DNA from: Thiogranum sp.
GTDB lineage: Bacteria; Pseudomonadota; Gammaproteobacteria; DSM-19610
Direction: 5' to 3'
DNA length: 64,000 nucleotides
Assembly (NCBI GenBank): GCA_022340245.1
Contig: JAJDOI010000063.1
Coordinates: forward strand, 1 to 64,000
Below, piece by piece: positions 1 through 64,000 of this stretch. Within the stretch, counting starts at the first letter, position 1; each line of letters begins with the position of its first letter. Both the position numbers and the translations under genes were made by a program. The notes beneath the pieces are model-generated. The model was given only the letters and a program-made list of their open reading frames with translations. It was not told the origin of the DNA and ran no database searches.

Positions 1-143
1 AGACGCCGGTCATCATGCTTTCGAGCAAGGATGGCCTGTTCGACCGAGCGCGCGGTCGCATCGTCGGCTCAGATCAGTACCTGACCAAGCCTTTTACCAA
101 AGATGAACTGCTGGGCGCGATCCGTGAGCACGTACACGCATAG
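1..143 (+). CDS. pilG: Response regulator PilG, 3' end only (truncated at window start)
   Basis: Frame from nt 3 reads TPVIMLSSKDGLFDRARGRIVGSDQYLTKPFTKDELLGAIREHVHA*, the C-terminal half of a CheY-like receiver (S/T, KPF motifs), directly upstream of pilH. Confidence 0.85.
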   Translation, partial: TPVIMLSSKDGLFDRARGRIVGSDQYLTKPFTKDELLGAIREHVHA

Positions 144-216
144 GACTCGCACTCACAGCGATGCCAGTGACGGCATTTAGCTGCTGGGAGCTGTAATTAA
201 CCAAGGGGTAATACCG

Positions 217-585
217 ATGGCACAAATCTTAATCGTTGACGATTCACCGACTGAAGCCCACGTCCTGAAGGGCATGCTGGAAAAGAATGGCTTCGAAGTC
301 GAAACCGCCGAAAACGGCACCGAGGGCATCGAGCGCGCCAGGGAGATCAAACCGGACCTGATACTGATGGACGTTGTCATGCCGGGTCTCAACGGTTTTC
401 AGGCGACGCGCCAGTTGACCAAGGATCCGGAGACCAAAGATATCCCGGTCATTATCGTTACCACAAAGGACCAGGAGACCGATCGGGTCTGGGGCATCCG
501 CCAGGGTGCGCGAGACTTCCTGACGAAACCGGTATCCGAGAAAACCCTGATGGAAAAAATCAACACCGCGTTGGAACTGGTCTGA
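217..585 (+). CDS. pilH: Twitching motility response regulator PilH (CheY-like)
   Basis: MAQILIVDDSPTEAHVLKGMLEKNGFEVETAENG...LILMDVVMPGLNGFQATRQL...VTTKDQETDRVWGIRQGARDFLTKPV; receiver domain; operon context. Confidence 0.93.
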   Translation: MAQILIVDDSPTEAHVLKGMLEKNGFEVETAENGTEGIERAREIKPDLILMDVVMPGLNGFQATRQLTKDPETKDIPVIIVTTKDQETDRVWGIRQGARDFLTKPVSEKTLMEKINTALELV

Positions 586-597
586 AGGATAGCGGAT

Positions 598-1143
598 ATG
601 TCTGAGCTTGCCTGTCAATCGCCACTGGAATGGCTCGCGCACCTTGAGCGCCTATGTCTGGAGCACGCGCGCAGTCTGCCCCAGCAGGAGCAGAACGACG
701 AGGAGTGGCTCGGCATCGGTTTCCGTCTGGGCAGCGCGCTACTGGTCGCGCCGTTGGCCGAGGTGTCGGAAATTCTCACGCCGCCGAGCCTGTCACACGT
801 GCCGCGCACCAAGCCCTGGGTATGTGGCATCGCCAACGTTCGCGGCAATCTTATGCCGATAATGGATCTGCAAGGGTACCTGCGTGACGAGCCGCCCGCG
901 CTCAACCGGCGTAGCCGGATTCTCGTGGTCAGTCACAATGGTATGTATTCGGGACTCGTGGTGGACGCCGTGCTGGGTCTCAGGCACTTCCGCGATGAGC
1001 AGCGTTGCGACGAGTTGCCCGGTGACGATGGGCATATCCACGAATACATGACGCACGGATTCAAGACCGGAAACGAGCATTGGGGTGTGTTCAGCATGCA
1101 TAAGCTTGCCGAGGCGCCGCAGTTTTTGAAAGCCGCCATGTAG
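598..1143 (+). CDS. pilI: CheW-like adaptor PilI
   Basis: CheW-type motifs (LGSALLVAPLAEVSEIL...RTKPWVCGIANVRGNLMPIMDLQGYL); between pilH and pilJ. Confidence 0.9.
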   Translation: MSELACQSPLEWLAHLERLCLEHARSLPQQEQNDEEWLGIGFRLGSALLVAPLAEVSEILTPPSLSHVPRTKPWVCGIANVRGNLMPIMDLQGYLRDEPPALNRRSRILVVSHNGMYSGLVVDAVLGLRHFRDEQRCDELPGDDGHIHEYMTHGFKTGNEHWGVFSMHKLAEAPQFLKAAM

Positions 1144-1217
1144 GTGGCGGAAGAACGGGTTCAAGTTAGTTGTTTATCCCTGGGAAGAAGATAGCCGATT
1201 AGGTCAGGAGAGGAAAC

Positions 1218-3239
1218 ATGAGTACAGCGAAGCAGCCCCACGCGAAGGTGGGTTCACAAAAACGGACAATGTACCTGATCGCAGCACTGCTGCTGTCGTT
1301 GGGCGCCATGGTCGCGGTGTTCTGGTACGTAGGTATCCAGGCGAAGTACGACAAGGAGTACATCGGCTATACCAGTGAGCAGCAGGTTCTGTCGCAGCAG
1401 GTAGCTAAGTACGCGCTGGAAGCATCCAACGGCGTTGATGCTGGCTTCGAACAATTGGCTCTATACCGGGACCGCTTCGCAAACGCGCTCAACAACGAAC
1501 GCAACGGCAACGTGGCCACAGGACTTCCGCCCAGCCGTGAAGCGGTGGAGCCGGACCTGGTGGCTCTGGAAAAACGCTGGGCCAGTTTCCGCAAGAGCGT
1601 CGACTTCGTTCTCGGTTCGAAGGAGACGGTCGCTGTTGCGGTTTCGGAAATCGGCGACGTTATCAACGAGGTGATTCCGAAGTTGCAGGCCTACGACGAG
1701 GAAGTCGTCAACATCCTGCTGGAAAAGAAAGCCGACCGTAACACGATCAACCTGGCGACCCGGCAGCTGATGCTGAGTCAGCGCATTGTCAACAACGTCA
1801 ACCTTGCACTGAACGGCGAAAACGTGGAAGTGGCTATTGAACGCTTCTCCGAAGATGTGCAGGAGTACGGTACGGTGCTTGACGGTATGGTCCGCGGCAA
1901 CGACGTCATCGGCATGATCAAGAACGAAGAGGTTCAGGCCAAGCTGTTCGAGACATCGATGCTGTTCAAGACGGTTGCGGACAATGTAGAAGAGCTGCTG
2001 GACATGTCCGACGATCTGCTCGAGGTCCAGCGTGCGGCGCGTAACATCTCAACGCAGTCGGACGATCTATACGCGGCTTCGCTGCGCTTGCAGAACGCCT
2101 ATTCGATGGCCGCGGACGAGCGTCCGATACAGCCGGAAATGGCCTACATGTTCGGCGGTGTCGGCCTGCTTGTGTTGTTCCTGCTGGGTATGCAGGTGTA
2201 CGGCGACCAGGAATCGCGCCGCCGGCACGCAGAGTTTGAAAACAAGGGCAACCAGGAAGCTATCCTGCGACTGCTGGATGAAATGGGCAACCTGGCCGAT
2301 GGTGACCTGACCACCTACGCGACAGTGACCGAGGACTTCACCGGGGCTATCGCCGACTCGGTCAACTATACCATTGACGCGCTGCGTGACATGGTAACGA
2401 CCATTAACGAAACGTCCGGCCAGGTATCCTCTGCGGCCAAACAGACCCAGGAGACTGCGCAGCATTTGACCGAGGCCAGTATGCACCAGGCCGAGGAAAT
2501 TACCTCGGCGACGACCGCTATCAATGAAATGGCCGTGTCCATCGATGAGGTCTCGAAGAACTCGGAAGAAACCGCGACCAAGGCGTTGCGGTCGGTGGAA
2601 TATGCGAAGAAGGGCGGTGATACGGTTCGACGCAATATCGAAGGTATGGACCGTATCCGCGAAACCATCCAGGAAACCTCAAAGCGTATCAAGCGTCTGG
2701 GCGAAAGTTCCCAGGAGATCGGCGACATCGTCGAGCTCATCAACGACATCGCCGAGCAGACCAACATCCTGGCGCTGAATGCTGCCATACAGGCGGCGAT
2801 GGCCGGCGAGGCAGGTCGCGGTTTCGCGGTGGTTGCCGACGAAGTGCAGCGCCTCGCTGAACGTTCGTCGAACGCCACCAAACAGATCGAGGCGCTGGTC
2901 AAGACCATCCAGACCGATACGAACGAAGCGGTTATTTCCATGGAGCAGAGTACCGCGGGTGTGGTCAACGGTGCACGTCTGGCCGAGGAATCGGGTGAAG
3001 CCCTCGAGGAGATCGTTAAGGTGTCGGAAGATCTATCCGGTCTTATCCAGTACATCTCGTCTTCGGCTCGTCAGCAGTCCAAGGCGGCATCGAGCATTTC
3101 TGAAACCATGCACGTCATCCAGGAGATTACCACCCAGACGTCCGCGGGTACGAACGAGACATCGGCGTCTATCGGTAACCTTGCCAGCCTCGCCGAGGAA
3201 ATGGCCAACTCTGTCGCCGGCTTCAAGTTACCGGAGTAA
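1218..3239 (+). CDS. pilJ: Methyl-accepting chemotaxis protein PilJ
   Basis: N-terminal TM, PilJ-type periplasmic region, second TM, MCP signalling hairpin ([48 protein letters not shown]). Confidence 0.94.
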
Positions 3240-3256
3240 AAACAGGACGCCGTGTT

Positions 3257-4141
3257 ATGGGTGATTCCGCAGGACACGCGCAGGCTCATGCTGAAGCCAG
3301 GCTTATGGCCGGGCGACGCCTGGACATGGACGATGAACAGTTCGCCGACTGGGCCCGGCTGCTGGAACGCCGCACGGGTTTGTTCATTTCTCCCGATCGG
3401 CGCTCGTTCCTCGCCAGTGGCATTCGCGCGCGTATGCGCGAAAGCGGCTGCAGCAGCTCGCGCGAGTACTACAACCGGCTGATCGCGGGCGGAATCCAGG
3501 CGCACGAATGGTCACTGTTGATCGATCGCCTCACGGTGCACGAAACCTGCTTCTTCCGGCATCGTGCCTCGATGCAATTAATCAGGGAGAGGCTGGTCCC
3601 CGAAGTCCTCGAAAAGCAGCGAGGGTACCTCGCCTGGAGTGTGGGTTGTGCGACCGGCGAAGAAAGCTACAGTCTGGCGATGCAGATCGACTCGTGCATG
3701 GGTGCCGTGGCGGGAGACTGCTATTTCGGAGTTACCGGCACAGACATCAGTCTGCCCTCGCTCAGAAAAGCACGCAAGGGGATTTATCTCAGACGACGCC
3801 TGGGCGACATACCGGACGATCTCCAAAACAAGTACTGTGAAACGGTTTCCAGCAGGCATTTCCAGATCACGGAGCAACTGCGCAAGCGGGTATGTTTCGC
3901 GCAACTGAATCTGCGCGACGTGGAAACAGCGCCCATGGCCAGGGTCAACCTGATCTACTGCCAAAACCTCTTGATCTATTACGACCGGGGTTACCGCACA
4001 GAGATCGTGGATAAACTGGCGGAGTTTCTGCGTCCCGGAGGGGTGCTGATATTGGGATCGGGTGAATTGCTGGATTGGCGTAATTCGAACATGGAAAAAG
4101 TGCGTTATCCGGATACCTTGGCGTACCGGCGCACAAACTGA
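3257..4141 (+). CDS. pilK: CheR-type protein-glutamate methyltransferase (PilK)
   Basis: CheR motifs: SVGCATGEESYSLAM, GTDISLPSLRKARKGIY, NLIYCQNLLIYYD; position between pilJ and chpA. Confidence 0.88.
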   Translation: MGDSAGHAQAHAEARLMAGRRLDMDDEQFADWARLLERRTGLFISPDRRSFLASGIRARMRESGCSSSREYYNRLIAGGIQAHEWSLLIDRLTVHETCFFRHRASMQLIRERLVPEVLEKQRGYLAWSVGCATGEESYSLAMQIDSCMGAVAGDCYFGVTGTDISLPSLRKARKGIYLRRRLGDIPDDLQNKYCETVSSRHFQITEQLRKRVCFAQLNLRDVETAPMARVNLIYCQNLLIYYDRGYRTEIVDKLAEFLRPGGVLILGSGELLDWRNSNMEKVRYPDTLAYRRTN

Positions 4142-4172
4142 CAGCACCCAGTGCGGGATGAAAGGAAATACA

Positions 4173-7100
4173 ATGAATCAAGTCATCGATTTCAGCACGT
4201 TAACTTGGGTTAAGAAGGAACTGGATGACACGCTGAAAGAGGCGCGTCAGGCTCTCGAGGCCCATGTGGAGAACCCGCAGGACGAAGCGCAACCCGGCTT
4301 TCTCGCGGCTCACCTGCACCAGGTGTATGGCACCCTGCAGATGGTGGAGTTGTATGGCGCATCCCTGCTGGCTGAAGAGATGGAAAAGGTTGCCAGGGCC
4401 ATTGCTGATCAATCGGTTACTCGACGCGAGGACGCCTGTGAAGTCCTGATGGGCGCAATATTGCAGCTCCCGGATTATCTGGACCGGCTGATCGCAGGTT
4501 ATCGCGATATCCCACTGGTGTTGTTGCCGGTACTGAACGACCTGCGTGCGGTCCGCGGCGAGAGCCTTTTATCCGAGAACTCTATGTTCGCGCCCGACCT
4601 CGGCGCTGCCCTGCCCGAACACCTGTTGCAGGTGCAATCCGAAGGTGATGTTCCTCAGCAGGCGCGAGAATTGCGCCACCGATTCCAGCGCGGTCTGGTT
4701 GGCTTGTTCCGCAACAAAGACACCAGGGACTCGTTGGAGGCGCTCCAGCAGGTTCTGGACGGTTTGCAGCAGCTTGGTGGTCATGCGCCGGTCGTTCGTC
4801 TCTGGTGGGTGGCGGCAGGTGTGGTAGACGCCCTGCGGGCCGGGACGTTGGGGGACAGTATCGCCTTGAAACGCGTGCTGGGACAGCTGGACCGCGAAAT
4901 CAAACGTCTTGGCGATGACGACGAAGCTGCATCGCCCGAGGATGGGGATGCCCGCGACGATCTGTTCAAAAATCTATTGTTCTATTGCGCGCAGTCTCCG
5001 GCGGCGACGAGCACACGCATCGCCGAGATCCGTGAAACCTACCGCCTCGGCGAGCTGCTTCCTGACGAGGCCGAACTTGCGGCGGCGCGCGAAAGCCTTA
5101 GCGGGCAGAATTCCGACCTGTTCGAAACGGTCGCGGTCGCTGTAAAGGAAGAGCTGGCACGCCTCAAGGACAGTCTGGACATCGTACTGCGTAATGGCTG
5201 CCGTAACAGCGGTGACCTCGAGCCGCTCATTGCGGCCTTGCGGTCGCTGGGCGACACACTTGGTATGCTGAGCCTGGGCGCAGCCCGCATAGCGGTTGTT
5301 GGCAAAGCCGACGAGTTGCAGACATACGTCGCGTCGGGCGATGCGCCGGCCGACACCGTTTTGATGAATGTTGCGAGCACCCTTCTGTATGTTGAGTCGT
5401 CGGTCGACGGCATGGGCTGCGGTCGGGCGGTTGCCTCGAACGACACACCGGTCGAAGAACACCTGGCGCAGAGCGAGTACCAGCAGGTGATGGACGTCGT
5501 TATCCAGGAGGCCATCGCCGACCTGCGACGCGGCAAAGAGGCGATCGTCAGCTATACGGAATCCGACCATGATGCATCGCACCTGGACGAGGTTCCGCAA
5601 TGGTTGAATCAGGTCAAGGGTGGATTGCTCCTGTTGGGGGAAACACGTTCGGCCGCACTGGTTGAATCTATTGCGCGGTATGTCGCGACGGCGTTGATCG
5701 ACCAGCAGAGTCAGGCTTCACAGGAAGAGCTCGATTCGCTTGCCGATGCCGTTTGCGGGCTTGAATACTATCTTGAAAGCCGCAAGGAGCATCGCATGTA
5801 CGGTGGTTCGGCGATCGCTGCTGCGGAACAGGGTATCGGGCGGCTGGGTTACCCGGCGGAAGAAGATGCCGGGCCGGTCGGGAACGCTGCGCCGGAGGAC
5901 GCTGGCGAACCGTCGCCGCCGCTTACGGAATTCGAGGGCGACTCCACGGTGCCAGCGGTGAACGACGAGCAGCCGGTTATCGAGGCGGCGCCGGAAGAGG
6001 CGGGTTTTGAGTTCGACTTCTCGCTGCTCGACGAAAGCCCGGTTGTCGATGAAGCGATCGATGCAAATGACGCTGCGATGCCGGCCGAGTCCGAGGCGCC
6101 CGATACAGAACTGTCATTCGGTGAGCCGGAGAGCCAGGCGTTCGGCGAGACCTCCGACATGGAGGTAGCCGACAACGAGACGTCCGACGCGGTACCTGCC
6201 GAAAACGAGCTTCCGGAAGAGCACCCGGTCGACGAGGTGGCGGTAACGCCAGAGTCGGCGAATACCGAGGGCGACGACGGCCTCGCTGTCATCGGTGAAG
6301 ACGTCGACGAGGAGATTCTTGAGATCTTCATCGAGGAAGCCGAGGAAGAGCTGGCAAGCATGCACGAACAGCTGCCGGCGTGGCTGGCCAACGGCGAAAG
6401 CAGTGAATCGCTGGCGAGCATTCGCCGTTCCTATCACACGCTCAAAGGTAGCGGCAGGTTGGTGGGTGCGATGCGCATCGGCGAGTTTGCCTGGGCGTTC
6501 GAAAATATGCTCAATCGCCTGATGGACGGGGCAATATCCGTCAGTCCCGCGATGACGGAGTTATTGCAGTCGGCCATGGTTGCGTTATCAGAGCTGGTCG
6601 CGCAGATAAAAGACGGCGCGCCGACCGGGCAGCCCGTCGCTCACCTGATGCGCTGTGCGGACGCATTGAGCCAGGGCGAGGCACTGCCCGATGCAGCTCG
6701 GGTATCTCAAGCCGCCGTTGAGCCGGATGCCGGCGCGGCTGAAGCCGAGGCCGAGTCGGGCAGTGATGAGAGTGGTGTTGAGTTCGCACTGGAACTGGAT
6801 ACCACGACGTTGCCGATTGATGCAGAGGCGACAGACGGCGAGGATCCGGGAGAGGACCCCGGGTCGTTGTCATACGCCGCGGAGTTGCCCGACAGCGGGT
6901 CGCTCACGGTGTCCACCGACAGTGTCATGGATCCGCTCCTTTACGAAATTTTCAGTACAGAATCACGGGCACACCTGGAAGTCGTCCGTCAGTTCCTGAG
7001 CTGGGCCGTTGCCGGCGAAACGCAGGTTGACGAGTTGCTGGCGCGTGCGCTGCATACGATGCATGGCAGTGCACATATGGCCGAAGCGGAGGCTATCGCC

Positions 7101-10100
7101 AGGCTTGCCGGCGAACTCGAAAAGTTGTTAAAGACATTGCTGGGCTTCGGGCGACCTGTCACCGATGACGTGTGCCAGGTGCTTGAGGATAGTGTGGTGA
7201 TAATTGAATCCATGCTGTCGAGCCTGCCGGCGGAAACCACGGTACCCGAGCGCTACGATGTAACCGTTCAATGGGTGCGCGAGCAGTATGCCGCGCTATC
7301 CGCCATTGACCGCGAAGAGGCGAGCTCGGAGCCTATGCAGGACGGTGACTCGGCACTGGGCGAGTCGGAAGAGGTGACCGAAGCGCTGGCCGAAACCGAC
7401 GACCTCTCCGAGGCCATCGTTGAGGCCGGGGATTTGTCCGAAGCCGTCACCGAACCGGATGAGTTGTCCGATGCCTTGCCAGAAACTGACGACCTGTCAG
7501 AAGCCGTCGCCGAGGACGAGTATTTGTCCGATGCCCCCGGTGAGCCGGACGACCAGTCCGAAGCCGTTGCGGTGGTTGAGGATGCCGCCTCCCGGGAGGA
7601 ACCGGTCGACGACACAATGGCCGATTGCTACGCGGGCCACGACCAGGAGTTGCTGGAAATTTTCCTCGAGGAGGGCGCCGAAAATCTGGAGACCAGCGAC
7701 GCGGCACTGCACCGCTGGCGAGAGGCGTCAACCGACGGTGAGGCGCTGGCGGAACTGCAGCGCGCGCTGCACACCCTGAAAGGCGGCGCCCGTATGGCGG
7801 ACCTCGCCGCTGTCGGCGATGTCGCACATGCGGTCGAAGCACTGATTATCAGCATCAGCGAAGGTTGTTGCGGCGTTGGTGACGCTGCTATAGATGCTGT
7901 TCAGCGCGCCCAGGACCGTTTGTCCGACATGCTGGATCAGGTTCGGGGCCGGCGCCCGCTAGAGGCGGCACACGAGCTGGTTGCGGAGCTGGATGCGATA
8001 CGTGCGCAGGCGCCGGATGCGCTTACGCCTGAGGGACAGGCAACTGATGACAAGCCGGAGGTCGAGCCGGCCCAGCGCGGTGATGTGGCCGGCGCGCCAA
8101 CTGCCGGCGCTGGCGATCCCTACGCGGATGCCGATCCGGAGCTGCTGGAGGTCTTTATCGAGGAGGCCAGCGACATCGTGGAACACACCGAGCAGACGCT
8201 GCAGCGGTGGAAACGCGCTCCCTCGGACCGGGCGGTGATGGCGGATCTGCAGCGCGAACTGCATACGCTGAAAGGTGGCGCACGCATGGCGGATATCACC
8301 GAGATCGGCGATCTCGCGCACGCGGTCGAGTCGCTGATGGTGAAGGTCACCGAGGGTGCGCTTAGCTGCAGCGAGGCAATGTTCGGGGTGCTGGAACGCG
8401 CTCAGGATACGCTGGCAGGTATGGTCGAGCAGGTGCGTAGTCACCAGCCACTGGAAAGCGCTGATGGTATCGTTGCCGCACTCGAGGCGCTGCGCGAAGG
8501 CCAGGAGCTCCCGGCAGCCGTTGCCGGCGCCGCGCAAACCAAGGTATCGGCGCAGAAGCCGGCCAAAGCGATTGCGGAAGCCGATGCAGAACTCGAGGAA
8601 CGCAGGAGTCGGTCGCGCACCGGTCAGGAACTGGTGCGTGTCAAGGCAGATCTCCTCGACAATCTGGTTAACCATGCGGGCGAGGTCAGTATCTATCGCT
8701 CCCGGCTCGAACAGCAGGTGGGTGCCTACGGTTTCAACCTGGTGGAAATGGAACAAACGGTGGCGCGCGTTCGGGAGCAGCTGCGCAAGCTGGAAATCGA
8801 GACCGAGGCGCAGGTGATCTATCGCTACGAGCGTGAAGGCGAACTGGTCGATGCGGCAGCCGATGGCGAAGATTTCGACCCGCTGGAGATGGATCGTTAC
8901 TCGCACATGCAGCAGTTGTCGCGTTCGCTCATGGAGAGTGTCAGCGACCTGAGCAGCATCCAGAACATGCTGGAAAATATTACCCGCGAGTCCGAGACGT
9001 TGCTGCTGCAACAGTCCCGTGTCAACACCGAGCTTCAGGAAGGGCTGATGCGTACGCGCATGGTTCCCTTCCTCGGGTTGTCGGCCCGTATGCGTCGTAT
9101 CGTTCGTCAGACCGCCCAAGAGGTAGGCAAGAAGGCGGAACTGGAGCTGTCCGGCGCCGAGGGCGAAATGGACCGCACCGTGGTCGACCGGATTATTGCG
9201 CCTATCGAGCACATGTTGCGCAACGCGATTTCACACGGTATCGAGACGCCGCAGGAGCGCCTGGAGAAGGGCAAGCCGGAAGCGGGCACCATTAAGATCA
9301 CGCTGGAGCGGGAGTCCTCGGACGTGGTACTGCGTATCGCCGACGACGGCGCCGGGATCAGTCTCAAGGCGATTCGCAAAAAGGCGATCGAGCGCGGTCT
9401 CATGCAGCCCGACTCCGATTTGACCGACAACGAGGTTCTTCAGTTTATCCTGGAGACGGGCTTCAGTACCGCGGAGAAGGTTACCCAGGTCGCCGGCCGC
9501 GGTGTCGGTATGGACGTGGTCAACAGCGAGGTGAAGCAGCTGGGCGGATCGCTCCACATTGACTCGGAATACAACCGGGGCACTATCTTCACAATACGTC
9601 TCCCGTTTACCCTGGCGTTGAATCAGGCGCTCCTGATCGAGGTTGGCGAAGATACCTACGCGATTCCCCTATCGAGTATTGAGGGTATCGTGCGCATGCG
9701 CCGCGAGGATCTGAAGGCCCACTATGACGATTCCGAGTCACGTTTCGAATACGGCGGGTATGCCTATGAGGTTCGTCATCTGGGTACGGTGCTGGCTACC
9801 GGTACGCCGCATCTCGACATCGGTCCGAAACGCGTCCCCGTATTACTGGCGCGTGTCGGCGAGCACTGCGTCGCTTTTCACGTCGAGAACCTGTTGGGTA
9901 GCCGCGAGATTGTCGTGAAATCGGTCGGTCCGCAAATCAGCACCGTGCGGGGCGTGTCCGGGGCGACCATTCTCGGCGACGGTCGAGTGGTCATGATTCT
10001 GGATGTTGCCGCCCTGTTGCGCGGCGGCAGCAGTGCGCTCGATCAGGTGAATGACATCATCAGTCAGCCGGTGCGTACGCAAGGGCTGACGGTGATGGTG

Positions 10101-10463
10101 GTGGACGACTCGATCACTGTACGCAAAGTCACAACCCGTCTCCTGGAGCGCAATGACATGAACGTTATCGCCGCCAAGGATGGTGTCGACGCGGTTTCCA
10201 AGCTCCAGGAGAATATCCCTGATATAATGTTGCTTGATATCGAGATGCCGCGTATGGACGGTTTCGAACTGGCCACCCATGTCCGCAATGAGCCGCGGCT
10301 GCGTGACATTCCGATAATCATGATTACCTCGCGTACCGGCGATAAACACCGCCAGCGCGCCATGCAGATCGGTGTAAACCGCTACCTTGGGAAGCCGTTC
10401 CAGGAGGGCGAGTTGCTGGAAAACATTCAGGCATTGTTAGAGGAAACCCGGCTAGATGGATGA
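4173..10463 (+). CDS. chpA: ChpA: CheA-type hybrid histidine kinase with multiple Hpt domains, CheW-like domain and C-terminal receiver
   Basis: Repeated Hpt motifs (HTLKGSGRLVGA, HTMHGSAHMAEA, HTLKGGARMADL, HTLKGGARMADI), CheA kinase core (HMLRNAISHGIETPQERLEKGKPEAGTI, GRGVGMDVV), CheW-like region, receiver (VMVVDDSITVRKVTTRLLERNDM). ORF opens at 4062, but ATG 4173 is the likelier start, just after the pilK stop. Confidence 0.93.
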   Translation: MNQVIDFSTLTWVKKELDDTLKEARQALEAHVENPQDEAQPGFLAAHLHQVYGTLQMVELYGASLLAEEMEKVARAIADQSVTRREDACEVLMGAILQLPDYLDRLIAGYRDIPLVLLPVLNDLRAVRGESLLSENSMFAPDLGAALPEHLLQVQSEGDVPQQARELRHRFQRGLVGLFRNKDTRDSLEALQQVLDGLQQLGGHAPVVRLWWVAAGVVDALRAGTLGDSIALKRVLGQLDREIKRLGDDDEAASPEDGDARDDLFKNLLFYCAQSPAATSTRIAEIRETYRLGELLPDEAELAAARESLSGQNSDLFETVAVAVKEELARLKDSLDIVLRNGCRNSGDLEPLIAALRSLGDTLGMLSLGAARIAVVGKADELQTYVASGDAPADTVLMNVASTLLYVESSVDGMGCGRAVASNDTPVEEHLAQSEYQQVMDVVIQEAIADLRRGKEAIVSYTESDHDASHLDEVPQWLNQVKGGLLLLGETRSAALVESIARYVATALIDQQSQASQEELDSLADAVCGLEYYLESRKEHRMYGGSAIAAAEQGIGRLGYPAEEDAGPVGNAAPEDAGEPSPPLTEFEGDSTVPAVNDEQPVIEAAPEEAGFEFDFSLLDESPVVDEAIDANDAAMPAESEAPDTELSFGEPESQAFGETSDMEVADNETSDAVPAENELPEEHPVDEVAVTPESANTEGDDGLAVIGEDVDEEILEIFIEEAEEELASMHEQLPAWLANGESSESLASIRRSYHTLKGSGRLVGAMRIGEFAWAFENMLNRLMDGAISVSPAMTELLQSAMVALSELVAQIKDGAPTGQPVAHLMRCADALSQGEALPDAARVSQAAVEPDAGAAEAEAESGSDESGVEFALELDTTTLPIDAEATDGEDPGEDPGSLSYAAELPDSGSLTVSTDSVMDPLLYEIFSTESRAHLEVVRQFLSWAVAGETQVDELLARALHTMHGSAHMAEAEAIARLAGELEKLLKTLLGFGRPVTDDVCQVLEDSVVIIESMLSSLPAETTVPERYDVTVQWVREQYAALSAIDREEASSEPMQDGDSALGESEEVTEALAETDDLSEAIVEAGDLSEAVTEPDELSDALPETDDLSEAVAEDEYLSDAPGEPDDQSEAVAVVEDAASREEPVDDTMADCYAGHDQELLEIFLEEGAENLETSDAALHRWREASTDGEALAELQRALHTLKGGARMADLAAVGDVAHAVEALIISISEGCCGVGDAAIDAVQRAQDRLSDMLDQVRGRRPLEAAHELVAELDAIRAQAPDALTPEGQATDDKPEVEPAQRGDVAGAPTAGAGDPYADADPELLEVFIEEASDIVEHTEQTLQRWKRAPSDRAVMADLQRELHTLKGGARMADITEIGDLAHAVESLMVKVTEGALSCSEAMFGVLERAQDTLAGMVEQVRSHQPLESADGIVAALEALREGQELPAAVAGAAQTKVSAQKPAKAIAEADAELEERRSRSRTGQELVRVKADLLDNLVNHAGEVSIYRSRLEQQVGAYGFNLVEMEQTVARVREQLRKLEIETEAQVIYRYEREGELVDAAADGEDFDPLEMDRYSHMQQLSRSLMESVSDLSSIQNMLENITRESETLLLQQSRVNTELQEGLMRTRMVPFLGLSARMRRIVRQTAQEVGKKAELELSGAEGEMDRTVVDRIIAPIEHMLRNAISHGIETPQERLEKGKPEAGTIKITLERESSDVVLRIADDGAGISLKAIRKKAIERGLMQPDSDLTDNEVLQFILETGFSTAEKVTQVAGRGVGMDVVNSEVKQLGGSLHIDSEYNRGTIFTIRLPFTLALNQALLIEVGEDTYAIPLSSIEGIVRMRREDLKAHYDDSESRFEYGGYAYEVRHLGTVLATGTPHLDIGPKRVPVLLARVGEHCVAFHVENLLGSREIVVKSVGPQISTVRGVSGATILGDGRVVMILDVAALLRGGSSALDQVNDIISQPVRTQGLTVMVVDDSITVRKVTTRLLERNDMNVIAAKDGVDAVSKLQENIPDIMLLDIEMPRMDGFELATHVRNEPRLRDIPIIMITSRTGDKHRQRAMQIGVNRYLGKPFQEGELLENIQALLEETRLDG

Positions 10464-11436
10464 AACTTCGCAGGCATCCCTGCGCGTTGCCCTGCTGGCC
10501 CAGGACTGTGAACGGGGCGAATTCCGCGCCTTGCTGGAAGATGAGGGCATAGAGGTCGTCGTCGACGGCCGGCCCGACCTGCCGCTGCCGGAAGACTGGC
10601 GGGGCGCCGACGTTTTGTTGGTGGACATGGATGATCAGCCGGACCGCGGACAGGTGGAAAGCCTGCTGCGAAATGCACCGGTACCGGTACTGTTGAATGC
10701 CGGTGGCGTCGGCAGCAGTGTCATATGGCACCGCAGGCTGGTGGGCAAGTTGCAGATCCTGGCCAATCGTGCGGTGCCGAATGCCCGTATTCGTGCGCCG
10801 CGCTCGCGACCGGACCTGCAGCTGGTACAGGGTCAGCCCGATCTCGGGCCGGAAGCCCCCTGGATGGTGGTGCTCGGCGCCTCGATCGGCGGCCCCAAGG
10901 CAGTCGCGCGGTTCCTGCAGGCGTTGCCGGTCGATTTGCCGGTGACCTTTCTGCTCGGGCAACATATTTCGGCGGCATTCCAGGGCCTTCTGGTGGAACA
11001 ACTGGATCGCTGCAGCCGCTGGCCGGTGGCGATACTGGGGGATTCGCAGACCGTCGAGGCCGGACAGGTATGGCTGGTGCCCTCCGAGTGCCGCATCGAT
11101 ATAGACGAGCGTGGCGTGCGTCGGCGCAACGAGCAGGCCTGGCAATCGGCTCAGCGGCCCGATATCGATGCGCTCCTGCATCGCGTGGCACGCGTATTCC
11201 GCAGCCGTTGCGGGGTCATCGTGTTCAGCGGCCTGGGCAAGGACGGCAGCCGTGGCTGCCAGGCGATTACCCGCAATGGTGGTTTTGTCTGGGTGCAGAG
11301 CTCGGAGAGTTGCGTGATCCCGAATATGCCCGATGCGGTGCGACGCTGTTGCGAGGTCGAGCTGAGCGGGTCACCGGAAGAACTGGCGCGCGCCCTGGCG
11401 ACGCGCTGCCAGGCTGCACAACTGGGTATGAATTAG
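10456..11436 (+). CDS. chpB: CheB-type methylesterase ChpB
   Basis: CheB catalytic motifs (VVLGASIGGPKAVARFLQALP, FLLGQHISAAFQ, VIVFSGLGKDGSRGCQAITRNGG); overlaps the chpA 3' end. Confidence 0.88.
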   Translation: MDETSQASLRVALLAQDCERGEFRALLEDEGIEVVVDGRPDLPLPEDWRGADVLLVDMDDQPDRGQVESLLRNAPVPVLLNAGGVGSSVIWHRRLVGKLQILANRAVPNARIRAPRSRPDLQLVQGQPDLGPEAPWMVVLGASIGGPKAVARFLQALPVDLPVTFLLGQHISAAFQGLLVEQLDRCSRWPVAILGDSQTVEAGQVWLVPSECRIDIDERGVRRRNEQAWQSAQRPDIDALLHRVARVFRSRCGVIVFSGLGKDGSRGCQAITRNGGFVWVQSSESCVIPNMPDAVRRCCEVELSGSPEELARALATRCQAAQLGMN

Positions 11437-11456
11437 TTTCTCATGGAGCGGTGGAT

Positions 11457-11933
11457 ATGAATGCTGTAGTGGAATCGGTACGGAGCCTGTGGGTCCCACT
11501 GGACGGGATGAACCTTCTGGTGCCGAATGTTGCGATTGCCGAAGTGATCAATTACCAGCCTCTGGATCTTATTCAGGATGGACCCGAGTGGCTGTTGGGT
11601 TCACTGCGCTGGCGTGATCAGCAATTGCCGGTGGTGTCGCTGGAGTCCCTGTTTGGTTTCGATCTGCCCCAGAGCGAACGCGGTGCCCGTATTTCGGTCG
11701 TCAACTCGGTCAAGGCAGGCTCGCCACTGCCATTCTACGCCATGGTTACGGCGGGAATTCCGCGCTTGTTCAGCGCGGACGCGGATGCGTTGGGCGATTC
11801 GCTGCTGGCGACCAGAAACCTGCCGGATACGGTGGCCGATGTTGTCCAGATCGGCAGTGAAGAGGCGCTGATCCCGAATCTCGAGGCGATTGAGCGGTCG
11901 ATCGGATCCGTCTGGACTGAATTCAGCCGCTGA
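11457..11933 (+). CDS. chpC: CheW-like protein ChpC
   Basis: MNAVVESVRSLWVPLDGMNLLVPNVAIAEVINYQPLD...WLLGSLRWRDQQLPVVSLESLFG; last gene of the Chp operon; ATG 11457 preferred over the longer ORF at 10725. Confidence 0.85.
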   Translation: MNAVVESVRSLWVPLDGMNLLVPNVAIAEVINYQPLDLIQDGPEWLLGSLRWRDQQLPVVSLESLFGFDLPQSERGARISVVNSVKAGSPLPFYAMVTAGIPRLFSADADALGDSLLATRNLPDTVADVVQIGSEEALIPNLEAIERSIGSVWTEFSR

Positions 11934-11964
11934 GCACAGCGTGGACGCCACCACGGACTCGTTT

Positions 11965-12699
11965 CTAACTGCGGAAATCCCCCCACAACGTCTGTAGCGC
12001 GGAAACTGTTGCCAGCGCGGCGGTTTCGGTGCGCAGAATTCGGGGGCCAAGACGCACGCGCTGATAGCCTGCCATCACGGCGTATTCCACCTCTTCGTTG
12101 TCGAACCCCCCCTCCGGGCCGATCAGGACGCGCACGCGGTCCCGGCGGCCGAGCTCATGCAATGTCATATCCGCTTCCGGATCCAGCACGATGCCCGCGA
12201 CAGTTTCGAGGGGGGCTTGCAGCCAGTCCTTGAGCCGGGCGGCATTGTTCATTGCCGGCAGGTGCACGCGGCCGGATTGTTCGCACGCCGCCTGCACAAT
12301 GCCGCGCCAGTGCGACAGGCGTTTTTCCAGGCGCTGTCCACTGAGCTGCACTTGTGAGCGGCGGGTCCACAAAGGCGTAATCGCCTGTACGCCCAGTTCC
12401 ACAGCTTTCTGTACCACCAGGTCCATGCGCTCGCCGCGCGAAACGCCCTGCCCGAGGCTGATGTGCAGGTTCGATTCGCGCTGTGGTTCGCTCTCATCGC
12501 CCAGTCGCAGGCGGGCCAGTTTGCCATCAGGGCCCTCAAGCGTGGCCCGGTATTCCCTGCCCTCACCGTTGAATACCAGCACCGGGTCCCCGGCCTGAAG
12601 GCGCAATACGCGCAGAAGATGATGGCTGGGCGCCTGTTCCAGGACAAGCGACTGCCCGGCCGCGAGCGGCTGGCAGGTGTACAAACGTGGCACACGCAT
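11965..12699 (-). CDS. rsmE: 16S rRNA (uracil1498-N3)-methyltransferase RsmE
   Basis: MRVPRLYTCQPL...HHLLRVLRLQAGDPVLVFNGEGREY...GPEGGFDNEEVEYA...LGPRILRTETAALA; RsmE signature motifs. Confidence 0.95.
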   Translation of the reverse strand: MRVPRLYTCQPLAAGQSLVLEQAPSHHLLRVLRLQAGDPVLVFNGEGREYRATLEGPDGKLARLRLGDESEPQRESNLHISLGQGVSRGERMDLVVQKAVELGVQAITPLWTRRSQVQLSGQRLEKRLSHWRGIVQAACEQSGRVHLPAMNNAARLKDWLQAPLETVAGIVLDPEADMTLHELGRRDRVRVLIGPEGGFDNEEVEYAVMAGYQRVRLGPRILRTETAALATVSALQTLWGDFRS

Positions 12700-14063
12700 C
12701 AGTCCGCCACTGCCTTGTGTATCCCGTCGCGCGCAACCGCGGCGATCATGTCGATCTGTTCGGTGCTGATGACGTAGGGCGGCATGAAATAGACGACGTT
12801 TCCCAATGGCCTAAGCAGCACGCCGTTGTCCAGTCCGTGTTGATAAACTTTCAGGCCACGCCGTTCCTGCCAGGGGAACGGCGTCCGGTTGGGTTTGTCG
12901 CGGACCATCTCGATGGCCAGTATCATGCCGCTCTGGCGTACCTCGGCGATATGCGGGTGTTCGGCAAACGATGCCGTTGCCTGTGCCATTGCGTCGGCCA
13001 GGAGGCGGTTGGCGTTGATCGTATCGTGCTGTTCGAACAACTCCAGGGTCGCCAGCGCTGTCCGGCAGGCCAGCGCATTGCCGGTGTAGCTGTGGGAGTG
13101 GAGGAAGGCCCGCAGGCTCTGGTAGTCGTCATAGAACGCCTGATAAACAGCATCACCGGTCAGTACAACCGATAATGGCAGATAGCCGCCAGTCAAACCC
13201 TTCGACAGACACAGAAAGTCAGGACTGATGTCGGCCTGTTCGCACGCAAAAAAAGTACCGGTGCGCCCGAAACCCACCGCGATTTCATCGGCGATCAGGT
13301 GCACACCGTAGCGGTCGCAGGCCTCGCGCAACAGCTTCAGATATATCGGATCGTACATGCGCATGCTGCCGGCACACTGTACCAGTGGCTCGACGATCAC
13401 CGCACAGACTTGCTCCGCATGCTGTTCCAGCGCCCGTTGCATGTGACTGAACATGCGCTCGCTGTAGGCGGCGCAGGATTCGCCCGGCTCACGATTGAAA
13501 CAGTCGGGGGAAGGAACGCTGATGGTCTCCATGAGCAGCGGTCCGTAGGTGTCTTTGTAAAGTTCCACATTGCCTACGGCGAGCGCGCCCAGAGTCTCGC
13601 CGTGGTAGCTGTTTTCCAGGGTGATGAATCTGGTTTTGCCGTTGTGCCCGGTGTTGCGCCAGTAGTGGAAACTCATTTTCAGCGCGACTTCGATGGCCGA
13701 TGAGCCATTGTCGGCATAGAAACAGCGATCCAGTCCTGGCGGTGCCACGTCGACCAGTCGTTCGGACAGCTCGATGACCGCTTCGTGGGAGAATCCTGCC
13801 AGCATGACGTGTTCCAGCGTTTCCGCCTGTTTGCGTAGCGCGTTATTGATATGCGGATTGGCGTGGCCGAACAGGTTCACCCACCAGGAACTAATGGCAT
13901 CAAGGTAGCGTCTGCCGTCAAAATCCTCCAGCCAGACCCCGTCGCCGCGACGTATAGGGGTCATGGGCAGCCACTCGTGATCTTTCATCTGGGTGCAGGG
14001 ATGCCAGACAACGGACAGGTCGCGCTTCACCAGTTCGGCGTTATTCATGGGTTTTTTCGCCAC
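12699..14063 (-). CDS. bioA: Adenosylmethionine-8-amino-7-oxononanoate aminotransferase
   Basis: VWHPCTQMKDHEWLPM...SSWWVNLFGHANP...LIADEIAVGFGRTGTFFACEQADISPDFLCLSKGLTGGYLPLS; stop codon overlaps the rsmE start (ATGA). Confidence 0.96.
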   Translation of the reverse strand: MAKKPMNNAELVKRDLSVVWHPCTQMKDHEWLPMTPIRRGDGVWLEDFDGRRYLDAISSWWVNLFGHANPHINNALRKQAETLEHVMLAGFSHEAVIELSERLVDVAPPGLDRCFYADNGSSAIEVALKMSFHYWRNTGHNGKTRFITLENSYHGETLGALAVGNVELYKDTYGPLLMETISVPSPDCFNREPGESCAAYSERMFSHMQRALEQHAEQVCAVIVEPLVQCAGSMRMYDPIYLKLLREACDRYGVHLIADEIAVGFGRTGTFFACEQADISPDFLCLSKGLTGGYLPLSVVLTGDAVYQAFYDDYQSLRAFLHSHSYTGNALACRTALATLELFEQHDTINANRLLADAMAQATASFAEHPHIAEVRQSGMILAIEMVRDKPNRTPFPWQERRGLKVYQHGLDNGVLLRPLGNVVYFMPPYVISTEQIDMIAAVARDGIHKAVAD

Positions 14064-14208
14064 GGCGGTACGCCCGGGCGCGGGAAGGATTGTTTCTGCG
14101 CATAAACCAAGCCCATGTTATAAAGCCCGATATTCCTGTCTGCGAGCGGTACCCCGTCGGCTGTTGCCGGGTGTGGGCTCGTGGCGGCCGCCGCGGGTGG
14201 CCCCCTGC

Positions 14209-15063
14209 TTACTTGCTCAGTCCGAGATTGTTCCAGATTGCCCTGGTGGGGCCGGCCTGGTTCATGGTGTAGAAGTGCAGACCGGGGGCGCCGGCATCCA
14301 GCAGTGTCCGGCACAGCCGGGTCACAACCTCCGCGCCAAAAGCGCGGATCGAGTCGCGGTCGTCGCCAAAGCCTTCCAGTCGCTTGCGGATCCAGCGGGG
14401 GATCTCCGCTCCGCACATGTCGGAGAAGCGCGCCAGTTGAGTGTAGTTGGTGATGGGCATGATGCCAGGGACAATCGGCAGCGTCACCCCGCACTGTTCG
14501 CAGCGACTGACAAAATGGAAATAGGCTTCAGCGTTGAAGAAATACTGCGTGATCGCGCTGTCGGCTCCGGCTTCGACCTTGCGTTTGAAGTTTTCCAGGT
14601 CCTTGTCGGCGCTGGGCGCCTGGGGGTGGACCTCGGGATATGCCGCCACTTCAATATGGAAGTGATCACCGGTCTCTGCACGGATGAACGCAACCAGTTC
14701 ATTGGCAAAGCGGAACTCGCCGGGCAGTCCCATGCCGGAGGGTAAGTCGCCCCGCAAGGCAACGATATGACGTATGCCCTGCGATTTGTACATGTCGAGA
14801 ATGTCGCGGATGTTGTCCCTGGTGGAGCCGACACAGGACAGGTGAGGTGCGGCCTCGATCCCCGAGTCGCGCTGGATTTCACAGACCGTGTCAAAGGTGC
14901 GTTCACGCGTCGAGCCGCCGGCACCAAAGGTCACTGAAAAAAAGCGCGGGTTGAGTTCCGCCAGTTGTTGGCGGGTGGCGCGCAGTTTTTCCATGCCTTC
15001 ATCCGTTTTTGGCGGGAAGAACTCGAAACTGTATACCTTGGCGTGTTTCTTTTGAGATTCCAT
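14209..15063 (-). CDS. metF: Methylenetetrahydrofolate reductase
   Basis: SFEFFPPKTDEGMEKL...FSVTFGAGGSTRERTF...PHLSCVGSTRDNI...HIVALRGDLPSG; MetF motifs. Confidence 0.96.
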   Translation of the reverse strand: MESQKKHAKVYSFEFFPPKTDEGMEKLRATRQQLAELNPRFFSVTFGAGGSTRERTFDTVCEIQRDSGIEAAPHLSCVGSTRDNIRDILDMYKSQGIRHIVALRGDLPSGMGLPGEFRFANELVAFIRAETGDHFHIEVAAYPEVHPQAPSADKDLENFKRKVEAGADSAITQYFFNAEAYFHFVSRCEQCGVTLPIVPGIMPITNYTQLARFSDMCGAEIPRWIRKRLEGFGDDRDSIRAFGAEVVTRLCRTLLDAGAPGLHFYTMNQAGPTRAIWNNLGLSK

Positions 15064-15187
15064 AGCAGACTGTTATGCCCTGGCTGGTGGAAGGCTGTGG
15101 GTCGACGACCGAACGGTCAGCCGGTAGCGGTCCACGCGCCCCGGCCTGGGCCGGGGCGTCGGTTCGGGAGCCGCGCACCTGGACAGA

Positions 15188-16606
15188 TCAATACCGGTAG
15201 TGCTCCGGCTTGTAAGGTCCTTCGGCCTTCAAGCCGAGGTACTCGGCCTGCTGTTGTGTCAGCGCAGTCAGGTTGGCGCCGATTTTCTTCAGGTGCAGGC
15301 GCGCGACCTTTTCATCGAGCAGCTTCGGCAGGACGTAAACCTTGTTCCCATAGTTGCCGGTGTTGCTGAACAATTCCATTTGCGCCATCACCTGGTTGGT
15401 GAAGGAAGCCGACATCACAAAGCTGGGATGGCCGGTGGCGCAGCCCAGATTAACCAGTCGCCCTTTTGCCAGGACTATGATCTTTTTGCCGTCGGGGAAG
15501 ATGACATGGTCGACCTGCGGTTTGATCTCCTCCCACTGGTATTTCTCCAGCGATGCGATGTCGATTTCCGAATCGAAGTGGCCGATGTTGCAGACAATCG
15601 CTTCGTCTTTCATGGCCTGCATGTGATCGTGCGTGATCACGTGAACGTTACCGGTGGTGGTAACAAAAATGTCGCCGATGGCAGCGGCTTCGTCCATGGT
15701 GACGACGCGGTAGCCCTCCATGGTCGCCTGCAGGGCGCAGATCGGATCGATTTCGGTAACCATGACGGTGGCGCCCATGCCGCGGTAGGCCTGTGCGCAG
15801 CCCTTGCCGACGTCGCCGTAACCCAGCACCACACAGATCTTGCCCGCGATCATCACATCGGTGGCGCGCTTGATGCCATCGATCAGCGATTCACGGCAGC
15901 CGTAGAGGTTATCGAACTTCGACTTGGTGACGGAGTCGTTTACGTTCATGGCGGGGAACAGCAGCTCACCGGTTTCCTGCATGTGGTACAGGCGGTGCAC
16001 GCCGGTGGTAGTTTCCTCGGTCACGCCTTTGACGCTGTCGGCCATTTTCTGCCAGAAGCCGGGTTTGTTCTCCAGCGTGCGTTTCAGCACAGCAAGAATC
16101 GCAACCCATTCCTCGTTGTCGCCCGCCTTGGGTTCCGGGACCGCGCCGGCCTTCTCGAATTCGACACCCTTGTGGAGCAGCAGGGTGGCGTCGCCGCCAT
16201 CGTCGAGAATCATGTTGGGCATGCCGCCGTCCGGCCAGGTCAGCGCCTGCTCGGTACACCACCAGTATTCGTCGATGGTCTCGCCCTTCCAGGCGTAGAC
16301 AGGTATGCCGTCGGCGGCGATGGCGGCAGCGGCGTGATCCTGGGTGGAGAAAATATTGCAGGACGCCCAGCGAACTTCGGCACCGAGTGCAACCAGTGTT
16401 TCGATGAGCACCGCGGTCTGGATGGTCATGTGCAGGCTGCCGGTGATGCGTGCGCCCTTGAGCGGCTGCTGCGCACCGAATTCCTCGCGCAGGGCCATAA
16501 GGCCGGGCATTTCGTTCTCGGCAATGGCGATTTCCTTGCGGCCCCAGTCGGCCAGTTTGATGTCAGCAACCTTGTAGTCGGCGGAAGAACTTAAAACAGC
16601 GTTCAT
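15188..16606 (-). CDS. ahcY: Adenosylhomocysteinase (S-adenosyl-L-homocysteine hydrolase)
   Basis: [26 protein letters not shown]...[36 protein letters not shown]...KPEHYRY C-terminus. Confidence 0.98.
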
Positions 16607-16630
16607 GGTTCATCTCCAATAAAGCAAAGA

Positions 16631-16704
16631 TGAGCGCCGTTGTTTTGAAGCGCTGGTTTCCCTGAGCCTGACGGGTCTGCCCCGCTGCAGCGCCCCTCAG
16701 GGAA
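16631..16704 (-). promoter_or_regulatory. SAH riboswitch (ahcY leader)
   Basis: Minus-strand RNA CCCUGAGGGGCGCUGCAGCGGGGCAGACCCGUCAGGCUCAGGGAAACCAGCGCUUCAAAACAACGGCGCUCA: perfect P1 (CCCUGAG/CUCAGGG), conserved GGCGCUGC and CAGGCUC segments, 3' ACGGCGCUCA; about 25 nt upstream of the ahcY ATG. Confidence 0.88.
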
Positions 16705-16854
16705 CACAGCAAATTGATTTGTGCAATTATCCCGGATTCGACCGGGCAAGTAAAAGGGGGCGGATGCGGCAAGCCATCCTCCCCCCGGATCGGCAGTCAT
16801 TTCAGGGCTTACCCGCTGAAACCCGCGGGGCGCGCCAGCGGTGTCGCTGTTGTC

Positions 16855-18021
16855 TCAGAGACCGGCATCAGCGCGCAGCGCTTCGGCTTTGTCGGTTCTT
16901 TCCCATGTGAAGCCTTCGTGTTCACGCCCGAAATGGCCATAAGCAGCTGTTTTACGGTATTTAATCTTTTCGGCATTCAGCAGGTCCAGCATGCTGAGAA
17001 TACCGTAGGGACGCAGGTCGAAATGCTCGCGGACCAGGTTGGTGATGCGCTCGTCGCTGATCTGACCGGTGCCGAAGGTCTCGACCATGATGGATGTGGG
17101 TTCGGCCACGCCGATGGCATAGGACACCTGTATCTCACAGCGCTCGGCAAGTCCCGCGGCGACAATGTTCTTGGCCACATAGCGTGCGGCGTAAGCCGCG
17201 GACCTGTCGACCTTGGACGGATCCTTGCCGGAAAAGGCACCGCCGCCGTGCCGCGCGGCGCCACCATAAGTGTCGACAATGATCTTGCGGCCGGTCAGGC
17301 CGGCATCGCCCATTGGGCCGCCGATGACAAACGCACCGGTGGGATTGATGTGGTATTTGGTGGTGGTGCTCAGCCATTCGCTGGGCAGCACCGGTTTGAT
17401 GATATGTTCCATGACCGCTTCTTCCAGCTCATTGTGGTCGACATCGGGCGAATGCTGGGTTGATAACACGACGGCGTCGATGCCCACCGGTTTCGCGTCC
17501 CGGTAGTGGAACGTCACCTGGCTCTTGGCGTCGGGGCGCAACCAGCTGAGCACGCCGTTGCGGCGCATTTCCGCCTGACGCTGCACCAGGCGGTGCGCAT
17601 AGGTGACCGGTGCGGGCATCAGCACATCGGTTTCGTTGGTGGCATAGCCGAACATCAGGCCCTGGTCACCGGCACCCTGATCCTCGGGCCTGGCGCGGTC
17701 CACGCCCTGGTTGATGTCGGGTGACTGCACGCCCAGTGCCGTCATCACCGCACAGGTCTCCCAGTCGAAGCCCATCTCCGAGCTGGTATAGCCGATGTCC
17801 TTGATGCTCTGGCGCATCAGCTGTTCGAAGTCGGGTTTGGCGGTAGTGGTGATTTCCCCGGCAATCAATACCATACCGGTCTTTACCAGGGTTTCGCAGG
17901 CGACGCGGGCATGCTTGTCTTCGGCGAGGATAGCGTCCAGCACGGCGTCTGATACCTGATCGGCCATTTTGTCCGGGTGGCCTTCAGAGACCGATTCTGA
18001 TGTAAACAGGTGTTCGCTCAT
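16855..18021 (-). CDS. metK: S-adenosylmethionine synthetase
   Basis: [32 protein letters not shown]...[12 protein letters not shown]...[29 protein letters not shown]; start set to ATG 18021 (ORF extends to 18036). Confidence 0.98.
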
Positions 18022-18034
18022 ACATATACCTCGC

Positions 18035-18073
18035 AAAAAATAAAAAACCCGCTGGAACCGGAGTTCTAGCGGG
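18035..18073 (-). terminator. Intrinsic terminator within the metK 5' leader (attenuator)
   Basis: Minus-strand RNA CCCGCUaGAACuccgGUUCcAGCGGGUUUUUUAUUUUUU, a GC-rich hairpin followed by U6-A-U6, ending about 14 nt before the metK ATG. Confidence 0.85.
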
Positions 18074-18092
18074 CCTGGAAAAACCTGACTGT

Positions 18093-18147
18093 CTCGCTTT
18101 AGCGGTATTTATTAAGCGCCCGCAATCTGAACTCAAATCAGCGCTGG
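18093..18147 (-). promoter_or_regulatory. SAM-II riboswitch aptamer (metK leader)
   Basis: Minus-strand RNA CCAGCGCUGAUUUGAGUUCAGAUUGCGGGCGCUUAAUAAAUACCGCUAAAGCGAG: P1 AGCGC/GCGCU, L1 UGAUUU, pseudoknot P2 GCGG/CCGC, UNAUAAAU and GCUAAA segments as in the SAM-II (metA/metX) class; directly upstream of metK. Confidence 0.82.
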
Positions 18148-18153
18148 GGCGGA

Positions 18154-18183
18154 ATTGTAGGCGAATCCTCCGCCGGAAGTCAA
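18154..18183 (-). promoter_or_regulatory. Predicted sigma70 promoter for metK
   Basis: Minus strand TTGACT-18 nt-TACAAT; predicted +1 falls at the 5' edge of the SAM-II aptamer. Confidence 0.65.
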
Positions 18184-18290
18184 AGCCACCCGCGCCCGGC
18201 GCTCAAAGACACCCGCCGCTTAATGGTTTTAATTCTTCCGCGCTGGGTTAGACTGTTTGACCAAGGTTCCTGAAGCGAGGATGGTTTTCT

Positions 18291-18854
18291 ATGGTTTCCC
18301 TGGAAACACCTATATGCGATTTCGGTGCGCCGGCGATAGACTTCGAGCTGCCTGGCGTCGACGGCAAGCTGTGGACCCTGGATCAGTGCCGGGGTGACAA
18401 GGGCTTGCTGGTGATGTTTATCTGCAATCACTGCCCTTACGTCAAGGCGATACGCGATCGCCTCGTGCGCGATACCCGTGAACTGATGCAGCACGGCGTC
18501 AGCAGCGTCGCTGTTATGGCTAATGACCCCACGGATTATCCGGAAGATTCCTTCGAAAATATGAAAAAAGTAGCCGAGCAGGCGGATTTTCCGTTTCCCT
18601 ACCTGCTTGACGAAACCCAGGCCGTGGCCAAGGCCTATGGTGCTGTTTGTACGCCGGATTTCTTCGGCTACAACGCGGACCTGCAGTTGCAGTACCGGGG
18701 GCGTCTCGATGCCAGTCGCAAAGAGCCCGCAGCCGCAGATTCGCGGCGGGATCTTTTCGAAGCCATGCTCGCGGTGGCGCGGACCGGACACGGGCCCGCC
18801 GAACAGATTCCGAGCATGGGTTGCTCGATAAAATGGAAGACGGAAGCCGCCTGA
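18291..18854 (+). CDS. Thioredoxin-fold (AhpC/TSA/redoxin-like) family protein
   Basis: APAIDFELPGVDGKLWTLDQCRGDKGLLVMFICNHCPYVKAI...FPFPYLLDETQAVAKAYGAVCTPDFFGY; redoxin fold motifs. Confidence 0.85.
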   Translation: MVSLETPICDFGAPAIDFELPGVDGKLWTLDQCRGDKGLLVMFICNHCPYVKAIRDRLVRDTRELMQHGVSSVAVMANDPTDYPEDSFENMKKVAEQADFPFPYLLDETQAVAKAYGAVCTPDFFGYNADLQLQYRGRLDASRKEPAAADSRRDLFEAMLAVARTGHGPAEQIPSMGCSIKWKTEAA

Positions 18855-19204
18855 CGCTTTTTTCTATCCATATATAAGGAGTATTTAAGGCCCTGGACGC
18901 TGGTACAGGGCCCTGTCGCGTCTGGGCGATATCCCCGTCAATTCCTTGTCGTCGATTGAAAACAACGGTTGCTACCACCTGCTATCTGGTGGAGAATGGC
19001 GCGCTCGAATTTGGCCAGACCGGATGTGCGCCGCCGGACAGGCGGACGACTGCCCGCGGAGCCGTGATCTGGCGCTGGTTTGCCAGGATCCGGTGCCAAT
19101 ACAGTTGAATTCCAAAGTGACCGCATGCCGCGCGCGGAATGGGGGTCGCTTTTGCCGTTATGACACGGCTAATAACAGATTTAAAACGCTGACAGGAGAC
19201 AGCA

Positions 19205-21190
19205 ATGGCCTCTCGTAAAGACCTTGCCAATGCCATCCGTGCGCTGAGTATGGATGCCGTTCAGAAAGCCAAGTCCGGTCACCCGGGCGCGCCCATGGGC
19301 ATGGCGGATATCGCCGAGGTGCTGTGGAACGATCACCTGAAGCACAATCCTGCGAATACCAAATGGGCCGACCGTGATCGTTTCGTTCTGTCCAACGGAC
19401 ATGGCTCCATGCTGATCTATTCGCTGCTTCACCTGACAGGTTACGACCTGTCAATCGATGACCTGAAGAACTTCCGTCAGCTGCATTCCAAGACCCCCGG
19501 TCATCCGGAGTACGGTTACGCGCCGGGCATCGAAACCACCACCGGCCCTCTGGGCCAGGGCATCACCAATGCCGTCGGTATGGCCATTGCCGAGAAGGTG
19601 CTCGGCGGTCAGTTCAACCGCGACGGGCATCACATCGTCGACCACTACACCTGGGTGTTTATGGGCGACGGCTGCATGATGGAAGGTATTTCCCACGAGG
19701 CCTGTTCGCTGGCCGGCACACTGGGCCTGGGCAAGCTGATTGCGTTCTGGGATGACAATGGCATTTCCATCGACGGTCATGTCGAGGGCTGGTTTACCGA
19801 CGACACCCCCGGGCGTTTCGAAGCTTACGGCTGGCACGTGGTCCGCGAAGTCGACGGTCACGACCCGGCGGCGATAGACAAGGCGATTCACGAAGCCAAG
19901 TCCGTGAACGACAAGCCTACCCTGATCTGCACCAAGACTGTTATCGGCTACGGCGCACCCAACCTGTGCGGCAGCCACGATTGTCACGGCGCACCGTTGG
20001 GCGACGACGAGATCAAGGCGACCCGGGAAAACCTGGGCTGGAACCACGACCCGTTCGTGGTTCCCGACGACATCTATGCGGGGTGGAATGCCAAGGGCAA
20101 GGGCAGCGACGCGGAAAAGGCCTGGAACGACAAGTTCAACGCCTATCAGGCCGCGTACCCTGAGCTGGCCTCCGAGTTCGAGCGTCGTGTAGCGGGCGAG
20201 CTGCCGATAAACTGGACGGAAGGCGCCAACGGCTTCATCGCTGCGGTCAACGAAAAGGCCGAAACGATTGCCTCGCGCAAAGCGTCGCAGAATGCACTGA
20301 ACGGCTTCGGTCCGCTACTGCCTGAATTTCTCGGTGGTTCCGCCGACCTGGCCGGTTCCAACCTGACAATCTGGTCGGAGTCGAAAGGCATCAGCAATAC
20401 CGTGTCGGACGGCAACTACATCTACTATGGCGTACGTGAGTTCGGTATGTCCGCTATGATGAACGGTATTGCCCTGCATGGCGGGTTCATCCCCTACGGC
20501 GCAACCTTCCTGATGTTCTCGGAGTACGCGCGCAATGCCCTGCGTATGGCGGCGCTGATGAAGATTCAGAGTATCTTTGTCTACACACACGACTCCATTG
20601 GCCTCGGCGAAGACGGTCCGACCCACCAGCCGGTGGAGCAGACCGCGACCCTGCGCATGATACCCAACATGTCCGTCTGGCGTCCTTGTGATGCAGTCGA
20701 ATCTGCCGTGTGCTGGAAAGTCGCAGTTGAACGCACCGACGGCCCCAGCTGTCTGATTTTCTCCCGCCAGAATCTGGCCCACCAGAATCGCGACGCGGAG
20801 CAGATTGCCAACATCGAGCGTGGTGGTTACATCCTCAAGGACTGCGCCGGGGCGCCGGACGTCATCGTCATCGCTACTGGCTCGGAAGTAGACCTGGCCG
20901 TGCAGGCCGCCACCCAGAGCGGCAGAAAGGTGCGCGTGGTGTCCATGCCGTCTACCGATGTCTTCGACGCGCAGGACGAAGCTTATCGAGAATCGGTGCT
21001 GCCTGCTGCGGTGACGGCGCGCGTGGCTGTCGAGGCTGGTGTGACCGACTACTGGCGCAAGTACGTGGGCCTGAACGGCAGCGTGATTGGCATTGATCGC
21101 TTCGGCGAGTCCGCCCCGGCCGGCGACCTGTTCAAACACTTTGGCTTTACGGTGGAGAACGTGGTTGCAGCGATCGACGCGGTGGCCTAG
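19205..21190 (+). CDS. tkt: Transketolase
   Basis: [36 protein letters not shown]...[18 protein letters not shown]...[23 protein letters not shown]-binding motifs. Confidence 0.97.
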
Positions 21191-21230
21191 GGCCCCGGAG
21201 GCAACCGGATTTTTTCTACGTTCATAGTAA

Positions 21231-22250
<1,020 letters not shown>

Positions 22251-22385
22251 TTAGTCGCTTGTGAGACTGTGGGGCGTGTCGGGTGCCGCCTGACCCGCCC
22301 CACACGCTCTCTCGCCGGTTTCAGAGGCTTTTGGTAAACCCGACGTTTAGCAAGAGATTTTGAACATTATTTTGGAGTGTCTGTC

Positions 22386-23564
22386 ATGTCTTTCATCAAG
22401 CTCACCGATCTGGATCTCGCTGGTAAGCGCGTACTGATTCGCGCTGATCTCAACGTGCCTGTCAAGGACGGCAAGGTGACATCGGATGCCCGTATCAGCG
22501 CATCCATGCCGACTATCGAGCACTGCATGAAGGCCGGTGCCAGGGTCATGGTCATGTCGCACCGGGGCCGTCCGCAAGAGGGCACCGTGGACGAGGAAAA
22601 TTCCATGCAGCCGATCGCCGACGATATGTCCGTCAAGCTGGGGAAGACGGTGCCACTGGTGAAGGGTTATCTCGATGCCGCGCCGAGCGTCGCCGATGGT
22701 GAGGTGGTGCTGCTGGAAAACGTGCGCTTCAATGCGGGCGAAAAGAAGGACGATGAGACGCTGGGGAAAAAATACGCAACCCTGTGTGACGTGTTCGTAA
22801 TGGACGCTTTTGGTACAGCGCACCGTGCCCAGGCCTCGACACACGGCGTAGGCAAGTTTGCGCCCGTCGCGTGCGCAGGGCTGTTGCTGGCCGAGGAACT
22901 GGACGCGTTGAACAAGGCGCTGGCCAACCCGGCCCGCCCGATGGTTGCGATTGTCGGCGGTTCAAAGGTCTCTACCAAGCTCACCGTGCTGGAGGCGCTG
23001 TCCGAGAAGGTTGATCAGCTCGTGGTCGGCGGCGGCATCGCCAACACGTTTCTAAAGGCTACCGGCAAGAATGTCGGCAAGTCGCTATGCGAAGACGATC
23101 TGGTAGATACCGCCAAGGCTCTGATAGAAAAAATGACGGCGCGTAGTGCCAGCATTCCGATCGCCATCGACGTGGTCTGCGGCAAGAAGTTCGACGAAAA
23201 CGAACCGGCGGTGCTCAAGGATGCCGGCGATGTCGAGGATGACGATATGATTTTCGATATCGGTCCCCAGTCGGCACAGGAGTTGGTTGATATTATCAGC
23301 AAGGCCGGCACCATTGTCTGGAACGGGCCGGTCGGGGTGTTTGAATTCGATCAGTTTGGCGAGGGCACCCGGACCATTTCCATGGCTATCGCCAATGCAC
23401 CCGGATTCAGCCTGGCCGGTGGCGGTGACACCATTGCCGCCATCCAGAAATACAATATCTACGACAAGATTTCGTATATCTCCACGGCCGGCGGCGCTTT
23501 TCTCGAATTTCTGGAAGGCAAGACCCTTCCGGCCGTGGCGATGTTGGAAGAGCGCGGAAAATAA
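22386..23564 (+). CDS. pgk: Phosphoglycerate kinase
   Basis: [37 protein letters not shown]...[19 protein letters not shown]...[18 protein letters not shown] 22386 preferred. Confidence 0.97.
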
Positions 23565-23636
23565 CAACGCGACGGACGCGGAACGCGGTTGTCCGCAGTC
23601 GTGACCGTCAATAGTGGGTGGCCAGAGTAGTTGAGC

Positions 23637-25082
23637 ATGCAGCGTAGAACGAAGATAGTCGCAACCCTCGGGCCGTCCACAGACGATTCCAAGGTGCTGG
23701 ACGACATGATTCAGGCCGGTGTTGACGTAGTGCGGGTCAACTTCTCTCACGGTACCGCCGAAGAGCACTTGCGGCGCGCCGAACAGGTGCGCAATCGCGC
23801 GCGCGCACACGGCCGGCAGGTCGGAGTGCTCGCCGACCTGCAGGGGCCGAAGATCCGTATCGAAAAGTTCAAAGACGGCAAGGTCAATCTTCAGGAAGGT
23901 GCGCACTTTGTGCTGGATGCCACTCTGGAGCCCGATGTCGGTACCGAAGAGCGCGTGGGAATCACCTACAAAGAACTCACCGACGACGTGAATCGGGGCG
24001 ACACCCTGTTGCTTGACGATGGTGCGGTGGTTCTGTGGGTCGAGGAGGTCAGCGGCCGGGAGATTGTTACCCGCGTGGTGGTCGGCGGCATATTGTCCAA
24101 CAACAAGGGTATCAATCGCCAGGGCGGCGGACTGTCCGCACAGGCGATCAGTGAAAAGGATCGTGCCGATATCAAGGTCGCTGCACAGATGCAGGCGGAC
24201 TATATCGCCGTGTCTTTTCCGCGCTACGCTGCCGATGTCAACGAGGCCCGTGAACTGCTGCGGGCGGCGGGCGGTCATGGTGGCATCGTCTCCAAGATCG
24301 AGCGCGCCGAAGCCCTGGACGCCCTGGAAGAGATCATAGAAGCCAGCGACGTGGTGATGATCGCGCGCGGTGATCTCGGTGTGGAAATCGGCGACGCCGA
24401 GCTGCCGGCGGTGCAGAAGCGTATCATTCACATTGCCCGCGCCATGGACCGCGTGGTGATTACCGCGACGCAGATGATGCAGTCGATGATCGAGAACCCT
24501 ATCCCTACTCGTGCCGAGGTTTTCGACGTGGCCAACGCTGTCATCGACGGCACAGACGCGGTCATGCTGTCGGCGGAGACAGCGACCGGTAAACATGTCG
24601 CCAAGGTTATCGAAGCCATGGACCGCATCTGCCGCGGTGCCGAGCGCCAGCGCATTGATATGGTGCCGGAGCGCCGCGCCGCCGTGCACTTCCGGACGGT
24701 GGACGAGGCGATCGCCAAAGCCGCCATGTACACGGCAAACCACACCGGTGTTAAGGCTATCGCTGCCCTTACCGAGTCCGGCGCCACGCCATTGTGGATG
24801 TCGCGCATCAGCTCGGGTATCCCTATCTATGCCTTGACGCGCCATGTCGAGACGCGTAGAAAGGTAACCCTTTATCGCGGGGTATACCCTGTGAGCTTCG
24901 ACGTGACAACGACCGACCACCCCCAGTTGAATCGCGAAGCAATAGATGAACTTAGGCGTCGGAGCGCGGTGCGTGACGGTGACCTGGTCATCATCACCAA
25001 GGGTGATCTGACCGGCGTGCACGGCGGGACCAACGCCATGAAAATTATTCGTGTCGGCGATGAAGTTCTTACCATGGAATGA
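23637..25082 (+). CDS. pyk: Pyruvate kinase
   Basis: MQRRTKIVATLGPSTDD...VDVVRVNFSHGTAEEH...ARGDLGVEI...TATQMMQSMIENPIPTRAEVFDVANAVIDGTDAVMLSAETATGKH. Confidence 0.97.
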   Translation: MQRRTKIVATLGPSTDDSKVLDDMIQAGVDVVRVNFSHGTAEEHLRRAEQVRNRARAHGRQVGVLADLQGPKIRIEKFKDGKVNLQEGAHFVLDATLEPDVGTEERVGITYKELTDDVNRGDTLLLDDGAVVLWVEEVSGREIVTRVVVGGILSNNKGINRQGGGLSAQAISEKDRADIKVAAQMQADYIAVSFPRYAADVNEARELLRAAGGHGGIVSKIERAEALDALEEIIEASDVVMIARGDLGVEIGDAELPAVQKRIIHIARAMDRVVITATQMMQSMIENPIPTRAEVFDVANAVIDGTDAVMLSAETATGKHVAKVIEAMDRICRGAERQRIDMVPERRAAVHFRTVDEAIAKAAMYTANHTGVKAIAALTESGATPLWMSRISSGIPIYALTRHVETRRKVTLYRGVYPVSFDVTTTDHPQLNREAIDELRRRSAVRDGDLVIITKGDLTGVHGGTNAMKIIRVGDEVLTME

Positions 25083-25145
25083 CGCGTCGCACGGCCAGCA
25101 GCACACTGACAACGTTTATTTACTGAAAACTCCGAGGAGACCATC

Positions 25146-26210
25146 ATGGCCCTGATATCCATGCGTCAACTGCTCGATTACGCTGCCGAGAACGAATTCG
25201 GTATGCCAGCCTTCAATGTCAACAACATGGAACAGGTGCATGCCATCATGCAGGCTGCCGATGAAACCGACAGCCCGGTCATCATGCAGGGTTCGGCGGG
25301 TGCGCGTTCCTATGCGGGCGAGCCTTTCCTGCGCCACCTGATTATTGCAGCGACCGAAATGTACCCGCATATTCCCGTCGTCATGCATCAGGATCACGGC
25401 TCCGAACCCGCCGTCTGTCTGCGTTCCATCCAGTCGGGCTTCTCGTCGGTGATGATGGACGGCTCGCTGATGTCGGACATGAAAACCCCCGCGACCTATG
25501 AGTACAACGTTAACGTGACCCGTACCGTGGTGGAAATGGCTCATGCTGGCGGTGTGTCGGTGGAAGGCGAGCTGGGGTGCCTGGGTTCGCTGGAAACCGG
25601 AGAAATGGGTGAAGAAGACGGCCACGGTGCCGAGGGCAAACTGTCCATGGACCAGTTGTTGACCGATCCTGAGGAAGCTGCAAACTTCGTCAAGGAAACC
25701 GGCGTCGACGCACTGGCCATCGCCATTGGTACCAGTCATGGCGCGTACAAGTTTACCCGTCCGCCGACCGGCGACATCCTCGCCATCAGCCGCATCAAGG
25801 AAATCCACGCACGAATTCCCAACACCCACCTGGTGATGCACGGTTCGTCGTCGGTACCTCAGGACTGGCTGGAAATTATCAATACTTTCGGCGGTGACAT
25901 GGGCGAGACCTATGGCGTGCCGGTCGAGGAAATCCAGGAAGGCATCAAGCACGGCGTGCGCAAGGTCAATATCGATACCGATTTGCGCATGGCCAGTACG
26001 GGCGCTATCCGCAAACATCTGGCGGAGAACAAGTCCAACTTCGACCCACGCAAGTTCCTCAAGGCATCGACGGCAGCCATGAAGGATATCTGCAAGGCGC
26101 GTTACGAGGCTTTCGGTTGTGCGGGACATGCCGCCAAGATCAAGCCCATGAGCCTGGAAGTGATGTTCAAGCGTTATGCTTCGGGGGAACTGGATCCGCG
26201 CGTGAACTGA
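25146..26210 (+). CDS. fba: Fructose-bisphosphate aldolase, class II (Calvin cycle type)
   Basis: [54 protein letters not shown]...VVMHQDHG...[17 protein letters not shown]. Confidence 0.95.
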
Positions 26211-26240
26211 TACGCTTTGTCATGTAGTTTGATTGCAGTG

Positions 26241-26268
26241 AAAAGGCGGCCGGTTGGCCGCCTTTTTT
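26241..26268 (+). terminator. Intrinsic terminator after fba
   Basis: AAAAGGCGGCCggttGGCCGCCTTTTTT: 7-bp GC stem plus T6. Confidence 0.92.
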
Positions 26269-26292
26269 GTGTCCCGCTGGTCTGCGACCGGG

Positions 26293-26655
26293 CTATTCTT
26301 CGTATTCAGTAAAAAAAGCCGTTGAGTTGGCAAGATCTATGAACTGGCTCTGATAGCGCTGGATCTGCCGGCCTAGCGCAACCGCCGTATCGGTCTGGTA
26401 GACGCCGGCAAGATGGTTGGCGTTGTTCCAGTAATACTCCACGATACCATCATAGGGCTGTGCGAGGCCGCGATCGCTGATCAGGTGCTCACCCATGCTC
26501 ACTCGCAACGTCAGATTCTTGTTGTAGCGGCGTGCGCCGCTCAGCTCGGCCATCCTTTTGATCAGATCGTCGAATTCGGCGCCTTGCCAGTAGTCGCGGA
26601 AATCCTCAATGGACATGTCGGGCAACTTTCTGAAGCAATTGATGTAACGTATCAC
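26293..26655 (-). CDS. EthD domain-like dimeric alpha/beta-barrel protein
   Basis: MIRYINCFRKLPDMSIEDFRDYWQGAEFDDLIKRM...YDGIVEYYWNNANHLAGV; EthD-like pattern. Confidence 0.7.
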   Translation of the reverse strand: MIRYINCFRKLPDMSIEDFRDYWQGAEFDDLIKRMAELSGARRYNKNLTLRVSMGEHLISDRGLAQPYDGIVEYYWNNANHLAGVYQTDTAVALGRQIQRYQSQFIDLANSTAFFTEYEE

Positions 26656-26718
26656 AAGCGTATCCCCTCGGTGAGCCGTGCCGTGAGTTTAAAACGCAGG
26701 CCGCCGGAACTGAAGCGA

Positions 26719-27708
26719 TTACATGAGGGCCGGCTGGTTCAGCGCCGCCGCCTGTTCACGCAGGTTGAGAATGTGTTCTTCCCAGTAACGCGGCGAGTCG
26801 AACCAGGGAAAGGCCCGCGGAAACGCGGGATCGTCCCAGCGCCGCGCGATCCAGGCCGCATAGTGCATGATGCGTAGTGTCCTCAGCGATTCGATCAACA
26901 GCACGCCCGAAAAATCGAAATCACAGAAGGTCTGGTAGCCGTTCAACAGATCCTGGAGCTGGACGCGCATCTCTTCGGCTTCGCCCGACAAGAGCATCCA
27001 GATATCCTGGATGGCGGGGCCGTTGCGGCTGTCGTCGAGGTCGACGAAATGTGGTCCCGCGTCGGTCCAGAGAATGTTGCCGGGATGACAGTCGCCGTGC
27101 AGGCGTATGTGGCGCAGTGGACCTGCAGCGTCGAAGTGGCTCTGAATGTGCTTGAGTAGCTCCGCGCTCAGGGTTGAATAGGCCTCCACCAGGTAGTCCG
27201 GGATCACCCGCTGGTCAAGCAGGAACGAGCGCGCGCTGCGCCCGAGCGTATCGATGTCCAGTTTCCCGCGGTGCTCGAAGCGGCCCACCGCTCCGACAGC
27301 ATGCAGCCGCCCGAGGAATCGCCCCATCTGCTGGCGCTGGTCGCGGGTTTCGAGGTCGGGCCAGCGGCCGCCGCAGCGCGGATAGACGGCGAATAGAAAA
27401 CCGTCCTGCTGGTGCAGTGTTTCCCCGTCGTCGTCCCTGCAGGGAGCAATGACCGGGATTTCCTGTTCGGCGAGTTCCAGTGAGAACGCGTGTTCTTCAA
27501 GGATCGCGGCGCGCGACCAGCGGCCGGGGCGGTAGAACTTGGCGATGACCGGTACCTGATCCTCGATACCGACCTGGTAGACCCGGTTTTCGTAGCTGTT
27601 CAGGGCCAGCAGCCGGCCGTCGCAGAGAAAGCCGGCGGTTTCCAGCGCCGTCAAGATCACGTCGGGCGAAAGCCGGCTGTAAGAGTGTCCTGTTTCGAGT
27701 TCGTCCAC
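26719..27708 (-). CDS. srkA: Stress response serine/threonine protein kinase SrkA/YihE-like (start uncertain)
   Basis: SYSRLSPDVILTALETAGFLCDGRLLALNSYENRVYQVGIEDQVPVIAKFYRPGRWSRAAILEEH...LHGDCHPGNILWTDAGPHFVDLDDSRNGPAIQDIWML; possible GTG start at 27708. Confidence 0.88.
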   Translation of the reverse strand: MDELETGHSYSRLSPDVILTALETAGFLCDGRLLALNSYENRVYQVGIEDQVPVIAKFYRPGRWSRAAILEEHAFSLELAEQEIPVIAPCRDDDGETLHQQDGFLFAVYPRCGGRWPDLETRDQRQQMGRFLGRLHAVGAVGRFEHRGKLDIDTLGRSARSFLLDQRVIPDYLVEAYSTLSAELLKHIQSHFDAAGPLRHIRLHGDCHPGNILWTDAGPHFVDLDDSRNGPAIQDIWMLLSGEAEEMRVQLQDLLNGYQTFCDFDFSGVLLIESLRTLRIMHYAAWIARRWDDPAFPRAFPWFDSPRYWEEHILNLREQAAALNQPALM

Positions 27709-27793
27709 GGGTCGAGTATACCGGTACGGGCCCGGTTCGGGGGAAAGCGCGTGTTTTGCGTCGGCGGTGATGCAGACCCGGCCGTTGCCGGCC

Positions 27794-27819
27794 AAAAAAA
27801 CGCCCCTCCGAAGAGGGGC
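27794..27819 (-). terminator. Intrinsic terminator downstream of the hdrB-like gene
   Basis: Minus strand GCCCCTCttcGGAGGGGCGTTTTTTT. Confidence 0.9.
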
Positions 27820-27870
27820 TTGGACGTCAAGGAACGGACAGGCTTGGCAACCCGCCCATAGGTATAGACG

Positions 27871-28770
27871 CTACTTGCCGGCAATATCTTCCAATTGTTT
27901 GGCACGAATGATCTGGCCGTCCAGCGCCGCTTCCTTGGCCGACTTGCCGTAGGCCACCGAGAGCAGGGTGCTGTAGTACACCACCGGCATCTTGAACTTG
28001 GTGCCGTACTTGGCGTTGATCTGGTCCTGGTAGACCTCGGTGTTCATCTGGCACACGGGGCAGGGGGTTACGATCATGTCCGCGCCGTTATCGTAGGCCG
28101 ACTCGATGATATCCTTGATCAGCGCCTGGGACTTCTCCGGTTCCGAGAAGGCCAGTGCGCCGCCGCAGCAGGACACCTTCTTCTCGTAGCTGTCGCAGGC
28201 TTCGGCACCGACCGTTTCGATCATTTTGTCCAGATACTTCGGATTCTCGAACGACTCGCCGTCGATACCGAAGGGACGGTTGGTCTGACAGCCGACATAG
28301 CCGGCGATTTTCAGGCCTTCCAGCGGCTTCTTGACGTGACTGCCGAGTTCTTCATAGCCGATATCCTCGATCAGGACTTCCACCATATGGCGGATGTTCT
28401 TGTCGTTATTCAGCTTCAGGCCGGCTTCGGCCAGGGCCGTGTTGGTTTCCGCCAGCAGGTCCGGGTTAGTGTGCAGGCGTTCCTGGGTTTCCTTGGTGGC
28501 CAGCCAGCAGGCGGCGCAGGTGGCGACAATGTCCTGGCCGGCGTGGGCCTGCTCGGACAGTGCCATGTTGCGCGCCGACAGGGCCAGTCGGGGCAGTTCG
28601 CCGCCACCGGCATAACCGATGGAGGCCGAGCAGCAGTTCCAGTCCGGTATTTCGTTCAGCTCGATGTCCAGTTCCTTGCACATGGTGTCGACCGACACCT
28701 GGTAGTTGGACGAGGACGCGGCTTTCTGGGAGGAGCAACCGGGGTAGAAGGAATAGGATTTCTTTGCCAT
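27871..28770 (-). CDS. hdrB: HdrB-like heterodisulfide reductase subunit B (CCG-domain protein)
   Basis: Two cysteine-rich CCG motifs: ...PDWNCCSASIGYAGGGE... and ...KKVSCCGGALAFSE...PCPVCQMN. Confidence 0.9.
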   Translation of the reverse strand: MAKKSYSFYPGCSSQKAASSSNYQVSVDTMCKELDIELNEIPDWNCCSASIGYAGGGELPRLALSARNMALSEQAHAGQDIVATCAACWLATKETQERLHTNPDLLAETNTALAEAGLKLNNDKNIRHMVEVLIEDIGYEELGSHVKKPLEGLKIAGYVGCQTNRPFGIDGESFENPKYLDKMIETVGAEACDSYEKKVSCCGGALAFSEPEKSQALIKDIIESAYDNGADMIVTPCPVCQMNTEVYQDQINAKYGTKFKMPVVYYSTLLSVAYGKSAKEAALDGQIIRAKQLEDIAGK

Positions 28771-28781
28771 GTCAGTTCTCC

Positions 28782-29405
28782 TTAAGCGCCGCTTTTGCCG
28801 ATGCGGACGTTTTCAAGCTCTTCGGCCTTCTTCAGGATGGCCTGCAGGCCCTTGGCATCCTTGCAGCCGTGGCCGCCAAGCATTTCCATAGGGGTCATGC
28901 GCTTGGTCTTGAGCATGTTGAGGCCAATGTTCTTCATCTTCAGCGCGGTCTTGACGCCTTCGGCGAATCCGTTCATGAAGTACAGTGACAAGCCCAGCTT
29001 CAGCTCGTTGACGCGTCCGGTCTTTGCCAGGTTGTTCCAGAACAATTGCGCGAACTTGGCCGTTGGCTGTTGCTGCGGTGCCAGACCCAGGCGCCTCGAA
29101 TAGGTCGCCAGGCCGTGCATGATGTGGGTGATGGGCAGGCCGCGTGGACAACGGGCGATGCAGTTGTAGCAGGACGTACACATCCACATCGACGTCGACT
29201 CCAGGACTTCCTCGCGCTTGTTGGCGCGGATCATCATGAAGATTTCCTGCGGCGGGTGTTCCCAGTGCGGGCCCAGCGGACAGGAACCCGAGCACACGCC
29301 GCATTGCATGCACATCTTCACCCAGTCGCCTTCTTCCACGTTGTCCGTGACTTCCTTGAGGAAGTTGCCACGGTACTTTTCGATCATTTCATTGTTGTAG
29401 CTCAT
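28782..29405 (-). CDS. hdrC: HdrC-like heterodisulfide reductase subunit C (2x[4Fe-4S])
   Basis: MCMQCGVCSGSCPLGPHWEHPPQEIFMMIRANKREEVLESTSMWMCTSCYNCIARCPRGLPITHIMHGLATYSRRLG. Confidence 0.9.
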   Translation of the reverse strand: MSYNNEMIEKYRGNFLKEVTDNVEEGDWVKMCMQCGVCSGSCPLGPHWEHPPQEIFMMIRANKREEVLESTSMWMCTSCYNCIARCPRGLPITHIMHGLATYSRRLGLAPQQQPTAKFAQLFWNNLAKTGRVNELKLGLSLYFMNGFAEGVKTALKMKNIGLNMLKTKRMTPMEMLGGHGCKDAKGLQAILKKAEELENVRIGKSGA

Positions 29406-29414
29406 GACTCGCTC

Positions 29415-31631
29415 CTAGAACTTGAACGGGCTCAGGCCGATCTTCTCGACAGCCTCGGCCATGTCGTTGATCAGCTGGGGCGCACGGTCGATATCGGTGA
29501 TGGCGACCTCGTAAGTGGAGATGCGCTCTTCCTCGAGGTTCAGCGTTTTCAGTGTTTCGTCGACCTTGCTCATGCGCATCTGCGCCATTTCCGAACCCTT
29601 GACGAAGTGGCACTGGTAGTTCTCGCCCTTCTGGCAACCCATCAGCACGATACCGTCGTAACCGGAGTTCAGCGCGTCGGTGATCCAGATGGTATTGATC
29701 GAGCCCAGGCAGCGGACCGGGATGACGCGGGCCCACTGACTGTAGCTGGTGCCCTGCTGGGCCGCCATGTCGAGCGCCGGGTAGGCGTCGTTTTCGCATG
29801 CCAGCACCAGGATACGCGGCTTCTCGTCGAACTCGTCCGGCATGTCGCAGTTCTTGATCTGCTGGCCCACGCTATCCACCGAGTAGTTCTCGAAGGAGAT
29901 GACGCGCACCGGGCAGGCGCCCATGCAGGTGCCGCAGCGGCGGCAGCGCGACTCGTTGAATACCGGGAAGCGTTTCTCGTCCTCGTCGATGGCGCCGAAC
30001 GGGCATTCGACCGTGCAGCGCTTGCACTGGGTGCAGCCTTCCTTGCGGAAGATCGGGTAGGACAGGTCGCCCGAGCGCGGGTGTGCGGCTCGACCGACTT
30101 TGGCGCTTTCCAGCGACTGGATAGCTTTCAGCGTCGCTCCGGTGGCGTCCTCGATCGCCTGCTGGGTATCCATCGGCCGGCGCACCGGCCCGCAGGTGTA
30201 GATACCGGTACGGCGGGTCTCGTAGGGGAAGCAGATGAAGTGCGAGTCGTTGAAGCCGTACTTCAGGTGCGGCAGGTCCTTGCCCTGACGGTAGTTCAGG
30301 TTGAGGATGGAGTCCACGTTGACTTCCCACTGGCCGGGTTCATTCTGTGGCACCTCGTCGATATCGACGCCCGAGTTGGCCACCATGCCGGTGGCCAGTA
30401 CCACCAGGTCAGCTTCCTCTTCCAACTCCTCGTCGAGGATCAGGTCTTTGAACTTGACCAGCGGGCCGTTGCTGCCGGCAACCACTTCGCTGACTTTGCC
30501 CTTGCGGAACGTGATCATCTTGTCCTGGCCGGAGCGGTAGAAGTCTTCGCCGGGGGCGCCGGGGGTACGCAGGTCGTCGAACAGGATCTCGGTTTCGATC
30601 GCCGGATTCTGGTCCTTGAAGTACATCGCCTGCTTGATGGAGCTCAGGCAGCAGTCGCCGGAGCAGTAGTTCAGGTGCCCTTCCTTGCTGCTGCGCTGGC
30701 CCGCGCACTGCACGAAGGTGACTTTCTTCACTTCCTTGCCATCCGAAGGACGCTTGATGGGGCCGCCATTCGCGGCAATGGCCAGTTGCTCCAGTTCGAC
30801 GCGGTCGACCACGTCCTTGCTCTTGCCGTAACCCAGTTCCGGTAACTTGCCGGCGTCGTACGGTGTTGCACCGGAAGCCTGGATAATGGCGCCGAAGTTT
30901 TCCGTGCTGGTGCCGCCCGATTCGGTGCTGATATCGGCCGAGAAACGGCCGGGCGCGCCCGAGGTCTTGGTGATGGTCGCGTTCAGGTGAACCGTGATCT
31001 TGCCATCCGCCTCGATGGCGGCGACCATCGCGGCCACGCCGGTATCCACCGGATCCGTGTACGGACTGTGCCTGGGCACATCTTTCCACATCTTCCCGAC
31101 CGAGCCGCCGAGTGAGTCGCTTTTTTCCACTACGTGCACGGGATAGCCGGCCTTGGCGGCTTCCAGCGCCGCGGTCATGCCGGTGATACCGCCACCGACG
31201 ACCAGGATGGTGTCGTTGGCGCCCTTTTCCTGCGCCGATGCCGGCGGGGTGGAGTACTTGGCTTCGGCACAGCCCATGCGCACGTAATCGGCCGCCATCT
31301 CCTGGGTGGTTTCGCGCAGATCATCCTCGTCCGGGCGTATCCAGATGACACCCTCGCGCAGGTTGGCACGCGAGATGGTCACGCCCTCGAAGTTGAACGC
31401 TTCGGTCTTGGCGCGGCGCGAGCAGGCGGCGATGACCACCCGGTTGACGCCCTCGTTATCGATGTCGTTCTGGATCATCTTCACGCCGTCGGCCGAACAC
31501 AGGAAATCGTGCTGTTGCGCTACCTGTGCCTTGCCGTCGCGCTTGGCGATGGTGGCAAGTTCGTCGCAGTCCAGGCGTTCGCCCAGACCGCAGCCCTTAC
31601 ATACATACGCTCCGATCTTTATGTCTGCCAC
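29415..31631 (-). CDS. qmoB: QmoB-like FAD/[4Fe-4S] protein (HdrA-like with C-terminal MvhD-like region)
   Basis: Flavin motif VVGGGITGMTAALEAAKAGYPVHVVEKSDSLGG, ferredoxin clusters CTQCKRCTVECPFGAI and CRRCGTCMGACPVRVI, C-terminal MvhD-like region (LACENDAYPALDMAA...RCLGSINTIWITDALNSGYDGIVLMGCQKGENYQC); 738 aa; between qmoA and hdrC. Confidence 0.87.
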   Translation of the reverse strand: MADIKIGAYVCKGCGLGERLDCDELATIAKRDGKAQVAQQHDFLCSADGVKMIQNDIDNEGVNRVVIAACSRRAKTEAFNFEGVTISRANLREGVIWIRPDEDDLRETTQEMAADYVRMGCAEAKYSTPPASAQEKGANDTILVVGGGITGMTAALEAAKAGYPVHVVEKSDSLGGSVGKMWKDVPRHSPYTDPVDTGVAAMVAAIEADGKITVHLNATITKTSGAPGRFSADISTESGGTSTENFGAIIQASGATPYDAGKLPELGYGKSKDVVDRVELEQLAIAANGGPIKRPSDGKEVKKVTFVQCAGQRSSKEGHLNYCSGDCCLSSIKQAMYFKDQNPAIETEILFDDLRTPGAPGEDFYRSGQDKMITFRKGKVSEVVAGSNGPLVKFKDLILDEELEEEADLVVLATGMVANSGVDIDEVPQNEPGQWEVNVDSILNLNYRQGKDLPHLKYGFNDSHFICFPYETRRTGIYTCGPVRRPMDTQQAIEDATGATLKAIQSLESAKVGRAAHPRSGDLSYPIFRKEGCTQCKRCTVECPFGAIDEDEKRFPVFNESRCRRCGTCMGACPVRVISFENYSVDSVGQQIKNCDMPDEFDEKPRILVLACENDAYPALDMAAQQGTSYSQWARVIPVRCLGSINTIWITDALNSGYDGIVLMGCQKGENYQCHFVKGSEMAQMRMSKVDETLKTLNLEEERISTYEVAITDIDRAPQLINDMAEAVEKIGLSPFKF

Positions 31632-31634
31632 GGC

Positions 31635-32921
31635 TTAACCCTCCGCACCGGCAACTCTGTTGACAACCTGGATGGCGCGCAACGCGCTGGCCGTGGCGCT
31701 CTGTACCGCACGGTTTACGTCCAGTGCGTCGGCCGAGCAGCCGGCGGCGAAAAATGCGCCATTGGCTTCGTCCAGTTCCACAAACCCTTCCTCGTTCAGC
31801 ACCACCGGCATGGGGAAACCGTCGGCGGGCACGCTCGGCTCCATGCCGATAGCCAGCACCACCAGTTCGTGCGGGTTGCTGTAGCGGTCATAGCCCTCGG
31901 TGTCCACCCCGTGCAGTACCGGGTTGCCGGTTTCCCGGTCCTCGGTAATCGAGGCGACCTTGGACTTGGTGAAGGTGATGTTGGCGTCGTTCTTCACGTT
32001 CTGATAGAAGTCGTCAATACGGTCGATGGCGCGGATGTCGATGTAATACACCGTACCCTTGGTGTCGTCGCCGTACTGTTCGCGCAGGTAAGTGGTCTGC
32101 TTCAGGCTGGCCATGCAGCAGATGCGCGAGCAGTGCTTGAGATGGTTCAGATCGCGCGAGCCGGCGCACTGGATGAAGGCCACGTCTTTGGCCTCCTTGC
32201 CATCGCTGGGACGCAGGATCTTGCCGCCGGTAGGGCCATGCGGGTCCAGCATGCGTTCGAATTCCACCGAGGTAATGACATTCTTGTAGCGGTCGTAGCC
32301 ATACGGCTGGATCTTGCCCGCATCGTAGGGCTTCCAGCCCGTGGCCCAGATGATGGCGCCGACGGTGATGGTGGTTTCGCTGTCACCCATGTCGAGGTCG
32401 ATCGCCTCGTAGTTGCACGCGGCCTTGGCCTTATCCGCGTCCGCGGTGCCGATAATCGCGGGGTCGAGAACATACCGTTCCGGGTAGGATTGGTTGAACG
32501 GGCGGTAGGCGCCCTTGCGCTTGCCCAGTCCGTAGTTGTATTCGTCGTCGAATTCGGTCTCGACGGCTTCACCGCAGGCGCCGCATGCGGTGCAGTTTTC
32601 GTTCACGTAACGCGGGCGGGTATGCAGGGTAACGCTGTAGTTGCCGGCCTCGCCCTCGATCTTGTTGACTTCGGTCATCGCCATAACGTGCAGGTTGCGG
32701 TTGGTCTTGATCCGGCGGAGGTTGATCTCCAGACCGCACTTGGGGTGGCAGAGTTTGGGAAAATACTTGTAAAGCTGGCTGACACGGCCGCCAATCGATG
32801 GATTCTTCTCCACCAGAATGACCTGCTTGCCGCATTCGGCGGCTTCCAGCGCGGCCGTCATACCGCTGATGCCGCCGCCCACCACCAGAATGGTCTGGTT
32901 GGTTGCGATAACCTCTGACAT
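31635..32921 (-). CDS. qmoA: QmoA-like flavoprotein (HdrA family)
   Basis: VVGGGISGMTAALEAAECGKQVILVEKNPSIGGRVSQLYKYFPKLCHPKCGLEINLRRI...CTACGACGEAVETEFDDEYNYGLGKRKGAYRPFNQSYPERYVLDP; ATG 32921 preferred. Confidence 0.87.
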   Translation of the reverse strand: MSEVIATNQTILVVGGGISGMTAALEAAECGKQVILVEKNPSIGGRVSQLYKYFPKLCHPKCGLEINLRRIKTNRNLHVMAMTEVNKIEGEAGNYSVTLHTRPRYVNENCTACGACGEAVETEFDDEYNYGLGKRKGAYRPFNQSYPERYVLDPAIIGTADADKAKAACNYEAIDLDMGDSETTITVGAIIWATGWKPYDAGKIQPYGYDRYKNVITSVEFERMLDPHGPTGGKILRPSDGKEAKDVAFIQCAGSRDLNHLKHCSRICCMASLKQTTYLREQYGDDTKGTVYYIDIRAIDRIDDFYQNVKNDANITFTKSKVASITEDRETGNPVLHGVDTEGYDRYSNPHELVVLAIGMEPSVPADGFPMPVVLNEEGFVELDEANGAFFAAGCSADALDVNRAVQSATASALRAIQVVNRVAGAEG

Positions 32922-33243
32922 GGGTACTCCTCCGCTCAGAGTCACTTTGACAAAATTAAAAGACAAGACCGGTCGGGAAACCGTTGCAGGTGGGGTGAAA
33001 ATAGTCTCCCTTCGCAGAGGAAGGGTTCATGCACCTTGTTCAGACCGAGACCAAAAAACGGCCTACACGATACCGGAGCACCCAGTGGTTCGCCAGATCA
33101 TGTATATATTAAAGAGCATCGAATCTTTCGATAATAAAATAAGGGTGGTGTATATCACCTTGACTTTGTGGGTGTTGTTGCCGCGAACCGGTAGAAAGGG
33201 TACCGTGTGGCGCTGACTGCCGAAGCCCCACAGGAAATTCGCC

Positions 33244-34056
33244 GTGACAGCGCAAGTACTCAAGCCGGAAGAATATTTTATCACCGAGGAGCCGTATTAC
33301 GAGCCGGTGGGCAACGAGATCGGTGTCTTCGAGGCGGCCTACACCAACCAGCTGCCGATACTGCTGAAAGGGCCTACCGGTTGTGGCAAGACGCGTTTCA
33401 TGGAGCACATGGCCTGGCGGCTCAAACGGCCGCTGATAACCGTCTCCTGCCACGACGATCTCACCGCCGCTGATCTGGTGGGGCGCTTCCTGATTCGCGG
33501 CGGGGAGACCATCTGGGTGGACGGGCCCTTGTCGCGAGCCGTGCGTGCCGGCGGAATCTGTTACCTGGACGAAATCGTCGAGGCCCGCAAGGACACCACC
33601 GTGGTTATCCATCCCCTGGCCGACGATCGCAGGGTGCTGCCCATGGAGAAACTCGGCGAACTGCTGGAGGCGGGCGATGAGTTCTGCATGGCGATTTCCT
33701 ACAACCCGGGTTATCAGAGTGTACTGAAGGACCTCAAGCAGTCTACGCGCCAGCGCTTTGTGGCGCTGAATTTCGACTATCCGTCCGCTGACCTGGAAAG
33801 CAAAATCATCGTCAACGAAACCGGTATCGACACCGCAACCGCCACGCAGCTGGTCAAATTCGCGCAGATGACGCGCAACCTGAAGGGCAGCGGCCTGGAA
33901 GAGGGCGCCAGTACCCGCTTGCTGGTACATGCCGCCAAACTGATGAAAACTGGTGTGAGCCCGGTGGTTGCCTGCCGCGCGAGTATTGCCGAGGCGTTGA
34001 CCGATGACGAAGAAATGTTGATAGCGGTGAACGAACTGAGCGCTTCTGTATTCTGA
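33244..34056 (+). CDS. CbbQ/NorQ/GpvN-family MoxR AAA+ ATPase
   Basis: [122 protein letters not shown] start. Confidence 0.93.
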
Positions 34057-34107
34057 TGCGCCGGCCGCGTGAGCCGATCGGCCGGTTCCTGTTTAAGGAC
34101 GGAACCA

Positions 34108-37100
34108 ATGGTCCAGCTCCCGACTGTTTCCGAGTCCGATACCCACGACGCGCTGGTCGAGGCGTGCGAGGGCTATGCTCTGGTCGATTTCGGCAACGGC
34201 CGCAAGCTCGAACGCTGGGGCGAGTACCTCATCGACCGGCCTGACCGGCTCGCGTGCGGGATGCCGCAGCAGGCTGACTGGCAGTCCGACTGGGTGTACA
34301 TCGACGAGGTCGGGCGCCAGGCACACTGGGAACCTACCCGCGGTGGTCTGCAGCGGGAGTGGGCGGTCGAGGTCGCCGGGCAGACGGTCTGTTGCCGCCT
34401 TGGAAGCGGGGGGCGGGTCGGTTCGCACCCGCGCGACTGGGTGTGTGGTGCCTGGGTGCGGGCGCGTATCGACGGTTGTTATGACCTCGAAGATCTTAGC
34501 GTGTTGAACCTGTTCGGTGGTAACGGCTTCGTCACGGCCCAGGCGCTGGCGGCCGGTGCTGCGGTCGTTCACGTCGATGCGAACGAGGAAATGCTGGCGC
34601 TGGCGCGCGCCAATGCCGGCGAGCAGCATGCCGAGTACGTGCGCGACAATGTCATGGATTACGTCGAAGCGCTGCTCAGGCGTCAACGGCGTTTCGACAT
34701 GATCGTCCTGCCCTGTCCGGCGTTGGGCCATGGCCCCCGGGGGCAGTTGTGGGATCGCGAAGTCGATCTGCCGAAGCTGATGAGATACCTGCCGCGGTTG
34801 ATCACCGAAAACTGCCTGGGTATCTGGGTGTCCACCGATAGCGGGGCGATCACCTGGAAGGCTGAAAGCCTGGGTCAGTTGTTGCGTGAAGTGCTGCCCG
34901 GATGCACCGTAGAGCCGTTGCACCTCGGGGTTAAGAGCGGCGACGGGCGGGTGCTGGCCGCGGGCGTGGCGGCGCGCTGGTTCGATGAAACCGAATTCCT
35001 GCAGACCGGCGGCATGCCGCTAACCGCCGGGCAACTGGAAGAGCGCCTCGATGCGCATATGGTGTCGCTGGGCGCTGCTGAAGAGCCTTCGCAGGCGCTG
35101 GCCGAGTTTCCGCGCAGTACCCAGGATTTTGTTTTGCGCAACGCCGCCATGGTTGGTCGTACCAGTTCCGGCATGGCTTTCAATTTCGTCAACCACGTCT
35201 GCGGCGCATTGCGCGTCATGGACGAAGACGGTGTCGAGGCCTGGCTGTTGCACTGCATGGATATCTACGACACGCGCGGTTTGCACCCGGCGGTGGCGGC
35301 CTTCAAGGACGCCGAAGCGTTTGCCCGCCAGTACAAGGCGCGCCGCACCGGTCTCGCGCTCGACGAGGTTGTCAACGTGCTGGAAGGCTTCGTCCATGGG
35401 CTGAGCGGGCGGCGACTCAAAATCGAGGCGGGTGAGCAGACATATACGGATACCGAGGTGCTCTATCTGCCGGCAACCGTTAGCCGTTTTCCCGACCGCG
35501 ACGCGAATTTCCAGCTCTACAAGGCGATGGTGGTGTACCTCTGGGCGCAGACCTGGTACGGCACCTGGCGTCAGGATATTCCCGCTGCGCTGGCGGAGTT
35601 CGCTGAATATGACAAGGCTTTGGGGCGCTTCCACGCACTGGAAACGCTGCGCCTGGAGGCCAGGATTCGGCGCAGTCTTCCGGGGGTATACCGGCAGATG
35701 GCGGCATTGCGCGCCGACTGTCCGCTGCCCGATCACCCGGCCTGGCGGCGCGCGGCCGAGTGCCTGTCAGAGGATGGAGCCAGCGTCGCAGACAGCCTGA
35801 CGCTGATCGCGGAGGTGATGGATGCACCCCGGCCCGACGCCGTCGTCTACCAGGGCGTACTCGAGCCGATCAAAGTGGCCAAGACCCGCGAAGCGCGCAT
35901 CGAGGCGGACAAAAAGGCGTTTCGCCTCGGTCTGTTGCGGATGCAGAACGACCTCGACAAGTCGCGGGCGGAGGCGGAAGGAGAATCCGAATCGACCAGT
36001 GACGAAAACCCCGAGAGCGAGCACACGGTCAAGTTACGCGAAGTCGTATCGGAAGACACCGCCGACGGCTTCGCTTACGAAATCGAACTCGACGGCCGGC
36101 CGATTCCGGCGCCGGACAACGTCAAGGGTACCATGGCGTCCATTCTTCAGGACCTGGGTGACATCCCGGAAGACTACCTGCAGGCGGCCGGTGACGGCGC
36201 CTATTTTGCCGGCGATACCGGTGAGCGCAGCGTCGAGGACGTGTGGAAGGGTACCTACCACGAGGAAGGCGCGTTTATCTACAACGAGTGGGACTACGAA
36301 CGGCAGCACTATCGTAAAAACTGGGCGGTACTGCGTGAACTCGACGTGCACCCCGGTCACGACCATTTCGTGGACAAGGCGCTGCACAAGTATCGCGGCC
36401 TGGCCATGGAGCTGCGGCGCACGTTCGAGGCCCTGCGTGGCGAGGACAAACTGTTGAAGAAACAGCCGAACGGTGAGGACGTGGATATCGATGCACTGGT
36501 CGAAGCGGTTGCCGACACCCACCACGGCGAGGAAATGACCGAGCGCCTGTTTACCAAGCTGCACAAGCCGGAACGCAATATCGCGGTCATGTTCATGGTC
36601 GATATGAGCGGATCGACCAAAGGCTGGATCAACGACGCCGAACGCGAGGCGCTGGCGCTGTTATGCGAATCACTGGAAACGCTCGGCGACCGGTACGCCA
36701 TCTACGGCTTTTCCGGCATGACGCGCAAACGCTGCGAAGTTTACCGGGTGAAGTCCTTCGATGACCCTTACGGGGAGGAGGTCAAGGCGCGCATCAGCGG
36801 TATCCGGCCCAAGGATTACACGCGCATGGGTGTGACGATCCGTCACCTGACGCAATTGCTGAACGAAGTGGACGCGCGTACCAAGCTGCTGATTACGCTC
36901 TCCGACGGCAAGCCCGACGACTATGATACCTACCGCGGCGCCTATGGTATCGAGGATACGCGCATGGCGCTCATCGAGGCAAAGCGCAGCGGTATTCATC
37001 CCTTCTGCATCACCATCGATACGGAAGCGCGCGATTACCTGCCGCACATGTACGGCGCGGTGAACTACGCGGTGATCGACGAGGTGCGCAAGCTGCCGCT

Positions 37101-37137
37101 GAAGGTTTCGGATATTTACCGGCGGTTGACGAGCTGA
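34108..37137 (+). CDS. Fusion protein: N-terminal RlmI/COG1092-like SAM-methyltransferase region plus C-terminal CbbO/NorD-type VWA protein
   Basis: N-term ALVDFGNGRKLERWGEYLIDRPD and LNLFGGNGFVTAQALAAGAAVVHVDANEEMLALARANA (class I MTase motifs); C-term NIAVMFMVDMSGSTKGWINDAEREALALLCESLETLGDRYAIYGFSG...LITLSDGKPDDYDTYRGAYGIEDTRMALIEAKRSGIHPFCITID (MIDAS, NorD/CbbO-like). ATG 34108 preferred over GTG 34069. Confidence 0.85.
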   Translation: MVQLPTVSESDTHDALVEACEGYALVDFGNGRKLERWGEYLIDRPDRLACGMPQQADWQSDWVYIDEVGRQAHWEPTRGGLQREWAVEVAGQTVCCRLGSGGRVGSHPRDWVCGAWVRARIDGCYDLEDLSVLNLFGGNGFVTAQALAAGAAVVHVDANEEMLALARANAGEQHAEYVRDNVMDYVEALLRRQRRFDMIVLPCPALGHGPRGQLWDREVDLPKLMRYLPRLITENCLGIWVSTDSGAITWKAESLGQLLREVLPGCTVEPLHLGVKSGDGRVLAAGVAARWFDETEFLQTGGMPLTAGQLEERLDAHMVSLGAAEEPSQALAEFPRSTQDFVLRNAAMVGRTSSGMAFNFVNHVCGALRVMDEDGVEAWLLHCMDIYDTRGLHPAVAAFKDAEAFARQYKARRTGLALDEVVNVLEGFVHGLSGRRLKIEAGEQTYTDTEVLYLPATVSRFPDRDANFQLYKAMVVYLWAQTWYGTWRQDIPAALAEFAEYDKALGRFHALETLRLEARIRRSLPGVYRQMAALRADCPLPDHPAWRRAAECLSEDGASVADSLTLIAEVMDAPRPDAVVYQGVLEPIKVAKTREARIEADKKAFRLGLLRMQNDLDKSRAEAEGESESTSDENPESEHTVKLREVVSEDTADGFAYEIELDGRPIPAPDNVKGTMASILQDLGDIPEDYLQAAGDGAYFAGDTGERSVEDVWKGTYHEEGAFIYNEWDYERQHYRKNWAVLRELDVHPGHDHFVDKALHKYRGLAMELRRTFEALRGEDKLLKKQPNGEDVDIDALVEAVADTHHGEEMTERLFTKLHKPERNIAVMFMVDMSGSTKGWINDAEREALALLCESLETLGDRYAIYGFSGMTRKRCEVYRVKSFDDPYGEEVKARISGIRPKDYTRMGVTIRHLTQLLNEVDARTKLLITLSDGKPDDYDTYRGAYGIEDTRMALIEAKRSGIHPFCITIDTEARDYLPHMYGAVNYAVIDEVRKLPLKVSDIYRRLTS

Positions 37138-37222
37138 TCGGACAAGTCAGCGAGCGCCCGGCATCAGCCGTTTGACGTGCAGCCGATATTGACCTGCCGG
37201 CCGACCGGTTTGCGCACAAGGC

Positions 37223-38641
37223 TCACTGCAACAGGATAAACATCGCCCCGTCACCGCGCTGCACGTTGATCAGCAGTTTGCGATTGCCCTGGACGGCCTG
37301 TTTGAAGTCGTCCAGCGTTCGCAGGGGCATGCGGTTCGCCGACAGTATGATATCGTTCTTGCGCAGGCTGGCACGCCAGGCCGGGGTGTCGGGTTCCACG
37401 GCACTGACCAGGACGCCGCTCGCCCGGTCGGGCCGTTGCAGACTCTCCGGCAGGTTGCTGAAGGTCGCGCCCTCGAGCTGATAATGCAGTGATTTGCCCG
37501 CCAGTTCTTCCAGCCGGGTTGGTTCGATCACCAGCGAGCGGGTGAGCGTTTGCCCGTCCCGCCAGATCGTCATATTCACCCTGGAGCCGACCCGCAGCAG
37601 ACCTACCCGGTTGCGGACTTCGCCGGAGCTGCGCACCGGTTTGCCATCAACCTTCAGGATCACGTCGCCCACTTTCAGTTGACCACGTTCGGCCGGCGAG
37701 TCCGGTTCGACGCGGGAAATGACCGTACCCCGGTCGCGCTCGATGCCGAAAGCGCCGGCGAGTTCCGGGGTGAGGTCCTGCGCGGTGATGCCGAGCTGGC
37801 CGCGTTCGACTGCGCCGTGTTCGATCAGTTGTTGCATGACACTGTTTGCCATATTGATGGGAATGGCGAAACCGATACCGACATTGCCGCCGCCGGGGGC
37901 CAGGATGGCGGTGTTGATGCCCACCAGTTCGCCGCGCAGGTTGACCAGCGCGCCGCCGGAATTGCCTGGGTTGATGGAGGCATCGGTCTGGATGAAGTCT
38001 TCGTATCCCTCGATCCCCAGGTCGGTGCGCCCCAGGGCGCTGACAATGCCCGAAGTCACTGTCTGGCCCAGCCCGAAAGGATTGCCGATGGCAACGACGA
38101 AGTCGCCCACCTGCAGCGCTTCGGAATCCGCCAGCGGCAGGGCGGTGAGACCTTGCGCGGGGATCTGGATGACGGCGATATCCGACTCCTTGTCGGTGCC
38201 CAGCAGCCTGGCATCGAACCGCCGGCCATCGCGCAGCATGACGCTGATCTTGTCGGCCTGCTCGACGACGTGATTGTTGGTCAGGATGTAGCCCTTGTCA
38301 GCGTCTACGATGACGCCCGAGCCGAGGCTCTGTGTCTCCCGCCGCTGGGGTTTCCGGGGGGCGTTGAAGAAATGCTGAAAAAAGGGGTCCATCAGCAGCG
38401 GACTCTGTCTTACCTCCGTGTGCCCCAGCGCGGCGATGTTGACCACGGCAGGCGTGGTGTGCGCCAGCATCGGTGCCAGGGTGGGCAGTGGCTGGCCGTC
38501 AACGCTTGCCGGCAGCGAGGCCAGCAGCGGCGCCGACGGGCCGAGGAGCGATGCGATAAACAGGAAAATGCGGATAGGACCAGCGGCGCGGTAAGACACG
38601 TGTGAAGCACTCCAAGAAGAAAAAAACACCTGAATGCACAT
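37223..38641 (-). CDS. degQ: DegP/DegQ-family periplasmic serine endoprotease
   Basis: SLGSGVIVDADKGYILTNNHVVEQADKI...GTDKESDIAVIQI...FVVAIGNPFGLGQTVTSGIVSALGR...IQTDASINPGNSGGALVNLRGELVGINTAI plus two PDZ-like regions. Confidence 0.95.
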   Translation of the reverse strand: MCIQVFFSSWSASHVSYRAAGPIRIFLFIASLLGPSAPLLASLPASVDGQPLPTLAPMLAHTTPAVVNIAALGHTEVRQSPLLMDPFFQHFFNAPRKPQRRETQSLGSGVIVDADKGYILTNNHVVEQADKISVMLRDGRRFDARLLGTDKESDIAVIQIPAQGLTALPLADSEALQVGDFVVAIGNPFGLGQTVTSGIVSALGRTDLGIEGYEDFIQTDASINPGNSGGALVNLRGELVGINTAILAPGGGNVGIGFAIPINMANSVMQQLIEHGAVERGQLGITAQDLTPELAGAFGIERDRGTVISRVEPDSPAERGQLKVGDVILKVDGKPVRSSGEVRNRVGLLRVGSRVNMTIWRDGQTLTRSLVIEPTRLEELAGKSLHYQLEGATFSNLPESLQRPDRASGVLVSAVEPDTPAWRASLRKNDIILSANRMPLRTLDDFKQAVQGNRKLLINVQRGDGAMFILLQ

Positions 38642-38714
38642 AGAGACAGGTTCAAACCCGACAAGTTCACGCCAGTTGGGAGCCCGGTTCCCGGGGTTTG
38701 TCGCAATATAAGAA

Positions 38715-38730
38715 ACACAATATATAGTGT
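38715..38730. promoter_or_regulatory. NrdR-box-like palindrome in the degQ-nrdJ intergenic region
   Basis: ACACAATATATAGTGT matches the NrdR consensus acaCwAtATaTwGtgt. Confidence 0.6.
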
Positions 38731-38854
38731 ATTGCTGTTCAACGGGAGATTCCCGGTATATGCGCCGGATGAGCTTGCCGAAAGTCTATAATTATCTGTG
38801 TAAACTATTGTTATAGAAGTAAAGTATGCTTATGGAAATTTGATGAATTCGGAC

Positions 38855-38883
38855 TTGACAGCATGCGGGAGCGGGCCTAATCT
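38855..38883 (+). promoter_or_regulatory. Predicted sigma70 promoter for nrdJab
   Basis: TTGACA-17 nt-TAATCT, about 120 nt upstream of the nrdJa ATG. Confidence 0.7.
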
Positions 38884-38896
38884 TAGCAACCGTTCA

Positions 38897-38912
38897 CACA
38901 ATATCTTGTGGT
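38897..38912. promoter_or_regulatory. NrdR-box-like palindrome just downstream of the predicted nrdJ promoter
   Basis: ACACAATATCTTGTGG, imperfect NrdR-like palindrome overlapping or just after the predicted transcription start. Confidence 0.6.
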
Positions 38913-39001
38913 TCACCAGAAACAAACCCCCAATCTCTCGGGGGCGCTCGAATCTCCGCCGGTAGCCGCAGTAATAACATGACAAGGAGCCACGAATCGT
39001 A

Positions 39002-41155
39002 ATGAAATCAGTTCAGCTGAAGCCCGTTCCGACCAGTGTTGCCGATATTCCGTTGCAGGATGCTTCCATGGATATCTGGGACAAGAAGTACCGACTGAAG
39101 CGCAAGGACGGCGTACCTGTGGACGCCGGCATCGATGGTACCTACCAGCGCGTGGCGCGGGCGCTTTCCGATGTCGAGACCACGCCTGAAAAGCGTGCTT
39201 ACTGGTATGAGCAGTTTTTATGGGCACTGCGTCACGGCGCCATTCCGGCCGGCCGTATAACCTCCAATGCTGGTGCCCTGGAGCATAAACCGGCGACCTC
39301 GACGATCAATTGCACGGTCTCCGGCACCATTCAGGACTCCATGGACAATATTCTGGAGCGGGTCCACGAGGCGGGGCTGACGCTGAAAGCCGGCTGTGGT
39401 ATCGGCTATGAATTTTCCACCCTGCGCCCACGCGGTGCTTATGTTTCGGGTGCCGGCGCCTATACCTCGGGGCCGCTGTCGTTCATGGATATCTACGACA
39501 AGATGTGTTTCACCGTTTCGTCGGCGGGCGGTCGCCGCGGCGCGCAGATGGCGACGTTTGACGTCGGTCACCCGGATGTGATGGATTTTATCCGCGCCAA
39601 GCGCGAAGACGGTCGCCTGCGGCAGTTCAACCTGTCGCTGCTGATCACCCAGGAGTTCATGGAGGCGGTCAGCCACGACGCCGACTGGAAGCTGGCTTTT
39701 CCGCTGAACGCGCAGGAAGCCGAGGACGAGGGCCTGGATCTTTACGATACCAACCAGGTGGTGTGGCGGGAGTGGCCGACGCACAAAAACTACCTCGCCA
39801 ACGAGGCGGGCCTGGTCGCCTGCAAAGTATACAAGATCATCCGTGCGCGGCGGCTGTGGGACATGATTATGACCTCCACCTACGATTTTGCCGAACCGGG
39901 TTTCATCCTTATCGACAAAGTCAACGAGATGAACAATAACTGGTTCGCGGAAAACGTGCGTGCCACCAACCCTTGTGGAGAGCAGCCACTGCCGCCTTAC
40001 GGTTCCTGCCTGCTGGGTTCGGTCAATCTGACCAAGTTCGTGCGCCACCCGTTTACGGAAAAGGCCTACTTCGACTGGGAGGAATTCGACAAGGTTGTGG
40101 CCATTTTCACCCGTATGCTGGATAACGTCGTGGAAATCAACGGCCTGCCGCTTGACCTGCAGAGTCACGAAATCACCAGCAAACGCCGCCACGGAATGGG
40201 CTTTCTGGGGCTGGGCTCGACGCTGACCATGCTGCGTACGAAGTATGGTTCGGCCAAATCGGTCGAGTTTACCGAGAAGGTCAGCAAGGAACTGGCGCTG
40301 ACCGGCTGGCGGGTGGCGCTGGACCTCGCGCGGGAAAAGGGCCCGGCGCCGATAATGGACGAAGATTTCGAGGTCACACCTGAAATGCTGCGTAAGCGTC
40401 CGGAGATGAAGCGCGATGGTTACAAGCTCGGTGACCGCGTCAAGGGCAGGGTGCTGCATGCGCGCTACAGCCGCTATATGCAACAGGTGGCCGGGGAAGA
40501 TGCCGGGTTGGTAGAGGCGCTCGCCGAAACCGGCGCCCGCTTCACTCACCATTCCTCGATCGCGCCGACCGGCACCATTTCGCTGTCGCTGGCCAATAAC
40601 GCCAGTAACGGTATCGAGCCGAGCTTCGCTCACCATTATTTCCGCAACGTAATCCGCGAAGGCCGCAAGACCAAGGAAAAGGTCGATGTCTACTCTTTCG
40701 AAATGCTGGCCTACCGGGCGCTGATAAACCCCGAGGCCATGCCGTTTTCGGAAGAAGAGGCCGAGCGACTGCCGGATTACTTTGTCTCGGCGGACGATAT
40801 CAATCCACGCGAGCACGTCGATATCCAGGCCGCGGCACAGAAATGGGTGGATTCCTCGATTTCCAAAACCGCCAACGTGCCGACGGATTATCCCTTCGAA
40901 GATTTCAAGGACATCTACCTCTACGCCTACCAGCAGGGTCTGAAGGGCTGTACGACGTTCCGCTTCAATCCGGAAGCCTTCCAGGGCGTGCTGGTGAAGG
41001 AAAAGGACCTCGCGAACACCACCTACCAGTTTACGCTGCAGGATGGCAGTGTCGTGCAGCTGAAGGGCAACGAGGAAATCGAATACGATGGAGAGACCCA
41101 TTCCGCCGCCAACCTGTACGATGCCCTGAAAGAGGGTTACTACGGCAAATTCTGA
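39002..41155 (+). CDS. nrdJa: Adenosylcobalamin-dependent (class II) ribonucleotide reductase, large component NrdJa
   Basis: GAIPAGRITSNAGALEHKPATSTINCTVSGTIQDSMDNILERVHEAGLTLKAGCGIGYEFSTLRPRGAYVSGAGAYTSGPLSFMDIYDKMCFTVSSAGGRRGAQMA...NPCGEQPLPPYGSCLLGSVNL. Confidence 0.93.
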   Translation: MKSVQLKPVPTSVADIPLQDASMDIWDKKYRLKRKDGVPVDAGIDGTYQRVARALSDVETTPEKRAYWYEQFLWALRHGAIPAGRITSNAGALEHKPATSTINCTVSGTIQDSMDNILERVHEAGLTLKAGCGIGYEFSTLRPRGAYVSGAGAYTSGPLSFMDIYDKMCFTVSSAGGRRGAQMATFDVGHPDVMDFIRAKREDGRLRQFNLSLLITQEFMEAVSHDADWKLAFPLNAQEAEDEGLDLYDTNQVVWREWPTHKNYLANEAGLVACKVYKIIRARRLWDMIMTSTYDFAEPGFILIDKVNEMNNNWFAENVRATNPCGEQPLPPYGSCLLGSVNLTKFVRHPFTEKAYFDWEEFDKVVAIFTRMLDNVVEINGLPLDLQSHEITSKRRHGMGFLGLGSTLTMLRTKYGSAKSVEFTEKVSKELALTGWRVALDLAREKGPAPIMDEDFEVTPEMLRKRPEMKRDGYKLGDRVKGRVLHARYSRYMQQVAGEDAGLVEALAETGARFTHHSSIAPTGTISLSLANNASNGIEPSFAHHYFRNVIREGRKTKEKVDVYSFEMLAYRALINPEAMPFSEEEAERLPDYFVSADDINPREHVDIQAAAQKWVDSSISKTANVPTDYPFEDFKDIYLYAYQQGLKGCTTFRFNPEAFQGVLVKEKDLANTTYQFTLQDGSVVQLKGNEEIEYDGETHSAANLYDALKEGYYGKF

Positions 41156-41182
41156 TTGGCGCAGGGCTCAGAGGAGTTTCAC

Positions 41183-41884
41183 ATGGTTAAGAAGATCGAA
41201 CAGAAAATTGTCGGCTACGAGGTCGTCCGGGACAGTCAGCCGGATAAGGCCAAGGCGGCGCCTGTTGAGGAGCCGCACGAAGACAAGGTCGTGCAGCTGC
41301 ACGAAAAGCTCGAACGGCCGGAAATGTTGTTGGGGTCCACCTACAAGGTTAAAACCCCGTTGTCCGAACACGCCCTGTATATCACCATTAACGACGTGGT
41401 GCTGAATCCGGGCACGAAACACGAGTTGCGCCGGCCTTTCGAGATTTTTATCAACTCGAAGAATATGGACCACTTCCAGTGGATTGTCGCCCTGACGAGG
41501 ATTGTCTCGGCGGTGTTCCGCAAGGGTGGCGACGTCACTTTCCTTGTCGAAGAGTTGCGCTCGGTATTCGACCCGCGTGGTGGCTATTTCAAGAAAGGCG
41601 GCAGGTACATGCCTTCGCTGGTGGCCGAGATCGGCGATGCCATCGAGTGTCACCTGCGCATGATCGGCATGTTGAAGGATGACGGGCTGGATGAACACCA
41701 GAAGAAACTGGTCGCTGAAAAGCGCGCCCAGTTCGAAAGCGCCATGCAGGCGGGCAAGCCGGAGCCGGCGAGCGGCGATTTTCCCGAAGGCGCCCAGTTG
41801 TGCATCAAGTGCAACACCAAGGCGGCGATCAAAATGGATGGTTGCCTGACGTGCCTGAATTGTGGCGAGTCGAAGTGCGGATGA
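41183..41884 (+). CDS. nrdJb: Class II ribonucleotide reductase small component NrdJb (TSCPD-like region, C-terminal Cys-rich motif)
   Basis: GSTYKVKTPLSEHALYITINDVVLNPGTKHELRRPFEIFINSKNMDHFQWIVALTRIVSAVFRKGGDVTFLVEELRSVFDPRGGYFKKGGRYMPSLVAEIGDAIECHL...LCIKCNTKAAIKMDGCLTCLNCGESKCG; adjacent to nrdJa. Confidence 0.88.
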   Translation: MVKKIEQKIVGYEVVRDSQPDKAKAAPVEEPHEDKVVQLHEKLERPEMLLGSTYKVKTPLSEHALYITINDVVLNPGTKHELRRPFEIFINSKNMDHFQWIVALTRIVSAVFRKGGDVTFLVEELRSVFDPRGGYFKKGGRYMPSLVAEIGDAIECHLRMIGMLKDDGLDEHQKKLVAEKRAQFESAMQAGKPEPASGDFPEGAQLCIKCNTKAAIKMDGCLTCLNCGESKCG

Positions 41885-42159
41885 ATCTGGTTCACAACAA
41901 ACTGCAGAGAAGAAACATGCTGGCACATCAACCCATGCCCGGGTACTGGTATACCAATGTCGTCGGTCAGTTGCAGCAGGTCCGGGTGGTATTGCATGCC
42001 GGGCGACGACAAAAACTCGTTGTACTGGAAAACATCAGCGGTAAACGCCAAACGGTGGATCTGGATGGCTGGTACCGGCTTGATCTCACCCTGCATTCGC
42101 CGGGTGTGGAATGCCGGCGCCGCCGGCGCCGGGACGATTCGACCCAGGGACTGTTCTGA
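41881..42159 (+). CDS. Small hypothetical protein (92 aa), coupled to nrdJb by ATGA overlap
   Basis: ORF MNLVHNKLQRRNMLAHQPMPGYWYTNVVGQLQQVRVVLHAGRRQKLVVLENISGKRQTVDLDGWYRLDLTLH...; start overlaps the nrdJb stop codon. Confidence 0.5.
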   Translation: MNLVHNKLQRRNMLAHQPMPGYWYTNVVGQLQQVRVVLHAGRRQKLVVLENISGKRQTVDLDGWYRLDLTLHSPGVECRRRRRRDDSTQGLF

Positions 42160-42202
42160 GCCAGAGTCGCGCAAAAGACGGTCTACCCGCGACAGTTGTA
42201 GC

Positions 42203-42817
42203 GTGACACAGGACTATATCGCCGGTCCCGCAGGCGCTCTCCAGCTCGTGCCGGAGCTGCCTGCGGGACCGCCCCGGGCGGTGGCCGTGATCTGTCATCC
42301 CCACCCGCTGCATGGCGGGACTCTCAACAACAAGGTTGTCCACCAGCTGGCGCTGAGCTTTCGCGAGCTGGGCGCTGTCAGCGTGCGCTTCAACTTTCGC
42401 GGTGTCGGCGAAAGTCAGGGCGACTTCGATGAGGGGCGCGGTGAGCAGCAGGATCTGTCTGCCGTGGTGGGCTGGGCAAGAGACCGCTGGCCTGATCTGC
42501 CGCTGTGGCTCGGGGGATTTTCTTTTGGCGCGATGGTCGCCATTCGGGCGGCGGAGGTGTTGCGTCCGCAGCGACTGGTGACCGTTGCGCCGGCGGTGAA
42601 CCACTTCGCCGCGGGGCCTTTTGAAGCCCCCGCCACGGACTGGCTGGTCATTCACGGAGGTGCGGATGAAATCGTACCCGTCGCTGACGTCCGCGCTCTG
42701 GCCGAAACAAGTCCACAATCACCGCATTTGGTCGTGCTCGACGGTGCCGGTCATTTCTTCCACGGCAGGCTGAACGATCTGAAGCGGTCGATCCTCGATT
42801 ATTTCCCTGTCAGCTAA
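42203..42817 (+). CDS. Alpha/beta hydrolase (COG2945-like)
   Basis: AVAVICHPHPLHGGTLNNKVVHQLALSFRELGAVSVRFNFRGVGESQGDFDEGRGEQQDLSAVVGWARDRWPDLPLWLGGFSFGAMVAIRAA...DGAGHFFHGRL; GTG start. Confidence 0.88.
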   Translation: MTQDYIAGPAGALQLVPELPAGPPRAVAVICHPHPLHGGTLNNKVVHQLALSFRELGAVSVRFNFRGVGESQGDFDEGRGEQQDLSAVVGWARDRWPDLPLWLGGFSFGAMVAIRAAEVLRPQRLVTVAPAVNHFAAGPFEAPATDWLVIHGGADEIVPVADVRALAETSPQSPHLVVLDGAGHFFHGRLNDLKRSILDYFPVS

Positions 42818-42999
42818 TGCCGTTTCATGGTCTCGGCAAACCGAAATACCTCGGTCGCGGAACTGAATGTTTTGGAAATCATCCGATCATTGATGGAGCA
42901 GGCCCAGTACGCGGGTAAGACCCCACCTTTAAAAATCGGGTTGGCAGTGACCGACTGGCCATTAATCTTTTTCTCTACTTTGGCATTCATAGCGGGCAT
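42814..42999 (-). CDS. Putative small protein (61 aa), function unknown
   Basis: ORF MPAMNAKVEKKINGQSVTANPIFKGGVLPAYWACSINDRMISKTFSSATEVFRFAETMKRH with an AGGA-like ribosome-binding site a few nt upstream; AT-richer neighbourhood; not antisense to a recognised gene. Confidence 0.4.
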   Translation of the reverse strand: MPAMNAKVEKKINGQSVTANPIFKGGVLPAYWACSINDRMISKTFSSATEVFRFAETMKRH

Positions 43000-43505
43000 A
43001 CCATTCCTGTTTTATAAAAGCTTCGGAGCAAGCGTTGTGCCATTTGCGCTAAGCTGTTGATTAATAAGATACCAAAACGGCGCATTTTATTCCCTCACAA
43101 CCAATATCATTTAATTTGTAAAAATAACCGACATGGCCAAACATCGCCGCATGACGAAATACCTTTAACAATCAGCAGGGGAAAGGTGCCTTTCCGGCGC
43201 CGGGCGCTGGAGGGGCCCGGGATTAAATAGTTCGACAGCTATATAACCAGATGCTTATGCTTTGGTCAAGCGGGCGTGTCGAGTGACCACTGGGCAGTTT
43301 TGTCCGATTGACGGCACTGCGCGGCCAGGCCCGGCAGAAAAGTCTGCTTGTGCCGCTTGTGAAACGCTGCAGGGATTGCCGGCGCCAGCGGCGCTGCTAT
43401 AGAAGGATCCGCGGTGGCTGCGGCACCTGGCTGTGCACTGTAGAGGACGGCAGGTCGCGGAACAGGCATAATATGGACTTCGCCCACTGGGCGGCAAATA
43501 TTTCA

Positions 43506-45281
43506 ATGTATCGAAAACACTTCGGACTAACAGGGCGGCCGTTTTCCATTGCGCCCGACCCGCGCTTCCTTTACATGAGCCGTCAGCATCGCGAGGCGCT
43601 GGCGCATTTGCTCTATGGCGTGGGCGAAGGCGGTGGCTTCGTCCAGCTGACGGGCGAGGTGGGTACCGGCAAGACGACCATTTGTCGTTGTCTGCTGGAG
43701 CAACTGCCCGAGCACGTCGATATGGCGTTGATCCTCAACCCGCGTGTCAACGCCCAGGAACTGCTCGCGAGCCTCTGTGACGAGCTGCACATTACCTATG
43801 CGAGGGACACGACCAGCATCAAGGTGCTGACGGACGTGCTCAGCGCCTACCTGCTCGACAGTCACGCGCGGGGACGGCGAACGGTCCTGATGATCGACGA
43901 AGCGCAGAATCTCAGCGCCGATGCCCTCGAGCAGGTGAGGCTGTTGACCAACCTGGAAACCACCCGGGAAAAACTCCTGCAGATCATCCTGGTGGGGCAG
44001 CCGGAACTGCGTTCGCTGCTGGCGCGCGACGAACTGCGGCAGCTCTCGCAGCGCATTACCGCCCGCTACCACCTGGAACCGATCAGTCGCGAAGAGACGG
44101 CTGCGTATATCCGTCACCGTCTGCAGGTCTGCGGTGCCGGTGAGCCGATCTTCACCGACAGTGCCATCGACCTGGTCCACAGGCTTTCCACGGGTGTGCC
44201 GCGTTTGATCAACGTGCTGTGCGACCGTGCGATGCTGGGTGCGTTCGTCGAAGGCAAGCGCCGGATCGAAGTGCCGATTGTGCGCAAGGCTGCCGGCGAG
44301 GTACTGCCTGAAGAAGGTCTGGACGCGCCCGGGAAGCATGGCTGGCGGTGGGCTGCAATCAGCGCTGTCGTTGCGGTTCTGGGACTGGCCGCCTACCTGC
44401 TGATGGAGCGCTACCCCGTGGTATCGCCGATCGCCCTCGTCAGTACCGCCCCGCCGTCACAAGCGCCGCTGCCTGCCCCGAACCCTGCCGCCGAAGCTGC
44501 GCCCGAAGCTGCGCCCGAAGCCGTTCTGCCGTCGACACTCTCCCTCCCGCCAGTCGCGAACCCGCCCGGCGAAGTCACCGCCGAAGTTTCGGAGATCGAC
44601 GTGTCGCCACCGGCGCCCGCCGAGCCGACACCTGCAGTGCAGCCGGCAATGGCCAGCGAGCTCGAACGGGCCCTGTCCCGTGCAGGTCCCGACGCCGCAA
44701 GCAATGCCTGGGCGGGGCTCTATCGTCTCTGGGGTGTTAAGGCCGATGTCCAGGGTGACGAGCAGGCGTGTGCACAGGCGCCGGCGGTCGGTCTGCGCTG
44801 TCTGCGGGGTGGTGGTAGTTGGACTGTGCTGACACAGCTGGACCGGCCCGCGGTGCTGTTGCTGGTCGCCGGCGACGGTCGGCGGATCCCGGTATTGTTA
44901 CAGGAGTTGCTCGGCCCGGAAGTCAGAGTCCAGGTCGACGGCAAGGAGATGCAGGTGCCGGTCGATGAGTTGAAACAAGACTGGCTCGGCCATTACCGGG
45001 TGCTGTGGAAAACGCCGCCCAAGGGCAGCGCCCTGCTGCGGCTCGGGGATCAGAGCAGCGATGTTGCCTGGTTGCGGCAACAACTGCAGCAGTCTACCGG
45101 GCTGACGTCGATTGCGCCGGACGCTACCCGATTCGATGCGGGCCTCGAAGAACTGGTGCGCACTTTCCAGCGTGACAACGCACTCAATGCTGATGGTGTG
45201 GCCGGTCCGCGGACGCTGATCCACCTGAACAATGAACAACGGCGGCCATCGGTGCCGCGACTTGGCATGGTCAACGGGTAA
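43506..45281 (+). CDS. gspA: GspA/ExeA-like AAA ATPase with C-terminal peptidoglycan-binding region
   Basis: MYRKHFGLTGRPFSIAPDPRFLYMSRQHREALAHLLYGVGEGGGFVQLTGEVGTGKTTICRCLLEQL...LMIDEAQNLSADALEQVRLLTNLET; C-term LEELVRTFQRDNALNADGVAGPRTLIHLN. Confidence 0.93.
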   Translation: MYRKHFGLTGRPFSIAPDPRFLYMSRQHREALAHLLYGVGEGGGFVQLTGEVGTGKTTICRCLLEQLPEHVDMALILNPRVNAQELLASLCDELHITYARDTTSIKVLTDVLSAYLLDSHARGRRTVLMIDEAQNLSADALEQVRLLTNLETTREKLLQIILVGQPELRSLLARDELRQLSQRITARYHLEPISREETAAYIRHRLQVCGAGEPIFTDSAIDLVHRLSTGVPRLINVLCDRAMLGAFVEGKRRIEVPIVRKAAGEVLPEEGLDAPGKHGWRWAAISAVVAVLGLAAYLLMERYPVVSPIALVSTAPPSQAPLPAPNPAAEAAPEAAPEAVLPSTLSLPPVANPPGEVTAEVSEIDVSPPAPAEPTPAVQPAMASELERALSRAGPDAASNAWAGLYRLWGVKADVQGDEQACAQAPAVGLRCLRGGGSWTVLTQLDRPAVLLLVAGDGRRIPVLLQELLGPEVRVQVDGKEMQVPVDELKQDWLGHYRVLWKTPPKGSALLRLGDQSSDVAWLRQQLQQSTGLTSIAPDATRFDAGLEELVRTFQRDNALNADGVAGPRTLIHLNNEQRRPSVPRLGMVNG

Positions 45282-45293
45282 ACGGTAGCAGCT

Positions 45294-46025
45294 ATGTCCT
45301 ATATACTCGATGCACTGAAGAAGGCCGAACACGAGCGGGAAATCGGTCGGGTACCAGGTATCGGCAGCGAACACGAACAGGCGCTGGTCGCCGGATCGCG
45401 GCCCTGGATGTGGTTGCTGCTGGGCGTATTGCTGATCAATGCGGTGTTGCTCGTGTTCGCCCTGTGGCCGAAGTCACCGCAACTCCGCCAGGTTTCGGTT
45501 CCGCCGCCGAGCGGCCCTGCTGCGTCGGTCCCGGTCGCACCGGCGAAGCTTGCGGGTTCCCCGGTCAGTGCCGGGCCCGTCCTGCACGAACCGCGACAAC
45601 CGCTGCAGCGCGTGCCCCCGGCAGGCACGACCGTCAGTCGGCCGGCACCCGAGACACTGCGCCCGCTGCCGCCGGTTGCGGCAGCCGACCGGCCCTCGGA
45701 AGAAGAAGACGCGGCTGCCGACGCCAGCGCGACGCCGATGGAGGTCCTGCCGCAGGCATCGGTGGCGCCAGCGCCAGCGAGCAGCGATAACAATCTTCCC
45801 GTCTGGCCGGAGATCTCCGCCCAGTTGCTTGGAGAAATAAACAGTAGCCTGCACCTGGACGTGCATGTCTACAGTGAGACCCTGCGGGAGCGGTTCGTTC
45901 TGATAAATATGCGCAATTATCACGAAGGGGAACGTCTACAGGAAGGTCCGGTAGTGGACGCAATAACACCTGATGGTGTGATTTTGTCATTCCGAGGCCA
46001 GCGTTTCAGGATGCAGGCCAAATAA
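45294..46025 (+). CDS. gspB: GspB-like general secretion pathway protein
   Basis: MSYILDALKKAEHEREIGRVPGI, TM, Pro-rich linker, C-term LHLDVHVYSETLRERFVLINMRNYHEGERLQEGPVVDAITPDGVILSFRGQRFRM. Confidence 0.92.
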   Translation: MSYILDALKKAEHEREIGRVPGIGSEHEQALVAGSRPWMWLLLGVLLINAVLLVFALWPKSPQLRQVSVPPPSGPAASVPVAPAKLAGSPVSAGPVLHEPRQPLQRVPPAGTTVSRPAPETLRPLPPVAAADRPSEEEDAAADASATPMEVLPQASVAPAPASSDNNLPVWPEISAQLLGEINSSLHLDVHVYSETLRERFVLINMRNYHEGERLQEGPVVDAITPDGVILSFRGQRFRMQAK

Positions 46026-46043
46026 ACAACAGGTTAGGGCGTT

Positions 46044-47657
46044 TTGATGCTGAAATTGAAAGCTATTGCAGGTGTGGCGTTTTGCCTCTCTGCTGTGTTA
46101 TCCACCGGCGCTGCCCTCGCAGACAAGGCATCCGCCCGCTCGCGTACCGGTCAGCTGATCATTCAATTGAGTGACGACGGTGTGCGGCGTATCCAGTCGG
46201 TCGGCTCCGGACAGGCGGTTCCCGCTGTCCGGCTGCCAGATGGTCGCGAAATGCAATTTGTCCGCCGCTATGGCAGTGATTCCATCGTGGTGGAGCTGCC
46301 CGAGGAAATCAGTCTCGGTGCCGCGCGGGACATCGCCGCCCAACTGGCCGCGCAGCCGGGTATCCTGGCAGCGGAGCCCGACAAGCGATTCACTCCGGCA
46401 CTGATACCAACTGACCCGGAATACCTGCCGGACGCTGTTGATCCCTTGAATGATCCGGGGCAGTGGCATTTGTTCGAAGATACTGCCGGTATCCGTATGC
46501 AGGATGCCTGGGACCTATCGACGGGCTCTTCCAGCATCGTCGTTGCCGTGGTGGATACAGGTATTATTCCCCATCGCGATCTGGATTTCGCTGGTGGTCG
46601 TATATTGCCCGGCTATGACTTCATAACAGACCCGGTTACTGCGAACGACGGGGATGGGCGTGACAACGACCCGACGGACCCCGGGGACTGGGCCGATCCC
46701 GCTGATAGCTGCTATACCGGCAACCCGGACGAAGATCGCAGCTCCTGGCACGGGCTGTCGATTGCAGGCGTGATTGCGGCGACGTCGAACAATAGCACTG
46801 ATATCGCCGGTATCGATTTCAACGCCCGGTTGTTGCCCATCCGGGTACTTGGCAAATGCGGCGGTAGTCTGTCCGATGTCGCCGACGCTATACGCTGGGC
46901 GGTCGGGTTGTCCGTGCAAGGGGTGGCGCAAATGAACCAGAACCCGGCGAACGTTATCAATCTCAGCCTTACCGGAGACGGGGCGTGTTCGCCCCAGGAG
47001 CAGGCGGCTATTGATGCAGCCGTGACTGCTGGCGCCGTCGTGGTTGTGGCCGCCGGCAACGAAGGTGGTGACGTTGCCAATGTCAGCCCTGCCAACTGTA
47101 ACAACGTGATCGTGGCAGGCGCCATTGCCAGGGACGGGAGTCTGGCCGGCTATGCCAATGTCGGTTCCAATGTCGATCTGGTGGCGCCTGGTGGTGATAG
47201 TCCAGTGCCTAACGATCTGAGCAATCCGCTGAACAACGGTATCAAGACATTGTCCAATTTTGGCGCAACCGTGGCCGATACAAGCGTAACCGGCGATGCC
47301 CTGGCCGTTATTCAGGGCACCAGCTTCAGCGCTGCCCAGGTGTCTGCGGTGGCCTCGCTGATGTTTGCCGTGAACCCCGCTCTCACCCCCGGCCTGCTGG
47401 AGAATGTGCTCAAGGGCAGCACACGGGCTTTCCCGGATGGCAGTTGCAATACCAGCCTGTGCGGTACGGGTGTGCTGGATGCCAGCGCCGCGCTGGCCGG
47501 CGCGGCGGATCCGACCTCTGTCGTGGGAATAAGCGCCAACACCAGCGGTGGTGGTGGCTGTACGCTGTCCGCGGCGCCGCGGGCCTTTGATCCGTTGTTG
47601 TGGCTGCTGGCAGCCATCGCGGGCTGTGTCCCGGCGCGTCGCCGCTTTCGGTGCTGA
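46044..47657 (+). CDS. S8 (subtilisin-like) secreted serine peptidase with C-terminal sorting signal
   Basis: Signal peptide; catalytic motifs VAVVDTGII, SWHGLSIAGVIAA, GTSFSAAQVSA; C-term SGGGGCTLSAAPRAFDPLLWLLAAIAGCVPARRRFRC. Confidence 0.92.
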   Translation: MMLKLKAIAGVAFCLSAVLSTGAALADKASARSRTGQLIIQLSDDGVRRIQSVGSGQAVPAVRLPDGREMQFVRRYGSDSIVVELPEEISLGAARDIAAQLAAQPGILAAEPDKRFTPALIPTDPEYLPDAVDPLNDPGQWHLFEDTAGIRMQDAWDLSTGSSSIVVAVVDTGIIPHRDLDFAGGRILPGYDFITDPVTANDGDGRDNDPTDPGDWADPADSCYTGNPDEDRSSWHGLSIAGVIAATSNNSTDIAGIDFNARLLPIRVLGKCGGSLSDVADAIRWAVGLSVQGVAQMNQNPANVINLSLTGDGACSPQEQAAIDAAVTAGAVVVVAAGNEGGDVANVSPANCNNVIVAGAIARDGSLAGYANVGSNVDLVAPGGDSPVPNDLSNPLNNGIKTLSNFGATVADTSVTGDALAVIQGTSFSAAQVSAVASLMFAVNPALTPGLLENVLKGSTRAFPDGSCNTSLCGTGVLDASAALAGAADPTSVVGISANTSGGGGCTLSAAPRAFDPLLWLLAAIAGCVPARRRFRC

Positions 47658-47666
47658 TCTCTCATC

Positions 47667-48122
47667 GTGTTACACGCCATTCAGAAGTTCTTTCGCGGGA
47701 AAATCGGTGTCGATAGTAAGTCTGGGCCAGACGAGCACGGATTGCATCTCGCCACCGCGGCGCTGCTGTTCGAAATGTTGCGCGCGGACAATGACGAGCA
47801 CCCGATAGAGCGGCGGACGCTGGAAAAGGCATTGCAGACACAGTTCGATCTTGGCAAGGCCGAAACGCATGAGCTGGCCGCTCTGGCGGATCGCGAGGCC
47901 GCCGAGTCTACATCCCTGTACCAGTTTACGGGCCTGATCAATGAGCATTTTGCACCGGAACAAAAGCTGCAGGTGGTGGAAATGCTGTGGCAGGTGGCCT
48001 TTGCAGACGGTCATCTGGATCCGTACGAGGAAGCGTTGGTGCGCAAAATCGCGGATCTGATCTACGTGCCGCACCGAGATTTTATTCAATCCAAGCACCG
48101 CGTGATGCAGGCGCTGAAATAA
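47667..48122 (+). CDS. TerB-family protein
   Basis: LATAALLFEMLRADNDEHPIERRTLEKAL...VVEMLWQVAFADGHLDPYEEALVRKIADLIYVPHRDFIQSKHR; GTG start. Confidence 0.85.
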   Translation: MLHAIQKFFRGKIGVDSKSGPDEHGLHLATAALLFEMLRADNDEHPIERRTLEKALQTQFDLGKAETHELAALADREAAESTSLYQFTGLINEHFAPEQKLQVVEMLWQVAFADGHLDPYEEALVRKIADLIYVPHRDFIQSKHRVMQALK

Positions 48123-48147
48123 AAAAGGCAGCCGATCAGGCTGCCTT
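48121..48147 (-). terminator. Intrinsic terminator between the convergent terB-like and HU-like genes
   Basis: GGCAGCC-gatca-GGCTGCC with a T6 tract on the minus strand and a weak TTT on the plus strand. Confidence 0.85.
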
Positions 48148-48234
48148 TAGCGTGGTGAAATCGTTTTTTTGCTCTTTGGCATTCCGTTCCAGGAGATCAC
48201 ACCTTCCCGGTGCCGCTGTCAGGCGAATGCCTGA

Positions 48235-48600
48235 TTAAACCATATCTTTCAACGCCTTCAGTGGCAGCACCTTGACCACATTGCGGGCCGGTTTTGCCTT
48301 GAATGTCATGGCTTCACCGGTAAAGGGATTGACGCCCTTGCGTGCCTTGGTGGCGGGTTTACGCACAACCTTGATCTTCATCAGGCCCGGCACGGTGTAC
48401 ACGCCAGGACCGGTACGGCGCAAATCGCGCTTGATCAGGCCACTGAGGGATTCGAACACGGCACCAACATCTTTCTTGGTGAGTCCGGTTTTCTCTGCGA
48501 TAAAGGTGTAGGTTTCGGCTTTGGTGGTGGGCTTCTTAACCGCCTTGGAAGCGACCTTCTTTTTGGCGGTTTTCTTGGCAGTCTTTTTCTTTACGGCCAT
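48235..48600 (-). CDS. HU-family DNA-binding protein with lysine/alanine-rich N-terminal (histone H1-like) extension
   Basis: MAVKKKTAKKTAKKKVASKAVKKPTTKAETYTFIAEKTGLTKKDVGAVFESLSGLIKRDLRRTGPGVYTVPGLMKIKVVRKPATKARKGVNPFTGEAMTFKAKPARNVVKVLPLKALKDMV. Confidence 0.88.
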   Translation of the reverse strand: MAVKKKTAKKTAKKKVASKAVKKPTTKAETYTFIAEKTGLTKKDVGAVFESLSGLIKRDLRRTGPGVYTVPGLMKIKVVRKPATKARKGVNPFTGEAMTFKAKPARNVVKVLPLKALKDMV

Positions 48601-48765
48601 TCAATGAGCTCCTTTCATGTTGTTTACTGAGACTGTGACCGCGCAAAGATAGCACAAAGAAAAAAAAGTAAAAGCTATTTTTTAATTTTCCGCTTCTATA
48701 TTAGTCTGAAATGATGTCTGACGCGCGCAGATACTGTAAAACACGGTGCCGGACGCGATAGACGC

Positions 48766-49215
48766 TCAGTGCAGCCGACGCTTGCCCTGGACTGCGACAG
48801 CTTGTTCGTCCCGTTGTTCGGGCTCGTCGTTCGGTGATGGTGAGGCGTGATGCAGCACCATGCGCCAGTTGCCGTCGATGAGTTGATAGATATTGGTGGC
48901 GATAACCGGAGCATGCGACTCGCTCCTGCCCGGGATACTGAGGTGTTCATACAGCACGTGTACCGCCAGCAGGGCATCCTGGGTGCGGTGTATGTCGGAG
49001 CGCCTGATCTTTACATGCAGTCCGCTGCTGAAAATCTGCTGCCAGCTGTTTTCAACCGCATCGCGACCCTGTATGCGGTCCGACATCGGGTGTATGCACT
49101 CGATAGACTCGCTGTCGGCCCAGACGCTCATCATTGCGGATAGATTGGATGTCTCGAAAGCGTCGTAAAACGCCAGTTCGGCCTCTTCCGGTGTGGCATG
49201 CCCAGCTTTGGTCAT
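48766..49215 (-). CDS. SnoaL-like / NTF2-fold family protein
   Basis: TPEEAELAFYDAFETSNLSAMMSVWADSESIECIHPMSDRIQGRDAVENSWQQIFSSG...ATNIYQLIDGNWRMVLHHASP. Confidence 0.85.
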   Translation of the reverse strand: MTKAGHATPEEAELAFYDAFETSNLSAMMSVWADSESIECIHPMSDRIQGRDAVENSWQQIFSSGLHVKIRRSDIHRTQDALLAVHVLYEHLSIPGRSESHAPVIATNIYQLIDGNWRMVLHHASPSPNDEPEQRDEQAVAVQGKRRLH

Positions 49216-49437
49216 CGTCTGCGGCCCGAGTGAATGCGGGCGTTATGGTACCAGTCCGGGAGTGCGGTGCAACGGCGTTTTTTTGTGCGCCAGTTCACGG
49301 ATCCAGCGCGCTGCCTGACGCTAACTTTTCGTTGTTTTCGGCCGATACCGGACATACGTGGCCGATGCCGCGCGGTGGCCGTATTGGATTTTTTAAACCA
49401 GCACTTCAACAGCTAGCAGCGGACGGACTGACACAGC

Positions 49438-52400
49438 ATGGGAGCGGCAAAAAAACTAATTGATAAGAAAGTGTTACGGGACCTTGTTCCTATCAATGCG
49501 CTCTCGCCAATGCATCTCGAAGAGATTTCCAGAAAGGCTGTCATCGAAGAGGTACGTTCCGGTACCTATGTGTTTAAAAAAGGTGATCGTGATGCTCAGA
49601 CCGTATATTTGCTGGACGGGGAGGTAGAGCTTGTCGACGAACGCCGGGATATTGTCGACACGGTAACTGCGGGGACAGAAACCGGTTTCCACCCCCTTGC
49701 GCATCAGCAGCCGCGACAACTCGGGGCACGTGCGGCCGGAAAAGTCACCGTCGCACGCGTTGATTCCAGTCTGCTGGACGTGCTGCTGACCTGGGATGAA
49801 TCCGCAGGCTACGATGTCGTCGAAATCGACGCCGAGGACGACGATGACTGGATGACTCGCATGCTGCAGTCGCAGGCCTTTCTGCAACTGCCCCCATCGA
49901 ATATCCACCAGCTGTTGATGCGCCTGGAGGCGATCGACGCCGATGCCGGCGAGGTCATTGTGCGCCAGGGCGACGAAGGCGACTATTTCTACATCGTGAA
50001 AAGCGGCCGTCTGGCCGTGACCCGCAAAGCTTCCCCGACCAGCAAAGACGTGTTGCTCGCAGAGCTCGGTGAGGGCGCTTGTTTTGGCGAAGAGGCGCTG
50101 GTTTCCGAGGCAAAGCGCAATGCGTCGGTGGTCATGCTCACCGAAGGGTCATTGATGCGGCTGTCAAAGGACGACTTCAACGAACTGCTGTGCGCCTCGC
50201 TGGTGCACGAAACGGACTTTGAGGGGGCGCAGACACTGGTTTCCAAGGGTGCCAAATGGCTGGATGTGCGGCTGCCCGGCGAGTTCGAGAACCAGGCCGT
50301 CAAAGGCAGCGTAAACCTGCCGCTGTCGGCGTTGCGCGAGCAGTGTTCGGAAATGGATCGCGGTACTGACTATATCGTCTGCTGCGATACCGGCCGCCGC
50401 AGTGCCGCGGGAGCATTCGTCCTCAGTCAGCGCGGTTTCAACGTGTACACGCTGAAAAACGGCCTGATGGGCGTGCCTGCCGAAGAGCTCATCTCCAGAC
50501 TTCGCGGCGAGACCGCCGCGTCTTCCAGGGACGCCGACATTCTCCCGTTCGAGGCCGAAAACCGACCGGATGCCCCAGCCGAGACACGCGGCGCCGGGCG
50601 GCATGGCCAGGATACGCCTGCCGATATCGCGCTGATTGACAGGATCGCAGCGGCGGAAAGCGACAAGCTCGCGCTGCAGCAGCAGTTGGAGCAGCTGAAG
50701 GCACAGCTTGCCGGGGCTGAAGACCGTGTGAAAACGGCCGAAGCCGCCCAGCAGGAACACCAGTCGCGCCTGCAGGCGTTCAAACAGGAAGTCGGCAGCA
50801 TCGGCGCCCAGCTAGCCGAGCGTGACCGCCAGTTCGAGCAGCGCAGTGCCGAGGCGGCGCAGGAGAAAAAGCGTCTTGAGGACGAATTGGCTGCCGCCAG
50901 GGAGGGCCTCGAGGCCGGTCGCACGCGCCTGGAAACGGCCGATAGCGAAAGGAGCATCGTCCAGGAGGAATTGACCCGCCTGCAGCAGACGCTGTCGCAG
51001 ATCGAGGCGTCGGCCGAGGGGCGCGATGACGCCCTGCGCCAGGAGCTCGAGCGAATGGCCGAGCATCTGAAAACCGAGCAGCAGCGCTACGACAAGCAGA
51101 CGCGCGATCTTGAAGATGAGCTCGGGCGGCTGCGCAACGATTACCAGCAACTGGGTCAGCGTACCAGCGCCGTCGCCGGAGAACGGGACGCGGCAAACCA
51201 GGAACTGAAGGAGGTCACGCAGCAGCTTGACACCCTGCACGAGCAGCTCAACAGCGGCCAGAGTGAAAGCCGCGAGGCTCTGGAGAAGCTGCAGCAGAGC
51301 CTGAGTGAGCGTGAACAGGCGTTTGCGGCCGAGCAGACCGAAGCCCAGCGGTTGAGGGTGCGGCTCGAAGAAGTCGAAGCTGACTACCGGAAAATCGAGC
51401 AACAGATGAACGCCGCTACCGAGCAGGAGGCGGGCCTGGCGTCGCAGGCATCCGAGCTGCAGGCGCGCCTCGACGATTCGGCGCGCGAGCGCGAGGAGCT
51501 TGAGGCGTCCCTGCAGGGTGCGAATCAGCAGCTGGAAGCCTCGCAGGGGGCGTTGCAGGAAGCCCGGGAGCAGTTGCAACAGCAACGTTCCGACGCTGCC
51601 GGCGAGGTCCAGGAGCTGAGCGGGCAAATCGCAGACTTGCAGCATCAGCTCGAACAGACCAGCGGCGAGATCGGCGCCGAGCGGGACGCGTTGGCGCAGC
51701 GTGTCGAACAGCTGCAGCAGGAACTCGAGGCAGGTCAGCAGGAGCGGGAACAACTGGAGCAGGCGCGAGATGCGGCCGCATCCGAAAAGGATGGCCTTGC
51801 GGGGCAGCTGCAGACCGCGCAGCAGGCCCTCGAAGAACAGCAGCAACAGGTAGCGGCGGGTCAGGCGGAGCGCGAAGCGCTCGAGCGGCAACTCGCCGAA
51901 GCCCAGGCGCAGATCAGCGAGCAAGCCGGGCATGAGCGGCAGCTCCAGGAGCAGTTACAGGCGCTCGGTAAGCAACAGGAGGAACACAGCGCCGGGCTTG
52001 CATCGTCCGAATCCGAACTCAACCAGCTGAGGGAAAAGCATGCGGATGCCGAGCGTCGCAACCGCGAGCTGGAAACCAAACTGGTATCGCTCGGCCAGGA
52101 ACACAAATCGGATCTTACCAGTGCCCGGGAGGCAATCAGCCGCGCACAGACCGAAACGGAAAACGTGCAGCGCGAACAGACGCGCCTGATGGCGTCGCTG
52201 CGCAAGGCGGAACGCAATCTCGAGAACGAGCGTCACGACCACGAATCAGAAGTCTACCGCCTGCGCAAACAGCTCAAGGACGCGGCGGGCGAATCCAATG
52301 CCGGCCTGGCGGCTGAAATGGAGGCCTTGCAGAGCAAGCTGAAGGAAGACAGCAGGGCCCGGGACGACCTGGAGATCAAACTCGGCGAGCGCAGTGCGCA

Positions 52401-54378
52401 ACTCGAGGATGTCCAGGCCGAAGTCGACAGAATCAAGGTGCAGTTGCAGCATGCCCAGGAAAGCGCGCGCCAGGCCGAGCAGCAGTTGCTGGAAAGCAGC
52501 CAGACGGCCAACGAGGAAATGGCAGTGCGTATGGAGGCCGAGGAAAAGGCCCAGCAGGGCTTGCGCACTGAACTCGCGCAGGTCATAGGCGACCGCAACC
52601 GTTCCCGTGAGCAGCTGACTGTTCAAACGCAGGAACTCGACGAATTGCGCGCGGCTCTGGAAGCGGCGCAGCAGGCGGAAGCCGCCCGGCAACAGGACGG
52701 GCGGGAGGCGCTGGAACAGCTGCACCGCGAGCGTGACGAGGCGCTTGAAAGGCTCGGCGAGTTCCAGCAGCAGGTCGACCAGTTGCGCGCCGAGGCCGAG
52801 GTTACGCGAGGCCTGGTTGACATGCAGTCGCCGGCAGGTGTCGACGCCGCGTTGCGTGAACAGCTGGAGCAGGCAAAGAAAAACGTGGATGTCGCCGTGC
52901 GCCTGCGCTCCCAGGCGGAAGAGAAGAATGCCGAACTCCAGGTGACTATCGAGCGCCTGCGTGCGCAGTTGCAGGAAGCGGACCGCTCGCCTGGAGCGCA
53001 TATCCCCTCACTGGATGAAAACGACCCGCAGGCCGCGGCGCTGCTGAATCCCACGTATCCGGACACAGACCCCGAGCCGGCACGGGCGACGCTTGTCGAT
53101 GAAGAGGGGGATGCCCCTTCCGCCGTCCCTGCGGCTGCGGTGCCCCTGGCTGCGGAGAAACCTTCCGGTGGCGGGTTGAAGAGTCTGGTTGGCAGCATCC
53201 TGATCGGCTCAGTGCTGGCCGGTGGCGGACTCTGGTGGTGGCTGCAGCAGGCGCCGGCCGTGAGTCCGACAGCCGCAGCCGGTACACGGGTCGACGAACC
53301 TGGCGCCGAGCCGCCGAATGAAGCGCACAAGCACACTGAAGCCGCGCATGACCGGGGTACAACCGCCGAGCAGGCGCAGCCCGCGCATGTCCCCGCGCAA
53401 ATGACCAGCGGCGCGGATACGGCGGCGTCGACTGAACCCGGGACGGCATCCGGGCAGGCCGCTGCATCGGTTGCCGGTGCAACGACGCCTGCGCGGATTC
53501 GGGATTTCACCAGGGGCAGCACGACGGTCGCGACCACCGACGCGGCCGAAACAACGCCCGCCCGCGCCGTACCCGCCACTGCGCCGCAGGCATCCACGCG
53601 CGAACAGGCGCCGCAGGACGCTGCACCCGAAGCAACTCAAGTGACGCGGCCGCGACGGACCTACAGCGAACCGCTCAACGGTGGCGGCAGGGCGCCGGTG
53701 CTGGTCGAATTCCAGGCGTCCGGTTTCGATATGGGCAGCGGCGTGAGCTCTGCCAATTTCGACGAGCGTCCGCGTCACCGGGTACAGCTCAAGGCGTTCG
53801 CTATCAGCAAACAAGAGGTCACTTTTGCCGAGTACGGCCGCTTCGCCCGCGCTACCGGCCGCAGCGTGCCTGGCGACAACGGTTGGGGCCGCGGCGAACG
53901 ACCGGTGATCAATGTCCGTTGGCAGGATGCTCTCGCCTACACCCAGTGGTTGTCCGAACAGACCGGCAGCCGTTACCGTCTGCCCACCGAGGCGGAATGG
54001 GAATTTGCTGCAAGGTCGGGCAGTGACGCACGCTTCTGGTGGGGCAACGAAACGGGTAAGGCGCATGCCAATTGCTTTGACTGCGGCAGCGAATGGTCGG
54101 GACAGAAAACGGCGCCCGTGGGCAGCTTTTCAGCCAGTCAATTCGGGCTTCAGGACATGGCTGGCAACGTGATGGAATGGGTCCAGGACTGCTACCAGCC
54201 GGATTACAGCTCGGCGCCCGCCGATGGCAGTGCGGTGAGCAGCGGCGACTGCAGTCGTCGTGTGGTCAGGGGTGGTGCATACGACAGCCCGTCGGAAAAC
54301 CTGCGTAGTGCCAGTCGCGACGCACGTGACGCCGATACCCGGCTGGATAACCTGGGCTTCCGCGTTGTTAAGGAGTAG
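49438..54378 (+). CDS. 1646-aa multidomain protein: tandem cNMP-binding-like regions, rhodanese, long coiled coil, TM helix, C-terminal SUMF/FGE-like region
   Basis: cNMP: GEVIVRQGDEGDYFYIVKSGRLAV...LGEGACFGEEALVSEAKRNASV; rhodanese: KWLDVRLPGEFENQAVKGSVNLPL...YIVCCDTGRRSAAGAFVLSQRGF; about 800 aa Gln/Glu-rich heptad region; TM LVGSILIGSVLAGGGLWWWL; SUMF: RPRHRVQLKAFAISKQEVTFAEYGRF...YRLPTEAEWEFAARSG...QDMAGNVMEWVQDCY...RRVVRGGAYDSPSENLRSASRDARDADTRLDNLGFRVVKE. Confidence 0.9.
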   Translation: MGAAKKLIDKKVLRDLVPINALSPMHLEEISRKAVIEEVRSGTYVFKKGDRDAQTVYLLDGEVELVDERRDIVDTVTAGTETGFHPLAHQQPRQLGARAAGKVTVARVDSSLLDVLLTWDESAGYDVVEIDAEDDDDWMTRMLQSQAFLQLPPSNIHQLLMRLEAIDADAGEVIVRQGDEGDYFYIVKSGRLAVTRKASPTSKDVLLAELGEGACFGEEALVSEAKRNASVVMLTEGSLMRLSKDDFNELLCASLVHETDFEGAQTLVSKGAKWLDVRLPGEFENQAVKGSVNLPLSALREQCSEMDRGTDYIVCCDTGRRSAAGAFVLSQRGFNVYTLKNGLMGVPAEELISRLRGETAASSRDADILPFEAENRPDAPAETRGAGRHGQDTPADIALIDRIAAAESDKLALQQQLEQLKAQLAGAEDRVKTAEAAQQEHQSRLQAFKQEVGSIGAQLAERDRQFEQRSAEAAQEKKRLEDELAAAREGLEAGRTRLETADSERSIVQEELTRLQQTLSQIEASAEGRDDALRQELERMAEHLKTEQQRYDKQTRDLEDELGRLRNDYQQLGQRTSAVAGERDAANQELKEVTQQLDTLHEQLNSGQSESREALEKLQQSLSEREQAFAAEQTEAQRLRVRLEEVEADYRKIEQQMNAATEQEAGLASQASELQARLDDSAREREELEASLQGANQQLEASQGALQEAREQLQQQRSDAAGEVQELSGQIADLQHQLEQTSGEIGAERDALAQRVEQLQQELEAGQQEREQLEQARDAAASEKDGLAGQLQTAQQALEEQQQQVAAGQAEREALERQLAEAQAQISEQAGHERQLQEQLQALGKQQEEHSAGLASSESELNQLREKHADAERRNRELETKLVSLGQEHKSDLTSAREAISRAQTETENVQREQTRLMASLRKAERNLENERHDHESEVYRLRKQLKDAAGESNAGLAAEMEALQSKLKEDSRARDDLEIKLGERSAQLEDVQAEVDRIKVQLQHAQESARQAEQQLLESSQTANEEMAVRMEAEEKAQQGLRTELAQVIGDRNRSREQLTVQTQELDELRAALEAAQQAEAARQQDGREALEQLHRERDEALERLGEFQQQVDQLRAEAEVTRGLVDMQSPAGVDAALREQLEQAKKNVDVAVRLRSQAEEKNAELQVTIERLRAQLQEADRSPGAHIPSLDENDPQAAALLNPTYPDTDPEPARATLVDEEGDAPSAVPAAAVPLAAEKPSGGGLKSLVGSILIGSVLAGGGLWWWLQQAPAVSPTAAAGTRVDEPGAEPPNEAHKHTEAAHDRGTTAEQAQPAHVPAQMTSGADTAASTEPGTASGQAAASVAGATTPARIRDFTRGSTTVATTDAAETTPARAVPATAPQASTREQAPQDAAPEATQVTRPRRTYSEPLNGGGRAPVLVEFQASGFDMGSGVSSANFDERPRHRVQLKAFAISKQEVTFAEYGRFARATGRSVPGDNGWGRGERPVINVRWQDALAYTQWLSEQTGSRYRLPTEAEWEFAARSGSDARFWWGNETGKAHANCFDCGSEWSGQKTAPVGSFSASQFGLQDMAGNVMEWVQDCYQPDYSSAPADGSAVSSGDCSRRVVRGGAYDSPSENLRSASRDARDADTRLDNLGFRVVKE

Positions 54379-54422
54379 GTTTCGGGCTACCCTGATCTTT
54401 TGACCGCTCGGCGCGAAGCTTT

Positions 54423-55328
54423 ATGGCGAAAATTCTCGCGGTAGGTATTGCAACCCTCGATATCGTCAATGAAGTCAATACCTATCCAGACGAAGATGCA
54501 GAGGTGCGTGCCTTGGCGCACAGCGTGCGGCGCGGCGGCAACGCCACCAATACGCTGGTGGTGCTGAGCCAGCTGGGGCATAGCTGCGCGTGGGCCGGCG
54601 TGCTCGTCGATGAGGCGGCTGCCCCGGTGATATTGGAAGAACTCGCCCGCTACGGTATCCGCAGCGACTACTGCCGGCGGTTCCCACAGGGAAAATTGCC
54701 GACATCTTACATAACGGTCAGCCGTGCCAGCGGCTCGCGCACCATCGTGCACTACCGCGACCTGCCGGAATACGATGCCGGTTCCTTTGCGCGTATCCCG
54801 CTGGAGGAGTTCGATTGGCTGCACTTCGAGGGCCGAAACCTCGCGCAGGCGTTGCGTATGATGCGGCATGCCAAACAGCGCATGCCAACGCTGCCGGTTT
54901 CGCTGGAAGTGGAGAAGGCGCATGACGGCATAGATCGCCTTTTTCCCTTTGCGGATCTGTTGTTGTTCTCGTCGAGCTTCACCAGGCAGCGTGGGCTTGA
55001 GCCTGCCGAGATCGCTTACCGGGCGAGAAGCCTCGCGCCGCAGGCCGCTGTGGTCTGTTCGCTCGGCGATCGCGGCGCAGTCGGTATCAACGGCGAAGGC
55101 GTTGTGGTGACGGCCGATGCCTGTCATCCGCCACGGGTGGTGGATACCCTCGGGGCGGGCGATACCTTCAATGCCGGCATGATCGATGCGCTGCAACAAG
55201 GTGCGGGGTTGCAGGCTGCCATGCGGTTTGCCTGTGCGCTGGCGGGCGCAAAATGCGGCCAGTCAGGCCTGCACGGTCTGGATATTCCATCGAGAAACGA
55301 GACGGGTCATGGCCAGGCAGACGTTTGA
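54423..55328 (+). CDS. PfkB-family carbohydrate kinase
   Basis: ILAVGIATLDIVNEVNTYPDEDAEVRALAHSVRRGGNATNTLVVLSQLG...VVDTLGAGDTFNAGMIDALQQGAGLQAAMRFACALAGAKCGQSGLHGL; ribokinase-family signature. Confidence 0.92.
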   Translation: MAKILAVGIATLDIVNEVNTYPDEDAEVRALAHSVRRGGNATNTLVVLSQLGHSCAWAGVLVDEAAAPVILEELARYGIRSDYCRRFPQGKLPTSYITVSRASGSRTIVHYRDLPEYDAGSFARIPLEEFDWLHFEGRNLAQALRMMRHAKQRMPTLPVSLEVEKAHDGIDRLFPFADLLLFSSSFTRQRGLEPAEIAYRARSLAPQAAVVCSLGDRGAVGINGEGVVVTADACHPPRVVDTLGAGDTFNAGMIDALQQGAGLQAAMRFACALAGAKCGQSGLHGLDIPSRNETGHGQADV

Positions 55329-55671
55329 GATCTGTCGCATTGACGAGATTCCACTGCGGGGAAGTCGGGGCTTCAGCGTAACGACGGCGGGCAGCATCGA
55401 AGACCTCTTCCTGGTACGTATACCATCCGGCGTGGTTGCTTACCGCAACAGCTGCCCGCATACCGGCGGGCCACTCGACTGGGTGCCGGACCAGTTCCTC
55501 AGCCTGGGCGGCGACCTCATCCAGTGCGCCACGCACGATGCGTTGTTCAGAATTGAGGACGGTGCCTGCGTGAAGGGCCCCTGTGTGGGCCGGTCACTGA
55601 CCGCAATACCGGTTGAGATCGAAGCGCGGCGGGTGTCGGTTATTCTCGACGTGCCGGATACGGGAAAATAG
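55309..55671 (+). CDS. Rieske-type [2Fe-2S] protein
   Basis: VAYRNSCPHTGGPLDW...LIQCATHDALFRIEDGACVKGPC: CxH...CxxH Rieske motif; overlaps the pfkB-family ORF by 20 nt. Confidence 0.88.
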   Translation: MARQTFEICRIDEIPLRGSRGFSVTTAGSIEDLFLVRIPSGVVAYRNSCPHTGGPLDWVPDQFLSLGGDLIQCATHDALFRIEDGACVKGPCVGRSLTAIPVEIEARRVSVILDVPDTGK

Positions 55672-55679
55672 TCAACACG

Positions 55680-55713
55680 AAAAAGGGGCCGAAACCGTAC
55701 AGGTTCCGGCCCC
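55680..55713 (-). terminator. Intrinsic terminator (possibly bidirectional)
   Basis: GGGGCCGaaACC-gtaca-GGTtcCGGCCCC stem with T5 on the minus strand. Confidence 0.8.
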
Positions 55714-55729
55714 CTTGGGTGTTTGCGTC

Positions 55730-55936
55730 TCAGTCTTCGAGTCCGTCCAGCAACTCGCCAATATCCAGGCTCGCGAAAAAACCGGGTTCGTCAGTGCGTG
55801 CGTGGCGGGTTTCCACGATTGCCAGCTGCAACTCCACCTGGGGGTCGCGCCGCTGCAGGGGTGCGCCCGAGGCCGGGCAGCTCAGCTCCTCGCCCAGGTA
55901 CTCCGTACCACCTGCCATATCAAGAATGTAGGTCAT
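55730..55936 (-). CDS. Small hypothetical protein (68 aa)
   Basis: MTYILDMAGGTEYLGEELSCPASGAPLQRRDPQVELQLAIVETRHARTDEPGFFASLDIGELLDGLED; strong SD (AGGAGGTGTGCCATG) and a downstream terminator. Confidence 0.7.
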   Translation of the reverse strand: MTYILDMAGGTEYLGEELSCPASGAPLQRRDPQVELQLAIVETRHARTDEPGFFASLDIGELLDGLED

Positions 55937-56119
55937 GGCACACCTCCTTCAGGTGTTTTCGGCTGCATCTGCAGCCGTCTCTGATGCTATCGGCCCGGGC
56001 GTCCAAACATTAACTCGCCGCCCTGCACATCAAGGTTGCAAGTTGTATGCCGTTGCGCCGGGAATCGACGCACACTTCAGTATGCGTTGTTGATCCGCAT
56101 GATTTCAGGAGGTTGTGGA

Positions 56120-56632
56120 CTAAGGGAACGCGGGCATGGTCGGTTCAACCCCGTGCATGTCTGCCTCAGGATGGTGCTTCCTGATCATATCGGTGACCTT
56201 TGCGACCCTGCTCTTCGGGACGTCCACCATCATCAGGATCTGTCCGTCGGCGACTGCAGTGGTGAACTCCCGCAGCTGGCTGTTGGGGATATCCGTGCCG
56301 ATCATGCCGGCGACCCAGGCCCCGATGAGGGCGCCTGCGAGGGCCATAACGAGCATGGTCCAGCCGCCGAGGACAATACCTTCAGGGGGGAACGCCACGG
56401 CGATCAGGCCGGCCACAATGCCGGTGGCGCCGCCAACACTGAGACCGATCTCGACTCCATGGACGAAGTCACTGCGTTGCAGCAGATTGGCCTGGGGCAA
56501 GTCGCCGAGAGCGATGCCTTCTCGGGCCATCACGTGAATGTGGTGATCGTCAATTCGCGCCAGCAGGAGTTCATTGACGACCTGCCGGGCACTGCCGACG
56601 TTAGGCAACAGGAAATAGATTCTGCGTCTCAT
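56120..56632 (-). CDS. DUF1269-like membrane protein with glycine-rich hydrophobic segments
   Basis: MRRRIYFLLPNVGSARQVVNELLLARIDDHHIHVMAREG...GVEIGLSVGGATGIVAGLIAVAFPPEGIVLGGWTMLVMALAGALIGAWVAGMIG; SD GGAGGAGG. Confidence 0.75.
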   Translation of the reverse strand: MRRRIYFLLPNVGSARQVVNELLLARIDDHHIHVMAREGIALGDLPQANLLQRSDFVHGVEIGLSVGGATGIVAGLIAVAFPPEGIVLGGWTMLVMALAGALIGAWVAGMIGTDIPNSQLREFTTAVADGQILMMVDVPKSRVAKVTDMIRKHHPEADMHGVEPTMPAFP

Positions 56633-56725
56633 GCTAAGCCTCCTCCCGCCCGGTTGGGGGGTGGCGGGCGGGTCTGCTTACTAACCTTAGACACATAATT
56701 TCAGTATAGTTGCTCCCGGACCGGC

Positions 56726-57025
56726 TCAGCCCGGTTCGCCATCGATGCGGTCCAGCTGACGCATCCAGTCTCCGGTTTCCTGCCAGGCTTCGGGCGACTG
56801 GTGGTCTTCGCGGGACAGGTCCATAGAGCCGCTCCAGTCTTCAGGCGGTTCAATGGGTTCGGGGTGCATATATTCCCAGCTTTCGGCGTCCAGCTCCTCG
56901 ATGGTGCCGTCGTAGTACTGCAACTCCAGCGTGTCGTCGTCATCGTCCTGGGCAACGATTTCAAAGGCATCACCAGTGGTGCTTTTATACCAATCGCCAA
57001 TTCTCGGGGGGGGCTCAAATGTCAT
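56726..57025 (-). CDS. Small acidic hypothetical protein (DUF6763-like)
   Basis: RIGDWYKSTTGDAFEIVAQDDDDDTLELQYYDGTIEELDAESWEYMHPEPIEPPEDWSGSMDLSREDHQS; GGAGGT RBS. Confidence 0.75.
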   Translation of the reverse strand: MTFEPPPRIGDWYKSTTGDAFEIVAQDDDDDTLELQYYDGTIEELDAESWEYMHPEPIEPPEDWSGSMDLSREDHQSPEAWQETGDWMRQLDRIDGEPG

Positions 57026-57185
57026 AGCGGGTTTACCTCCATGATTAAACTGCTGATACTTGGCAGCCGAGCGGCTTTTTGCGGTGTATTACGGGCCAGG
57101 TGAGACATTGACCTTGGCCCGTTTATAGGCGCATAAGCCTGTTTTTGCAAGAAAGCAGTTTTTGTTCCAGATCGAGGGAGTCCCA

Positions 57186-57584
57186 ATGGCCATAAAGGTT
57201 GTGGTGTTGGACGGCGCGTGCTTGCCGGCCGGTGTCGAGTTTCCGCCGCTTGCAGTCGAGAAGTACGGCTGGGAGCAGTATCCTCAGCTGTGCGGTGACG
57301 ACATTGCGGAGCGCTGCTGGCGCGCCGATATCATCGTGACACTGGGTACTGCTATTGACCGGACGGCGCTGGAAAAAATGGTAAAGGTCGGTCTGGTGAT
57401 CTGTGCCGGCAGCGCCTGCGCGCAGATGGACCAGGCGGCGGTCGCGGCTCGCGGGATCGAACTGCTGGCTTTTGCCGACGCTGAACTCGCGACCGCCGCG
57501 GCTGCCCAGGATCTGTGCGACCGGGTGTCGGCGGCTATCAATCACTACATCCGTACATGCGATGGTTCGGGGGACGAAATTTGA
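57186..57584 (+). CDS. Stand-alone D-2-hydroxyacid dehydrogenase N-lobe-like protein (no NAD-binding domain)
   Basis: MAIKVVVLDGACLPAGVEFPPLAVEKYGWEQYPQLCGDDIAERCWRADIIVTLGTAIDRTALEKMVKVGLVICAGSACAQMDQAAVAARGIELLAF..., resembles the N-terminal region of that family; ORF ends at 132 aa. Confidence 0.7.
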   Translation: MAIKVVVLDGACLPAGVEFPPLAVEKYGWEQYPQLCGDDIAERCWRADIIVTLGTAIDRTALEKMVKVGLVICAGSACAQMDQAAVAARGIELLAFADAELATAAAAQDLCDRVSAAINHYIRTCDGSGDEI

Positions 57585-58396
57585 GCTGGTGGGGCAAACT
57601 GCTGGGTGGTTCTTTCGGCTATCTGCTGGGCGGCCCGCTGGGCGCGTTGATCGGGATCGTGTTCGGGCATAACTTCGACAGGGGTTTGGTCAGCAATCTT
57701 CGCCAGCAGTTCGAGCCCGGCAACCAGGAGCGGGTGCAGACGGCATTTTTCACCGCATTGTTCTCGGTGATGGGCCATTTGGCGAAGGCTGACGGACGTG
57801 TCTCCGAAAGCGAAATAGAGCTTGCGCGCGACGTCATGCAGCGCATGAATCTCAACGACAGCATGCGTCAGGCGGCTATCCGGCTGTTCAACCAGGGCAA
57901 GCAGCCGGACTTCGTTTTGTCGGACGTGTTGCGCCAGTTTCGCAGGGAATGTCACGGCCGCCGCAACCTGATGCGCATGTTTGCCGAGATCCTGGTGCAT
58001 GCGGCCTATGCCGATGGTCGCGTGGACGTGCCGGAACGCAACGTGCTCGAAGAGGTACGTATCCGCCTGGGCTTTTCGGCCAGCGAATTTCGCCATATAG
58101 AGGCGGTGGTATACAACGCCCGCCACTTCGGCGGCGGAGGTTTTGGGCAGGGGGACGCGACCCGCGCGGGGCCGTCCCTGCACGAAGCCTATGAGATTCT
58201 GGGAGTCGAGGCATCGGCGAGCGATGCCAGGGTTAAAAAGGCCTACCGGCGCATGATGAACCAGCATCACCCGGACAAACTGGTTGCCAAGGGCCTTCCG
58301 GAAGAAATGATGAGGCTGGCGACAGAAAAGACGCAGGAAATCAAGCAGGCTTACGAAATGATCAAGAAGGATCGGGAAAAAAAGGGGGCCGCGTAA
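57581..58396 (+). CDS. djlA: DjlA-like co-chaperone (N-terminal TM, TerB-like, C-terminal DnaJ domain)
   Basis: SWWGKLLGGSFGYLLGGPLGALIGIVFGHNFDRGL...FFTALFSVMGHLAKADGRVSESEIELARDVMQRM...AYEILGVEASASDARVKKAYRRMMNQHHPDKLVAKGLPEEMMRLATEKTQEIKQAYEMI; TTG start at 57581 or an upstream ATG (57557). Confidence 0.93.
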   Translation: MSWWGKLLGGSFGYLLGGPLGALIGIVFGHNFDRGLVSNLRQQFEPGNQERVQTAFFTALFSVMGHLAKADGRVSESEIELARDVMQRMNLNDSMRQAAIRLFNQGKQPDFVLSDVLRQFRRECHGRRNLMRMFAEILVHAAYADGRVDVPERNVLEEVRIRLGFSASEFRHIEAVVYNARHFGGGGFGQGDATRAGPSLHEAYEILGVEASASDARVKKAYRRMMNQHHPDKLVAKGLPEEMMRLATEKTQEIKQAYEMIKKDREKKGAA

Positions 58397-58831
58397 TTCG
58401 ACGACCGCAGGTGCGCAACCAACCCCGCGTGGCATTGTGAGCCGCTGTGGCGCGGTTGAATCTTCATGTCAGGCGTTCCGATCGATCCATTACGATGCGT
58501 AACAGAGTCCCGCGTTTGTGCCGGACGTGGGCGCGCCACATAGCCGGCAAACTGGAACAGTCTCAGGCTGGCCGCAAGTCTGATGGTCAAGCATGCCCGG
58601 CTCGTGATCGCCGTGTGATGTTTTTGTTGCGGCGCAGCCAGTGCCTGCCAGTTAACGGCACCGGGGTGAACCGAGACCGCAGGCGTCCTGGTGCGGGTTT
58701 GTTGCCGCCTGTACCCTGCGCCCAAGGCCAGGGACTGTGGCTGGCGGTTTTGACTGGGGAGACGGTGCGCGCTGGTTCTGCGGTTTCGCAGTCAGCTGGT
58801 CGACTTCACGGTACTTTGGCGAGGCGCCCGG

Positions 58832-59302
58832 TCAGCCGGCGAACAGCCTCCCGCCGGAAGCTATGGCGATGAGAATCAATCCCAGCGCCAGGTTGACGCC
58901 GACAATGTGCCGAATCCGTCCGAGCTGTTTGCCCGCTTCCGGCCACTGCGCGGTGACCACGGCCTCTTTGAGTCGGCGGAAAGGGGCGAAAAACAGGTGC
59001 ATATATATCAGTATCATCAGCCAGCCCAGCGCCTGCATGATATGTACAGACAGGCCGACCCCGCTCATGCCGCCGAACAGCTTGAAAATCATCCAGTAGC
59101 CGGTCAGCGGCAGGAGCAGCACGAACAGCCACACCCAGGGAAAGAAGCGCGTGAATACGCCCACCCAGAGCGTCAACCGCGCCGGCGGCTCCAGCTGGGT
59201 GGCGGCGACGGGTCGCAGGACCTGGTGTGCGAAGAACATGCCGCCGACCCAAAGGACGGCGGAGAGGACGTGCAGCGTGATTGCGATGGAGTTGCTCGTC
59301 AT
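58832..59302 (-). CDS. CopD-like integral membrane protein
   Basis: IAITLHVLSAVLWVGGMFFAHQVLRPVAA...VFTRFFPWVWLFVLLLPLTGYWMIFKLFGG...RIRHIVGVNLALGLILIAIASGGR; four hydrophobic helices. Confidence 0.8.
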   Translation of the reverse strand: MTSNSIAITLHVLSAVLWVGGMFFAHQVLRPVAATQLEPPARLTLWVGVFTRFFPWVWLFVLLLPLTGYWMIFKLFGGMSGVGLSVHIMQALGWLMILIYMHLFFAPFRRLKEAVVTAQWPEAGKQLGRIRHIVGVNLALGLILIAIASGGRLFAG

Positions 59303-59305
59303 GGA

Positions 59306-60094
59306 TCAGTTACCTGTGGGTTGTTCGTAATGCGCTTTCAGCCAGCCATAGACGCGGCGCACCAGCTCGTCTTCCGAACCGACATAGAAATGGTCGCCAC
59401 CCTCGATGGCAAGCTGCCGGTAGTCCGAATTGCCGGCTTTGTGTGCGGCGCGGGCGCGGGCGTCGGTTGAGGCCAATACGCCGTCCAGGTCGCGGCTGCC
59501 ATACAGGTCAAACACGGGCAGGGTGATTTTTTCCAGCGCCAGGGCGCCGTTCATCTTGTCGTCGAGCTCGATGACTGTCATACCGATGATGACCAGGCCG
59601 TTGACGGCGCCAGGGTTGTCGGCGACGAAACGCGCGGCCATGGAGGCGCCGAGACTGTGGGCAACGATCACCACGGTTTTGGCACCATTCTGGTGCAGGT
59701 AATCGACCGCGGCCTTCAGGCGCGGTCCGGACTCGTCGAACAGCGGCAGGTAGTCTTTGAGTTCAGCATCGTTTGCCAGGACAGGCATCTGCACGGACAG
59801 TGTCGACCAGCCGTGTTCCGGGAGGCCAACGCGCAACGGGTGGATAACCTCCGGCCAGTCGGGGTGGGCCCCGATACCGTGGACCAGTATGACCGCGTTC
59901 CCGGTCGGTCCCGCGTCGGCCTCGGTGTATATCCCCATAAACGGTGTGTCTCCCGCCTTGAGTTCACAGACCTCCCCGGTGAGCAGGCTGTCGCTGATCT
60001 GGGCTGACCAGCGTTTCTCTTTCTCCAGGTCTGACGCGGCCGCGGTTGTCAGCCATGAGGAAAAAATAAACATAGTTAACAATATATTGCGCAT
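59306..60094 (-). CDS. DUF3530-like alpha/beta hydrolase, exported
   Basis: Signal peptide [59 protein letters not shown]...[21 protein letters not shown]. Confidence 0.85.
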
Positions 60095-60293
60095 GGATTC
60101 CTCGCTTTTGCGGGATTTCGGTTGTGCCTCATTCGCCATCGGTCGAGCGTGGCGTTGCGGTGTCAGGGGTGGTGCAAAGCGTGTTTTGCCCGGCTACTCT
60201 ACCCCAATACGCGGGCTGAAATCCGCTCCCGCTTCCGGTAAAGTGCGCGCTTCGATTTTCAGCCAGCCCGTTTTTCGCCAAGAGGTTTGGATT

Positions 60294-60980
60294 ATGCCAG
60301 ATTACAAGATTGCACCGTCTATCCTGTCCGCCGATTTCGCCCGCCTTGGCGAGGAAGTCGATAATGTTCTCAAATCCGGCGCCGACATCGTCCACTTCGA
60401 CGTCATGGATAACCACTACGTGCCAAACCTGACCATCGGTCCGCTGGTTTGTGAAGCGCTGCGTAAACACGGTGTAACCGCCGAGATCGACGTGCACCTT
60501 ATGGTGAAGCCGGTCGACCGGATCATTCCGGACTTCGCCAAGGCGGGTGCCAGCTATATCACTTTTCACCCGGAAGGCAGCGAGCACATCGACCGCAGCC
60601 TGCAGGTGATCAAGGGTGAAGGCTGCAAGGCCGGCCTGGTGTTCAATCCCGCCACGCCGCTGGACTATCTGAAATATGTCATCGACAAGGTCGACATGGT
60701 GCTGCTGATGTCGGTCAACCCGGGCTTCGGGGGCCAGAGCTTCATACCTACGGCGCTGGACAAGCTGCGCGAGGCGCGCAAGATCATCGACGCGTCCGGC
60801 CGGGATATTCGCCTGGAGATTGACGGAGGCGTGAAGGTCGACAATATCCGTGAAATCGCCGCTGCGGGTGCGGACACTTTCGTTGCCGGTTCGGCTATTT
60901 TCGGCGCAGCCAGTGATGGTGACCCGAATGTTTACGATACTGTCATCAAGGCGATGCGCGACGAACTTGGGAAGGCCTGA
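60294..60980 (+). CDS. rpe: Ribulose-phosphate 3-epimerase
   Basis: [57 protein letters not shown]...[16 protein letters not shown]...[11 protein letters not shown]. Confidence 0.97.
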
Positions 60981-60987
60981 GGGGCCC

Positions 60988-61668
60988 ATGGCAATCAAGA
61001 AACCGGATATGATCCTCATCGATGTGGACGGCACGCTGGTCGACAGCGTGCCCGATCTGGCTTTCTGCGTCGACGAAATGATGAAACGCCTCGGACGCGA
61101 ACCCTGGGGTGAAACCCGGGTACGCGACTGGGTTGGCAACGGCGTCGAGCGCCTCGTGCGCCGTGCGCTGATCGGCCAGCTCGACGGCGAGCCGCCGGAT
61201 GCCGACTTCGAGAAGGCCTACACGATCTTTCTCGATCTGTATGCCGAGAATACCTCCAAGCGCTCGCTGCTCTATCCGGGAGTCCGGGAAGGGCTCGATT
61301 ATCTCCGCTCTGCGGGCTATGCACTGGGTTGCGTGACCAACAAGGTCAGGCAGTTCACCGAGCCCCTGCTGAAAGATTTGGGTATTTTCGACAGTTTTGC
61401 CATCGTCGTCAGCGGCGATACGCTCGAGTACAAGAAACCTCACCCGGCACCGTTGCTGCACGCCGCGGAATTCTTTAAGGTAGAGCCATCCCGGGCGCTT
61501 ATGGTGGGTGATTCCATCAGTGACGTGAAGGCCGCGCGCGCGGCCGGTTTCAGCATCGCCTGCGTGCCCTATGGATACAACCACGGCCAGGATATCCGGC
61601 TTGCCGAGCCGGACCTGGTGATCGAAAATCTCGCTGCCCTGAGAGCCGAACTCGAACAAGCTGCATGA
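60988..61668 (+). CDS. gph: Phosphoglycolate phosphatase
   Basis: MILIDVDGTLVDSVPDLAFCVDEMMKRLGREPWGETRVRDWVGNGVERLVRRAL...YPGVREGLDYLRSAGYALGCVTNK...KPHPAPLLHAAEFF...MVGDSISDVKAARAAGF. Confidence 0.95.
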   Translation: MAIKKPDMILIDVDGTLVDSVPDLAFCVDEMMKRLGREPWGETRVRDWVGNGVERLVRRALIGQLDGEPPDADFEKAYTIFLDLYAENTSKRSLLYPGVREGLDYLRSAGYALGCVTNKVRQFTEPLLKDLGIFDSFAIVVSGDTLEYKKPHPAPLLHAAEFFKVEPSRALMVGDSISDVKAARAAGFSIACVPYGYNHGQDIRLAEPDLVIENLAALRAELEQAA

Positions 61669-61702
61669 TGTTCATCGTCGAGACAATACAGCACAGCCGC
61701 AA

Positions 61703-61737
61703 CGGGCGATGGCGGGCCTGATCTGCCGCCCGTTTTT
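61703..61737 (+). terminator. Intrinsic terminator between gph and trpE
   Basis: CGGGCGatGGCGGgcctgatctgCCGCCCGTTTTT; two overlapping stem options (CGGGCG/CGCCCG or GGCGG/CCGCC). Confidence 0.75.
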
Positions 61738-61774
61738 GTGTTTGTGTATATAAACTGTCTCAACGGTGAGAACC

Positions 61775-63262
61775 ATGACCCGTGACCAATTCCAGCATCT
61801 CGCCAGCCAGGGCTATAACCGTATACCGGTGGCCCGCGAAGTGCTGGCCGACCTCGATACCCCCTTAAGCACCTACCTGAAGCTCGCCAGCGGCCCGTAT
61901 TCCTACCTGTTCGAATCCGTGCAGGGGGGGGAGAAATGGGGGCGCTATTCCATTATCGGACTGCCCTGCCGGCAGGTGGTGCGCATTTACGGCGAGCGTA
62001 TCGAAGTCTGGACTGACGGCCACTGCAGCGAAACGCTGAACAGCGGCGATCCGCTGCAGTGGATAGAAGATTTCCACGGGCGTTTGCGTGTCGCCGAAAT
62101 CGACGGTATGCCGCGTTTTGCGGGCGGCCTGGTCGGCTACTTCGGCTACGACGCGGTCCGCTACATGGAAAGCAAACTGAAGGGCGTGGACAAACCCGAC
62201 CCGCTGCAGACGCCCGACATCCTGCTTATGGTGTCTGACGACGTCGTGGTGTTCGACAATCTGACCGGCAAGCTGCAGATGATTGTGCACGTGGATGCCG
62301 GCAAGGCGGATGCCTGGGACAGCGCGCAGGCGCGCCTCGATCAACTGATGACGCAACTGCGCCGCCCCGTGGATATCCCCGGTGCGCTTAGCGGAGCCCG
62401 CAAAGTCAGCGAGAAAGACTTCGTTTCCGGTTTTACGGAGGAAGGCTTCAAGGCCGCAGTCGAGCGCGTGAAGCAGTACATTGTAGAAGGGGACGTCATG
62501 CAGGTGGTGCTGTCCCAGCGTCTGTCGATCCCGTTCCAGGCGCCGCCGCTGGATCTGTATCGGGCGCTGCGCAGCCTCAACCCTTCACCCTACATGTTCT
62601 ATCTGGACCTGAACGACTTTTATGTCGTCGGGTCTTCGCCCGAGATCCTGGTGCGCCTGGAAGATCGCGTGATTACCGTGCGTCCTATCGCCGGCACCCG
62701 TCCGCGCGGCAGGGACGAGGCCGAGGATCTGGCGCTGGAAGAAGACCTGTTGTCAGACCCCAAGGAACTGGCCGAGCATCTGATGCTGATCGACCTGGGG
62801 CGCAACGACGCGGGGCGGGTCAGCCGCATCGGCAGTGTCAGGCTGACCGAGAAAATGGTCGTCGAACGCTATTCGCATGTCATGCATATCGTTTCCAATG
62901 TCATCGGGCAGATCACGGACGGTATGTCGGCGGTCGATGTGTTGCGCGCGACCTTCCCCGCGGGAACCGTCAGCGGGGCACCGAAAATCCGCGCCATGGA
63001 AATCATCGACGAGCTCGAGCCGGTCAAGCGCGGCGTCTATGCCGGTGCGGTCGGTTATCTGTCGTGGAACGGAAACATGGATACCGCCATCGCTATCCGC
63101 ACGGCCGTGATCAAGGATGGCACGCTGACTATCCAGGCCGGCGCCGGTATTGTTGCCGATTCGGTCCCGGAGAACGAGTGGGCCGAGACCATGAACAAGG
63201 GGCGCGCCATTTTCCGCGCGGTATCGTTGGCGCAGGCCGGGCTCGACCGGGGTCACCGGTGA
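61775..63262 (+). CDS. trpE: Anthranilate synthase component I
   Basis: [36 protein letters not shown]...[12 protein letters not shown]...[27 protein letters not shown]...[23 protein letters not shown]. Confidence 0.97.
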
Positions 63263-63272
63263 GGGGTGTCAC

Positions 63273-63893
63273 ATGCTGCTGATGATCGATAACTACGACT
63301 CGTTCACCTACAACCTGGTGCAATACTTCGGCGAGCTGGGCGCAGATGTGCGCGTGTATCGCAATGACCAGATCAGTATTGCCGAGATAGAGCGAATGGC
63401 GCCGGAAAGAATCGTGGTCTCTCCCGGTCCCTGCACGCCGAATGAGGCTGGCGTGTCGGTGCAGGCCATAAAGACGTTCGCCGGCCGCATTCCCATACTC
63501 GGGGTCTGTCTGGGTCACCAGAGCATTGGACAGGCATTCGACGGTCACATTGTGCACGCTCGCGAGATTATGCACGGCAAGACGTCGTTGATTTACCACC
63601 GGGACACGGGTGTGTTCAAAGGCCTGCCCAACCCGCTGGAGGCAACCCGCTACCATTCGCTGGTGATCGAGAAGCAAAGCCTGCCGGAGTGCCTGGAGAC
63701 AACCGCCTGGACCGTCGATGCCAGCGGTGAAATGGATGAGATCATGGGTGTGCGTCACAAGCAACTGGAGGTTGAGGGCGTACAGTTCCACCCCGAATCG
63801 ATTCTCACGCAGCACGGCCACCGGATGCTGAAGAACTTCCTCGATACCTCTCTGCGGACGGTCAGAAGCGAGCCGCAGGGCGAAGGAGGGTAA
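63273..63893 (+). CDS. trpG: Anthranilate synthase component II (glutamine amidotransferase)
   Basis: [32 protein letters not shown]...[15 protein letters not shown]...[18 protein letters not shown]...[14 protein letters not shown]. Confidence 0.97.
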
Positions 63894-63895
63894 TC

Positions 63896-64000
63896 ATGGA
63901 CATGCAATCCGCGATTCGCTGTGTGGTCGAGCGCCAGGACCTCACGGAAGCGCAAATGCTCGACGTCATGCGGCTGATCATGACCGGTCAGGCGACCCCG
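63896..64000 (+). CDS. trpD: Anthranilate phosphoribosyltransferase, 5' end only (truncated at window end)
   Basis: MDMQSAIRCVVERQDLTEAQMLDVMRLIMTGQATP; position after trpG. Confidence 0.85.
   Translation, partial: MDMQSAIRCVVERQDLTEAQMLDVMRLIMTGQATP

Follow-up and report, generated by a model that had tools for sequence, protein, structure and literature searches.

What kind of machine is encoded where a single reading frame joins a methyltransferase-like region to a VWA protein of the NorD/CbbO type, next to a MoxR AAA+ ATPase? The question arises from one stretch of Thiogranum sp. DNA (GCA_022340245.1, contig JAJDOI010000063.1, positions 1 to 64,000), referred to here at its full length of 64,000 nucleotides as the window. 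The reading favoured here on sequence comparisons and gene context, to which we give a probability of about 0.5, is that the locus encodes a NorQ/NorD-type MoxR AAA+/VWA pair serving sulfite oxidation by Qmo/APS-reductase, with a SAM-fold accessory module that is probably non-catalytic. The two genes at its centre are:

33244..34056, + strand: NorQ/CbbQ-type MoxR AAA+ ATPase, 270 aa (AAA_5 3.7e-31, CbbQ_C 2e-29)
34108..37137, + strand: methyltransferase-NorD fusion protein, 1009 aa

The single frame of about 1009 codons described in the initial annotation is intact and uninterrupted. An alternative GTG start at 34069 would give an N-terminus longer by 13 aa; the ATG at 34108 is the likely start, since the MVQLP encoded there is also the N-terminus of four close orthologs (L035, L038, L041 and L042) and AAGGA lies immediately 5' of it. 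The same two-domain architecture recurs in about 17 other genomes, all gammaproteobacterial. The 369 genomes scanned from the class yielded ten more full-length fusions (L006-L015) and two that are interrupted by contig ends (in G067 and G186), bringing the fusion genomes to 13 with the host; five further fusions (L035-L039) came from a separate genome collection, in MAGs labelled Thiogranum, Thiohalobacter, Ectothiorhodospiraceae and Gammaproteobacteria. Treating the interrupted cases, L053/L094 (G186) and L055 (G067), as separate genes was rejected, and they are counted as fused, because contig ends truncate them. Met303 at the junction is variable among orthologs, so that a separate NorD has no conserved internal start; together with the recurrence of the fusion, this excludes a sequencing error joining two genes as well as a conserved internal start. 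The fusion is seen in Gammaproteobacteria only, since 399 further genomes of the phylum gave, apart from the host, no fusion but unfused relatives covering residues 302-1009 of the query. Frames of 1004-1033 aa in G355 and G259 were considered as a second fusion and rejected: over the N-terminal 300 aa they gave no match to a methyltransferase, and the sequence there looks like norQ read in a shifted frame. A search of plasmids returned partial matches below 60% identity, none of which spans 80% of the query.

The N-terminal part of the fusion protein comprises the following features:

34108..34995, + strand: methyltransferase-fold module, residues 1-296 (by 2igt sequence match, AlphaFold2 and Foldseek)
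34504..34527, + strand: SAM-binding motif I, LNLFGGNG, residues 133-140, conserved family-wide including 2igt
34711..34734, + strand: degenerate motif IV, PCPALGHG as against DPPxFGRG, residues 202-209 (as aligned to 2igt, G060 and the stand-alone proteins)
34750..34767, + strand: WDREVD, residues 215-220, an instance of the W-D/E-x-x-x-D motif that every fused or stand-alone member shares

A methyltransferase fold is present over residues 22-291, which match nearly the whole chain of the SAM-dependent methyltransferase Atu0340 of Agrobacterium (2igt; E 1.8e-24); in Pfam, Methyltransf_25 scores above its cut-off in the module. Residues 1-326 were modelled by AlphaFold2 with a pLDDT of 74 and a pTM of 0.79, and the best Foldseek match is again 2igt (E about 1e-22), with RlmI 3c0k and relatives next in rank. 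The RlmI/COG1092-type fold proposed earlier for the N-terminus is thus confirmed, with the refinement that by both sequence and fold the closest relative is of the Atu0340 type and RlmI (3c0k) comes second. The PUA-like label did not survive: no PUA model of Pfam matches the fusion protein at E<=1, and the GNGRKLERWGEYLIDRPD stretch aligns to the N-terminal region of 2igt.

Of 18 fusions, 16 no longer have the Asp of motif IV, that of the window among them, and carry P, S, R, Q or N in its place; in the window's clade the motif has become PxP, and the Pro following the Asp position is gone as well. DPP is retained in the fused L045 and L047 and in all stand-alone relatives, and appears to be ancestral with 2igt and a distant relative as outgroup. 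The module is nevertheless under constraint and not decaying, as judged from a dN/dS of 0.16-0.26, compared with 0.13-0.18 for the NorD part (unsaturated pairs; NG86 at dS near 1, hence rough values). These patterns suggest that the module probably still binds SAM, that it most likely no longer methylates in the window's lineage and that it may serve as an accessory docking or regulatory domain. The loss of motif IV in most fusions also fits the initial annotation's suggestion of a repurposed target-recognition domain, a reading that must explain the many unfused orthologs without the module as well as L060, which lacks it and is nested among fused proteins in the tree.

The module may instead be an active methyltransferase that modifies the client of the AAA+ motor (an Apr or Qmo subunit) or rRNA by means of other residues, e.g. 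the W-D/E-x-x-x-D motif. The conserved motif I, the purifying selection and the DPP of the stand-alone relatives and two fused members all speak for such an activity, as does the distribution of the family: it occurs in 17 of the 369 genomes, among them one distant relative and three in which the module stands alone (G132, G245 and G094). All three are devoid of the NorQ/NorD pair, and persistence under these circumstances suggests an activity of its own. Set against this are the replaced Asp in 16 of 18 fusions and the missing Pro in the window's clade, and we regard an active enzyme in the fusion as rather doubtful.

The remainder of the fusion protein has the layout of a complete NorD:

34996..36264, + strand: NorD N-terminal and linker regions, residues 297-719 (placed by the tblastn start points of unfused orthologs)
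36265..37134, + strand: C-terminal part of NorD, containing the VWA domain, residues 720-1009
36601..36615, + strand: MIDAS DMSGS, residues 832-836, with T905 (at 36820) and D933 (at 36904) as additional ligands

Similarity to unfused orthologs begins at about residue 302-320 in tblastn, and residues 720-1008 match NorD (9qhd) with an E of 1.3e-53; Pfam VWA_2 (7.2e-5) stays below its cut-off. A full-length AlphaFold2 model reached a pLDDT of 40 and was set aside. The MIDAS residues D832, S834, S836, T905 and D933 are unchanged in six orthologs and make up the complete DxSxS-T-D that defines the full MIDAS of NorD (PMC13036017), bearing out the earlier description of a full NorD-like VWA protein. 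The norQ gene lies directly upstream of the fusion gene, and the H2i motif of its product agrees with GRXLL/IXXXXT, the H2i element to which the NorD finger docks (PMC13036017). With its CbbQ_C domain, H2i motif and complete MIDAS, the window pair thus carries the parts needed for the NorQD mechanism.

In a tree of 73 rows, the window protein falls into a clade clearly apart from both the NorB-linked NorD and the CbbO1 of the host, with CbbO1_L076 as a far outgroup, although branching within the clade is resolved only in part. This placement and the adjacent NorQ uphold the notion of a distinct AAA+/VWA system with an upstream MoxR partner. The CbbO identity that had been considered, on the other hand, is not borne out: CbbO1 branches outside this clade, whose loci have no RuBisCO neighbour and which is present in genomes without a RuBisCO match. 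The host encodes other members of the family: CbbO1 with CbbQ beside cbbL (contig C101), NorD with NorQ beside norB (C146), and a NorD on C30. The latter (L074:638-2674, + strand) is a fourth NorD paralog with no NorQ neighbour; it belongs to a 13-row clade of its own that is common to several sulfur oxidisers, and a GST-like gene and a ferredoxin/FAD oxidoreductase gene surround it.

What the pair may act on is indicated by the genes upstream of norQ, on the opposite strand:

31635..32966, - strand: qmoA-like flavoprotein, divergent to norQ (FAD_oxidored; conserved neighbour)
29415..31631, - strand: qmoB-like protein with FAD, 4Fe-4S and FlpD domains (FlpD 8.5e-38; genome-wide co-occurrence)
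28782..29405, - strand: hdrC-like 4Fe-4S protein (Fer4_8)
27871..28770, - strand: hdrB-like CCG-domain protein (CCG 7.6e-18)

These qmo genes, divergent to the pair, are the strongest clue to its role and had gone without mention in the initial annotation. When neighbourhoods were mapped with homology markers on about 80 loci, norQ was divergent to qmoA-qmoB-hdrC-hdrB in 11 fused loci, the window included, and an unfused pair lay near qmo in 13 further loci; in some other unfused loci, norQ-norD have no adjoining qmo. In G045, the qmo genes are located between norQ and the fusion gene, with aprA adjoining, and in the complete genome G574, aprB-aprA-norQ-norD are consecutive on one strand.

Other neighbours point elsewhere. 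The fusion lies next to a Cu-ATPase gene in L036, L037, L042 and L044, and in L036 also next to a COX1 gene; the Cu-ATPase-linked fusions, which adjoin a terminal-oxidase cluster, form one sub-clade, which includes G264 and G369. Together with the homology to NorQD, these loci would favour a heme-copper enzyme as client, i.e. a nitric oxide reductase or cbb3 oxidase as in classical NorQD. This seems improbable for the window, because no terminal oxidase is found near it, the host has the separate NorQD beside norB, and the association with qmo/apr is far broader. The degP and nrdJ genes found downstream in many loci could likewise designate the class II ribonucleotide reductase encoded by nrdJ as the client; nrdJ remains in place where norQD and qmo have been lost (L051, L052 and L128) and hence looks like syntenic background, which makes this option very unlikely.

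Several observations on the surroundings stand apart from the question of the client. Related proteins adjoin aprA in two loci (L050:17823-18758 and L076:14612-15490, both - strand), that of L050 with a CxxCxxCC (zinc/iron-chelating) domain; they are possible candidates for APS reductase accessory proteins. In the window, a run of sugar-phosphate genes upstream of qmo (19205-26210, + strand) resembles transketolase, GAPDH, PGK, pyruvate kinase and aldolase, names that were given by sequence reading only, and 49438-54378 (+ strand) encodes a 1646-aa protein with an unusual mix of two cyclic-nucleotide-binding domains, a rhodanese domain and a C-terminal FGE-sulfatase domain.

The link to qmo extends beyond gene order. 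AprA lineage II has been described to accompany qmo, and lineage I to accompany aprM (PMC2211403); AprA matches in our genomes split into two score groups (>1040 bits and <~1000 bits), which we read as these published lineages, assignment being by score group. Lineage II is found in 46 of 49 carriers of the pair as against 32 of 320 other genomes (369 genomes; Fisher p 9e-34), and QmoB in 42 of 45 carriers tested as against 12 of the 26 pair-less AprA-II genomes (p 1.4e-5), p-values that are indicative only and overstate independence, because many genomes are related or MAGs. The second comparison ties the pair to Qmo and not to AprA-II alone. Seen from the side of AprA, members of the clade occur in 46 of 78 lineage-II genomes, in none of 31 with lineage I only and in 3 of 260 others; a single genus shows the same split, with the pair in two lineage-II genomes, the host and G205, but not in the lineage-I genome G080. 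Outside the class but within the phylum, AprA is found in 11 of 16 carriers, and QmoB in 13 of the 14 tested for it.

These data also bear on a possible role of the pair as RuBisCO activase (CbbQO), for which the CbbQ_C-positive ATPase and the presence of RuBisCO in 44 of 49 carriers could be cited. Among RuBisCO-positive genomes, however, the pair tracks AprA-II (42 of 44 versus 21 of 132), two genomes that are 97% and 100% complete (G264 and G360) have the fusion and AprA but no RuBisCO match, a form I probe detects no RuBisCO gene near any locus of the clade, and the host keeps its separate CbbQO beside cbbL. An activase function is hardly to be expected.

The history of two loci may be counted in favour of a Qmo/APS-reductase client. 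In G132, a C-terminal remnant of NorD continues in frame beyond the stop of the stand-alone methyltransferase, with a NorQ remnant upstream and degP-nrdJ intact downstream; the in-frame NorD remnant and the NorQ remnant make the gene most likely a deletion or fission product of the fusion. The genome has a lineage-I AprA and no QmoB match. In G311 (L128, 8106-8651), fragments of qmoB and norD stand back-to-back beside nrdJ, the fossil of a divergent qmo/norD locus. Both cases would represent joint decay of the pair and qmo. Since many NorQD pairs have no module and the module persists without NorQD, the module is separable in both directions.

The association has its exceptions. Twelve AprA-II genomes have QmoB without the pair, which is therefore not obligatory for Qmo/AprA-II. 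Two fusion genomes with AprA, G264 and G369, gave no match for NorQ or QmoB and lack any CbbQ_C protein; in G218 the pair occurs although neither AprA nor QmoB was matched, and six genomes carry the pair, as a separate clade, in the absence of AprA. The NorQ-less fusions, the oxidase-side loci, the pair-less AprA-II genomes and the AprA-less clade all limit the notion of a pair dedicated to Qmo/Apr.

How might a pair serving Qmo/APS-reductase work? In NorQD, the NorQ hexamer grips the finger of NorD, and it is proposed that the client is held by the MIDAS site or linker together with the N-terminal domain and that rotation drives metal insertion (PMC13036017, PMC9976466). By analogy, NorQ and the fusion protein presumably form a complex in which the NorQ hexamer would grip the VWA finger of the NorD part, the MIDAS site would help to hold the client, presumably Qmo or AprBA, and ATP-driven rotation would remodel it, leading to cofactor insertion or reactivation. 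The N-terminal module could aid docking or regulation, perhaps with SAM bound. More tentative is the specific version of a dedicated Qmo/APS-reductase maturation or reactivation machine, in which the decayed methyltransferase would bind SAM or SAH without methylating and gate or target the AAA+ motor. To our knowledge, it is not settled how Qmo and dissimilatory APS reductase gain and keep their flavins and Fe-S clusters, nor how Qmo works in the oxidative direction. If the assignment is correct, a central step of the sulfur cycle would obtain a named, testable maturation or quality-control factor, and NorQD-type machines would extend beyond nitric oxide reductase and RuBisCO; an AAA+ adaptor with a methyltransferase fold attached would, moreover, be a rarity. 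A literature search found, among the papers it covered, no description of a qmo-linked NorQ/CbbQ or of a methyltransferase-MoxR-VWA system, which suggests that a NorQD-type pair with an added methyltransferase-fold domain and a link to a sulfur pathway is apparently undescribed.

Among known systems, the module shares its fold over the full length, as well as motif I, with the Atu0340-type methyltransferases (2igt; PF10672), from which the window's clade differs by the absence of the motif IV DPP and by the fusion to NorD. The RlmI/RlmO 23S rRNA m5C methyltransferases (3c0k, 4dmg), of which RlmI acts on C1962, are the second-closest fold family; compared with them, the module has no detected PUA domain and an altered motif IV, and it scores 20.5 bits against an NCBIfam cut-off of 712 bits. 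NorQ/NorD of cytochrome c nitric oxide reductase (9qhd; PMC13036017, PMC9976466) has in common with the window pair the MoxR AAA+ ATPase with CbbQ_C and a finger-docking H2i and the VWA domain with complete MIDAS, whereas the window pair belongs to a separate clade, is linked to qmo/apr and not to norCB, with no NorB near the window and the norB-linked pair on another contig, and has the methyltransferase fold as an extra N-terminal part of NorD. The RuBisCO activase CbbQ/CbbO follows the same VWA logic with an ATPase of the same MoxR subfamily, but the window's clade is separate from it, has no RuBisCO neighbour and occurs without RuBisCO. AprA belongs to the fumarate-reductase flavoprotein superfamily. 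RavA/ViaA, a MoxR-VWA pair for which binding to the fumarate reductase flavoprotein subunit has been reported (PMC10585395), differs in its MoxR subfamily and in lacking a methyltransferase module; it shares the theme of a MoxR-VWA pair reported to act on a flavoprotein/Fe-S respiratory complex, and a client with flavin and Fe-S clusters, for example AprA or QmoA/B, would thus have a precedent.
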